A DNA stretch of 64,000 nt from Cristatella mucedo (Eukaryota > Bryozoa > Phylactolaemata > Cristatellidae): the NCBI GenBank assembly GCA_009760855.2, contig WPIO01000012.1, forward strand, positions 7,127,501 to 7,191,500. Reading direction: 5' to 3'. Positions within the stretch are counted from its first letter, which is position 1, and the number at the start of each line of letters is the position of its first letter. Shown piece by piece: positions 1 to 64,000 of this stretch. The translations under genes and the position numbers were made by a program. A model generated the notes under the pieces. The model saw only the letters and a list, made by a program, of their open reading frames with translations. It searched no databases and had not been told where the DNA came from.

Positions 1-49
1 TGGCCATTAACTACAGTTGGCGCATTACTGCTTGCACTTATTTCAGTCA

Positions 50-55
50 TTTAAT
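50..55 (-). promoter_or_regulatory. Candidate polyadenylation signal, E2 copy 1
   Basis: ATTAAA on the minus strand about 110 bp past the stop at 166. No AATAAA was seen between them. The variant hexamer is common in animal genes. Confidence 0.45.
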
Positions 56-165
56 ACTCAGCAATTCATTTGTATAAGCGTTCAATATAACATATCACGT
101 TGTCATAATTGACGTATCTACTTCGTGTTCGATTCCGGTTCAGAATCTTCCACTTGGGCGAGCCA

Positions 166-1386
166 TTATGGTGACGCGTCTTCCAATTGGGCGAGCGATT
201 CCGTGACCGTTTCCGCTACCTTCCGCCGATACTCCGAGTAATTGTTTTCAAACAAGTCGGCAGCTTCGGCGCTTGTAGGGCTGTCCGGATTAGGGTCAGA
301 CAGCAAAGACTACCAAAGAAATGGTGAACAAAAGCTGACGGTATCTGCTCAAGCAGTCGTCGCTATGTGCATCCAGCAAGGACGCATCCACGCTTGTAGT
401 CATACCTGAATCGAGACGAGAAGAGACCGAAGGTCGTACGTCGGGGTCCATTTCTCTTTTAAAATGTCGAGGCATATTGAGCCATCCCCATAAACTGCAA
501 TAGGAAGGTAAAGGTTGACTCGATAAAGCATCCACTTTGTGAATTGAAGCAGAGGTGCCGTCACGGCTATTTTCATACTTTCAGCAACCATTTGCTAAAT
601 TTTAATTGTAAGCTTTGTGTATAATGTAACTAACTTCTCGTCGCTGGAGCCGCTTGGCTTCGCATACGTAATGCTTACTGTTTGGATGGTACATCCTCGA
701 TACAAACTTTACGCTGGGGGCCGTCAAGGGGTATCCCTCGGGAAACGTCACCTCCAATTTAAACAAGCCTCCTTCAAAAGGCGTGTCATCGGGCCTGCAA
801 AAAACCTTTCGCTTTTTAAATAGCTTTCATCTTCCAAGTGGCTCCAATGTCCGAGTTGCAGTGAAACGCGGTGGGAAATTAACGTCAGCATCGCCAAGCC
901 ACGCACCGAAAGCATGTGCACTCTTTGCCAATCAATGTTGCCCAGGAAAAGCAGTGCATAACTGTTTGAAAGAAGCTGCAAACGCTCGGCATTTCTCGCA
1001 TGTACTCACCCATGCATGTATATATCCCAAAGATACAGGTCATCTCCTCTTGGAGAGCCATAAATATCTTCAGTTATGCCGTCGGCGCATCTGCAATGTA
1101 AAGTAACTGTTAAGCCAGCTCTTGTAGGCGACAGGCTCTGATGTTTTCGTAGTTGCTTCCCGCGAGCCCGTTGTATTGAAAGTGGATTGCAGTGCCAGAC
1201 GATGACTTTACTTAATTACAACGGGCATTGACGATGTTGCTGTGCACTGCGTCAAAATATCGCGCCTTTGATTCAAAGCTTGGACTACAGTGACGTTGTT
1301 CGCTAAACGGCCTCCAGAAGCTTGTGCATACAGCTGGATGCTTACTGTATGAGCTCTTGCTTGATCCTGCGCGCACGTCCGTCCAT
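166..1386 (-). CDS. RAD6/UBE2-type ubiquitin-conjugating enzyme E2, array copy 1
   Basis: Accepts ubiquitin (or a ubiquitin-like protein) from an E1 as a thioester on a cysteine and passes it on, usually with an E3. Five minus-strand exons: 1386-1346, 1090-1010, 794-679, 494-406, 309-166. They join in phase (2,2,1,0) to 156 residues, the usual length of a bare UBC fold. Every intron is GT-AG, for example an exon 1 donor GTAAGC and an exon 2 acceptor TTGCAG. Visible motifs: N-terminal helix [20 protein letters not shown] (41-50); [10 protein letters not shown] (62-71); HPN (77-79); GSIC with active-site Cys87 eight residues after the HPN Asn; [17 protein letters not shown] (110-120); last helix with EYRRKV. 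The GSICLDIL and SIQSLL stretches resemble RAD6/UBE2A-B most; the N-terminal third is divergent. A TATA box precedes it. Exons and introns are inferred by hand; the family call is secure, the exact orthology is not. Confidence 0.9.
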
Positions 1387-1460
1387 TTTACGATAATCAA
1401 GGGAGATGTAACGAGTAACTTGACCGACTCCTTAGTGCCTGTTTAGGCCGAACCCAACCT

Positions 1461-1468
1461 CTTATATA
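1461..1468 (-). promoter_or_regulatory. TATA box of E2 copy 1
   Basis: On the minus strand this reads TATATAAG within CACTATATAAGAGG, about 75 bp upstream of the ATG at 1386. Initiation about 30 bp downstream would give a 5' UTR of some 45 bp. It is kept in all three copies. Confidence 0.7.
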
Positions 1469-1549
1469 GTGGGATGATAATGGCTGTGCGTCATAATCAG
1501 CCTTAAAGCAATGGTGAGGTAAAGCAGAGATGCGTAATTGATTACCGTC

Positions 1550-2440
1550 GATGCTGCATTTAGAGCCTCGCCCCAGCATCTAGAAACTGAGCCTTGTGTC
1601 ACCTCTCTATAGTGACAGAGTGTGATTGAGAGGGAGGGAGAGACAGGGCGAGAGAGTGATACATTTCGAATCCAGCAGTATGTGCGATCTTTTACTACCG
1701 ACGGCCAGATGTGGTGAAAGCTGTTGCGGCATTTTCCACGCTTTAATAATATGGCTGTTTCCATATCTTTTCACGCCAGAGAAGCCACTGGTAGGCGGAA
1801 GAGGAGTAGGAAAGGGCTACGGCAGTCCTGTTGATCGGCGGTCCGGTAGATCGGTCGGGAAAGACACCATTCAGCATGAATGCTAGATGCACGGCCTTGG
1901 AAAATCACTTTTGGCAGTAGCTCAGCATGCACTGTAAACTCGGTTGCGCACCTTAATAAATTAAACGAGCGTTTCCTGAGAAGACTAAGTCTCGCCAAGA
2001 TGCCGAGCACAGGTACGCTGAACGAAATCAGCACACCGGAACGCATTTGGTTTGCCCACTGTCTTTTAATTGATGGGACGCTGCCTCCACGTGCGGCTGT
2101 CGCGTCTCTTGAGCGACTCGCTCGCTACGCTCAAGGCTTTATCGGTATTAGTCACGTGTTTCTTTATCCAGGCATGGTTGCTAGAAGTGCTTCGCTCCCA
2201 CCGTAAATATATCAGAGCTCCGAAGCCGTCACATCCCGTTTGCAACCATATTCTTAGAAAGCCAAAAGAGCACGGTGAAAACGTAATGAGCCTCGCCGTT
2301 GTTTAGCAAAGTCGACTATATGCAGACAATATATTCAGCACTGCTAGTATATTGCTAGTGGGTGCAGATCAAGGTCGGAAAATCGGAGTCAGAAAGAGCC
2401 CGGCAAGTGAAATGTTTGTTTACCGAGTCTTGTTGCAAAT
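1550..2440. other. Array unit segment without a recognised gene (unit 1)
   Basis: Upstream flank of the E2 gene, repeated at about 6127-7017 and 10,701-11,484. It contains a GA-rich stretch (1626-1660) and an open frame of 108 codons on the plus strand (1880-2206) that is open in all three copies but matches no family I recognise and overlaps an opposite open frame. Its distant counterpart in 11.65-12.56 kb shows the segment is old. Function unknown. Confidence 0.5.
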
Positions 2441-2524
2441 AGGCGTCAGGGTGAATGTTCTTTCCACTTTGAGCTTACGGCTGCACGAAGCGATAGAATA
2501 ATAATGATCACATTAGGCTTAGTG

Positions 2525-3012
2525 TTTCGATGGTACATCCTCGAAAGGAACCTATCTTGGGCAGCTTCAAAGGATATTCCTCGGGAAGCGTCTCCTTCAA
2601 TTTGAACCAGCCCCCTTTCTAAGGCGTCCTTGGGTTTGCACACAAAACCTTAAGCCTTTCTCACAGGTTTCATCCTCAGTGTGGATCCAATGTCAGTGTC
2701 GACGTGAAACGCTGTGGACCAACGTTAAGTGACCGTAAATCCAGCTGTGCTAGGTGCCAGGTTCCAAATATTTGGTCACGACTTTCCACGCGCTGGCTGT
2801 ATTGACACTGCATTATGCTGCCAGACGTCGATTTTACTTAATTACAACGCGCATAGATGGCAGTGCTATGTACTGCCTCAACATGATGCGGCTTTGGTTC
2901 CTACCTTAAATTACAGTGACACTGTTGGCTGAGAAGCCTCTAGAAGCTGGTGCACACTGATCGACGCTTACTTTATAAGCTCTCGTTTGATCCGATGCCC
3001 ACGCAAGACCAT
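2525..3012 (-). pseudogene. Decayed E2 paralogue fragment (exons 1 and 3), unit 1
   Basis: A 41-bp first exon is intact (3012-2972, MVLRGHRIKRELI plus two bases, donor GTAAGC), the same length and phase as exon 1 of the live gene. About 330 bp further on, 2640-2525 is a clear exon 3 relative (PKDAL, LPEEYPLKLPK, FLSRMYH), but it needs one base removed and one base added to read through, and the splice donor GT has become CT. Exon 2 is missing: the sequence jumps from one flanking intron to the other near 2730. No matching exon 4 was found downstream. It is an old E2 duplicate amplified along with the live gene. Confidence 0.8.
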
Positions 3013-4009
3013 TTGACGAAGACAACAACCTTCTTCGAAACCAACTAATCAAGTGAGATCCAATGAGTAGAGCGAAAATTCGGGAGCGACCAACACTCTC
3101 CTCATTGTTGAGATACAAATCATTTCTTTTAGGTGGAGAATTCACGACGGCCTTACGTCGTAATCAGCCTTAAGAACCTATCCAAAGTGTCTAGTGAAAC
3201 GAATTTCTCCTTCTCGTTATTGGGCTGTGTTTCTTGAAGCAGCCTCAGTTCACTGAAGTAACTTCATGTGTAGACGGTCGGGGGGGGGCAAGGATGACCT
3301 CGTCCTTTTGTCTAAGCGAAGGAGGTCTAAGCACTGCAGGATTGAGTCCAGTTTGCATTGTTAGCTAATGCTATCGAGCCCTAAAATCGTGCATTCCGCT
3401 CGCACATCGTCGGATTGTCATGTTTGTCAAGGCTGGTCAACCTAGGCTGTAGGCCCAAGCGTCGATCTCATTTGTAGCGTACATTGTTCAAGCCGCCTGG
3501 AATCCGGGGCACTAATGTTGTTGGTCAACTGTTACCCAGTGCCCGTACTACCAGTTCACGATCCGTCGGCCAACGCACGACCTTGAGATGAGCTGGCATG
3601 ATGTCGCTAGTTAGTTCGGGTATACCTAAAGTGCCGGTTATGGAAGTCTTCGGAAGTGTTCCGCATCATACTCTGGTAATCGAGTCCACCATTACTTCCC
3701 CAACTCAGCCCTGAAATGACACTGCCGATACATGTGCATTGCACGTGCTGACCGTCTTATTAATATTCTCGAAATATCAAATCATAAAATAGACCACACG
3801 TGTTGAAAGATCATTGATACATGTAAACGTGAAATAACTTTTTGTCCTGTGCGGTAATGTTAAACGTGCTGCCGGAACTGTGAAAAAGCCTGGACTACAT
3901 GACACGATACTGACGCTTTCGTTCGTAGCTATCTTAATTGGCTACCGTTGGTATGACATAGTCATAATTGACGTTATCTATTTCGTCGTCGATTCTGGTA
4001 CAGCATCTG

Positions 4010-4170
4010 CCACTTGGGCGAGCGATTCTGGTTTCTCGTCTTTCAATTGGACGAGCGACTACGAGACCGTTTCCGCTACCCTTCTCCGGCACTCAAGTAA
4101 TTGTGCCCAAACAAATCGGAAGCTTCCGCGTGTTTGTAGGGTATGCGGGATTAGGGTCGGACAGCAACGG
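4010..4170 (-). pseudogene. Decayed E2 last exon, unit 1
   Basis: After an acceptor-like GGTAG, the minus strand from 4170 reads PLLSDPNP and then PTN, clearly related to exon 5 of the live gene. An extra base then shifts the frame to an in-frame TGA. The downstream half (RKVAETV, then ESLAQ-like) is still recognisable in another frame. It lies downstream of no recognisable exon 4, so it is an isolated relic. Confidence 0.75.
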
Positions 4171-4625
4171 CTACCAACAATATCGCTACGTTTACACGAC
4201 TTAAGCATAGGCTAAGTGAAAACCATTGTGTTAGAAACTGACAAGTAATTAGACAGTAAATGACCGTCTGAGCAAAACTGGTAGAAAGGGATAAGACAGC
4301 CCGCTATATTCACACTCACTTTACAGCAAAGAACTGGTAGATCAGGGAAAGTGGCATAAGAACAAATGCTTAGATGACCTGTAGTTAGCTTGCCGGATGA
4401 TACGTTTGTTTTCAAAAATGACCGTCACAACACTGTCGCCATCTCGTTTAGCTACGGCCAGGTTTCTCAAGCACAAGCACTCCATATCCTGGGAGTAAGA
4501 CCTGAGGAACCATGCATCTAATTCCTTCATCCCTAATGGATCCGTTATGCACTCCAAGGCCGGTAACTAATAACGGTGGCCATTAACTACAGTTGGCGCA
4601 TTACTGCTTGCACTTATTTCAGTCA

Positions 4626-4631
4626 TTTAAT
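4626..4631 (-). promoter_or_regulatory. Candidate polyadenylation signal, E2 copy 2
   Basis: ATTAAA in the same place relative to the stop (4742) as in copy 1. Confidence 0.45.
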
Positions 4632-4741
4632 ACTCAGCAATTCATTTGTATAAGCGTTCAATATAACATATCACGTTGTCATAATTGACGTATCTACTTC
4701 GTGTTCGATTCCGGTTCAGAATCTTCCACTTGGGCGAGCCA

Positions 4742-5963
4742 TTATGGTGACGCGTCTTCCAATTGGGCGAGCGATTCCGTGACTGTTTCCGCTACCTTCC
4801 GCCGATACTCCGAGTAATTGTTTTCAAACAAGTCGGCAGCTTCGGCGTTTGTAGGGCTGTCCGGATTAGCGTCAGACAGCAAAGACTACCAAAGAAATGG
4901 TGAACAAAAGCTGACGGTATCTGCTCAAGCAGTCGTCGCTATGTGCATCCAGCAAGGACGCATCCACGCTTGTAGTCATACCTGAATCGAGACGAGAAGA
5001 GACCGAAGGTCGTACGTCGGGGTCCATTTCTCTTTTAAAATGTCGAGGCATATTGAGCCATCCCCATAAACTGCAATAGGAAGGTAAAGGTTGGCTCGAT
5101 AAAGCATCCACTTTGTGAATTGAAGCAGAGGTGCCGTCACGGCTATTTTCATACTTCCAGCAACCATTTGCTAAATTTTAATTGTAAGCTTTGTGTATAA
5201 TGTAACTAACTTCTCGTCGCTGGAGCCGCTTGGCTTCGCATACGTAATGCTTACTGTTTGGATGGTACATCCTCGATACAAACTTTACGCTGGGGGCCGT
5301 CAAGGGGTATCCCTCGGGAAACGTCACCTCCAATTTAAACAAGCCTCCTTCAAAAGGCGTGTCATCGGGCCTGCAAAAAACCTTTCGCTTTTTAAATAGC
5401 TTTCATCTTCCAAGTGGCTCCAATGTCCGAGTTGCAGTGAAACGCGGTGGGAAATTAACGTCAGCATCGCCAAGCCACGCACCGAAAGCATGTGCACTCT
5501 TTGCCAATCAATGTTGCCCAGGAAAAAGCAGTGCATAACTGTTTGAAAGAAGCTGCAAACGCTCGGCATTTCTCGCATGTACTCACCCATGCATGTATAT
5601 ATCCCAAAGATACAGGTCATCTCCTCTTGGAGAGCCATAAATATCTTCAGTTATGCCGTCGGCGCATCTGCAATGTAAAGTAACTGTTAAGCCAGCTCTT
5701 GTAGGCGACAGGCTCTGATGTTTTCGTAGTTGCTTCCCGCGAGCCCGTTGTATTGAAAGTGGATTGCAGTGCCAGACGATGACTTTACTTAATTACAACG
5801 GGCATTGACGATGTTGCTGTGCACTGCGTCAAAATATCGCGCCTTTGATTCAAAGCTTGGACTACAGTGACGTTGTTCACTAAACGGCCTCCAGAAGCTT
5901 GTGCATACAGCTGGATGCTTACTGTATGAGCTCTTGCTTGATCCTGCGCGCACGTCCGTCCAT
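4742..5963 (-). CDS. RAD6/UBE2-type ubiquitin-conjugating enzyme E2, array copy 2
   Basis: Second array copy, same five-exon structure: 5963-5923, 5667-5587, 5370-5255, 5070-4982, 4885-4742, giving 156 residues with HPN (77-79) and Cys87. All donors and acceptors match copy 1. By hand comparison the protein differs from copy 1 only in exon 5 (P115A and S122N) plus at least one silent change. P115 belongs to the conserved DPNPDSP turn after the SIQSLL helix, so P115A may affect the fold slightly. One extra A lies in the intron between exons 2 and 3. Nothing disables the gene in the visible sequence, and promoter and polyadenylation signals are kept. Probably an expressed paralogue, but expression cannot be judged from DNA. 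Confidence 0.88.
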
Positions 5964-6037
5964 TTTACGATAATCAAGGGAGATGTAACGAGTAACTTGA
6001 CCGACTCCTTAGTGCCTGTTTAGTCCGAACCCAACCT

Positions 6038-6045
6038 CTTATATA
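6038..6045 (-). promoter_or_regulatory. TATA box of E2 copy 2
   Basis: Same TATATAAG element and spacing to the ATG at 5963 as in copy 1. Confidence 0.7.
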
Positions 6046-7101
6046 GTGGGATGATAATGGCCGTGCGTCATAATCAGCGTTAAAGCAATAGTGAGGTAAA
6101 ACAGAGATGCGTAATTGATTACCGTCGATGCTGCATTTAGAGCCTCGCCCCAGCATCTAGAAACTGAGCCTTGTGTCACCTCTCTATAGTGACAGAGTGT
6201 GATTGAGAGGGAGGGAGAGACAGGGCGAGAGAGTGATACATTTCGAATCCAGCAGTATGTGCGATCTTTTACTACCGACGGCCAGATGTGGTGAAAGCTG
6301 TTGCGGCATTTTCCACGCTTTAATAATATGGCTGTTTCCATATCTTTTCACGCCAGAGAAGCCACTGGTAGGCGGAAGAGGGGTAGGAAAGGGTTACGGC
6401 AGTCCTGTTGATCGGCGGTCCGGTAGATCGGTCGGGAAAGACACCATTCAGCATGAATGCTAGATGCACGGCCTTGGAAAATCACTTTTGGCAGTAGCTC
6501 AGCATGCACTGTAAACTCGGTTGCGCACCTTAATAAATTAAACGAGCGTTTCCTGAGAAGACTAAGTCTCGCCAAGATGCCGAGCACAGGTACGCTGAAC
6601 GAAATCAGCACACCGGAACGCATTTGGTTTGCCCACTGTCTTTTAATTGATGGGACGCTGCCTCCACGTGCGGCTGTCGCGTCTCTTGAGCGAGTCGCTC
6701 GCTACGCTCAAGGCTTTATCGGTATTAGTCACGTATTTCTTTATCCAGGCATGGTTGCTAGCAGTGCTTCGCTCCCACCGTAAATATATCAGAGCTCCGA
6801 AGCCGTCACATCCCGTTTGCAACCATATTCTTAAAAAGCCAAAAGAGCACGGTGAAAACGTAATGAGCCTCGCCGTTGTTTAGCAAAGTCGACTATATGC
6901 AGACAATATATTCAGCACTGCTAGTATATTGCTAGTGGGTGCAGATCAAGGTCGGAAAATCGGAGTCAGAAAGAGCCCGGCAAGTGAAATGTTTGTTTAC
7001 CGAGTCTTGTTGCAAATAGGCGTCAGCGTGAATGTTCTTTCCACTTTGAGCTTACGGCTGCACGAAGCGATAGAATAATAATGATCACATTAGGCTTAGT
7101 G

Positions 7102-7589
7102 TTTCGATGGTACATCCTCGAACGGAACCTATCTTGGGCAGCTTCAAAGGATATTCCTCGGGAAGCGTCTCCTTCAATTTGAACCAGCCCCCTTTCTAAG
7201 GCGTCCTTGGGTTTGCACACAAAACCTTAAGCCTTTCTCACAGGTTTCATCCTCAGTGTGGATCCAATGTCAGTGTTGACGTGAAACGCTGTGGACCAAC
7301 GTTAAGTGACCGTAAATCCAGCTGTGCTAGGTGCCAGGTTCCAAATATTTGGTCACGACTTTCCACGCGCTGGCTGTATTGACACTGCATTATGCTGCCA
7401 GACGTCGATTTTACTTAATTACAACGCGCATAGATGGCAGTGCTATGTACTGCCTCAACATGATGCGGCTTTGGTTCCTACCTTAAATTACAGTGACACT
7501 GTTGGCTGAGAAGCCTCTAGAAGCTGGTGCACACTGATCGACGCTTACTTTATAAGCTCTCGTTTGATCCGATGCCCACGCAAGACCAT
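7102..7589 (-). pseudogene. Decayed E2 paralogue fragment (exons 1 and 3), unit 2
   Basis: Unit 2 counterpart of the fragment at 2525-3012. The first exon is at 7589-7549, and the frame-shifted exon 3 relative starts near 7217. It shares the same lesions, so it decayed before the units were amplified. Unit 3 ends before this segment. Confidence 0.78.
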
Positions 7590-8584
7590 TTGACGAAGAC
7601 AACAACCTTCTTCGAAACCAACTAATCAAGTGAGTTCCAACGAGTAGAGCGAAAATTCGGGAGCGACCAACACTCTCCTCATTGTTGAGATACAAATCAT
7701 TTCTTTTAGGTGGAGAATTCACGACGGCCTTACGTCGTAATCAGCCTTAAGAACCTATCCAAAGTGTCTAGTGAAACGAATTTCTCCTTCTCGTTATTGG
7801 GCTGTGTTTCTTGAAGCAGCCTCAGTTCACTGAAGTAACTTCACGTGTAGACGGTCGGGGGGGCAAGGATGACCTCGTCCTTAGGTCTAAGCGAAGGAGG
7901 TCTAAGCACTGCAGGATTGAGTCCAGTTTGCATTGTTAGCTAATGCTATCGAGCCCTAAAATCGTGCATTCCGCTCGCACATCGTCGGATTGTCATGTTT
8001 GTCAAGGCTGGTCAACCTAGGCTGTAGGCCCAAGCGTCGATCTCATTTGTAGCGTACATTGTTCAAGCCGCTTGGAATCCGGGGCACTAATGTTGTTGGT
8101 CAACTGTTACCCAGTGCCCGTACTACCAGTTCACGATCCGTCGGCCAACGCACGACCTTGAGATGAGCTGGCAGGATGTCGCTAGTTAGTTCGGGTATAC
8201 CTAAAGTGCCGGTTATGGAAGTCTTCGGAAGTGTTCCGCATCATACTCTGGTAATCGAGTCCACCATTACTTCCCCAACTCAGCCCTGAAATGACACTGC
8301 CGATACATGTGCATTGCACGTGCTGACCGTCTTATTAATATTCTCGAAATATCAAATCATAAAATAGACCACACGTGTCGAAAGATCATTGATACATGTA
8401 AACGTGAAATAACTTTTTGTCCCGTGCGGTAATGTTAAACGTGCCGCCGGAACTGTGAAAAAGCCTGGACTACATGACACGATACTGACGCTTTCGTTCG
8501 TAGCTATCTTAAATGGCTACCGTTGGTATGACATAGTCATAATTGACGTTATCTATTTCGTCGTCGATTCTGGTACAGCATCTG

Positions 8585-8745
8585 CCACTTGGGCGAGCGA
8601 TTCTGGTTTCTCGTCTTTCACTTGGACGAGCGACTACGAGACTGTTTCCGCTACCCTTCTCCGGCCCTCAAGTAATTGTGCCCAAACAAATCGGAAGCTT
8701 CCGCGTGTTTGTAGGGTATGCGGGATTAGGGTCGGACAGCAACGG
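8585..8745 (-). pseudogene. Decayed E2 last exon, unit 2
   Basis: Unit 2 counterpart of 4010-4170, with the same inserted base and small substitutions. Confidence 0.73.
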
Positions 8746-9200
8746 CTACCAACAATATCGCTACGCTTGTACGACTTAAGCATAGGCTAAGTGAAAACCA
8801 TTGCGTTAGAAACTGACAAGTAATTAGACAGTAAATGACCGTCTGAGCAAAACTGGTAGAAAGGGATAAGACAGCCCGCTATATTCACACTCACTTTACA
8901 GCAAAGAACTGGTAGATCAGGGAAAGTGGCATAAGAACAAATGCTTAGATGACCTGTAGTTAGCTTGCCGGATGACACGTTTGTTTTCAAAAATGACTGT
9001 CACAACACTGTCGCCATCTCGTTTAGCTACGGCCAGGTTTGTCAAGAACAAGCACTCTATATCCTGGGAGTAAGACCTGAGCAACCATGCATCCAATTCC
9101 TTCATCCCTAATGGATCCGTTATACACTCCAAGGCCGGTAACTAATAACGGCGGCCATTAACTACAGTTGGCGCATTACTGCTTGCACTTATTTCAGTCA

Positions 9201-9206
9201 TTTAAT
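9201..9206 (-). promoter_or_regulatory. Candidate polyadenylation signal, E2 copy 3
   Basis: ATTAAA in the same place relative to the stop (9317) as in copy 1. Confidence 0.45.
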
Positions 9207-9316
9207 ACTCAGCAATTCATTTGTATAAGCGTTCAATATAACATATCACGTTGTCATAATTGACGTATCTACTTCGTGTTCGATTCCGGTTCAGAATCTT
9301 CCACTTGGGCGAGCCA

Positions 9317-10537
9317 TTATAGTGACGCGTCTTCCAATTGGACGAGCGATTCCGTGACCGTTTCCGCTACCTTCCGCCGATACTCCAAGTAATTGTTTTT
9401 AAGCAAGCCGGCAGCTTCGGCGTTTGTAGGGCTGTCTGGATTAGGGTCAGACAGCAAAGACTACCAACGAAACGGTGAACAAAAGCTGGCGGTATCCGCT
9501 CAAGCAGTCGTCGCTATGTGCATCAAGCAAGGACGCATCCACGCTTGTAGTCATACCTGAATCGAGACGAGAAGAGACCGAAGGTCGTACGTCGGGGTCC
9601 ATTTCTCTTTTAAAATGTCGAGGCATATTGAGCCATCCCCATAAACTGCAATAGGAAGGTAAAGGTTGGCTCGATAAAGCATCCACTTTGTGAATTGAAG
9701 CAGAGGAGCCGTCACGGCTATTTCCATACTTTCAGCAACCATTTGCTAAATTTTAATTGTAAGCTTTGTGTATAATGTAACTAGCTTGTCGTCGCTGGAG
9801 CCGCTTGGCTTCGCATACGTAATGCTTACTGTTTGGATGGTACATCCTCGATACAAACTTTACGTTGGGGGCCGTCAAGGGGTATCCCTCGGGAAACGTC
9901 ACCTCCAATTTAAACAAGCCTCCTTCAAAAGGCGTGTCATCGGGCCTGCAAAAAACCTTTCGCTTTTTAAAGAGCTTTCATCTTCAAAGTGGCTCCAATA
10001 TCCGAGTTGAAGACAAACGCGGTGGGAAATTAACGTCAGCATCGCCAAGCCACGCACCGAAAGCATGTGCACTCTTTGCCAATCAATATTGCCCAGGAAA
10101 GGCAGTGCATAACTGTTTGAAAGAAGCTGCAAACGCTCGGCATTTCTTGCATGTACTCACCCATGCATGCATATATCCCAAAGATACAGGTCATCTCCTC
10201 TTGGAGAGCCATAAATATCTTCAGTTATGCCGTCGGCGCATCTGCAATGTAAAGTAACTGTTAAGACAGCTCTTGTAGGCGACAGGCTCTGATGTTTTTG
10301 TAGTTGCTTCCCGCGAGCCCGTTGTATTGAAAGTGGATTGCAGTGCCAGACGATGATTTTACTTAATTACAACGGGCATAGACAATGCTGCTGTGCACTG
10401 CCTCAAAATATCGCGCCTTTCATTCCAAGCTTGGACTACAGTGACGTTGTTCGCAAAACAGCCGCCAGAAGCTTGTGCATACAGCTGGATGCTTACTGTA
10501 TGAGCTCTTGCTTGATCCTGCGCGCACGTCCGTCCAT
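9317..10537 (-). CDS. RAD6/UBE2-type ubiquitin-conjugating enzyme E2, array copy 3 (divergent C-terminus)
   Basis: Third copy: exons 10537-10497, 10241-10161, 9945-9830, 9645-9557, 9460-9317, again 156 residues with HPN and Cys87 intact. Against copy 1 the changes read are Y38C, S68N, S122N, D127G, F129L, E130K, S134L, A149V and P156L, with one silent change (codon 117). Exons 1 and 4 are identical to copy 1, while exon 5 carries seven of the nine replacements. Exon 5 encodes the C-terminal helices, which in E2s help set specificity and partner contacts. The frame and splice sites are undamaged, so it is either a diverging functional paralogue or a gene under relaxed constraint. It lies in the truncated last unit but is itself complete. 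Confidence 0.87.
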
Positions 10538-10611
10538 TTTACGATAATCAAGGGAGATGTAACGAGTAACTTGACCGACTCCCTAGTGCCTGTTTAGTCC
10601 GAACCCGACCT

Positions 10612-10619
10612 CTTATATA
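10612..10619 (-). promoter_or_regulatory. TATA box of E2 copy 3
   Basis: Same TATATAAG element and spacing to the ATG at 10537 as in copy 1. Confidence 0.7.
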
Positions 10620-11484
10620 GTGGGATGATAATGGCCGTGCGTCATAATCAGCCTTAAAGCAATAGTGAGGTAAAACAGAGATGCGTAATTGATTACCGTC
10701 GATGCTGCATTTAGAGCCTCGCCCCAGCATCTAGAAACTGAGCCTTGTGTCACCTCTCTATAGTGACAGAGTGTGATTGAGAGGGAGGGAGAGACAGGGC
10801 GAGAGAGTGATACATTTCGAATCCAGCAGTATGTGCGATCTTTTACTACCGACGGCCAGATGTGGTGAAAGCTGTTGCGGCATTTTCCACGCTTTAATAA
10901 TATGGCTGTTTCCATATCTTTTCACGCCAGAGAAGCCACTGGTAGGCGGAAGAGGGGTAGGAAAGGGTTACGGCAGTCCTGTTGATCGGCGGTCCGGTAG
11001 ATCGGTTGGGAAAGACACCATTCAGCATGAATGCTAGATGCACGGCCTTGGAAAATCACTTTTGGCAGTAGCTCAGCATGCACTGTAAACTCGGTTGCGC
11101 ACCTTAATAAATTAAACGAGCGTTTCCTGAGAAGACTAAGTCTCGCCAAGATGCCGAGCACAGGTACGCTGAACGAAATCAGCACACCGGAACGCATTTG
11201 GTTTGCCCACTGTCTTTTAATTGATGGGACGCTGCCTCCACGTGCGGCTGTCGCGTCTCTTGAGCGAGTCGCTCGCTACGCTCAAGGCTTTATCGGTATT
11301 AGTCACGTATTTCTTTATCCAGGCATGGTTGCTAGCAGTGCTTCGCTCCCACCGTAAATATATCAGAGCTCCGAAGCCGTCACATCCCGTTTGCAACCAT
11401 ATTCTTAAAAAGCCAAAAGAGCACGGTGAAAACGTAATGAGCCTCGCCGTTGTTTAGCAAAGTCGACTATATGCAGACAATACA

Positions 11485-12560
11485 TTCCAATATTGTTGGT
11501 GTTCGTCGCTCTCTGACCTTAATCCTGCCAGCCCTACAAACGCAGAAGCTTCTAATTGTGTTTAGCACAATTACTTAGAGTAACGGAGAAGGTTAGCGGA
11601 AACGGTCTCGGAGTCGCTCGTCGACTGTGAAGACGAAAACTTCTACGTGCGGCAGTCGAGTCTCTTAAGAGCTACACAGCCGTGTTTACTTGCATGACGA
11701 ACCGCGCCCCACTCTGTAGTGATACGTCTTGCGCTGGTGGACAACAGAAGAACGAACACGAGTTGAAGATTTTTCGGCGTCACACGCAGCAAGGGCTGCG
11801 CAGCACCCGCTGCTTCCTTCGCCCAGCATCTAGAAACTGAAGCTTGTGTTACCTATCAATAGTGAGAGAGACAGAGAGACGGAGAGGGCGAGAGCGCGAG
11901 AGAGAGAGTGAGAGCGAGAGAGACACCATTCTCGCTAGCGCGTAAATTGGTGCGGGTACCGAGCTCCAGTGCACAGCCGAGCTCGCTCTCGACCGTTGGC
12001 GTACGTGCGAAAGTGAGCAAAAGACAGGCACAAAAAGGCGACGTCAGACGGTCACGCCGACGCTCTATGGGCGCTTCTCGTTGCCGCCGTGTTCGGCTAC
12101 CGTCGGTGTTGCTACGAGCAGACGTGCTGCTCCCACGAGTCGCTTGCCATGCTCAAGGCTTTACCGGTATTTGTCGCGCGCCCGTTGATAAGGAAACTGT
12201 GGCGAGCGCTGCGCTTGTGGCCTTGTTCCGTCTGAGCATGGAAGCCCCTGTACAGCGTTTGCCGCCACACTCAATGATAAGCCGAAACAACGCTGCAAAA
12301 ATGAAACGCACCTTACAGTAGTTGCCAAAGTAGATGATATGCAGGCATTGTCTGCAGTGCGGCTGAGTAAAAGGCTTGTGGATGCAGTGCGCGGTCCGAG
12401 AGGAGTGCTCAAAACGAGCCGTGCTAGTGACACGTTCACCCAGACACGTTCTATTTAAGCGTCAGCATGACGGACCTTTCTGCTTTCCGATAGCAGCTGT
12501 ACGAAGCGATAGAAATAATAATAATTATATTACTCACGTTTGGTGCTCTATTTCGTATTA
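11485..12560. repeat. Degraded partial array unit flanking the array
   Basis: After the inverted exon 5 relic, 11,640-12,560 follows unit positions of about 1550-2530 with heavy divergence. Shared landmarks include CAGCATCTAGAAACTGA (11,824), a GA-rich run, GCTCAAGGCTTTA (12,150), ATATGCAGGCA (12,338) and the ACGAAGCGATAGAA block (12,502). The E2 genes of the array are nearly identical, so this copy has escaped homogenisation. A possible further E2 exon 3 relic near 12,600-12,800 (minus) is too weak to call. Confidence 0.75.
11500..11640 (+). pseudogene. Decayed E2 last exon in inverted orientation at the array edge
   Basis: Just past the end of unit 3, the plus strand reads LSDLNPASPTNAEA, then TAG, HNYLE, TAA, and then LAETVSESLV. 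This is an exon 5 relative with two in-frame stops, opposite in orientation to every E2 gene in the array. It marks a rearranged boundary and is more diverged from the live exons than they are from each other. Confidence 0.78.
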
Positions 12561-12924
12561 AACGTGATTGCTTTTGGACAAGCCTTAGCACTGTATCGCC
12601 ACGGCTATGTACATCCGGAATGTACGCAGTGCAGCATCCAAATGCAGCTTTTTTGAGTGTATTCAGCCTGGAAGAAGCATATGCCGTCGTAAGCGTGCTT
12701 GTGGAGTCAGCTTTAATGTTGGCGAGAAATCTTTTTTGAGCGACGAATGTCACTTTCAGAATTTCAATGAGCCACTTGGACCAGATGTTATCGAGTGAAC
12801 GCTCGTCCGCTCGAGGATGAATGCGCTGTGGGTGGATGTAAAGAGGCATGCACACATCAGACAATCGTTAGTCTTCAATCCGACTTGGGCAAGTAAGCCA
12901 ATTATGGCTTGGAGTACACGGAGA

Positions 12925-13290
12925 GACGAATCGCAGGGACCCACTAAATGCTGTCATAAATAGATGCATTTTTAATTTATTTTAAAATGTAGTTTCGTCA
13001 GGGGATGTCTTGATGGATGTCTGGAGTGAGTTCCAGGCTTTGGAAGCATACGAACTAAGTGCATGGTCTCCAAATGATTTGTGCGATGTGCTTGACCAAT
13101 CACAGCCAGCAGGTCTTTGCGTTGAAGGTGATTAAGCTTTCGCAGGAATCTAGCAGGAGAATTCTTTGAAGAGCTCTGAATATGCCAATCTATCGAAATC
13201 AACCGCTCAGCTGATAGGAAAGCGCATGCAATTTCTGCTCTTTGGACGATCTTCCTTGATTTAGACTTACGATTCTTAGGACCAGTATCA
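12925..13290 (-). mobile_element. LINE family A 3' fragment
   Basis: Contains the family's GGGACCCACTAAATGCTGTC and AGTTCCAGGCTT blocks in reverse orientation. It is a decayed end of the reverse-transcriptase C-terminal region. The usual 3' tail is missing. Confidence 0.7.
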
Positions 13291-13299
13291 GCTAGTGGT

Positions 13300-16130
13300 C
13301 GTACTCAAAGACAAGGCTCAAAGGCTCCTAATTATCTTGTCAGATAGTGGCCCTATTTGAGAGATGTCAAACAAAGCTACCTTGATAAGCGCGGTGCATA
13401 TTGAAACATGGAAAAATACAAGTATCGACGACATCATGAGCAAAGCAACTTTGTGCTGGCTACATCAATCAGCCAAACATATTCTTCAGTAATTCATAGG
13501 TGATGGCAAAATTGGGAATCTGCTCGGCACCTCTGTTTCAGAGACTGTGCAAGTTACTGCAAGCCTGATAACCATATGCAACAAACGTTGAACTTTAGTT
13601 TTGTTTGCAGGGAGTAATTTTCTATTTTGCCGTGGCTTAGTAAGCGAAAATATAAGGAATGGCCTTGAATTCCCACAAATTCGGCATTAGGGAGTACGAC
13701 AGTTAAATATTTTATGTTTGCTTATTTTCTCAAACATTGCAGACATAACTACGGTCAAAAGTTACACATTAAATTAAAATGCTCTATACTGTTGAGCCTT
13801 ATGAGAGTTGTTACCGGTGAGGGCATCTGTTGAACCCCTTTAACCGTCCCTTACTTTCAAATAGACTTGTCTATGCCATTAACAGGCTTTGCTATGATAT
13901 GGGCCCTTTTTGTTGCCGCCTCGTTTTGCTACTGTCAACATACCTGCGAGTATTGATGCTGCTAAAGATAGTGATTCTAAGACTTAGAGCTTGACCTGTA
14001 TTCATCACGTCGGCTGATACTAGCACGTTTAAGAAGATCTGTGTTTTATGCCTAGCTCTGTCTGGGCGAGGAAGCCGCTGCACTTATTTCAACTCTAGCG
14101 TGGCTCTTTTGTCGGGATAGAAATGATGCCGAGCCTTCAGCCTATCACAACATTTATTGGTAATCTGCAGTTTGAAATTGAAGTCACTGCCTGATGAAGG
14201 CTCTAATCAGATTATTAGAGCCTGGCAAAAAAGAGCCAAAAAAAATCTTTGCATTGTCTAAGGATTCTGTAGTTTCACTGGGAGTCCCAGATTTCGAACC
14301 AAATCCGTTTCAGGACTGTGTTCGTTAGCCTGGTCTCCCGTAAGTCTGGTCGTTGTTTCTCACAGATTACAACAGGAAAATCCAATTCGTTTCAGAGACC
14401 CAGGAAATAGCGTTTGCTTGCATTTAAAAAATTGGAAAACCCATAACCAGTCAATATAATACTTTTCCACTCGTTATTGAAAATAATAGATTTCTTCACT
14501 CATTACTGAAGTTGGAACCTTTACCCTACATCTGACTCTTGCGCTGGAGTAGAAGCTGATTAGCACATTCGACACTCAGCTTGCTGTGAATTTTTCACTT
14601 CCGGTGCTTTTTTAACATGTTGCAGCTGATCCAATCGGAGGTCTCACAACAGTATATTAATACTAGTACTACTAATTATAATTTTATAAGCAAAACTTGT
14701 ATGGCTCGTGCAAGCTCATTGGACTTGGTTGGTAGCCGGGAATCTAGCTCATAATCTGAGTGTGTTTTTCACCAACCCGGGTAATCGCAAAAAAAAGTAA
14801 CCCGAGGCAATCACAGCCTAGTTACAGATTAAAGAAGTAACAGAAGCAAGCAGTAAATTGCAAGCAGTAGTAGGGGCGAGCAGTAACTAGCATCAAAAGC
14901 ATGCAGTTTACTCGCTGGATGCGTGATAGATTAATTTAAAGAAATCAAGACTTGGTTGAAGTGTTGCGTAGGTCTTAGTCGTATAATAAAGTGCTTATAC
15001 TTGACGAACCTGGCTGTGGCTGTAAGAAATGGTGACTGTGACTTACCATGTTCTTCTCTGGCATTATATCCACAATTCAGTTTTGTCTAACCTTACATCT
15101 AGCTAAAAAGTTAATGGGCACATTTTTGAAACGCTTATAGCAGTTATTTGGAGTTAAGCTAGCGTGAGTAGAAGTGGGTTGTCCAGTCAATTTTTTCTAT
15201 GTCACCACATCATTTTAAGTTTCATAGACCAAAAGGGTAGCTTGCTATGGCACTAGTCCTATCTGCCAAGAAACCATTACTGGTGGACTAGGTTCCTCAA
15301 AGTGCGTCTACTAAGTCTTTTGGGCAGGGTCTCTGCACAAGTTTATGCCTACTGCAGCCCAGCAAGGCAGCTAGCTATAAGAGCGTCAGTGTCGTTTCGA
15401 GTGGTCCCATCCTTTTTCTATCTACAGTAGCAAAATTAATGTCACTTCTAAGGAAGGGCAAACAGTTGCTTCGATTATCGGTCGAACCTACATCACTTAA
15501 TTATATTTAAGCACATACAGTCTCTTCTGGATTTATATTTTGCGAATACTATTTAGAAGGGTGAGCATTAACGATGCACAGCTTTGGTGGTCAAATTTTA
15601 GGGCCGAATTGGGGATGTAATAACGAATAACTCACCGACTTGAATTCCAGAGTAGAAACGAATATATTGAAGCAAAACGTATCCAACAACTTCCGGAGAG
15701 CGGCACTCCAGGTCTTTATGAATGAACAAGTAAATGTCTCGCTTAGTGTGGGTGCTCCAATGAAGCAATCACTCGGCACCATTCAACTGGTGCTTTCTTT
15801 TCCCCAGCTCCTGAAGGTAGTGCAATTAAATCGGGAACCTCATCCTGAACTTGACTGATGTCTTCTCGTTAGAATGCACAGTCCAAAATAGGGGCTGCAA
15901 TTTGTTGCGATGCCGTCCTTAAAGCATCAGCAGCAACGTTAGTCTAACCAAGCTCGTGGATCACTTCAAAAAGGAACCGTTTAGCTGGCTATTTCATGCG
16001 ACCGTCGGCCTGAGGTAATCTCATGCTGGGCTGCACAATCAATCAGATGATAATTGAATTGCCTGATACTGAGGCAGGTAAGCCTTCATGGCTATCACAT
16101 CGTTTCGGATTGTATTTTAGATATTTCCCG
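13300..16130. other. No recognised gene
   Basis: AT-rich, stop-dense sequence. Open frames are under 75 codons. A fragment near 14,280-14,400 resembles 24,930-25,020 (both include GGATTTCGAACC or a near match), perhaps a low-copy dispersed repeat. Nothing else was identified. Confidence 0.4.
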
Positions 16131-16139
16131 TTGAGGACT

Positions 16140-16665
16140 CAATCGTGTCGCTCACTTTTAGGTCACTTTATTCTTTGGCTCCAGCCTATCTCTCAGATCT
16201 ACTGCCCCACCAGCCCAAGCAGCGTACCACTCGCTTTTCGGAATCCAACAGTTTACCAATACCTCGTACAAACCTCAAATCCGTTGGAGACTGTGCATTT
16301 AGTTCGTATGCACCCAAAGCTTGGAACTCCTTCCCGACATGCGTAAGAACATCCCCTGACTTGACCACATTTAAAAAGAACTGAAAAACACACCTATTTA
16401 GGACAGCATTTAGTGGGTCCCTGTGATTTGTCCTTCATGTGCTTATGCCTGCTGACACTGTGCATGCTGCCACTAACCATATTTGCATGCTGACCCTGTG
16501 CATGACACCCCTAACCATGTTATTCATGTTGTTTGTTTATCAAGCATGATTTTACTCACCATTCAATTGCATTTCCCTTTACAGCAAATGTGAAGCGCCT
16601 AGAGAGAGATTGAGTTCTCTGAGGGCACTTTATCAAGTGCATTATTATTATTAATATTATTATCT
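16140..16665 (+). mobile_element. LINE family A 3' end
   Basis: The plus strand encodes broken pieces of the LINE reverse-transcriptase C-terminal region ([30 protein letters not shown]), then the conserved 3' region GATTGAGTTCTCTGAGGGCAC and an ATT-repeat tail. Stops and shifts make it non-functional. Confidence 0.85.
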
Positions 16666-16674
16666 GCTGGCTTC

Positions 16675-16815
16675 TGAATGCGTACCGAAAATCGCTTGGA
16701 CTGTCAGTGCGCTACACAAACCTCTCCTGTGTTACACCCATATAGTCTCTGTGGCTCTTTGCAGTTACAGACAGAGATACGATATAAGAACCCACGATCT
16801 GGTTGGCAAGTGTGA
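16675..16815 (+). mobile_element. LINE family B 3' tail
   Basis: GAATGCGTACCGAAAATCGC, then GTGTTACACCCA, then TTACAGACAGAGATACGAT, matching the 3' end seen at 34.5 kb (plus) and 49.4 kb (minus). Confidence 0.65.
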
Positions 16816-16819
16816 TTGC

Positions 16820-18640
16820 CCGACGTTTGATATAACATTCAGGGGCCAAAGCTCACCTTCCTCCTAGAACTCATCACAATCCAATCAGGTTTCAAATCAC
16901 GGGATTATCCACGACGCAAACGTTTAGTGCCCTGGATAGGGAGCAGAAAGAGAATAGAGAGTACTTTCTTCATGCAGCTGTTGCGCACGTTTTCTGCGAG
17001 AGAGAAGCGTCAGTCGAACAGCATGCGCTGCTGGCTAGCTACGTGACTGGCTGGCGACAACGGCGGTAAACGTGACCCTACAGTCAGCCATGCATTTTTT
17101 GTACGTACATTCCATCGGACACTAATAGATTGACCTCAAATTATAGTGCTCCCCGTGTGTAGCTCAGCATCATTTACAACTAGTGCTCTTCGCCTGAAGA
17201 TCATAATCATCCGGGCATCAGCAACTGATGCGTGAAAATGCGGGAAAAGAGCCTTCAATGGCTGCGTGCGTGAGAATAGGGAATTGCTGCTGCTACTTGA
17301 TTGGAAGCTGCCCTTGTTCCTTCACTAATCGCAGCACTCATCTGCGAATTTTTATCAGACAGCCACCGCTGGTACGAGCTGAAAAGGCTAATTATTGTAT
17401 TACATCCAGGTAAGCAATCAAATAAATAGTCCCGCTAAATAAATAGCACCGAGTGATGGGTTGGAATATTTAGTGACACAATAACTAACAAGTTAGGTTG
17501 CACATATTCCAATATGTAATGGGTGGTATTGACTAAATTCTGAGGCTAAAGCCATCTACGAACATGCCGGAATAGACTTGAAAAGCTCAGGTCAATATCC
17601 GACGCGGTACGATGACGCATAGTGAGACTGGTGAGCTCATAATCTGTGTACATGTGCGGTCAGGATCACGGCGCCGCGACAGATCAGCAGGTTTTTAACA
17701 AGGGTATATCAATCGCCAGCGTTTATCAGACCACACACGCCTTACTGTTACTTCAATGCTTCTTATAATTTTTGTTGATTGATATTTTTAGATCAAACAA
17801 GATTGATTTCCTGATAACAAACTCCTTCACCGGCGAGACCAGACTGATTGATTAGAAAGCCGATGCAAACCGAGGCGTGATATATTTACTGGTCACTTGA
17901 ATAATCTCGTTATTAATGGGCAAGCTAATTTTCTCAATTTTTATAATTTGACGGCTGGAGTTGCAATCAAATCAGTTAGTTGACAACACATTTGTTAAAG
18001 AAAACTACTTTGAGCAAAGTTGCTTGCTATTTGGCTTGCTATTTTGAGTTACCTTAGTGATACATATATAGTATAACGAATATCCGGTCTGTGGATAACG
18101 GTCCAAAGTAAGATCTGAAGTGAAGGAGAAATAATGGAGATTCTGTATGAGCCTAGAGAAGTTTCTCAACCATCAATAAAGCCAAAATGTTACTGAACCC
18201 AATATTACCCAAGTGTCTGCTGCAGGTTAGCCACGAGGCAGTCCAAGAATTATAGGATAGTTGTGGGTCTTCCTTGGGTATGCTTTGTAAAGTATTGGGG
18301 AGTGGCTAGCCCATGTGAACGTCAAATATCGATTCTAGAAGTCCTTTTGCAATGGGTGCAAGCCAATTAAAAAGTAGTCTTCAAGTAGTGAGAGCACAGT
18401 GACCACGGAACTAAGTAGGCTGCCTGGGCTGAAAGAATATTTTCTTTAGCTGCAAATCCAGTAATTAGGACAATTAAATTGCTTCTAAATTAATGATTAT
18501 AAAGTTTCGGATGTATTATTATGGAACTGAAGCCGAATCATGCTGGCTTTTAGGTTCCTTTAGCTGCTAAGAAATAGCTCTTTGCTTCGCCTTGAGCACG
18601 GTCAGAAAATCAATTGTATACAGCATTGACAAGCTAAATG
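16820..18640. other. No recognised gene
   Basis: Unassigned, with scattered short open frames and no family match recognised. Confidence 0.35.
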
Positions 18641-18748
18641 TAGGTGAATCATAATTTTGGGGAACTAAGTCCGAGGCTGAAAACAAAATGCGGAAGAGAT
18701 GCTAGGGTGAAGACACTACTGTTATATAAGATCCAAAAGGTCGCTCAC

Positions 18749-20300
18749 CTAAATGTTGACGGGTTTAATCCTGCTGCTTTCCCGAATTCGCTGAATCTGG
18801 CTGTTGTTAAAGTTAGTGAAGCTTGTCACTCTGACGAGACCATCGTCAACAAACTTCTCTACTGCCTAAACGCAATACGTGTGTTGCGTCTTATATGCAA
18901 AGGTCGATTATGCGAGACTGTCTTCAGCTGTTTTCATTCATTTCCTAAAGACGAAGTGCGATTTTCCTATCTTGAACTCAAAGATTTCTCTTACGAGACC
19001 ATCATCATAGGGCTAATTGCTTACTTAGCGCGACATGAGAGCTTTTCCGAAAATACCGTCATTCAACTACTGGCAATGATTAATTGGGAGACAGAAATCC
19101 CGAAACCGCTGCTGATTTCTTCAAATTATTGAGAACAAAGCTTGTGCTAAACCTTTTGACAATAAATTAGGTTTTCGATTCCTACACTTCAAACCGTTAG
19201 TGACAAGTCTTTTTTCTCCCTACAGGTCCGAGACTTTGAAACTCCTTTTCAGCAGTACTGCACTGCTACTAAGATCGTCATGTTGCTGCACTTGTTCTCA
19301 GCTCCACCGCAATAAATTGGGGCACTTGTTCTCAGCTCCACGGCAATAAATTGGGGCCAATAGTTAAGTCCAAATGGATCGAAAACTGCGGTGTGAGCAA
19401 CATCTCATGGACTGAGAAATTAGCAGCTCGTGACTGCGACCGACCGTTGGTCTGAATGAATCCATTTGATTAACTGTAGGTTCTCGGTAGTTTCTTTCAT
19501 TATTTCTTTTTCCATTAGTTAACGCAGTACGTCAGAGTCGCTTTGGGACTGCAACATCGGTCATAAGTAAAATAACAATCTCTTACTTTTGACACCTTAC
19601 GAATCCATGCTCTCTTCCTTTATGGTCCCAAACACAGTGTGAGACTATCTGTACTAGTCTAAATAAAGGATTAAAGAAAAAGTGAAAGAATAACATCATG
19701 GTTGTAAGGGGCACTTCATGTCGTACTTGAAATGAATTGGTTGTGATTTAAGCAGTTGAACTCAATATAACAATATAGCTATGCGCTTTGTTCCCATAAA
19801 GTCTTGCTTATAAGTAGCATACTTAGACTAAAGGCGGCCGAAATATGAAGCAATTAGAGACCGGTGTAAGTCTTTTTGGCCTAACATCAGCCGGTGCCGC
19901 GGCGGCAATGGCTAGCTGCTTGAGAAATTGATGGGCAAATTTGTAGTGCTAAAATTAGTTTGGAAGGAATCGTCGGCGAGATGTCACTCAATAGTGGTAA
20001 ATGAAGTGGCTTGCAAGAATTGTTGGACATTACGCACAGCAAGACGTCTAACAAGCATTAAAGTGAACAAGGTTGCAAAAACTGTCGAATCCCAGTGAAT
20101 GAAATGACAGGAAGTCTCAGCTTACATTCAGCCCTCACTTTCCACCTAAAGACAATGCGCTCATCGAGACGAGTACGCCATGGAAACAATAAAGCCAGGG
20201 TCAAGTACCTTGGTGACGATGAAAAGATCCTCGCGTTTCAAAACATCTTCCTTGAGTGATTCTTCATGAATAATGTGATATTTTAAATCCATGCTAGGAT
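18749..20300 (-). pseudogene. Decayed aldo-keto reductase copy (exons 5 and 2 remain)
   Basis: The minus strand 18,865-18,749 is a 117-bp relative of exon 5 of the 44-58 kb gene, equal in length. It reads VEKFVDDGLVRV and then TNFNNSQIQRI; the last codon CAG (Gln) has become TAG, and GLSNFN has become SFTNFN. The acceptor TTTAG and a donor GTGAGC survive. At 20,300-20,209 the minus strand ends in [11 protein letters not shown] and GTACTT, an exon 2 relative whose upstream half, with the Asp and Tyr of the active site, is eroded. Exons 3 and 4 were not found between them. It is a dead copy in the same orientation as the main gene. Confidence 0.75.
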
Positions 20301-20924
20301 AATTCAGTGTCACGTGGTACCACACTCCCGCTTTGAGGCCTTCATCACTCCGTCAGGGCTCATAAAATTAGCGCTAACAAACGATAGTTCAAAACTGATG
20401 TGAACTACCATCCGGAATACCCTTTCGTTATTTTTCCTCGCACCAATGAGAACTTAGATCGGGCACATTAGCGTACTTGTGATCGTGGGACTCGCGTAGC
20501 CTCTATTGTTTTCTGTTCCCAATAGTCAACTTCTAATCTTTCTTTTTCCGTATCCTTATTGCTTGTATCACCTTAACCTTGATTTAGACATTGATAGTCT
20601 CACCGACAATGATCAGGCTGACCATATTCAAGGCAAGAATAGATTACCTTCCTTGATATGGTGGTAAATTCATATGTATTTTCTTCTCGTTGGAGGATGC
20701 ACGTGAGCCCTTGGGGGGGCCAGTCTTAAATCAGCAAGGCAGTTTCAAATCGAGCTTTTTAATTGCACTATTTTAATGCATTTACAGCATCAATACTTAG
20801 GCTACCCTACTCGTGCTACGTCTCGTAGGCGGGAAATATAATCAATCTGGGTATTCAGTTTCCAATTTTCTTGCCTTCATTATTGTTCGTAACCACTCCT
20901 GTTATAAAAGTCGCAACTTCCTAG

Positions 20925-20978
20925 AAAGAGATTGAGTTCTCTGAGGGCGCTTTACCAAGTGCATTATCATAATTAACT
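20925..20978 (+). mobile_element. LINE family A 3' tail only
   Basis: CTAGAAAGAGATTGAGTTCT, then GAGGGCGCTTTACCAAGTGC. A severely 5'-truncated copy. Confidence 0.7.
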
Positions 20979-20979
20979 T

Positions 20980-21985
20980 CTACAGCTCTCCTCAATTTAA
21001 AGGCCTTCTCTAGCGCCTCTTCGAGTGTTTGGGGCTCTGCCAAAGGTGTATGCCACACTAGAGCTGGTTCTGAAAACAAAAATGCCCAGGGAGAAGAGGC
21101 AGCAGGGCGTATTCAACTAATTATTGCTCTGCCTTTTTTGCTAGTACCTCTGTGCTGACTTCACTAGATTACTTAATTTTTTCCAAAGCTCTTCAGATCC
21201 CAAAGCAGCAATGCCTCTTGTGCAGCTATGGTAGGGCCCCTAATCTGGAAGCAGGGTGTACAAATCTTCTCAACATCGGTCCGGTAATACGTGCCAGTGA
21301 CGTACTGGAGTTGGTAACGGTAAGTCTCTCACTTTATTGATGCAGCCAGCGTAAGGAGAACGGCAATATTCCAGAATAAAGCCGACTGTCGGATCAAATC
21401 AGCTATCCAGAAGACGAGTGAGAGCCAAACGATCAATTGGCACTTTCAAAGACCCTAGAGCCTTTCCAGAGCCATAAATATCTATGATAAACGTTGGAGC
21501 TTCAGTTGTAGCATCATTTGCTTAAAAGCTTCCGTAATAAACAGTACAACAGTTGGAAAAACAGCTGTTTACCCTTTTTTCTTTTGGTCGAAAAAAAAGC
21601 TGTTTTACTTGTTACTGTTAAACAGTCACCAGAAACTCTATCATTAGCACCGATTGCAAGGCCAGATTTCCGTCGTATCGCTTGGCATATTATGTGATTT
21701 AAGTCTTTGCATGTTATGTGCATTGCACCACTGCATTAACTGGAGGATTAGGCGAACTTTAGACTTCGCGACCTGAGCAAGAGATATCCAGCAGTTTTAA
21801 GCTTTGGAAATGGCTATGGCTATGGAAACCCTGTGAGACAGTGACTTTTTTCAGGTCGAGTTTTTACATAGGCTGCCTGAAAGGTTTCGTGCAGCTGAGG
21901 GACCCGTAATATAACTTTAGCTTGAAACTAAAGACGATGGCGGCAATTTTCGCATAAAATTTAACTAGGCACTGATTTAAAGCGG
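20980..21985. other. No recognised gene
   Basis: Short open frames only (the largest under 75 codons). Nothing identified. Confidence 0.35.
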
Positions 21986-21989
21986 GTAA

Positions 21990-22146
21990 TATTTTTAATA
22001 TTTAATCTTTAATATTTAATAAATAAATACTAATGTTATTATATTAATAATCAATAACTATTATTATTATTAAATATTAATAAATATTTGATATTTTAAT
22101 ATTACCTAAAGATACTAATATAATATAATATAATTTATAATATATA

Positions 22147-22178
<32 letters not shown>

Positions 22179-22215
22179 ATATAATATATATATAATAGCT
22201 AATATAATATAATAA
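21990..22215. repeat. AT-only low-complexity block
   Basis: Almost pure A/T with TAATATTA-type and TA runs (22,148-22,178). Likely unstable and hairpin-forming. Confidence 0.85.
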
Positions 22216-22839
22216 AATATTCCCTAAATTCTCTAAAGACATGTCAACGGGAAAAAAGGTAAAAAGAGCGATATATAAAAATTCACACCAAATAATCAAA
22301 AGAATTTGAAGAGAAAAAATTCCAACACTTCACACCAAATAATCAAAAGTACTTGAAGAGAAAAAATTCTAACACTAACTCCAAATTAAAACTTGTTGCA
22401 ATTCTTGTGAGAAATCCTTGTACGTGGCAAAAGTGGTCAACAACTTTGATACTTGTTTTCTTCGCTTGCCAAAAAGCTACAGATTATAATCTCTATCTTT
22501 TCGGGGGAAAAAAGAAAAAAGTACGAAATTCATGTATACTATTTTTATTCACGAATTCATTATACATTAAATAGTATTCATTGTATTTATACATATAGTA
22601 TTTATAAGTACTTTACTCGTGTAGACTTGCGAAAGCACGATATGCTCGGTTGAAGCAGCTGGTGTTTGGATTACAATCATTTGGTTATCTAACCATTCTA
22701 ATACCATTAGCTTGGCATAGTAGCTTTTGGCTAATAATTTCAATGAAAGATTTGGACACTTAGTGGCTGCTAAATTGATACCTAATATATATGACGTACG
22801 CGATAGAATCACTGATGTGCGAGGCGAAGACGACGTGAG

Positions 22840-23485
22840 GACAGTAGAGGAGGAGGAGGAGGAGTACAGAGGAGGACAGTAGAGGAGGAGGACAGAGGAG
22901 GACAGTAGAGGAGGAGGAGGAGGAGAACAGTAGAGGAGGAGGACAGAGGAGGACAGTAGAGGAGGAGGACAGTAGAGGAGGAGGAGGAGGAGGACAGAGG
23001 AGGACAGTAGAGGAGGACAGAGGAGGACAGTAGAGGAGGAGGACAGAGGAGGACAGTAGAGGAGGACAGTAGAGGAGGAGGACAGAGGAGGACAGTAGAG
23101 GAGGACAGAGGAGGACAGAGGAGGACAGTAGAGGAGGAGGACAGAGGAGGACAGTAGAGGACGAGGAGGAGGACAGTAGAGGAGGAGGAGGACAGAGGAC
23201 AGTAGAGGAGGAGGAGGAGGAGGACGAGGAGGAGGACAGTAGAGGAGGAGGACAGAGGACAGTAGAGGAGGAGGAGGACAGAGGAGGAGGACAGTAGAGG
23301 AGGAGGACAGAGGACAGTAGAGGAGGAGGAGGACAGAGGAGGAGGAGGACGACGAGGAGGAGGACAGTAGAGGAGGAGGAGGAGGAGGACAGAGGAGGAC
23401 AGTAGAGGAGGAGGACAGTAGAGGAGGAGGAGGAGGAGGAGGAGGAGGAGGAGGAGGAGGAGGAGGAGGAGGAGGAGGAGGCAAG
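22840..23485 (+). repeat. Purine minisatellite (GGA)n with GGACAGTAGA insertions
   Basis: Irregular tandem arrangement of GAGGAGGACAGTAGAGGAGG-type units ending in uninterrupted (GGA)n near 23,415-23,480. The plus strand is almost all purine. Long open frames on the minus strand (Ser/Pro/Leu runs) come from the repeat and are not genes. Confidence 0.95.
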
Positions 23486-23960
23486 CGAGTACAGAGAGGA
23501 AGACCGAATAAAGGAGAGAAAGAAGAACGAAGAGAAATATAGAAAATGAGAGAAAAAAGAACGAGAGAGGTATAGATAAAAATGGAAGGACGAGCTAGAG
23601 AGCAAACTAAAAGAAAATTGAACTGGAGAAAAAGTGCGATAGAGAAACTTATAGAAAGAGAGAGATAGGGAAGTTGAAACGAAGGACAGAAGGAGAAATA
23701 AATACAGAAAAGAGTCAAATGGAGAGTGGGGGATAGAAAAAGAGTGGGAGAATGAGTGAGAATGAAAGACAAATGTAAAAAGAAAGTGAAACAGATTGGA
23801 GAAAATGAGATGGAGAGTGAGAATTAGAGACACTGAGAGGGAGAAAGTGCTGAAGAGAGAAAGAAATATCTTATTCTAGGCCAAGATACTAAAAGATATA
23901 GAGCGAGGCAGGTCGATAAAGTGAGAGAACAAGAGAGAGTGACACAAAAACAGACAGAAA
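23486..23960 (+). repeat. Purine-rich extension (GAGAAA-type)
   Basis: Non-tandem but strongly purine-biased DNA continues the minisatellite, with many GAGAAAG and GAGAGAG words. Together the two form a strand-asymmetric tract of about 1.1 kb. Confidence 0.8.
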
Positions 23961-23969
23961 GCATATTTA

Positions 23970-25190
23970 TCGAAATTGCATTAATTTGAAGCATTTGTGT
24001 TAAAAATAGCCTCAATGATTATTGTGGAATGTATTTTGTGATACTTTTAATTCCTTTTGGGTTTTTGAACTTCGGCATTGTCTTCGTTCCTCTTTGGTTA
24101 AAGGCTGGAATGCTTACAGTAGGCCATTTCTAGCCTTGACCGTTATTGAAGGAATATTTTGGTTTAGTGGCGACAAATTTTCTCGGAGTCTTTGGCCCGC
24201 TTTGAAGATCTTAGTTCTCATCATGTGCAATTAAGTATGGAAATACAGTGAGTTGTTTCAGAAGTCGACGTGGACTCATAATCCTCCTCAGCCAAAGCCA
24301 CTTGAAGGTTAGTTCATTGCTACACTGAACGCCATAGGAAGAGTAGTTCAGGTAGCTCGATCGGTTGGAGCACCAGACAAGTAACTCAGACGTTGCTGGA
24401 TCGCTTCCCGCTGGAAGTGAATTTATTTTAGCGATCAGCCTCATGGAACGACGGCTCTCTCTCGTTCTCTATGCTTAAATTAATGCTTTATTTGCATCCA
24501 CTGCTGAAGGCAGTGCATAAATATTCAGCCATTCATTGGTAATCAAGGATGCGGTGGTGGACCGCTAGAGGGGTACTCTCGATCACCTGGCCCCTGCTAG
24601 TCATTCAGCGGATGCGGTCTCTGATCGCAGGCAGTGGAAATCGCAATGTTCTTACTCGGTGCCAAAATGTTTAGCTATAAACAAGTGGCGAACCATTTGA
24701 CTCTTCCTACAAAATACAACGCAATCTGAAAAAAAATTTAATAAGACGCCTCCCTTGATTACTAAACCTCAGGAACCAGCTAATTGAATTCGTAATGAGA
24801 CGCGTTTCCGCATGAGCTTAGCTACTACAATATGCACACTCAAAATCAGGTGCATGTGTGCAAGAGTTCATACGCCGGCAGCTGCTGCACTCCGAGTGAG
24901 AGGGCCAGGACCGCTCTGTCCCGGCGGCGTACAGTGGGGTCTCGGATTTCGAACCCAATTCGTCGCCAGGCTGACCTTGTAGCCCATATCGTTCGTAATC
25001 CGTATCGTGATTTCCCATGAGGTACTATGTGAAACAATTTAACTCACTCCCGAGCCCGACGAAAAAAACATGCTTCGTACACTGTGAACGTGCTCTTACA
25101 ACACGTATGTAAAGAAGACACCGAAATGCACTTTAAACGCGAAAATAAGATACAAAAACGAAAGAACGCACGATAATTCTTTTAACGACT
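23970..25190. other. No recognised gene
   Basis: Unassigned. An AATAAA on the minus strand (24,492-24,487) is a possible distant polyadenylation signal for the gene at 26-27 kb, but it is 1.6 kb past the stop. Confidence 0.3.
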
Positions 25191-25578
25191 TGTTTGCTAG
25201 CTAAATGCAGCCGAGGAGCGGCGCTCGAGCTGCGGCGAGCACCGTCTCGCTACGCTACGCCCGCCGCGTCACTTTGCGAGCGCTCAGCCGCGCCAGCCAG
25301 CAGCCTCGCCAGCCAGCAGCCGAGTTTCGCTTTCGCCGCCGCCTCGTCTGCAAGCCGCGGGCCGAGTGCGAACCTGGCCAGGTTTCCTCTCTTCCGCGAT
25401 GCACCGGATTCGGAGGGAAAATGCAGGAGCTGCCGCGACGTTGTGCAGCAGGTACCAAGCCCGTACGCCGCTCGTACATTTTTTTCACACGATACTATGT
25501 TCAGATCGAGTCGCTAGACGTCGTTTAGTCTCGACAAGCGCCGTCGTCGCTCTCAGGAGGGCGTCGGAGGAAACTCGC

Positions 25579-25617
25579 GCTGCTGCTGCTGCTGCTGCTG
25601 CCGCCGCCGCCGCCGCA
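25579..25617 (+). repeat. (CTG)n/(CCG)n trinucleotide repeat
   Basis: A run of about seven CTG units followed by about five CCG units in GC-rich DNA downstream of the gene at 26 kb. Confidence 0.9.
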
Positions 25618-26068
25618 CTGTCGGACTGCCCGCGCGGAGGCGCGGCCGACAGTAAGCCGCAGGCAAGCAAGTGACGCTTGCAAGCTGCCTGCTCTCAAAT
25701 GCATCCTCGGTTCGCGCAGCGAGGCGCGCGCGTACGATCATCCGCCGTCGACTGACGCGTGGCCCTGGCTGGCGGTCGGCTCGCTCGCACTCCCAGCTGG
25801 GCGATTCTCGCCCGCGTTGAATGGCGGACGTCAGCGAAAGCACCGACGGCCAGCGTTGGCTCAGTCGAGCTGTGCGGCGGCGCGCGGGCAGCTACCGCGG
25901 CGCGCGCTGCCGCCTCTATCTGAGCTACATCTATGCTATCTGAGCCCGCGCTTTCTACCCACTTTCGCCGGCTAGCAGCTCGCGTCGCGATGGCCTCTTC
26001 CGGAGCTCGTCGGCCGACAGCACGCGGCTCATACGCGACCTCGCAGCCGCCCCGGAGGCGGCCCAAGT

Positions 26069-27163
26069 CTAGTACAACTTCTTTGCAGCGCTGAGGCCGT
26101 GCTCGGCGAGACTTCGCTCGCGCAGCAGGTAGCCGAGCGAGAACCACCTGTCGTAGCGCGGGTCGTACGGATAGACCTGGATGCCGACCTTGGGCCGGTC
26201 TGCGTTCTGACCGGTGTACATCGCCATGATCACGTTCTGGTCGACGTTGGCGAGGCCATCGTCCAGAAACTTTTCCGTGTATCGGACGTACTCGTCTGCG
26301 AACGCCTCCATCACGGAGACGCGAGCTAAGAAAAAGCAGCCGCAAACCCACACGGGACTGTCCTTCATGATGCGCTCCACGCTCAGGTTGAGCAGGGGAC
26401 GCACCTCGTCGAACGCCACCAGGTTGTCGTCGTGACCCGGGGGCACGCCGATATAGAACGGGCTGCGATCGCCGGCTTGAGCCAGGTCTCTGAACTCGCC
26501 CACATCCAGCCAGGCTACGTGCCGAGTGCGAAAGTAGTTTCGCTGACACGCCTGTTTCATCGACTCAAACTTGGCGTGCATCGCGCAACTGTACAGCGGG
26601 TAAACCGTGTTGGGCACCCACTTGGGATAATCCGGCCGGTCCACGATCTCCTTTATCCTTCCGGCCAGACGGAACGACCACATGGCGTTTCGGTTCGTCA
26701 TGATGACCTCGCTCGGTAGGCCCTGTCGCGCTTCCTTGAATATGGCCGCTGCTTTGGCGTCGTCGAAATAGCCCACGACCGGGTTCTGGATGTTGGCAAA
26801 GAAGCGAAGCCAGCCGTAGTAAAGGTCGGGGTGCTTGCGGTTCGACTCGTCCTGCTTGGGTATCTCACCAATGTTCCAGTAGCCGGTGACGAGCGTGACG
26901 CCGTCGCGCAAGCTCCCTTCCTCTGTCGCCGCCTGGCGACGAGTCGCAGCGGGAGACTCGCGGACTTCAGCGGAGGACGAGCCGGACTCGCCAGGGCGAG
27001 CGAGCGCGCATCGAAGCTCGGAGCTCGCTCGTAGGAAGACTAGGACGGCGGCGGCCGCGAGGCCGATCATCGGCAGGACTCTCAGCATGCCGCGGCCGCG
27101 GCCCGCATACGCTCGGCGGCAGAGCAGATGCAGCTGCGAACGCCATCCGACACCTGGCGTCAT
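26069..27163 (-). CDS. HtrL/YibB-family putative glycosyltransferase, type II membrane protein
   Basis: Single open frame of 364 residues, no intron. Residues 26-48 (LPMIGLAAAAVLVFL) are a hydrophobic signal anchor preceded by several Arg, so a Golgi type II topology is likely. A short Ala/Ser/Glu-rich stem follows, and then from about residue 88 the family core: VTLVTGYWNIGEIPK, WLRFFANIQNPVVGYFDD, NAMWSFRLAGRIKE, YPLYSCAMHAKFE, VAWLDVGEF, PVWVCGCFF and ANVDQNVIMAMY. The WLDVGEF motif supplies an Asp as in nucleotide-sugar transferases. The family (Pfam HtrL_YibB) is known from bacterial lipopolysaccharide loci and from animals such as nematodes and molluscs; its substrate in animals is not established. 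An internal ATG at 27,088 just before the anchor is an alternative start. The gene looks intact and lies in a CpG-rich island. Confidence 0.85.
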   Translation of the reverse strand: MTPGVGWRSQLHLLCRRAYAGRGRGMLRVLPMIGLAAAAVLVFLRASSELRCALARPGESGSSSAEVRESPAATRRQAATEEGSLRDGVTLVTGYWNIGEIPKQDESNRKHPDLYYGWLRFFANIQNPVVGYFDDAKAAAIFKEARQGLPSEVIMTNRNAMWSFRLAGRIKEIVDRPDYPKWVPNTVYPLYSCAMHAKFESMKQACQRNYFRTRHVAWLDVGEFRDLAQAGDRSPFYIGVPPGHDDNLVAFDEVRPLLNLSVERIMKDSPVWVCGCFFLARVSVMEAFADEYVRYTEKFLDDGLANVDQNVIMAMYTGQNADRPKVGIQVYPYDPRYDRWFSLGYLLRERSLAEHGLSAAKKLY

Positions 27164-27599
27164 TTTCCGTCACCGCGCATTGCCCTGGAACGGGGGCAAC
27201 GGACTGAATTGGAAATAAGGCTTGCGGCTAGACATGCACAGCCGGACTAGGACGGCAAAACGTGTAAAAAAAGGAACTTCCTTAGCCTGGGATGGCAAAG
27301 AGGCTGGCAGGCAGAGCCGCGAATAGGTGAGCGCTCGTGCGCACGACGGCACCGCTGTGGGAGCGGAGGGCCGTTGCGGCGACAACGGATTCGTGTCGCT
27401 TGCAACTCCTCTCTCGGCGGCGCTTCGCTTTTCTTTCTTTGGGCTGCCGCTCTGGCTGCTCTCATTCTCTCACCTAGCCTCGCTCTTCGACGGGCCATCT
27501 TGGCTCAATCACTGTTGCTTGTTCTGGTTGTAATTATGTGTTAATAAATATAATATTAATTAATTAATAATAAACAAAATAATATTAATCATAACGATA

Positions 27600-27950
27600 G
27601 GAATTTATGATGAACTAAATCTCTGCATGGGCACTTTACATTTGCTGGAAAGAAAGCCAGTCTATTGGTTAGCGATTACATGAAAGCGTGTCAGCGTGTA
27701 TAAGATAAGGGACAATTCACGCGGACCCAGAAAATACTGCAAGAAGCATGTAGGTTTTAGCCTCTCATTAAATGCCGTCATGTGAAGATATGCCGTGACA
27801 TTAGTCGGGAGTGAGATCCGTGCTTCTAGAGCATGTGAAATGAAAGGTCTCTGATCAATTTGATATCGGTGAGAGGCACACCTATACAACTTGATTCAGA
27901 AGACTGAGAGTGGGTACGACGCGAAGCCAGATGAATTATTTCCACCCCAG
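27600..27950 (-). mobile_element. LINE family C fragment
   Basis: Decayed. Shares layout and words with the minus-strand LINE fragment at 41.3-41.8 kb (CTCTTTAAACC-like, GAGTGAGATCCGTG, GGTCTCTGAT). Confidence 0.5.
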
Positions 27951-27954
27951 GTTC

Positions 27955-28100
27955 CTAGCCCAGGGGTAAGGTGCTCACTCTTTACGACCCATGTTGTATT
28001 TTCGACTCCGGCGGTGGGCAATCCTGTATAGCCCCACTGCCAGCGGTGGCGACAGCCGTTGAGGCTCTACCACCGCTATATAAGCGACGCAGTTAAATCA
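27955..28100 (+). repeat. tRNA-derived SINE-like repeat
   Basis: Begins with CCCAGGGGTAAGGTGCTC (A-box-like), continues with a B-box-like TTCGACTCC, GGTGGGCAATCCT, and a body with CAGCGGTGGCGACAGCCGTT and GCTCTACCACCGCTATA. The same order recurs at several places in this window. Confidence 0.75.
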
Positions 28101-28169
28101 GCTTAAATTTGTTCAGATAGTTAGGCTGTAGCAAGAGAATAAAGATACTTATAATTGAGCGATGTAATC

Positions 28170-28350
28170 TTGAAGCCTCTATGCTTTTGACCTGGAGCCT
28201 CTACAGGTCAGTGAGATGTGGTGTAAAATTGCCGTCGAGACGTTTACGGCAGACAAGCCAAGCAGCAGTTACGCACCAACTGCAAGTGTCCTACCGCACA
28301 AGCAGGAATACGTAGAGTGGTGAGGTTAGTATCAGAGGTTTAGTGGTGCT
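28170..28350 (-). mobile_element. LINE fragment (reverse-transcriptase C-terminal region)
   Basis: The reverse strand carries the CTGGAGCCTCTACAGGTCAG, GACAAGCC and CACCAACTGCA blocks also seen in the family A copy at 46.0-46.2 kb. Confidence 0.6.
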
Positions 28351-28559
28351 GTCACAAATGCAGGCATGGATCAACTTTACTGCGGCATCCTTACACAGGT
28401 GTGCCGATGTTCTTGCAAGGTGTGCCGCTGAAAGTGGCGGGCGTGAGCGCGCTCCCAATTCGGGCACCAAGTGGCTCTATACCGCGCGAGAAAGCTTGTA
28501 CGAGTTCGGCACCATTTAAGCGGCGCTCGCGCAATACAGAGCGCCACCCTAAGCGCGCA

Positions 28560-29700
28560 CGTGCGTTGGAAAGTTATTAGCAATTACTGAGTTGGCAAAC
28601 AATCCTGAACCTCCACCCGCCCCGCCGGTGCCGGGGGCGCATGCACAGCAGCTCCTCTACCCGCGACCGACTGAGGCGAAGGAATCTGCGTCCGTCGCGC
28701 CTGACTGCCCTGACGCGACTGAGCACTCCGAGCTCTGCGTTCGCAGTCCGCCGCAGTGACATCGCTCGAAAGCCGGCGGAGGTAACAGACACGCGACCTG
28801 TCGCGATGAGCGCTCCTTACCCACCCACCCACCCATCCCCCCCGCCGCCGCCGCCGCCGCCGCTGGTGCACCCGCTCGGCGCTGGAAGTATTTCTGGAGC
28901 GCGACAGGCTCACCGCCGCTCGTAGGGACGGTGGGCGCGGCACAACGAGCGGGAAGAGGCGCTGGCGAATGGTCGGGATCGTTTGATAGCGACGCATGCG
29001 CCAGACTCTGCCGCTCGACGCCGGCCACTCGTTTGCTTGTCGGCAGCCAGCGACGTCTTGACGTGCGGAGCCCAGCGAACGAGCGGTCGCTGGGCCGGAA
29101 GCCAAGGCGAGCGAGACGCGTCGCCGCGCAAAACCAACGGGAGAGAACGTCGGTTCGGTTGCAGCCGACGTCATACTCGCCTTCCGCCGTGCCTAGCGGG
29201 ATAGCCCGACGAACGCTCGATGCCGGATGCGTCGTCGAGCAGGGTGGATCGTCGGGCCAGCTCGCACCCCCGGCGTACGGCGACGATCCACGCGTGCGAG
29301 CGAGCGAGCGACCGAGTCGCCGTTGCTCCATCTTCGGCGCGCCGAGCGCGCCGAGAATGCGCTTGAAGAACCGGGGTGCATGCGTGCCTCCGGAGGCGCG
29401 GGAACGACTCGCACGTCGAGTACGACTCGCCGCGAGCGGGGAGTGGGAACCCCGCCATTCTGCAGGCGTACTCACCGACGGTCGCGAAGTGAAAGGCAGA
29501 AAGCCGCAAGAAAAGCGAGGAGTGCGCCGGCACAAAAGACTCTATTCAGCCAGCGCCTTCCTCTATTGTCCCCGCCGTCAATCGGAGCAAGAGCGCTTTC
29601 GCATGCACCAATCACTTTGGGCTTCTGCGAGAGGTCACGGAGGATGTGCGGACTGGCGGAGCGCAGGAGCGCCGGAGCGCCTAAAGCTAGCGAGGAATGC
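28560..29700. promoter_or_regulatory. CpG-rich island without a recognised gene
   Basis: Dense CpG and high GC, with overlapping Arg/Ala/Ser-rich open frames on both strands (up to 292 codons) that look compositional. It could be a promoter or first exon of an unseen gene. It stops abruptly at the edge of the inverted duplication near 29,705. Confidence 0.55.
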
Positions 29701-29879
29701 GTTTCGCTCGAGCTGGTATAGCTTAGTGGCTGCATAGTAGAAATTCCCGAGTACAGCGTAGTTTACTCAGCAATATAGTGCCTTAAATTGTTTTCCTTAT
29801 CTCACATGCTTGACCAGTTGTCACGGACTACTTTAGTGTCCAGCCTCATGTGGTTATAAGAAAAACTTTATTTGATTCA

Positions 29880-30045
29880 ACAGGCTCTTTTACGTAGCGA
29901 CAGAAGAACCTTTACCGATATCATCACTGCTTGCAGCAGCGATAAAGGATCGCCCACCTCAGGATTCGAACCCGCGACCCCGGGGCCGAGGTCGTGAAAA
30001 GCAACAACGTTACCTAGTGAGCCATCACAGCTCATACTTCGTCGA
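29880..30045 (-). repeat. tRNA-derived SINE-like repeat
   Basis: The reverse strand contains a tRNA-like head with GGTTCGAATCC-like and ACGACCTCGG words, then GGCGATCCTTTATCGC and GCAAGCAGTGATG. It is present only in arm 1. Confidence 0.8.
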
Positions 30046-30686
30046 CCAAGAAGAATAATAACAGTAGCGCATTAGTATCCTATTGTACTATACTCCCTTT
30101 CGATTTCTTAATTTCATTTTACAGCGTATGATCTTTCGCAGCAATTACCTGAATACGAAACTAACTTGACAAACTACCGACGAACCACACTTTTCTATTT
30201 TGCATTCCTAATAATAAGCCTCAACAAATTTCACATACCCATCAGTCCATTGCTGAAACTATGTCGCATAACTCATTAAAGTGTATCATAATCTGATACA
30301 AACTTCCTAAGTTTGCCTTTTTTACGAGACGCTCCTTATAATATGTAGCTCAGGGGAATGCTTTCGCAGGCTAGATTACAAGACGGCCGCGCTCACTTGT
30401 GTGGCATTAAGGATTTTAAAGGATCTGCGCCGCAATACAAACATCGTCCGAATCAAGTACTTAACCAAACGCGTAGCTTGAGCTTCACGGATGCCTGAAT
30501 CTCACCAGCACAGGGATGATCATAACCGGATGTGACGCATGAACTTTGTCAGAATGTCGGTCACTGTTTTGCAGGCTGACTATGCAAGAGGTTATTTCAG
30601 GAGCAACTGTATTCAAGACTTGAGGAATAAAGCAGCATAGGTAGTGTGAATGCCGACTTTTAGGATTCAGGTTTTCTCGCAACAGC

Positions 30687-30690
<4 letters not shown>

Positions 30691-30732
<42 letters not shown>
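30691..30732 (+). repeat. (GA)n microsatellite
   Basis: About 21 GA units. The duplicate arm has (CT)n at the matching place (44,599-44,692). Confidence 0.95.
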
Positions 30733-30736
<4 letters not shown>

Positions 30737-30867
30737 ATACGTATTTTATGTTTCTAGCGTGAGCCATACAAAGTCATAACCGGTAAGTGAGACCAATTTT
30801 AATTTATTTAGCGATATCACTAGGTCAATTAACAAGCTCTCTCAGCTTAACACGCTGACACTAAATG

Positions 30868-31027
30868 CTTCATGTTACTTTCACGACCTCGGTCCCGAGA
30901 TCGTGGGATCGATTCCTGCGGTGGGCAATCCTTTATCGTCACTGCAAGCGGTGCTGATAGCCGTACAGGCTCTTCTGTCGCTATAAAAAAGAGGCTGTTT
31001 AATCAGCTCGGATTTATTTATTTTATT
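30868..31027 (+). repeat. tRNA-derived SINE-like repeat
   Basis: ACGACCTCGGTCCCGAGATC, GGATCGATTCCTGCGGTGGG, then the shared body and a TTTATT-rich tail. It is absent from the matching place in arm 2 (near 44,490), which gives clean insertion borders. Confidence 0.85.
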
Positions 31028-31172
31028 TATTCTTTTTCAAAGAGACCAATTTTTATTTCATTTCGATATAATATGGTGGCAAGTCCTTGCTTTGTTGGGC
31101 TCTGCGGCAATGAGCTTCGTCAACTTCTATATCCCTCGTAAACTATCGACAAGCACTTTTTATTTCCGGTAG

Positions 31173-31338
31173 GAGCAAGGTGCCGACAGTTTCTGTGATG
31201 GAAAACGCTGTGGTTCAACAGCTGGCTAAAAATTACTGCAAAGAGCCAGCGCAGGTTTTGTTGAGAAATCCGATTCAGCGCTGAATCGCAGATATCCCAC
31301 AGAGTACTAACGCCGACAAGATTTGATCCAACTTTAAA
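31173..31338 (+). pseudogene. Dead copy of aldo-keto reductase exon 7
   Basis: 166 bp, the same length as the live exon at 44,336-44,171, with acceptor GGTAG kept. It reads [20 protein letters not shown], then [12 protein letters not shown], then PIQR followed by TGA, and later DKI followed by TGA before SNFK. The cofactor-loop IPKS has become IPQS and the donor GTGAGT has become GTGATT. Two stops with no indels indicate decay by point mutation after duplication. It lies inside the inverted duplication. Confidence 0.88.
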
Positions 31339-31519
31339 GTGATTGAGTTGCATGTGGCTGCATGGAGCACGTGAACATGAAAGCGGCAAAAGTGCGGCTG
31401 CAATGGCTGTTTTAAGAATTCCACGCCTAAAGTATCCCTCAAGCTTAGATATGTGGAAAACCCTTGCTTATCAAGGTTGGCTCTCTTTTTAGTCTTACTG
31501 TGCACAAACAGACAGACAG

Positions 31520-31524
<5 letters not shown>

Positions 31525-31576
<52 letters not shown>
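31525..31576 (+). repeat. (CA)n microsatellite
   Basis: About 26 CA units. The matching place in the other arm has only a short GTGTGTGCAC, so it expanded after duplication. Confidence 0.95.
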
Positions 31577-31579
<3 letters not shown>

Positions 31580-32050
31580 TAAAAGTGAGTGACAGAAACT
31601 TAAAGTCGATGCGTTGCTTGATTTGGAGCCACTACGGGTCAGCGAGAAGTGGTGTGATGTGGAAACTGCCACACTCGCCACAGACAAGCATAGCTGCTGA
31701 GTTTCATATCAATTATGAGCGCCTGATTGTCCAGGCCGGTAGACCAGCAAACAGTGAGTTGGAGAAGTTGAGACGGGATGTTAAAAATGCATCGACCAAT
31801 ATGAATGGAATATCTCTTCTAAGAAAGCCCAAATTTTAGCAATGTTACATAGTAGCTGACAGTAGGCAAAAATTACCATGGAGCTGATATGTTCTATTGA
31901 AAGGTAACTTTGGAACAGCACACTTATATTTCCTGTGGATGTAATAAGAGATATGCTAGCTGGGCCAATTTTGATCATTAGGCTTTCCAATTTCAGAGTC
32001 GCGCATGGTTTTCTCTTAACTAGTAAGCTGGTTTTATCGTCATTCATTTA
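31580..32050 (-). mobile_element. LINE fragment shared by both duplication arms
   Basis: The reverse strand encodes decayed reverse-transcriptase C-terminal sequence (RKPC, LKLESLMIKIGPASISLI, YLSIEHISS, YCQLLCNIAKIWAFL). The other arm has the same fragment at 43,510-44,000, so the insertion predates the duplication. Confidence 0.8.
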
Positions 32051-32644
32051 GGACAGTTTTTGCTGTCATCCGTGTGGGAATGTCGGCAATACATGCAGCA
32101 AGGAAGTATTTATCGATGTGCAATTACGTTAAGGTACATTGCATTAATACCTTTCCATCACAATATCGAGTTCAGCCAGACTTTAATAGGCCACTGTAGC
32201 TTTGTGGCTAACATAGTATTTGTAAGTCGGAGCGGCTATGCGGATACACAGTACTCTGAAGTCTGCTGCTTGTTCAGAGCCTCTTAACTGAAATCTATTT
32301 GCACCAAAATTAAGCTAAAGCTTTAGCAGGTCTTTCAGTGCGTCAATGCGCTTTTGATACTGCCAAGTGTAATGAAGAGGGAGAGGAGAGAAAGTCAGTT
32401 AGTCCGCAGTTGCTGGCCTAAGTATAGTACTCGTCCATTTCTGCATGCCTGTCTAAGCATTATACCGTGCATGTCACTGACAATGGGTTAGGATGCACTA
32501 ATTCTCTTGCAGCGATTTACATGTCACCCAGATAGAGATTTAGCTTTCATAAAAAGGACGCTATACAGCTGTTCAAAAGATCGGTCTCTATCCTTATTAT
32601 TATAGCGATCGATCGATTACAGCTAATTAGCTGCATATTGCATT

Positions 32645-33475
32645 ATTTGTAATACTGGAATGCGGGCAGCCAAGCCAACGAAGATATTTTTTTCTCTTAT
32701 ATCAAGCTAATTTCTCTTAACTCTAGAATACATTCGGTCTATTTTGATGCCTCGTTTTTTTGGTTGCTCAGCTTCCACTACTGTGTAACCTATTGCTCGG
32801 CAGTAGGTGCCATCACAACGCATGCTTATAAAATTACTTGTATTAAAGGAGTTTAATAGTGTGCTGGCCCGAAATTAACAGACAGCGGATTAGCATGTGG
32901 ACAAGAACTCATAATTTCTTTTTAAATGAAGATCTAGTTTGGCATCTTGTCGTTGAAAAAAATTTTTAATTTAGATTTGAATGTCTAACTAAAGTGCATA
33001 GCACTATTTTCACAGAGACAGTGGCTCTTCAGCAACCCTGACGTAAGCAGTAAGACTCATTTTTTATCGTACTATGTGGATATCGACTCGCTGCTCTGAC
33101 CCTTTGACCTGGTGACTACGTTTGGTTGCATGCTTATATCGCCATTTCGCCTTAAGTCGTATAATACGTGTTGTAGACCACCTCATTAACCTTGACACAA
33201 TCGATGAACGGCGTCGCACCAATCAGGTCTAGAACGCGATAGCTCAGGGTCCAGAATCGGCTGTACTGCCCGCTAGGCCACTGAAGTAAACCACTTGGCG
33301 TGCGAAAAAGAACGCCCCAAGTATGACCTCGGTGTACCTGGCTAATCGGCCAGTTTCCAGTGACCTCCGCTCCCGACGCAAGCCCACTGGCAGGAAATGA
33401 ATGCGGTAACAGTTACTGATATTGCGGGAATGTTTTTTCAAGGAAACCCAATAACTCAAATTAAATTTCGACATT
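32645..33475. other. No recognised gene
   Basis: Start of the spacer between the duplication arms. Nothing identified. Confidence 0.3.
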
Positions 33476-33479
33476 AATA

Positions 33480-34655
33480 TTGGCTAAAAATGAGCTGGAT
33501 GAGTTTTCACCTTTGACAGAGCGCTATGTAAAGCCCTCGGTTTACATCACACACCAATGCTCAAAACGAAATGAGAACTTTTATGCAGACGATACCCAGC
33601 TGTATTCGTCATTTAAACCATCACAATCTGTTGCAGTGACTGATAAATCGAACGCTCGCCTTGTAAATATTTGACCCTGGACGTCGGCCGATTTCCCTAA
33701 ACTAAACTTTGCGTCGATGAAATCCAACTGCTACTCATAGGGCACCCCAAGCGTGAGAATTGACCGGAAATGTTGCACTTCTAATAAGTGATGCTTCTGT
33801 ATGACCGTCACCATGTGCTTAGAATTTAAGTATCTTTTTAACAACTGCCCAACTTTTGAAATTATTTTTAAGAAGACCACCTCCACCGCTAGCCTTCAAG
33901 TCAGATCCCTATAAAATATTAGGGACTGCCGATTGCGGTGGCTTGCAAAACATTTTATCTGGCTCCCTGGTTCCGTCTAGGCTGTATTATTGCAATTGAA
34001 TTTTCGCTGTGCTACCAAAAAATCCATTAGACTGCTGCAGCTGATGATAAATATGGCTGCATACCTGGTTAACAAATACCAGAGGTCCGACCAAGTGCCT
34101 CCTTGCTGAAGGAGCTTCGATTGCCTCCAGTTGATCAATCAATATAGAGTAAAGTTTTTACACTGAGCCACAAGGTCCGACGTGGCTTTTCTCTGTCATA
34201 TCTATCTGAACTGCTGCACCTGTTTCAACCACTTCGTGCCCTCAGGTCCTCAATGGACAATACATTAGCAGTTCAATTCCTTCGCTTAAAGACCGTTGGC
34301 GACAGAGGCTTTTGCTCTGCAGGACCTAGACTGTAGAGCTCACTTCCACAAATCTCAGGCAACGAGATCTTCTCTCCTTTTTTCTACTGTGGCACATCTT
34401 TTCCAGCCGTACTTGTCTGCTCCTTCTATGCTACTTACTTGCTCGACTGTAATCCTGGTTTAGCTACGCTTCTCTTATTCTCATTGTAGCGTGAGATTAA
34501 GTTTGTTGGCTATCGCATGCGTACCAAAAGTAGCAAAAGTCGCCGCTCACTTTGAGTGAGCTATTGAAAACTGTCCTGCTTGATACCCACTTAATATGTG
34601 TGGCTCTGTCGGGTTACAGACGGAGATACGTTCGATTGCATTACATTGCATTCAC
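33480..34655 (+). mobile_element. LINE family B remnant with reverse-transcriptase motif
   Basis: The plus strand carries NFYADDTQLYSSFKPS, the catalytic YxDD box of a non-LTR reverse transcriptase. It is followed by decayed downstream sequence (LRLKTVGD-like words near 34,285) and a 3' tail with TTACAGACGGAGATACG and GCATTACATTGCATT. Many stops. The C-terminal part matches the reverse-oriented copy at 49.4-49.8 kb. Confidence 0.85.
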
Positions 34656-34954
34656 CATTAAGGGGGAATTTACAAAAAATGGTCAGTTTCTGGAAATTTG
34701 CCTTATTTGTTAAAAGACAAACAAGTAATAAATTTAATCTCAAATTTTGGTAGTTGATAGATGACCAGAACATAGTTAATAAATTATTTTGTAAGATGTA
34801 CTTAAACCGGAAATAGAACGTCGAGCTCAATAATTGTTTTAACCTGATCTCCCGAACCGAGCGTTTGTGATGAACTTTGTAAATATAAGGTACTCAGCCC
34901 TAAACGGACCCGTAGAACATAACTTCAAACTACCAAAAATACGTTATAATAATA

Positions 34955-35315
34955 ATATTATAATAATTCACTTGATAAAGCGCCCTCAGAGAACTTAATC
35001 TCTAGGCGCTTTACATTTGCTGTAAAGTGAAATGCAATTGAATGGTAAGTAAAATCATGCTTGATAAACAGACAAAATGAATAACATGGTTAGGGGTGAC
35101 ATGCACAGGTTCAGCATGCAAATGTGGTTAGTGGCAGCATGCACAGTGCCAGTACGCATAAGCACGTGAAGGACGAATCACAGGGACCCACTAAATGCTG
35201 TCCTAAATAGGTGTGTTTTTAAACTCTTTTTAAATGTGGTCAGGTCAGGGGATGTTCTGACGCAAGTCGGGAGGGAGTTCCAGGCTTGGGAGCAAACGAA
35301 CTAAATTTAAAAATA
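34955..35315 (-). mobile_element. LINE family A 3' end
   Basis: Reverse orientation, with the tail CTTGATAAAGCGCCCTCAGA, the GGGACCCACTAAATGCTGTC block, and GAGTTCCAGGCTT marking the 5' truncation. Confidence 0.85.
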
Positions 35316-35828
35316 CGTTAAATTTAAAACCTTGACACGCCCCTCGAGATCAAACGTCCGACTGGTGGTATAACAAGATCATAAAAGCCTAAACCCTATC
35401 GGCCATGGCGTAGCCTAGTCCCGCCTCCGCCTCCCCGTCCAGCCCCATAGCAACCGGCTGCAAAAGGCATTTCAAGGTCCACTCCTTATTTAGTTGGCAG
35501 AAACATGTTTACATTGGTGTGTTTACATCGGCTCAGCAACCGGAAGTGACGTAGCAAGAATTTACTGCTGCCGTAGTAAGTATCCCACCCCTGGGCCAAA
35601 TCCAGGACAGCGTCAATGAGCACGAGGCTGTGAGAACTCAGCGAGACCCAGGGAATAGTTTCGGGCAGCAGCTACAGCGCGCTCAGTAAAGGTTGTTCAT
35701 ACTATAGCGCCAGTAAACTTGGATTTATTCAACTAACTCAAGCGGAGCCCCGCCAACCGAAGGAGGAATCCGGGTCCTCGTCCCACGTGCCGCATCCCAC
35801 GCACTGCTAAGCTGATCGTGCCACCACC

Positions 35829-35933
35829 GCAGATCCGCTCAATCAGTCACAGATTAGGTCTCCAGCCGCCAGGCAGCCCACTCAGCCCGCAGATCCGCTC
35901 AATCAATCACAGATTAGGTCTCCAGCCGCCAGT
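35829..35933 (+). repeat. Two-copy direct repeat, period 60 bp
   Basis: A block starting GCAGATCCGCTCAATCA and ending CTCCAGCCGCCAG occurs at 35,829 and again at 35,889, separated by a related linker. It lies in a moderately GC-rich stretch. Confidence 0.9.
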
Positions 35934-36388
35934 CCGGCCAGTCAGCCCACCCAGCGCTTGACGTGGCAGAGGCTTCCTACGGCGACTGTGGCTAGAGGAG
36001 GCAGCAGCTGACTGCGCCGTCCCCAAAAAACCTCGAATCAGTCAGCCGAGCTGCATACAGGCGTCGTGATAAGTCTCCAGCCACGCTGGTAATTCATGCT
36101 GTTGATATATATCAATTCATAATCAGATATACGAAATGTTTTGCATTGAAGTCAATCAGACGCTGTTAATCGTATTACCACTCACTTTCTATTAAAATTG
36201 AAATTGAATTTTCAGGCCAGTTCAATCACTGCTAGTTCCCTGCAAGCCGTGAGCCTACTGCGAGGTCGGCTCCCGTGCGATTAAATTGGAGGCACTGCAT
36301 TCTAGCACCGGTTTACCCTCAAAGCACGCTAGCGCTTCGCTTGTGCTAGTTGGCACAGCAACTGGCGTCTGCGCCTCCGTAACAGTAC

Positions 36389-36450
36389 CTGCCACGTTCC
36401 GAGGCCAAAAATGGCCGTTACCGCGATTGAGAAGCGGCAGAGATGGTGTC
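36389..36450 (-). pseudogene. Aldo-keto reductase exon 1-like remnant
   Basis: The minus strand ends in IFGLGTWQ directly before GTACTG, as the live exon 1 ends in ILGLGTLQ before GTACCC. Upstream, LLNRGNG in another frame matches the LANGRG region, implying an indel. GLGTWQ is the family's usual form of this motif. It is orphaned: no following exon in this orientation nearer than 20.3 kb. Confidence 0.6.
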
Positions 36451-37041
36451 GACCTGTCGTGAAAGACCGGATGCCAACGGCAGCCTTCTCAGACTGAGTG
36501 GGCTGAGTGATTGAACGGGGCGTGGCAAACCGTCCTTGACTTTCGACCGCTGACAAACTAGATTTGACCGGTGCGGCGTTAGTCGTTTTTTCTCTCAGAT
36601 CACTTTGTCCCGTAGCAGTCCTATCGATTTAGGCGTATGACGTATTCAACGCACAATTGTATACCGGAAACTTTGTATCTTGACTGCTTGATTCTGGATA
36701 TCGACTGTGCAGGTATTAACCGGGGCTTCGCAGGGCTAGCTGAGGAATGAATGTGCAAGGTCGCTCGCTACCTTCTGCTCGCACGGTTAACGAGAGGTGT
36801 TTTGCTAACTCAGATATTTTATTTCCATTGGAACAAATCTACTTGCTCCCATCTTGATAGACATTTTTTGGATGCTCGAATTTGATGTACATGCCTACTC
36901 TTTGGACTTTCACAGGATGGCATGGTCAGGACGTAGTTAGTGCGACTTCGGCCAGATACTTTTGATTTATACCACTATCGACAGCCGCTTGCTGTGGTTT
37001 TCTCTAAGTAATTAAAGGTAGCCTTGGCCGAATTGGTTGGT

Positions 37042-37161
<120 letters not shown>

Positions 37162-37949
37162 ACCTTTTGAATGAGGCTAGGAGCTGGAATGGGGTCGTCA
37201 CTACAGAATGTGAAAAGGGCCTGAAATTTCATTCGTAAGAATGAAGCCTGATGTTTGCTTTTTCTAAGAGTCAATTCAATAGACGATGTAGAAGCTGAAA
37301 TTACCTACTGGCGAAATGGGATCTTCGAATACCTTCATTATCAAGTCAAATAGAGCTTTCTCGACAAACCACGGAATTGTTAATGACCCACATTGCAAGA
37401 ATTCGATGGCATAGTAAATGCCAACCACTTAAAAATATTAGTTTGAGCGTTTTCAATTATTTGAAAGCCCTAGCTTATCATGGTTTTCTCAAGTGTTACA
37501 TGCGTAATGACCGTTCATCTGTCTCCATTTCATGACAAGACACTTGGCTGCACGATTGAGGAATGTAAAATGCTGGCTGTCAATACTGTATAACAGTTGC
37601 GCGTGCATGATGTGCAAGAATTCAATTCGTACAAAACTTGGCTAATAGAATGGATGCAATTTCAGCAAATTTTACGGCTTACATGCATGAATGGATCATT
37701 TTTGAAGTATGATCTAATTGTATATAATAATATTAATGAATGATAATGATAACAATTAAGGACATAGGTAATCTTAGGGTCCTCTGGTTTATTACTACAG
37801 CACATACTGATGAACCATTCATACTTCCATCGAGTTCCTGGCAAGTGAAGCCTTTGCGGAACTGCATCATTTATATATATACATATATATATATATATAC
37901 ATATGTATATATATATATATATATATAACAAGATATATACATATATATT

Positions 37950-39920
37950 GTGTGTTTTTGCGTGTGTAACTTCATCGCTGGCACTTTTTTCAATAAAAAA
38001 TAGCAGAGCTACAAGAATAGCATTGCTATGATTTCAGAATAACTGAATCACCCGCTGGCCTAATATCGCTGGTTGCTCACACTGGTCTCGGTATTTGCGT
38101 ACGCATCGGCTCTACGCATCTGGTCCTCCACGTATTCAAATTGGAAGCCAAGAAGGCACTAACTACCTAGGCCTGCCTGCAATGACATCTTCTTGAGCTG
38201 GCTGCTAAAGCCGAAGTTCCAAGATGACTGATCTGTACTGCTGACGGTGAAACTATACGGCAGCGATGCATGCTTCAACGTAGCTTACATGGTCATGATA
38301 AATGTATACGTATATTTATAAATTAATGCATACTCTGAGTCTCAAGTCTTAATAATATTAGTTTATTGATTCGAAAAAGAAAGAAGCATGAAATTAGCGA
38401 CAGCTGGCCAATCATTCCGCTGCTTTTTGCTAGCTGCTGGGCGTCATAGAACACCGGTCGACTGCACTCTGCTGCAGATCTGATAAATTCAAAATGGACA
38501 GAATGGATGCAACTTCGTTTTCGGCCTAAAAACAAAGAACTTACGATGTAATTGATTCTTTAGTTTAAACTTACTACATAAGCCATCTATGAGGTTGAAG
38601 TGATGAGCATGGTCTAAAAGCTGCTATAGTGTGACCAGATGTATCCACTTCATGCTGAATAGTAGCTCGGTGAATTCAATAACTTTTCGAAGAGCATTAA
38701 AAGCAGTTACACATGTGCGCACAATCGCCATTTTTGAAGCTGTTTTATGGTCCCCAAACAGTGTCTCAACAGGCCAAACTTACCGTCAATGCACGTTGTT
38801 TGTAATTTCTAATAGCGAGACTGGGACCAGTTCGGTATACAAGTGCGTTATAGAATTCGGATGGCTGAGTTCCATAGACAGCGGTACGAGCACCGCAAAC
38901 ACTTTATTATGCCATGCCACGTTGTCTACGACGACGTTATACCATGTTAAAACGGTGGAATAGCGTTGCCAGAATTCCTGCAGCCTCTACTTGATTATTA
39001 CGTCAGCTAGTTGCCATTCATGCCGTTTGCAGTAAGTGCCGGAAGTCAACATGTACGGTGAACATAAGAAAGCCGACTAGGGTCAATCGGGCTGCAAAGA
39101 ATCAAATACTACCCACAAGTAAAGCATTATAGTTGATGGATGCACAGCTTATTTGAACACAATGCAAACAGAAACCCGTTCCGCATAGTCACAAAGTCAG
39201 TCAGGTTCACTCATCTACCCTAATTAGTGATACAATGGCGGGAGTTTAGGTCAGCGTGGCAGTGTTGAATCTAGAATTTTTACAGGCTCAAAATTGAAGC
39301 TTTCGTTAATGTACGCTATAGGTCAGATGTTCAAATATATCACCTCTCGGCGGCCCGCTAAGGTAGGAAAATCACTCATTACAAGTTTAAGAAACTGGTA
39401 GGATTTGCTGTATAATAAGTTACGGAATTGTCTCGCTCTGTCACTCCGCTGGCACAATTCATAAGAAACCGTCTTGAGCAATAAGTCGATTGTGGCAATT
39501 AGTTAAGCCGAAAAAAAAAAAAATATTACACATTTGCGGAGTATTTTTAGAGAACTCCCACCGTCAAGCGATTTGTAATGGTCTGCTCGCGAAACGTAAA
39601 TGATTTAGGGGATGCAGGTTCATAAAGACTGCGCTCATGACCATAACTAGCGGGTTTGCGGGTTCATTATTGGAAGCGCGAGGACACCCGGATGCTGCCG
39701 GAAGCAGTCGGCATCTCTTCAGTCCCAGCACGTCTGGCCACAGTGCGCTTCCCACTGCTCCAAGGCATGGCTGCCAACTGCGAAACAGAACACCACAATC
39801 AGCTATTTGACAAATATTGAAGCAATATAATTTTATCGTAAACCTAGCTTGTCTGCTTTTATATTTATATATAATGTATAATTCATTTCTATATCTCCCT
39901 AAGGGAACTTTACCTCTATT
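37950..39920. other. No recognised gene
   Basis: Nothing identified apart from short open frames. It lies in the spacer of the inverted duplication. Confidence 0.3.
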
Positions 39921-39924
39921 CAGG

Positions 39925-40030
39925 TGCTTCATGCCACGAGGCTTGAGCCCGCGACCTCGGTCCTCAAATGCAATCACCTTGGCCTTGGTTCGAGGCGAGC
40001 ACCTTAGCTACTAGTGCGGTGGTTCAATTA
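39925..40030 (-). repeat. Partial tRNA-derived SINE-like repeat
   Basis: In reverse, CACTAGTAGCTAAGGTGCTC and then GGTCGCGGGCTCAAGCC correspond to the tRNA-like head. The body is missing. Confidence 0.6.
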
Positions 40031-40034
40031 TTCT

Positions 40035-41270
40035 TAGCACCATGAATTTCAATAATTTTACATTAGCGTTTTGGTTTATTTTTCCGAAAGGCACCTGGTG
40101 CCTTATTTAGCTTCGTAACGTTTGTAAAGTTTAATCTGAAATAGCTGCAGCATGCGATGTGCATTGGATTTTGCTATTATTTACGTCTCAATCCCAAAAG
40201 TCGCACATTCTGTCGACTCTGTGCCACTCCATGAGTTTGCCAGGCAAAGGCTCTCGCCGCTTACCTCTTCGCGCTTTTTTTGAGCCAATTAGATGCACGC
40301 GCACGCGTTGTGGTGCGTGATTATGCTTTCTCCTAAGTCTATCGTAAATTTCACGATTAGTGATCCCAGTTTGCCTCAGTACCGTAGCAGTTTTCTTTCA
40401 GGAAGCAAGCATTCCAATATTCGCTCGCGCAACCTGAAGCCATGACTCCAACGTAGTGCAAGCCGTGTCTGCTCTCTAGCTTTCAGGTCGTCAAGCTCAG
40501 CTTACCCGAGAACGTCGACTGTAAAAGTGCGAAGATTTATGTCCAGGCCTGCCACGGCTGACATGTCTTCATGCGTCAGTTCAAAATCCCATAACTGCAG
40601 AGAGATATTTGTTTCCTAAGCTGACTAGCTTATTTGCAAGTGCGCCACACCAACTGCTATCAGCAAACTTCCTTTGCAGCTCCCAGAACTCACTAAGCAG
40701 CATTCATACGGACTCGGAATATCAATAATAAATATAAATAAATAAATTATATATGATATATATATAGATTAATATGATCAGTATTTTAAGAATGTATTGT
40801 ATATAATATTATTATCATAATAAATTAAATATTTATAAATGTAAATAATGATCAGTATTTTAGGAAAGCAATTCGCTACGCGTGATAGATTATGTTGTAG
40901 GAATCCAAAACCTAAAATGCTCAACTCAAAATCTTAACACGCTCGCATATATTATGATGATACCGTTTCACATTTGAAAATGACAGGCTAAAATGCACGC
41001 TTGACAGACATCGTCCGATGCCAAATTATTACTTGGGTGCCTGACCTTTGTTCGGCATCTTTTCTATAGCCGCTCTGATCAGGGATTTTCCAAGTAGAAA
41101 AATTTGTCTCACACGGAAGACATGGCACGTGCAAAAAGCAACCAGTGCGCTCTTCAATTGACTGATGTAGTTCCCTACGCTTTCCTTCGACCACCAGGCC
41201 AGCAGTCTTGCTAAATATGGTGATATTAATACAGTTCACATACCTTTAATCGAACTAAATTTCTTTCAAA
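40035..41270. other. No recognised gene
   Basis: Nothing identified. Short AT-only stretches lie near 40,730-40,860. Confidence 0.3.
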
Positions 41271-41279
41271 TCACTTTGG

Positions 41280-41800
41280 CTGTGGTGGAAATGTAGAGCG
41301 CCACCTGACTAGCAACAATAATATGCGCAATCTTTGCACTCATGAGCAAAAAAAGCGCAGTCTGCGGGGATGAAAATAATGCCACGAGGAAAATGCGGTG
41401 TTTAGCTTCTCTTTAAACCTCACTGGGTACGTGGGATGTCATCGTGTCAGTTGGCAATGAATTCCGGGCACTGGTTACATACCAACGGAAGCTATGGTCT
41501 ATAAAGGGCATGAGAAAGGCCCGGAGTAAGCCTGAGCGACCGCATGCAGACCTCAGGTCGTATTAGGGAAAGCCTGAGGTGTAAATATTCAGCTTGGTAA
41601 GCCGGAGCAGCTCAATCGGCGATCTAAAAGTAATTAGCAGGACTTTAAAGTTGGTGCGCCTCCTAATGGAGGGCGCCAGTGTGGGTCGGAGAGAAGCGCT
41701 GTATGGAGGGGTTGCGGAGTTCACAACAGACAAGCTTAGCTTACGAGTTTGGCACCATCTTCTATCGTCTAATTTTATAAACAGGAATGCCTGCAAGGAG
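41280..41800 (-). mobile_element. LINE family C fragment
   Basis: The reverse strand encodes a decayed reverse-transcriptase C-terminal tract: CQTRKLSLSVVNSA, then RRTNFKVLLITFRSPIELL, matching the family pattern seen in family A as [18 protein letters not shown]. Confidence 0.65.
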
Positions 41801-42429
41801 TTTACAAAAGACCGGATGTCACTAATGGATTGACCAATATCGGTCTGGCAGCCTTACACACTCGAATTTTTGAAATATTAAGTAGCGTATTTGGGAGGCA
41901 GACAACTTTGCTTCAAAGTTGAAAAAGTAATCTAAAGAAAAAGGTCACTTTTAGCAAGGTATCCGGACTCCTTGCAGCGTCTACATCAGATAACCTTTGA
42001 TATACGCATTACCTGTTTAACCATAGCAAGTTTCAAAACTTGGTTTGCCCAAAAATATTAGGTTGTTCCTTTATTCATTCGGTCCTTCAGAAGTATCAGC
42101 CAAGCTCAAACGTCTACCACGGAGTGAGTTCCAGTAATCAATTCAATAAATTACTAGGTTAAGAAGTAACCTCCACTGTGGATAAAAGAGCGAGCTCTAA
42201 GAAATGATTGGGAAAAGTTTCAAGTTTATCCAGGTCGATAAAAAGATGGCTCCTGAATTTATAATCAAATCCTAGGGCTTTTGAAGGATGTTTCTGTACG
42301 CATAATTAGAGCCTAGTCACTTGAGTTGTAGATCGGTGATGCAGTGCTCCAGGATATCGAGAAATATACGATCATGCCGGTTTAGTACTACTAGTTAAGA
42401 AGATGACAACGGTAAACTTATAATAATAA

Positions 42430-42780
42430 GAATGCACTTGATAAAGCGCCCTCAGCGAACTCAATCTCTTTCTGGGCGCTTCACATTTGCTGCAAAGGAA
42501 AACGCGATTGAAAGGTGAGTAATATCATGCTTGATAAACAACACGAATAACATGATTATGGGTGATATGCACAGGGTCAGCATGCAAGTGTGGTTAGTGG
42601 CAGCATGCACAGTGTCAGCACGCATAAGCACATTAAGGACGAATCACAGGGACCCACTAAATGTTGTCCTAAATAGGCGTGTTTTTAAGTTCTTTTTAAA
42701 CGTGGTCAAATCAGGGGATGTTCTGATGCAAGTCGGGAGGGCTTGCTTGAGGGAAGCTAGGTTGCTGGTATTGGTGCAAG
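42430..42780 (-). mobile_element. LINE family A 3' end
   Basis: Reverse orientation: tail CTTGATAAAGCGCCCTCAGC, then the GGGACCCACTAAATGTTGTC block, truncated near 42,775. Confidence 0.85.
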
Positions 42781-43509
42781 CGAAGGAGCTCATATGAAAG
42801 GTTCGAAATCGCTAATCAACAATTTATAACAACAACTTAGATGATAGCTAGAGAGCATCGTAATTTCTTACAATGTCGACCACATGTTGCCTTAGGGTGG
42901 AGCTCGCTCAAATCGTTTTCTTGACTTCCATTGCTATAATAAAGATGGTAGCGATTTAATAAAGTTGGTAGCGATCGGTCTTTTATATAGCTGTACGACG
43001 TCCTTTTTAAGAAAGCTAAATATTTATCTGGGCGACAAATAAGTTGCTGCAAGAGAATTAGTGCAGCCAAACTCATTCTTAATTACCTGCACGGTATAAT
43101 GGTATATAATTTAGGGTATACACTTTATTTAGGCCAGCAACTGGGGACTATCTGACTTTCTCTCCCTCCCCTCCCTCCTACTTGATTACATTTCGCAGGA
43201 CGCATAGTAATAAAAGTGCATTGACATACTCAAAGCTTTGCTAAAGCTTTAGCTTTATTTTACTTCAAATAGAAAGTCGAGCGGCTCTGAGCGAGCAGCA
43301 GACTTCAGACTTTCTCTGTGCATCCGCATACTCGCTCCGACTGACTAATACTATGCTAGCCACAAAGCTACAGTGGCCTATTAAAGTCTGGCTGAAATTG
43401 ATATTGTGATGGAAAGGTATTAATGCAATGAACTTTATGTAACTGCATATCCATTAATACTCCCTTGCTGCATGTATTGCTGACATCCGCACACTGATGA
43501 CAGCAAACT

Positions 43510-44000
43510 GTCCTAAATGAATGACGAAAAAACCAGCTTACTAGTTATAAGAAAACCATGCACGATTCCGAAATTGGAAAGCCTAACGATCAAAATTAGC
43601 TTAGCCAGCATATCTCTTATTACATCTGCAGGAAATATAGGTGTGCTTTCCCAAAGATACCTTTCAATAGAACATATCAGCTCCACAGTAATTTTTGCCT
43701 ACTGTCAGCTACTATGTAACATTGCTAAAATTTGGGCTTGCTTAAACAGAGATATACATTCATATTTTCCCATGCATTTTTAGCATCACGTCTCGACTTC
43801 TGCAACTCACTGTTTGCTGGTCTACCGGCCTGTACAATCGGGCGCTCACAATTTATATGAAACTCTGCAGCTATGCTTGTCTTTCGTGAGCGTGGCAGTT
43901 TCCACGTCACACCACTTCTCGCCGACCTGTGGCTGCTCCCAATCAAACAGTGGATCGACTTTAAGTTTCTGTCACTCACTTTTAGGTTGAATATGTGTGT
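43510..44000 (+). mobile_element. LINE fragment shared by both duplication arms
   Basis: The plus strand encodes PKLESLTIKISLASISLI, then IEHISSTVIFAYCQLLCN and a later QWIDFKFLSLTFR. It is the partner of 31,580-32,050 and lies in the AKR intron downstream of exon 7. Confidence 0.82.
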
Positions 44001-44170
44001 GCACAGTAAGACTAAAAAGAGGCTCTACCTTGAAAGGCAAGGGTTTTTCCACGTATCTAAGTGTGCGGGACACTTTAGGCGATGAATTCATAAAACGGCC
44101 ATTGCAGCTGCACTTTTGCCGCTTTCCCGTAGAGGCACGTGCTCCATGCAGTAGCATGCAACGTACTCAC

Positions 44171-44596
44171 TTTAAAGTTGGATCGAATCCTTTCGGCGTT
44201 AGTACTCTTCGGGATAACTGCGATTCCGCGCTGAATCAGATTTCTCAACAAAACCTGAGCTGGCTCTTTGCCGTACTTCTTAGCCAGCTGTTGGATAACT
44301 GGGTTTTCCATGACAGAAACTGTCGGCACCTTGCTCCTACCGGAAATAAAAAGCGCTTGACGATAACTTACGGGGGATATAGAAGTTTACGAATCTCATC
44401 GTCACACAGCCCAACAAAGCTGCAAGGGTAAGGACTTGCTGCCATATGATCTCGAAATGAAACATAAATTGGTCTCTTTGAAAAAGAAGCGTCTAATGTC
44501 AGTGTGTTAAGCTGAGAGAGCTTGTTAATTGATCGAGTGATGTCGGTAAATAAACTAAAATTGGTCTCACTTATTGATTATGACTCTGTATATCTC

Positions 44597-44664
<68 letters not shown>

Positions 44665-47600
44665 CTCTCTCACTCTCGCTCTCTCTCTCTCTTCCATCTA
44701 TCTATTTATCTTTCTATCTATCGGAAGCTATTGTGATAAAACCTGAATTCCTAGAGTCGGCATTCACACTACCATGCTGCTTTATTTCTCTAGTTTTCAA
44801 TACAGTTGCTTCTGAAATAACCTTTCGCATAGCCAGCCGGCGAAACAGTGACCAACATTCTGACATTGTTCATGCATCACATCTGGTTGTGACCACCTCT
44901 GTGCAAGTGAAATTAAGGCATCCGTGAAATTTAAACCCGCGTTTGGTTCTGTACTTGATTCGGACGGATTTTGCATTGAGGTGCAGTCGCCAAGCTGGTT
45001 TGGCCCAGTAGTTAAAGTGCTCGCCCCGACCAAGGTTGGCCGAGATCGGGGCTTGAACCCTGAGGCATACGTGACGAGCCTAAATAGAGATTAAGTTCTC
45101 TTATGGCGCTATACAAATGAACTATGTTAATATTAATATAAATCTTTTGAAATCCTCAATTCCAAGCCACATATGTGAGTTTAACTATCTTGTTAGCCTG
45201 TGAAAGCGTTCTCAAACTCTGAGCTGCATATTACAATAGGTTTCTCGTGAAAAGGCAAAATTAAGAGGTCTGTATCAGATTATGAGAAATTCGATGAATC
45301 ATGCAAAACAATATCAGCCATTGACTGCGGAAATGTTTAGTTTTCAGGGCTGACTATTAGGAATGCGAAAAAGCCAAGTAGTTTGTAAATTTAGTTTTGT
45401 ATTGAGGTAACTGCCGCGAAAGATCCTACGTAGTGAAACGAAAGAAAGCAACCGAAAGGAAGCATCGTACATTAGGAGATCAATGCACTGTCCTTGGTGA
45501 GCGAATAATAATAATAATAATAATAATAATGTACTTGATAAAGTGCCCTCAGAGAACTTAATCTCTCTCTAGGCGCTTTACGTTTGCTGCAAAGGGAAAT
45601 GCAATTGAATAGTGAGTAATATCATGCTTGATAATCAACATGAATAACATGGTTAGGGGTGACATGCACAGGGTCAGCATGCAAGTGTGATTAGTGGCAG
45701 CCTGCAACAGTGTCACCACGCATAAGCACATGAAGGACGAATCACAGGGACCCACTAAATGCTGTCCTAAATAGGTGTTTTTTAAGTTCTTTTTAAATGT
45801 GGTCAAGTCAGGGGATGTTGTGATGCAAGTCGGGAGTGAGTTCCAGGCTTTAGGAGCATACGAACTAAATGCATGGTTTCCAAAGGATTTGAGGTTTGTA
45901 CGAGGTATTGGTAAACTGTTGGATTCCAAAAAGTGGGTGGTACGATGCTTGGCCTGGTGGGAGAGTAGATCTGAGAGATAGGCTGGCGCCAAAGAATGAA
46001 GTGACCTAAAAGTGAGCGACAAAACCTTGAAGTCAATCCGTTGCTTGACTGGTAGCCTGTGCAGGTCGGCGAGAAGTGGAGTAATATGGCAACTGCGGCG
46101 CTCACGACAGACAAGCCTAGCTGCAGAGTTTTGCACCAGCTGCAGTCGCCTGATCGCACATGCTGGTAGGCCAGTGAGCAGTGAGTTGCAGAAGTCGAGA
46201 CGAGATGTCACGAATGCAAGGACCAACTTAGACGTGGTATCCTTATCTAAACAAGCCCGAATTTTAGCAATGTTATGAAGCTGAAAATAGGCAGATTTGA
46301 CTGTGTAGCTGATATGGTCGTCTAACGAGGGGTCGCTTTGGAATATGACACCTAGATTTCGAGCTGATTCAACAGGAGATATCCTGGCAGAGCCAATTTT
46401 GAGAGACAGCCTTTTCAATCTCTGAAACACACTGGGTTTGCCCATAAGAGCGAAGTCAAACCAGATTGAGAGATTTGACGGTTCTTTTCTGCTTGATCGG
46501 AAAATACTCCGTTCCGCCTTCTTCGTAAAGCACATAGGCAACCAGAGGCCGTCTGCCGTAAGAATGTGCGCAGAAAAGTAATGTATCCTCGAACAGGGAG
46601 AGATCCCTTAACTTCTGAGCGACTTGTCCAGCAGTGCTCTGCCGTTTGAGAAATTGACACTACTGTTCGTTAGACGTTCAGCATTGGATTTCAAAGCCTC
46701 GGCTTCAGATTTTGCTTGCGTGCCCGAGCCGAATTCCACTGAACTGTGCGAATGAACATGGATGCTTATAATCTTCTTTGGTCCCAAGGGACTACCACTA
46801 CACCTGCTACGGTCAGCGTTTTCACTCTACGACGTATTCTGATCAAGGTAAGTAGGAGAAACCCGTATGAGTGTTCCTACAACGGAGATATGACCACTGG
46901 TGTCTTGATTGATTAAAGCACTGAAGTTTGTAATATTTAATAATTCGTGTTACATTAGTAGAGAATATACGAAGAATCAATTCTAGAGCCTTTATGAAAA
47001 CCTGAGTGACCATCTGCAATATTTTACATTATGTTAGCAACCAACCGTGTAGCCGTGAATTTCTATTCAGGTTTTTATAGGAAACTCTTTAAAAATGGTG
47101 TTAGTGTCATTTTCATGGTGGGAACAATTTTTTGGCAGACTGTTTGTCGCTCTGGAGATGAGTCTCGACGATATTGAATGGCCTCCTCAGGTCTGACGTT
47201 TCATGTGGCAACTGATGATTTCGCAGAGAACCTCGGATTTACTGTCAAGAAGCTACCCAAATAACCACAAGAGGCTGGGCGCCTACGCAGTCCATGACAA
47301 CTGGTTAAGCCTAAGAGATAAGGCAAATAATTTAAGACAATTTTATGATGCTGAGTGAAATATGATTTACTGGGGAGTTTCTACTATGCAGCCACTAAGC
47401 TATGCTATTAAAGAGTAGTTGATTCAGCAACCTTACATAAACATAGGTGCGGACTAACCTCGGCAGCTTTCCCCACCGAAGGCGGACAATAAAGGATTGC
47501 CTGCTACAGAACTCAATCCCACAACCTCAGTTGTCGAGTGCGAGCAACTTGTCCTCAGGGATAAAACTTAGAAGACGGCGCACCTGATAAAGTTAAAAGC

Positions 47601-48390
47601 AAGGCACAATCAGTTTCACGCAATCAGTCTGATAGCAAAAGAAAATCAAAATTTCGGCTGAAATCTGTTGAAGAATGCGGCTTCGACGGACGATATTGAC
47701 TTTTCGCTGCACCTAAGCGAAAGCGGGTATCATACGCGAGCTTTATCGTGCCCTCCTTCTACCCAGTCAATTATCTCTTGATGCATGTACGTGTAGCGCT
47801 TTCGAGACAGAAAACTACATTTGACCCCGTGGACTTGCAGTGGACCTTGTGTACAAGTAGATAGTCTGCTATGCGGTGTCTTATAATTATGAAAATACAA
47901 CGAATTAATATTGATTCAGTGAATCTGGAGATTAATGAAATGATCCGTAAATCCGGACATATATTTAACACTATAGCTACGGCAGGCTGTCATTTACGAT
48001 GAAGGAGCTAAAAGCTTGGGTTTGATTAGTATGTGTGTGTAGTAACAGACTCTCTTCCCTGGTTTTAACTAAAATATTCACAACTCCGGATAATAAAATT
48101 ACATTTAGTCCCGCTAGCATCTAGAGCGTTAGATTGTGGTCCACAAATGCCACAAACTCTTGCAAGACTGCTTATTTTCCGAGGGGTAAGGATAACTTTC
48201 AAGCTTGAAACGGCCGTTCCATTTCCTGGCTTCGGCGTATAGGCATTATGGATTCTTTTGATCAGGTCACATGCTCGGTTGAGTCTGTTTCTCGATATAG
48301 TGTTCAATCAATACTTTCTCAAAATAAGCTGTTTCTGGAGTCTTCAGTGAAAATATTTTGCTTCTGTATTCTTAACAACAAGAGCACTTT

Positions 48391-48450
<60 letters not shown>

Positions 48451-51400
48451 TGCGTTGCTCGACAACATTGCAGAGCTTAAAGTTCGATTATCAGAAGCAT
48501 AATTATAGCCAAAGGATCCTGAAAGCAAGCTAAGAAGCCTATCATTCCAATAATATTGGCAGCTTATCTATTTTCAGTTCTGCTTCAGTCTTAATGGTAA
48601 AATTATTCTCAGCTGAAAAATTGCATTGGAGTGCAGAAGCGTTAAATATAAGTCTAGCAAGGTCAAGCACCTCCCCACAAAGTCCCATGATGCGGCCACC
48701 AGTTTAAGTATTTCCGCAGAATGTGCGAGATCACGCACATTCAGTGAAAACATTTGTGTCATGTTTTTCATTCTGTGAAAACATTACAGAATGTGCGAGA
48801 TCACGCACAAGCTTTCGATCAAGGAGAACGCTAAAATCACCGCCTAGTTTGATATACCTCTTCTACGGGGCTTTTCATAAATCCGGCAATTGTTACCTCT
48901 AAAATATGTAGTTATTTCTGTTCATGCGAGACGATTGCAGGGACGCATTGATTTAGTACAAAACTAAATTAAGAAAAACCAGGAGTGTGATGGGCCGGTA
49001 GCAGGCAACTGTGATGAAAATGTTGGCCAATTTATCAGTCTAATTTATATAACGACAGAAGTGCGTTAACGGCTATCCCCGACGCTTGCAGCGGACAATA
49101 AAGGATCGTCCACTGCAAGACTCGAACCCACAACCCTGGTCGTAAAGTGCAAGCACCTTGTCTCCTGGGCGACGACCCAGAGACAGTTTTCTCACTATAA
49201 ATCAAGGCAAGGGGACAAAACATAAAAGGTGAGAGGCTTTTCGCGAAACTCGGTGCAGCTTTTCGACTGGCTCCACCTAAATTGTGCTACTGCAAATATC
49301 ATGTCTTCATTTTTACACCAATGACAGAAAGGCAACTTCATCCAGGGAAAAGAAATGAGAATTTAATGTAATGTAATGTAATGTAATGTATCTCCGTCAG
49401 TAACTCCACAAAGTCAAAAAGACCATGTGGGTGTTACGCAGGAGAGTTTTATATAGCGCACTCACAGCCTAAGCGGCTTTCGGTACGCATTCGGCAGACA
49501 ACAGACTTCGTCTCACGCAACAAAGAGAAAGTGGGAAGCATAGCAGAGTTAGGAGAGCAGTTGAGGTAGTGAGTAGCATAGAAGTAGCAGTTCAGGACCG
49601 CTGAAAAAGATGTGCCATAGTCGGCAGTTGGAGAGTAGATGTCGTTGCGTAGGAATTGTGGAAGCGAGTTCCACAGCCTAGGACCTGCAGAGCTAAAGCT
49701 TCTGTCGCCAACGGTCTTTAAGCGGAGGAATGGGACAGCTAATTTATTATTGTCCACACAGGACCTGAGGGTGCGAACAGGCTGAAACTGATGCAGCAGT
49801 TCAGTTCAGCTAGGTACGAAGAGAAAATACCATTCTAAAATGGACCGGACATGTATATTTCTGTCAGCGCTTCACATGAAGCCCTTTATTAGGCTGTACG
49901 AACAAGGTGCGTGTGCGTGTGCGCGACCGTGAATATGCCTATGTGTTTGCGGGTGTGTTTGAGCCTCTTTGAATACGTGGCACGTCGCTCTCGAGTGTAT
50001 GTGTTCTGATTGGGTGAGTGACGTGAAGAGGGCAAATGCCCCCTTCAGAGGGGCAATGACCTGGGCCGCCCCTTATTCCTAAGCCCACCAATTGTCACCA
50101 ACGACAAAATTAAGTCTTATTTTCTCTCGATAGAGCCACCGCTGAGTTTGTGTCGAATAAACACTGAATTTTCACAAAAATTGTTTACATTGATCTTGGG
50201 TCTAGCCCCGCCCACATTAAATTTCCAAGGGTCTTCTTCCGATGTAAAAATTATGTAAGTCTTTCCTAGCTAAAAATTTTGGCTCTTATGCTTCGTGAGT
50301 AGTGTGCTGTGCTTTCGCAACCGCATAAATTCGCACAACCACCTCATTCCTTTATGTGTGTGTAAGCGCGTATCGTTTATGTCACAAGTTGACCGATTCA
50401 TCTTGATAAATTGGATGATAAATTATGAGTCAGGTAAAGCCAAGTTAAGGGTAGTCAATTATTTCAGCCTCATGTATCAGGTGGCAGAAGATCCATGCTG
50501 TCATGCTAGATAAAACTATCGGGAATTATTTTTTGTTTGGGTTCATTTGCGAGTCATTAGAAATTTGTCAATAAAGATGATATAGATAAAAGTGAGTCAT
50601 AAACTCCCCTCAACAGAAGACACCTAAAGAACTTGACTTGGTGACTGACAGAGGCCACTTGGATGTCGGGTAGCAAATTCGCGGTGACAGAAGCAGATCA
50701 GCTTTTGCCACATACTTAGCTATGTTTGGAGATCCCAGAGGTGCATAAGCCACGACTGTAATTCCCTTTGACTGACAGAATTCCACCAGTTCTTTTTGCT
50801 GGAAATACGCATGGATTTCCACCTACAAGGCAGCACAGCCCAATCAAAGGCGAAAAATATATAATGAATGCCTAGTGAGAGCGGAAAGCAGAACTGGTCG
50901 GCATTTCAACCCATACGAGAGTATTATTCTCCTCCATTATCACATTAATTGGTAGTAGGTATAAATCAATACAATATCATAATAATAATATAATATCACA
51001 ATATCATATAATAATATAATAATACAATATCAAATAATCAATATCAATATACAATCAACGGAATATCTATTTACCTTGGAATCTGAAAGAGCTTCAGATG
51101 GGGCGACATCCAAACTTTTCTGGCTTTGCAAAAAACTGGCACAGACGTATGCATTCGACCGATAGCTGTGAAACTCTCAGCCAGAGCATTTTTAAGACAA
51201 GCATTGCCAAATAACCTCAAACTCTTTAGAGACCGTGCATTTAGAAAGTTTGCTCCCAAAGCCTAGAACTCACTCCCCACTTACGTCACGACATACCCCG
51301 ACTTGACCACATTTAAAAAGATGTTGAAAACGCATCTATTTATGACAGCATTTAGTGGGTCCCTGTGATTTGTCCTTTATGTGCTTATGCATGCTGACAC

Positions 51401-54400
51401 TGTTGTGTGCTGCCACTAACCACACTTACATGCTGACCATGTGCATGTTACCCCTAGCCATGTTATTCATGTAGTTTACCAAGCATGATACCACTCACTA
51501 TTCGATCGTGTTTCCTTTGCAGCAAATATAAAGCGTCTAGAAAGAGATTGAGTTCTCTGAGGGTGCTTTATCAAGTGTATTATTATTATTATTATTATTA
51601 CTATTCTCGACGTACATACAGTTACAGGACAGATGCAGTGTCCTACTCCAACGAAGCCAGATAGATAGAGAGCTCCTAGGGTAGATCCTCGATCGTGGAC
51701 ACATGAACTTTGACACAGGTCACAGACACTGAGTTAAATACCATTCGTAGTGAAAGAAACTCACAAGCCATAAAACTGACCTAGTTCAACTATAGCTCTA
51801 TTACTCGGCGAGATTGTGAGCGTTAAATGAAGAGTACAATATTCTAAAGTGCAGAATAGGCAAATGCAGAGACCTCTCCCTTGTCTTATAATATAATATA
51901 ATATTGCACTTGATAAAGCGCCCTCAGAGAACTTAATCTCTTTCTAGGCGCTTTACATTTGCTGCAAAGTGATACGCAATAGAATAGTAAGTAAAATCAT
52001 GCTTGAAAAACAAACAAAATGAATAACATGGTTAGGGGTTACATGCACTGGGTCAGCATGCAAATGTGGTCTTGGCATGTTTGGCAATGTTCTGTCTGAC
52101 AAGGAGGTACTTGCTATCCGCTGAAATGAGGCAATTGTAAGGTACTTACGTTGGAAACCAGGAGCACTGATTAAAAAGACGAATACCAACGATACGCACC
52201 CCTCTGCTGTCGTAGAATAGCACAGTGAAAGCCCTGGGTTCCCACCGACTGAGCTGCACGAGCTCCAGTATAGACTCTGCTTTATTTACCTCACAGTGTT
52301 GTCATTATCATGGAAAAAACCCGGCCAATATTTTCGGACACGAAAATCTACCTGACCTATCTAAGTCTCGCTTTAGAGAGGTAGCGATTTCACTGTAGCC
52401 CTTCTCAGTTCTGCTCTGATCGAAGTTCATCTATTTCTCAATACCAATGCAAAAGCATTAGTGCCAGCTAGCCATTACGGACGGTAGCCCTTAATGCAGA
52501 CACGGTTATTGGAGGTGTGAGCGTCGTCCGATTGAAATAATCCTATAAAAATGGCTGTAATGCAGATCGTTGATCGTTGATCCACCTAATAATTCAGTTC
52601 ACTTCTTTGTGGTTCCTATACACGGCCAAACCGTCATCTTCGGGTGGTGTCGATTTTTTCACAACGTGTGTACACCAGGATGCCACTAAGATGGTAGACA
52701 GAAACTGCCGAAAAGGCACTGATATTAGTAGTATCAATGATGATTGACACATATTTAATATTTTGTATTACTTGTAGACGGATGGGCTATAATTATCTCC
52801 ATGAGTATTTTTATTTACGCCCTATAAATTAGCGAGTGAAACGTTAACATTCGGGAGTCCAAAGATTATGAGCGCCTGGCCAGAATCGTTAAGGCAAGTG
52901 CTCAGAACCGAACGCAAATGGGCGGCAGCACTCGCCTGGAGGTTGGAAGGTTTGATCCTGCTGTTGTCCCAAATTCGCTGGATTTGACTGATATTAAAGT
53001 TAGAGAGGCCTATTGCTCGAACGAGACCATCGTCGACAAGTTTCTCCATTTCCTAAACGAAGCGGTGGGCGAAAAATCGCAAGCGCCCAACCCAATTCCT
53101 CCTCAGGAACTGCATCACCTATCTGCGCCACTCAACATCTCTCAGGTCAAAATCTAATTAGTCCTTTATGAGCATTCTAGACGATTCGTCGCTTACTTGC
53201 CTTCCATGTGTCAAGAGGATCGGCAACGGCGAGTTTAATGCCATTTTCATCTTTTGGATACATGACACCATCCTTAAGTCCTTCATTCTGAAACGAGAGC
53301 AGAAGCTTAAATGGCGATTTAGATCAGGCTTGGTTCATTCACGAGTCAAAATTAAAATAGTATGGAGCCCCTAATAGTGTGCTGAACACGACCGAGCGAG
53401 AAAAATAAGAGCTTTTAGAAATATTGTTCATCTTTCAATCTCTACGGGCGAATTAGTGCTAAAAGCCCAAATCCCTAAAGAACTGGCTCTTACAAAATCA
53501 GGTCAATAGGTGACTAAGGGATGAAGCATTCATAAATAACGATACGGTTGGAGAAGGCTGTTAAGGATCCAACACCTACCAACGACGAATCATAAAGAAA
53601 TTCAATTTTAAAATTAAAGCCCGTGCATATTATGGTATTGCTGCCTGAAGGCGCCGCCGCAAGGACTTACCGAGCGGGTGAGTGTCGCTAAAACTGACTG
53701 TCGCAATCAGGCTTAGTTTTAGTTTCCAGGTGAAATCATTTCCACAGCATTTAAGTTGTTGATGATATATCACACTTACTAAAGAACTTTCTAGTCACAA
53801 TGTTACAATTAAATGCAAAATTCAGTGTTCAATTTCTCGTATGAGAGTGCCCCTTTTTTAGCATGACTCGTTGTAGCCCTAACATCGAAGTAGTACGATA
53901 AATGTGTCAAATTGAATAAGCAAGTCTGCGGTTAGCGACTTGCGTTTCGACGGTCAGCTGAAGGGCCGGTCGGACCGGCTTGCATTAACAATTCTACAGT
54001 TGTATCATAGAATCTTTTTAATTGTGCAAGTTTTTAGACTTTTTGTGAATAAGCCGAGTCCAACTATAAACAAGTACAGAGTGTAATGCAATGTGTGCAG
54101 TGACAAGTTCCTTCAGGAAAAAGTTGCGATGCACTGGGATCCAACTGAGAGAAAGGCTGCTGTGGAGCTGCGATAATCATTGCTTGAGTGTATTTCAGTT
54201 TTCACAGTGCTCCCCCTTATGCTTGTCTCGAGCTGCATACAGCGCTGCAATGCACCAGCTCGATCCGTCTATCCTGGTGCGGCTCACGGACAGAATAAAA
54301 GCGTGCTCCCTAGACGAAATTGTATGCTCCGAGCGATCCACGGATATTGCATGCGAATCGCAGCGCGGTCCATGGACCTGGCCCGAAAGCTTCTGTGACG

Positions 54401-57400
54401 CAACTTGAGAGCGTTCGCCGTACGAAATGCCGCCAAATGTGAAATATACATGCTAACCAAAGTTTCGTGTAGAGTGCAATTGTTGCTAACACTAATAATC
54501 ACTTTTTTTCTGGTGGATTAAAGCAGATCATAACTACTCTGCAAACCCAACAAGTGGCCTAGCATGATGACAGAAATGCTATAAAAATGTAGGGTATGTA
54601 TTTTTAACAAGAGATTTTAAGGTTTGCCATCTTTCTGGTAGGTAGCTAATATTCTAAGATTCCTCAGCTCTGAGTCCTGAGTTTACTCAAAGGCCTAAAC
54701 TGCTCGGCAATTTTCTTAAAGCGGTTACCAATCTTGAAAGCTACACACAATAAATGACTAGCTAATTAATAAACCAAACTCCATACTAATATCCGATTTC
54801 TTAAATCACGGGAAAAGTGTTATTATGGTCCAACACTGAAAGAAGTTTGTTGATAGCTATTTTTAAGCGCACCAGAACCAGAATCGTTAGGCCTGTACTT
54901 CAAAATGACATATCTGTCTACGTTAGGCAATCGGGCAAATACGTGGAGCAGTGAGGCAATGCGGCAAGGCAATTTATATAATTTAAGCGTAATCTGTAGT
55001 CATTAATGTTGCTTGTCATCTTAAGATAGCACCCAATATCACACGGAATGGTTACGGAAATCAAGTAGTAGCAGCTCGCATCGGGTTTGCACTAATGCCA
55101 CTCTCATGCGGTCTTGCATGAACGTCAGCTACATACACTTATGGCAATTGGACTGTGAATCAGGTAGAGATCAATGTAGGTCCTCAATTTCTTCAACGAT
55201 AGCTCAGTCATCGGTCTGACGTCAGCTGGAGCCATTGCAGCACCACCGAGCTAAATAGAATAGATAATGTTAGGACACAGCTTGTGCGCGAAGTAACAAT
55301 GCATATTCAGATTACACTACTGGTACATTTCCACATAGAATGAGCTGCAAGGTTTCGTTACCAATTCCGTGGTATCATCCCTCGTCTTGAACGATATGAA
55401 TTGATGAGGAAATTTGTGCCAACACAGTCAATTGTGGTAGATTAGTATCTGTCATGAAATCAAGCCACAGCAAATTGTTCAATGTATTACCTAGTGCATA
55501 TTCTAAGTATCCGTTGCTGAGACTCCCGTGTAAAACTGTAAGATATAGAATGCGCAAGGTTTCTTCGCACGACCATACTTCACAGCTCGCTCCTCCCATT
55601 GTCGGGAATCAAAGGACCAATAGCACATGGCTTCTTGCTGCGTATCGGCAGGCTTTCCGAATAGCCATATCGTACAACGCTACTGACTTAACGTCTTCCT
55701 CGTGTGCACGTACATCCCAGAATTCGTAGTTGTACTCATGACGGTTTGACTAAGGTGACAGGATTGAGTGACTAAAACACCATGGAAGCTCTTAAGCACT
55801 AGTTAAGCGATATAAATTCGGTATAGTAGCTTGTATAGCATGTATGGTAGCATATATCTGCTGCAACCGTCCTTTCGGGTTGGATGACCCAGACGGACGA
55901 TTCTCAGGTTTCACTTTCCATTCTCTTCATAGAGCTTCTGCTGTGCGCTGCTGTGGATTTATATCTAGTCGTGACCATTTGTATGTATCTGCAAGCGCTT
56001 GATAACAGCCTCCGATTCCTCCACAGTCAGTCCTACCGAGCAAAAGGCCACAGAATGCTGTCTGAGCTCTACGATTGACCCGAGTTTACCTTGGTGACGA
56101 TGAAGAGATCCTCGCGCCTGACGACGCCTTGTTTGATCTTCTCCTCGACAGCCTCGCCGATCACTTGCTCGTTGCCGTAAACCTGAGCTGTGTCAATATG
56201 GCGGTAGCCTGCGTCGATAGCCACGCTAACAGCATCGCTGACCGAGCTATCCTTCGCCTGTGAAAGATAGTGCAGACAGCTATCAGTAGTCAACCGAAAC
56301 CCAAAAATGTCACCACTAGCGATTTAATCAGGAAGCAAACTAATGAAGATTCGTTAAGGAAATGGTAGTTTCAACTTTTATTGTAGTTTTACTGGATGTG
56401 CCGAAGGTCAGAGTAAGAGTACTTATTCAACCTATTTGTGTACTTTCCTTTATTCTCAATTCGCTAATACAGTTATTAGGCAACGTCGTACGGCAATGTT
56501 TAAGTTAAACCGGCTATATTGTGGCTGCATCTCAGTCGCATATTGATCATTATCCGAACGATGGTGGGCAAGCTCACTAAGAGGCCACGTGGTCTGTCAA
56601 TGCATGTCCCCCCCCCCACTGCCTTTTGCCCGCCCAGTTCTATCAGATCTCACCGACACGGTCGCCATTGCTGCTAATTCATCCATCTCTAGATCCATTG
56701 CATTTCTATTTCTCGGATGCATTTGACACCATTTATTATACGATGCTTCTGCGCCTGCTGGCATTTGGTGTTTGAATTCGCCGTCCAGTGCTAAACTAGT
56801 CTTGAACATATATCACATAGTGGACTTCGACAGTTGTCTGTGGCCCTAAGGACTATTGCAGCTATCTGGTGACCTGCGGCGTCCTTACCAGGGTCCGTTT
56901 GAGGCCCATTGGGGGCTTTAAAAGGCATATCCGCCTCTTCAGATATACCGAGACAAAATGCTTTGGCATTCTTAGCCTCTTGCAAGTGCCTTTAGCCTGG
57001 AACTTTTCGTGGTGGAACACGTTGTCCGCCGACGCCTATATTTTCGCTGGTGCCATGGAGTACCCGTTTGAACTGCACAGTCCGACCACTCGACAAAGTT
57101 CTACTCAGATGCCTCGTCGGGGCAGGATCTTCATTTTTTGTCTTTGTCTTCCTTCTTTTTTTGTCATTTTTTGAGCAGAGACCTCGTGTCAATCTACTTC
57201 TTGGGCTTTTCAAGTCACAAATGTCACACTACCTGCGTCTTGGACACAGGCCGGTACTCTCTCACCAGGCTAAGCATCGTACCACCCGCTTATCGGAATT
57301 TCAATTGTTTACCTATACCTCGTAAAAACCTCAAACCCTTTGGAGACCATGCCTTTGGCTCGTATGCTCCAAAAGCCTGGAACTCACTCCCCGACTTGCG

Positions 57401-58602
57401 CCACGACATCTCCTGACTTTTCCACATTTAAAAAGTAACTAAAAACAGGAACGCATCTATTTATCGTAGCATTTAGTGGATCCCTTTGATTTGTCCTCTA
57501 TGTGCTTATGCGTGCTGACACTGTGCATGCTGCCACTAACCACACTTGCTTGCTGACCCTGTGCATGCCACCCCTAACCATGTATTGTTGTTGTTTATTG
57601 AGCATGCTACCACTAACCATTCGATCGCGCTTCCTTTGCAGCCATTGTAAAGTGCCTAGAAAGAGATTGTGTTCTCTGAGGGCGCTGTATCAAGTAACAT
57701 ATTTATTATTAATATTATTATTTTCTTCCGATAACCCACCGCTGAACAGTTGTTGAATGTAGCTTAGGGACGGGTGGGTGCGCAGCTGTGGTCCACCTCC
57801 TCCTAATCGCACACTGCCTCCTAATTAGCAACCGTGGCTAGGGACGGCAAGCCCGTAAGTCCCTTATTTTGTACTAGACTGGCTCTTTTGACTAAAACTA
57901 ATTCAAAGTGGTTAGAAAGAGGTCCTACGCCTGTTGAGTGGCTGTATTCTGGAATCCTGACTTCTTTGCCAGTGTACATCATGGCTGGCGAGCCCCATGC
58001 AAGCCTTCAAGACCGAGTTGAAGATTAGCTTCTTCGTTGTTACGTTGAGGTCAAGGTCTAGGCCTTAAGATGTAGCTGCTACGGAAGGTGCTCATACGCA
58101 CACAACGCAGTTATTGCTAAAATTCACAAAGCAAAATGAAAACTATACCAAAGATCGGACAAAATCACTCCAATTATATTAAGACGCTGGAGACTTCCGA
58201 CACCATCACCACCTAGTTGACACTCGGAAGCGACGAGGCAAATACAGGTTCTATACATCCAGAACAACAGCGACGGCCCAGGTCGCTGCCCCGCGGTGGG
58301 GGACGCGCAGATGCCCCTGCCCCTGGATCGGCCAGAAACGCCGATCAAAATCCGTGCGTAAACACGATTCCGCGTGCCTCGGGCAGCACATTTACGGGTA
58401 CCTGCAATGTCCCGAGGCCCAAAATGGGCATGCCTCTGCCGTTGGCAAGACGAAGCGACGAGACCGCCATGACGAGCGGGCGGGCTGCAGCCGAGCGAGA
58501 AGAGCGCGCTGCGAAAACAGCTCCAGCCAAGATGGCCGCCTTCAAGCGTCGATCCTCGGCCGCCATTGTGTGCGCTGCTTTATTCCGTATTTGCACTGCC
58601 AT
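44171..58602 (-). CDS. Aldo-keto reductase (AKR superfamily), seven exons placed, 3' end not found
   Basis: NADPH-dependent carbonyl reductase of the (beta/alpha)8 barrel type. Exons (minus): 58602-58402, 56257-56090, 55250-55137, 53287-53201, 53052-52936, 50822-50716, 44336-44171. All joins are in phase. Numbered from the ATG at 58,470, the catalytic tetrad is Asp45 (GYRHID), Tyr50 (VYGNE), Lys79 (FIVTK) and His111 (LIHSP). Other family motifs are [63 protein letters not shown], and the cofactor loop [13 protein letters not shown] with Lys264, Ser265, Arg270 and Asn274. That gives 276 residues; a normal AKR needs about 40 more, and the usual final VFDF exon was not found. Exons 4 and 5 have GC donors. 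An upstream in-frame ATG (58,602) adds 44 Arg/Ala/Ser-rich residues. Introns hold LINEs and SINE-like repeats; intron 6 is about 6.4 kb. Confidence 0.88.
44599..44692 (+). repeat. (CT)n microsatellite
   Basis: About 30 pure CT units, then interrupted repeats. Counterpart of the (GA)n in the other arm. Confidence 0.95.
44995..45140 (+). repeat. tRNA-derived SINE-like repeat, alternative tail
   Basis: A head with GCCCAGTAGTTAAAGTGCTC and GGGGCTTGAACCCTGAGGCA is joined to TAGAGATTAAGTTCTCTTAT and a GGCGCTATAC tail, resembling the LINE 3' end. A copy with the same tail is at 63,540-63,645. Absent from arm 1. Confidence 0.7.
45506..46640 (-). mobile_element. LINE family A, longest copy (327-codon open frame)
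   Basis: Reverse orientation. The open frame 46,541-45,558 encodes the region after the reverse-transcriptase catalytic site of a non-LTR retrotransposon: [90 protein letters not shown]. The catalytic YxDD part and the endonuclease are missing (5' truncation). It ends in a CTTGATAAAG-type tail with an AAT microsatellite (45,506-45,530), the usual 3' hallmark of this family. Confidence 0.9.
46645..47225. other. No recognised gene
   Basis: Between the LINE and the resumption of duplication homology. Nothing identified. Confidence 0.3.
47440..47585 (-). repeat. tRNA-derived SINE-like repeat
   Basis: The reverse strand contains the tRNA-like head and GGCAATCCTTTATTGTCCGC. It sits immediately outside arm 2. 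Confidence 0.7.
47590..49035. other. Intron sequence without recognised features
   Basis: Within AKR intron 6, apart from the GT microsatellite at 48,390. A 17-bp word GAATGTGCGAGATCACG is repeated near 48,719 and 48,790 as a local direct repeat. Confidence 0.35.
48390..48446 (+). repeat. (GT)n microsatellite
   Basis: About 27 GT units with one interruption. Confidence 0.95.
49045..49205 (-). repeat. tRNA-derived SINE-like repeat
   Basis: In reverse: head with CTTTACGACCAGGGTTGTGG and GGTTCGAGTC, then GACGATCCTTTATTGTCCGC and GCTGCAAGCG. Confidence 0.78.
49366..49800 (-). mobile_element. LINE family B 3' end
   Basis: The reverse open frame reads [36 protein letters not shown], then a 3' region ending in a (TAATG)n tail at 49,366-49,392. 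It is the partner of the plus-strand copy at 34.2-34.65 kb. Confidence 0.85.
49805..50715. other. Intron sequence without recognised features
   Basis: Left flank of AKR exon 6. Nothing identified. Confidence 0.3.
51215..51600 (+). mobile_element. LINE family A 3' end
   Basis: GAGACCGTGCATTTAG, CCTAGAACTCACTCCCC, ACATTTAAAAAGATG, then the TTGAGTTCTCTGAGGGTGC tail and ATT repeats. Confidence 0.85.
51885..52080 (-). mobile_element. LINE family A 3' end, short
   Basis: Reverse orientation: AATAT-type tail, CTTGATAAAGCGCCCTCAGA, CTAGGCGCTTTACATTTGC, truncated near 52,075. Confidence 0.85.
52085..52930. other. Intron 5 of the AKR gene, no further features
   Basis: Nothing recognised. Confidence 0.3.
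53380..55130. other. Intron 3 of the AKR gene, no further features
   Basis: An open frame of 105 codons on the plus strand (54,091-54,408) has no recognised family. Confidence 0.35.
55255..56085. other. Intron 2 of the AKR gene, no further features
   Basis: Nothing recognised. Confidence 0.3.
57200..57720 (+). mobile_element. LINE family A 3' end in AKR intron 1
   Basis: Broken frames carry [34 protein letters not shown], then the TGCCACTAACCACACTTGC region, GTGTTCTCTGAGGGCGCTG and ATT repeats. Confidence 0.85.
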
Positions 58603-58699
58603 TCACCCTTGAGTTTGACAAGGGCGCGGTGGAGCTGGCATCGAGGGCCCTTCAATTCAATTCAGCGAACGGAGGCACCTGTCGGCCATACGTTGCTAC

Positions 58700-59380
58700 G
58701 TTTACCAAGGACGCTGCCCCGTGTTAGTGCGGTAATTTGATATTAAGGTAGCGGACTCAAGGCGCCCCCCCCCCCCCAGAAGGCCAGCGGTCCCATGCAC
58801 GGACATCGCCAACGAGCGAAGAAAACCGTAGGGTAAGGCGAGTCGTCTGATAATCCGTCGCCTGCCTGAAAGTGCACGATGTAGTTCCTGAATATTTAAA
58901 ATCGGTGGAAGCAAATAAATTCAAGAAATAATAGCCACTAGGAAGCTAGCTTATAATGAGCGACTCTGCTGCTGCTGGTGGACGAAAGTCGTGCGGAGGG
59001 AGGGAGACCGGCACCAGATTAGCGAGCGGGTCTTTCACAGCAAGGGGCAGCTAACTCGCGTGCATTCCTGGCTAAGTCTCACTGGTAACAATACTAATTT
59101 TTCCAAAGATTTTGCCCAAAAGGTTGTTGCTACTTGACTGGGCTGAAGAATTAACATGTTCAGTGTCAACAGACGGCATCAAGGCACAGCTCGGACTAGC
59201 GCTAATACTAACTATCTCGCAATAAGTGGTGCGCTCTGCTTCATTGGTGAACTTGAGTTTTATGTCGCCCAGATGGGGTATTTTGTTCCTGCGTTCTTTG
59301 CGTGCTTACCTGTTCATGATTCAGTGCACGCTACAAGCCAGTGGCCCTTCCAAGCGGCGACCCGTATTGTCTTCTTATGC
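58700..59380. other. 5' flank of the AKR gene
   Basis: Contains a poly-C run (58,768-58,779). No clear TATA element was found for the AKR gene. Confidence 0.3.
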
Positions 59381-59384
59381 GTAG

Positions 59385-59535
59385 CCGCGATGGCACACTT
59401 GGTAAGGCGGTTGCTCTTCACGACCTCGGTCCCGAGGTCAAGGGTTCAAATTTGAGGTGGGGTCACTGTATTGCCGCTGCAAGCTGCAGTGATAACCTTT
59501 AAGGCTCTGCTGTCGCTGTGCAAAGGAGGCTACTA
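59385..59535 (+). repeat. tRNA-derived SINE-like repeat, best-preserved head
   Basis: GCGATGGCACACTTGGTAAG (A-box-like), ACGACCTCGGTCCCGAGGTC, GGGTTCAAATTTG (B-box-like), GTGGGGTCACTGTATTG, then GCCGCTGCAAGCTGCAGTGA and CTCTGCTGTCGCTGTG. Defines the family consensus order. Confidence 0.8.
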
Positions 59536-60032
59536 AGTCAGCTAGTATTTTAATACTCGTTTGATTGTGTACGCTTTCTAAGCATTATAACGTGCATGTC
59601 ACAAAATCATGCTTTTGTATTCTCTTGCCGTGAGTTGTAATGCGCTTGCATAAAGATTCCTTTCTCGTAAGGCTCTATGCAAGTGTTCAATTATCACTTT
59701 TATTTGCATTGTTATTACAAATTAAAAATATTTTTATGAGACACTTAAAGTGGCTCCGCATTTCATACCTTTCATGCCCTGGCCAACTGAAGACTGAAGT
59801 CCTGCAAAATATGTCGCAGTGGGCTTCCAGAAAAAGCACCATCATCCGAAAATGTTGCTGAACTTATTAACTCAACTAATTATCAGAGGTCGGTCGTTGC
59901 GAGCAGGCTAAAGGTCATCCTTAGGAGATCTACTGTTTGCTGGTCGAGCGACCGATATCGTGACAAGCGCATAGCGGCGATGGCTGAGGAGCTTTAGGCA
60001 TCCCCCTGTACGAAATGAGACACAGAATCAGG

Positions 60033-60143
<111 letters not shown>

Positions 60144-60144
60144 C

Positions 60145-61560
60145 GCGGTAGCCCCGGTGGCTTTGCCCTGGCTGCTACCACGCTTCCGGTGAGGGGACAC
60201 CACCCACGAGAGAGTTACAGCGGCTTGTCAGATTGCTTGCCGCCAGTCGCGCGGCCTCACGTGCTCAAATAGATGTAGCTGCAAGAGTGTTTTTTTGATT
60301 TCCACTTTTTCTAAATCGTCATGTCATCGCTACGAAAATCCTTTGACTCGGCCACGCGCCACATTTATGAAACGCGTACAGCCCAGCCGAAACTGAAGTC
60401 GTTCGCAAAGGGCACGTAACCGGTGCTCGAGCGCACAGCCACCCGACCGGATGCTGGTAGAACAAGCGCCTCGAAGCTAGCGAGTCGTAGAAGCACCGGT
60501 GCTTGCACGTACGCCCAAGATTGCAGGATGCGACATCGACTAATGTCTCGCTCAGCTCACCAATAAGTATATATATATATTTTCTGGCACTATAATCCAC
60601 AGAACAACCGGCACGTAAATGCAGTTAGGAAGTTTGCTGATGACTGACAAAGCAGCGCTTCAGCTAGGACTGATCATTAGCGCGGATGCATGAGTTTCCT
60701 CGCGTCTTAATTGGGGAACTTCAAATCCCGACAGTCATGAGCGAGTTCAGATTAATACGGGCCTGCGTTTCACAATGCCTAGCTATAAGACAAGGTAGTC
60801 GTACTAAGAAAAAGCGCGAACTCGTTGGTCCTGGAAGAAGCAATTAAGCTGTTTCGTGATTGGAGGTGAGGCAGGAAGCAATACGAATATGTGCGCTTGC
60901 TATAACAGGGAAATCGGCGATAGTAAAGGGTAAATACTACTCAAACAGTTGTTTGTATGTTATTTCGAGTGAGAAAATGAAGCATTCACATATATATTTA
61001 TACACAGGAGGCCTAAGCCAGAGTAGGTGCGTTCGCATGTATTACCGCCACGGCCCTCTCTAGCAGTTGTCTGTACAGGCATCGTGCAGAGCTTTTGATC
61101 GAGACAAGTTCGCAAAGTATTTTAATTCACTATTGTCAGTTTAATCATGGGTACGCACTTTCACAGCTTCGATTAAACCCGAGACTAAATATTTAATACT
61201 GTATCTAAATATCTCAGTAACGCATCTGTATATCGCCCTACCTAAAATATCTAGATTGTAAGTTACGCCGCGATACTTTCACGAATTGTTCATCATTACC
61301 TCTCTAAATATGGGCTGCTGCTGCTTAGAGAAAAGCCTGGTGCTGCATAAAATTTTCTATTTCTATTTTTAACGTCACAGAAGTTGAAGTAATCTGATAA
61401 ATAATTTAGATAGCGGATGACCGTTGAGTGGTTCTTCCGGTCTCGCTCGGACACTTGTACTGATATGTAAAGGCATAGAGCCAAATTTCTTACCAAGGAC
61501 GTGCGGAAGTCACCGATGGTATGACGAGCGAGCTTTGCAGCGAGCAGACCTACTTCTTTT
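60145..61560. other. No recognised gene
   Basis: Nothing identified. Open frames are under 95 codons. Confidence 0.3.
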
Positions 61561-61566
61561 CAAATA

Positions 61567-62623
61567 CAGTCAGCCGCCGACTTACGACGGTTTGACTTAT
61601 GAAAAGTCGGAGGTCTCGAACTCGGCCACGGTCACAAAATCAGAATTAAAATTGAAAATCTAAATGTATCCACGAAAACTTTCAAAATCCGCGCGTAGTC
61701 AGCAGATGTGACTACGCCACAACTAGTCACGAGGGTTCAGAGGAAAATGAAGTTGTGAATTCTCAAGCAAGATCATACAACTTTTTCTCATCCTACTCCC
61801 AATAATTCTCAATATACATTAATACAAATACGAGCTCCTGTATGCCCAAGAATGCTCCACTTTATGATGCGTAAATATAATCGTATTTACTTTTCTGGTT
61901 AATTTCTTATTATTTTAGGTCCCTTCCTTCTATGGCTCCAGCCTATCTCTCCGATATACTCCCTCATAAGGCCAAGCATCGTACTACCCGCTTTTCGGAA
62001 TCCAACAGTCTACAAATACCTCGTACAAACCTTAAATCCGTTGGAGACCGTGCATTCATTTAGTTTGTATGCTCCCAAAGCCTGGAACTCCCTCCCGACC
62101 TGCGTCAGAACATCCCCTGACCTGACCACACTTAAAAGGAACTTAAAAACACCTATTTAGAACAGCATTTATTGGGTCCCTGTGATTTGTCCTTTATGTG
62201 CAACGCATCTATTTATCACACCATTTAATGGGTACCTGCGATTCGTATTTTATGGCTCATGCATGCTGACACGGTGCATGCTGCCACTAACCACATTTGC
62301 ATGCTGACCCTGTGCATGTCACCCCTAACCATATCATTCATTTTTGTTTTTTTTCAAGCATCATTTTACTTGCCATTCAATTGCATTTCCCTTTGCAGCA
62401 AATGTAAAGCGCCTAGAAAGAGATTTAAGTTCTCTGAGGGCGCTTTATCAAGTGCATTATTATTTTTTCATTTGTACACAAATGTAATTAGTTTACCTCT
62501 CTATGTCTTCGTCAGAACGTATCATAGTATAACGTATCATATATACCATTCTCGACTTTTACAACAATTCTACTCACGACAGGTTTTCCTATCCCTATCT
62601 ATTTCGTAAGTCGGAGGCTGACT
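61567..62623. mobile_element. Small TIR element (Tc1/mariner-like borders) with a LINE inside
   Basis: Left end AGTCAGCCGCCGACTTACGA (61,568-61,587). The right end 62,604-62,623 is its reverse complement with one mismatch. TA lies outside both ends (61,565-61,566 and 62,624-62,625), as expected for TA-targeting elements. There is no transposase frame, so it is non-autonomous. Confidence 0.65.
61910..62465 (+). mobile_element. LINE family A 3' end inside the TIR element
   Basis: APAYLSDILPHKAKHRTT-type frame, CCTGGAACTCCCTCCCGACC, tail GAGGGCGCTTTATCAAGTGC. The block around 62,160-62,280 contains a partial internal duplication of the GGGTCCCTGTGATT region. Confidence 0.83.
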
Positions 62624-62629
62624 TACAAT

Positions 62630-63380
62630 ACACTCAATCTACTTGAAACAGCTCAGGATTCTACAGCTAAGATCCTATAGAAGCAGCCTCTTCTTCTTAG
62701 GAATTGGTAATCGCCGTCGGTTGGCAGAGTTCACTACGGTACTAATACTTTCAGATCGCCTCGCGCATTTCTATTTCGGCGCGCACACGCAATCTTCAAG
62801 CACCTTGTCAGGAAGTTAAACTTTCGTCACTCTTTATAAACGGATGACCTTCAACCCTTATGATCTTGCTCGTGGGCTGGTTTTCCCGGTGCTCTGCACA
62901 AGCTGCCTTTTCCAGAAACATATTCGGCCATCCTTGTCTTCAATCTTATGTGGATGTGCAACGAGCCGTCATGCCATTGGAATCCTGTACGAGCTTTTAT
63001 AACACAAATGTGCACCAATTATGACCCAAGTTTGAATATCTACTGTTAAGTTATCGCACAGATCATAGCTTGGCACATTTTGACGCAGTACTATTGCAGC
63101 TCAGCTATAGAATTATGAAAAAACCTCGCCGTGCAGAAATTGGTGGCAAATCTAACTCTAACGTTGACCTTTGTATCATTGGATCATCATGGAGGATCTT
63201 CGGGCAAAATAATGGCAGCAAAGCACTTTTTCAAAATTTAATAACGCTAAAACTCGTTTACTTGTTACGTGCAATCCTACTGTTACTCCGAAATTGTGCA
63301 GCCTAACCCTCAAAATGGGCTCGACCACCATCTCTTGCCTGCACCAAATCTCGGTGACCTGTACCAGAATGTTGCCGCCC
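62630..63380. other. No recognised gene
   Basis: Nothing identified. Confidence 0.3.
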
Positions 63381-63384
63381 TAGT

Positions 63385-63645
63385 TTAGCCCAGGGGTCAA
63401 AGTACTTGCCTGCGACGACCGAGGTCAAGGTGATGTAATGTAATGGAATTTAATGCATCTTCATCTGTAACTTCACAAAGATTTGTGGGTGTTACGCAGA
63501 AGAGTTTTTAACAACGGAAGTAAAGCCTACGCGGCTTGTGGTGATCACCTTTGACTACCGAGATCATGGGCTCGAGCTCTGTGGCATATGTTATGAGCAT
63601 GGATAGAGATTTAGTTCTCTTAGGGCGTCATACACAGAAATTATA
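63385..63645 (+). repeat. Two SINE-like pieces flanking a reversed LINE B tail
   Basis: A head fragment CCCAGGGGTCAAAGTACTTG at 63,388. A reversed LINE B tail (TAATGTAATG, AACTTCACAAAG, GGGTGTTACGCAG) lies at 63,430-63,515. Then a second piece from 63,540 has the alternative tail TAGAGATTTAGTTCTCTTAG. Confidence 0.6.
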
Positions 63646-63719
63646 TTTCGTTTTATTTATGACACTCGACATTCTACTACATCAGCCCATGGTAATCTGT
63701 GTGCTTTCTTTTAGCCTTG

Positions 63720-64000
63720 TAACAGTAAAGGAATTCTGGCAGGCTCGCATAAGCATCGCTCAGTCCCTTATCCATGCAATTGTGAAATCTCGTTTAGAAT
63801 TATGTAATTCACTTCAGGCAGGTCTTCCAGCCTGTACATTACGGTGCTTACAGCTGGTGACAAACTTTGTAGTTTTGTATCTCTACCACGAATGTCGCAA
63901 TTGCCACATCGCACCATTTCTTACCGATCTGCAGCAAGCAGCGTGTCGACTTTGAGGTTCTGGCACTAGCTTTCAGGTCACTTCATTCTCTTGCTTAAGT
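63720..64000 (+). mobile_element. LINE fragment cut by the window edge
   Basis: The plus strand reads IVKSRLELCNSLQAGLPACT, LRCLQLVTN, then HIAPFLTDLQQ, homologous to the region after the reverse-transcriptase catalytic site in the 46 kb copy. It continues past the window. Confidence 0.8.

Follow-up and report, generated by a model that had tools for sequence, protein, structure and literature searches.

Tandem duplication among genes for E2 ubiquitin-conjugating enzymes is described as a general kind of event in surveys of the plant E2 (UBC) family, and in this respect the surveys resemble the locus analyzed here. They concern plants, and the likeness, drawn from titles and the first lines of abstracts, is one of general kind. 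A precedent for germline amplification of ubiquitin-pathway genes is provided by the hagfish E. atami, for whose germline-specific chromosomes extra copies of genes such as FBXL4 (25) and KLHL10 (4) are reported (PMC10972751). In the main text of a songbird paper no match for ubiquitin or UBE2 was found (PMC6884545). The part of the open-licence literature that was searched, without the organism name, yielded no description of an E2 array of the present kind.

Two E2 families are relevant for the comparison. The N-terminus MSTPARRRL is conserved in the RAD6 family, and RAD6 has Rad18, Bre1 and Ubr1 as partners. UBE2C is the E2 of the anaphase-promoting complex.

A window of 64,000 nucleotides from the bryozoan Cristatella mucedo (contig WPIO01000012.1) was analyzed. 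Comparison of the window with itself revealed direct repeats, positions 4577–11487 matching 1–6913 with 98.6% identity and positions 9153–11487 matching 2–2336 with 97.6% identity. The first unit is 4576 bp long and the second 4575 bp, and about 2.5 units lie within the window. The sequence flanking the unit junctions, 4576/4577 and 9151/9152, is identical at 58 of 60 bases. The locus is therefore a tandem gene array of intact head-to-tail copies with the same junction. The first-pass annotation had described a head-to-tail repeat of about 4.58 kb with three genes; this description stands, with the right end moved from 11484 to 11487, where a breakpoint is followed just beyond by an inverted gene relic (D). 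The left end coincides with the window edge, so the array may extend leftward. The array is absent from the output of Tandem Repeats Finder, whose longest period was 500. The features of the window are collected in the table. Interspersed repeats are abundant across the rest of it; a scan of the window for tRNAs and, at gathering scores, for Rfam families gave no match.

Table. Features of the E2 array and of the rest of the window
Feature	Position	Strand	Content	Basis
Repeat unit 1	1..4576		4576 bp; A1, relic B1, relic C1, spacer	self-comparison
Repeat unit 2	4577..9151		4575 bp; A2, relic B2, relic C2, spacer	self-comparison
Repeat unit 3, partial	9152..11487		A half only	self-comparison
E2 gene A1	166..1386	-	exons 1386-1346, 1090-1010, 794-679, 494-406, 309-166 (stop included); 156 aa	exon assembly and translation; UQ_con match
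E2 gene A2	4742..5963	-	exons 5963-5923, 5667-5587, 5370-5255, 5070-4982, 4885-4742; 154/156 residues as A1	exon assembly and translation
E2 gene A3	9317..10537	-	exons 10537-10497, 10241-10161, 9945-9830, 9645-9557, 9460-9317; 147/156 residues as A1	exon assembly and translation
TATATAA of A1	1462..1468	-		consensus match only
Relic B1	2517..3019	-	pieces resembling exons 1 and 3; exon 2 missing	tblastn and DNA comparison
Relic B2	7094..7596	-	lesions as B1; in unit 2	tblastn and DNA comparison
Relic C1	3952..4177	-	exon 5 and 3' flank, frameshifted, with stop	tblastn and DNA comparison
Relic C2	8527..8752	-	lesions as C1; in unit 2	tblastn and DNA comparison
Relic D	11490..11639	+	inverted exon-5 fragment, two stops; flanks array right end	
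Old diverged pieces of gene-A upstream region	11822..12532	+		DNA comparison
Aldo-keto reductase, three exons	near 56.2, 53.0, 44.3 kb	-		
Single-exon frame	26072-27169		weak HtrL/YibB match	

The first two units differ by 46 substitutions at 4574 aligned sites. Highly variable animals reach such a level of heterozygosity (about 1%), and this closeness is what speaks for an assembly artefact, or for stacked haplotypes, at a locus with one or two copies. Such an origin is very improbable, however, given that the third unit differs from the first by 2.4%, unevenly spread, that the two junctions are alike and that the right end is a breakpoint with an inverted relic. A divergent E2 gene is present in the genome in at least three near-identical, intact tandem copies amid broken older ones.

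Each intact gene is composed of five exons of 41, 81, 116, 89 and 144 nt, which together give a coding sequence of 471 nt including the stop codon and a product of 156 residues. GT/AG borders were found at all 12 introns (four per copy), and none of the three copies contains an internal stop. In all three, TATATAA starts 82 nt 5' of the ATG and ATTAAA lies 110 nt past the stop codon, both being consensus matches and not evidence of use; the start context, with A at −3 and G at +4, likewise matches the consensus in every copy. The HPN motif occupies residues 77–79 and is followed, 8 residues past its Asn, by Cys87, again in all three copies. Thus, the five-exon layout, the open frames, HPN and Cys87, and (by consensus) the promoter and polyadenylation signals described in the first-pass annotation were recovered in every copy. 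The view that these are intron-bearing genes was also borne out: retrocopies are ruled out by the four introns present in each. The array shows the need of splice-aware annotation for small-exon genes in arrays.

A UBC-domain search, proposed together with the first-pass annotation, matched the A1 protein to the Pfam UQ_con profile (E 1.3e-45; 154.8 bits against a curated cut-off of 27) over profile positions 1–139 of 140, beginning at residue 7. The domain match is certain, and with HPN and Cys87 in every copy the products are assigned to the E2 ubiquitin-conjugating enzymes. All three start with MDGRARRI, and the start of yeast RAD6, MSTPARRRL, is not kept in them; the divergent N-terminal third noticed earlier is visible in the alignment. 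A protein search of viral contigs with A1 residues 42–156 gave 16 pattern matches, none of which was confirmed as a relative.

To place the gene within the E2 family, the array protein was searched against PDB, where 282 sequences scored under E 1e-10; the figures that follow are from the best 60 of these 282. RAD6-type chains scored highest, with 158–143 bits, while UBE2D reached 128 bits and UBE2C 126 bits. A search with yeast RAD6 gave 16 sequences within E 1e-60, and 16 of the 17 top rows are found there too; the remaining one, 5v0r, is named only 'Ubiquitin-conjugating enzyme'. For pairwise comparison we used the RAD6 structures of yeast (1ayz) and of UBE2A (6cyo) together with 1q34 and 2aak, the RAD6 types of C. 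elegans and Arabidopsis, respectively. The A1 protein is 45.8% identical to UBE2A (65/142), 46.4% to yeast RAD6 (70/151), 45.8% to 1q34 (65/142) and 52.3% to the partial 2aak (67/128). The reference proteins are much closer to one another, yeast RAD6, 1q34 and 2aak being 68.3%, 86.6% and 75.0% identical to UBE2A, and A1 lies outside that range. Its identity to other E2s is 42.1% for UBE2C, 40.4% for UBE2D2, 38.2% for UBE2N and 32.0% for UBE2K.

With RAD6, UBE2A and UBE2B the array protein shares UBC length, HPN, the ICLDIL active site, PTYD, SIQSLL, PNP.SP and the best PDB scores. It differs from them in its 46% identity to UBE2A, its N-terminus, its C-terminus and the arrayed arrangement of its genes. 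UBE2N has a GP.D.PFEGG.FKLE stretch in common with the array protein in addition to the UBC domain, whereas the UBC domain is what UBE2D2 and UBE2K share with it. A maximum likelihood tree of 10 rows, from which A2 was omitted because it is almost the same as A1, grouped the array, the RAD6 types and UBE2C at 99/99, with UBE2D2, UBE2N and UBE2K on the other side of this branch. Within the group, where UBE2C forms a long branch, the RAD6 types, UBE2C and the array all arise at a single open fork, and the branch supported at 97/93 joins just the near-identical A1 and A3. A tree of this kind, with UBE2A/B, UBE2C and UBE2D, had been proposed with the first-pass annotation. The designation 'RAD6-like' holds insofar as the best PDB matches are RAD6 types; it fits less well with 46% identity to UBE2A against 68–87% among RAD6 types and with an N-terminus that is not kept, and the tree places the array with RAD6 and UBE2C together.

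The common fork also admits membership of the array gene with UBE2C instead of RAD6. A stretch of 13 residues and the YD.R..L.SIQSLL motif are common to UBE2C and the array protein in the alignment, and the 42% identity is close to the 46% found for UBE2A. The array protein, however, has no counterpart of the UBE2C (UbcH10) N-terminal extension in the alignment, and UBE2C scores 126 bits against 143–158 for RAD6 types, which makes a UBE2C assignment rather improbable. The protein is best viewed as a divergent E2 nearest to RAD6, which, to judge from its conserved features, should work like an E2.

The array contains broken E2 genes in addition to the intact ones. The first-pass annotation omitted the relics B, C and D, as well as the exon-5 divergence of A3 and the level of identity between the A3 and A1 proteins (94.2%). 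The exon-3 piece of relics B1 and B2 carries a stop and a frameshift and has lost both acceptor and donor. Units 1 and 2 share the lesions of B and C and differ little there (5/763 and 3/240 sites in the stretches holding B and C, respectively), and B and C were therefore dead before the young amplification. It follows that at least two rounds of duplication took place at the locus. Beyond the right end, positions 11822–11907 match 1572–1659 with 79.5% identity and positions 12136–12532 match 2114–2515 with 64% identity.

Taken together, we consider it likely that unequal crossing-over recently amplified in tandem a divergent E2 gene belonging with RAD6 and UBE2C, whose product is probably still an active enzyme. 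The locus would have passed through duplication, decay and re-amplification. Of the older round (about 70–80% DNA identity), the window would retain just the broken relics B, C and D. In the younger round (about 97.6–99% identity) one intact gene would have been multiplied, with B and C carried along in complete units, and unequal crossing-over between units may have spread the intact gene with its dead neighbours. The mixture of live-looking and dead copies fits ordinary unequal crossing-over in which copies arise and die; selection is equally possible.

Next, the divergence between copies was analyzed by region. The coding sequences of A1 and A2 differ at 3 of 471 positions and those of A1 and A3 at 10 of 471. 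Between A1 and A3, differences amount to 2/327 in exons 1–4, 8/144 in exon 5, 31/750 (about 4%) in introns, 14/950 upstream and 1/165 in the 3' flank. By Fisher tests, exons 1–4 differ from introns (p 0.0009) and from exon 5 (p 0.0016), and the upstream region differs from introns (p 0.0011), whereas exon 5 and introns are alike (p 0.50). In a mask-shift control for patchiness, limited to exons 2–4 and with bounds picked after data inspection, a count as low was obtained in 37 of 1148 shifts of the mask through positions 166–1313. The low divergence of exons 1–4 hints at purifying selection on them since copies 1 and 3 parted. The low divergence is patchy, because it extends to the sequence 5' of gene A. 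Since this is so, and since exons 1–4 contain no silent difference between A1 and A3, homogenization by patchy gene conversion could also explain the low divergence.

Of the codon differences between A1 and A3, nine change the amino acid and one is silent. Over all three copies 12 codons vary, 10 with a change of amino acid and 2 silently, a split in keeping with neutral change; with a neutral expectation of 72% for the changing share, P(N>=10) is 0.31 and P(N<=10) is 0.89. A changing-to-silent ratio not below neutral (9:1 for A1 against A3) is one of the observations in favor of a different reading, according to which A1–A3 are passengers carried along unexpressed as the array decays, intact only because they are young, while another E2 elsewhere does the work. 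The dead relics interspersed in the array and the position of A3 at the array edge, with D127G, F129L, E130K and four more exon-5 changes relative to A1, point the same way. On the other hand, introns of A1 and A3 have diverged by about 4% and yet none of the three copies has acquired a stop, a frameshift or a splice loss, and exons 1–4 have changed so little. We regard the passenger reading as unlikely, though less so than the other alternatives considered here, and favor amplification of a gene that probably still encodes an active enzyme.

Seven of the nine residue changes between the A1 and A3 proteins fall in exon 5, where 7 of the 8 nucleotide differences change the amino acid. Exon 5 evolves at the intron rate, as expected without constraint; diversifying selection is possible. 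Conversion of A3 from relic C was rejected as the whole cause of the exon-5 changes, some A3 states being private to A3. The A3 states that match C and D are probably ancestral. A bolder reading, which we consider a long shot, is that the array maintains, in several copies, a fast-evolving and lineage-specific branch of RAD6-group E2s in which the catalytic exons 1–4 stay constant and the C-terminal exon 5 diversifies, possibly for use in the germline. If true, it would mean a set of E2s with equal chemistry and different surfaces.

Selection of the array for dosage or for a germline role would be compatible with recent amplification. What speaks for it is the hagfish precedent, and against it the main text of that paper, which gave no match for UBE2 (PMC10972751); we regard such a role as doubtful. 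The amplification itself appears real yet fairly ordinary. By analogy with the family, each product would be loaded with ubiquitin at Cys87 by an E1, the asparagine of HPN would aid transfer, and the ubiquitin would then be passed on together with an E3. If expressed, the array would illustrate how an E2 of the neighborhood of the conserved RAD6 family first diverged strongly and afterwards multiplied with its introns, and its gene could help to find out how much an E2 can drift while still catalytic.

Three exons with Pfam matches to aldo-keto reductases lie on the minus strand and probably belong to a single gene, lying between about 44 and 56 kb in the window. Their order on that strand is the gene order. 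The exon at 44.3 kb is included in a large inverted duplication, whose two arms are 82–85% identical over three main pieces. What appears to be a second, degenerate copy of the 53-kb exon is found at 18744–18872; it is 76.7% identical to that exon at the DNA level and contains a stop.

A single-exon open frame matches HtrL_YibB weakly, at 25.2 bits versus a cut-off of 24.1. Its GC3 is 79%, and it sits within a GC-rich stretch at 24–30 kb of the window. An impure GAG-rich array extends over about 650 bp.

Features in the window
Feature	Position	Strand	Pfam match
Aldo-keto reductase exon	44078-44386	minus	Aldo_ket_red, E 4.1e-6
Aldo-keto reductase exon	52825-53052	minus	Aldo_ket_red, E 1.6e-8
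Aldo-keto reductase exon	56072-56323	minus	Aldo_ket_red, E 6e-13
Inverted duplication	30425-32590 and 42969-44986		
Single-exon open frame	26072-27169	minus	HtrL_YibB
GAG-rich array	22837-23500		
Interspersed repeat (9 of 13 matches found)	16560-16663, 20920-20976, 34946-35044, 42421-42512, 45508-45610, 51511-51600, 51888-51985, 57618-57721, 62374-62467		

Copies of an interspersed repeat family share a common tail, often with ATT runs at the end. The frames adjoining this repeat, among which those submitted to a Pfam search gave no match, look like a non-LTR retrotransposon.
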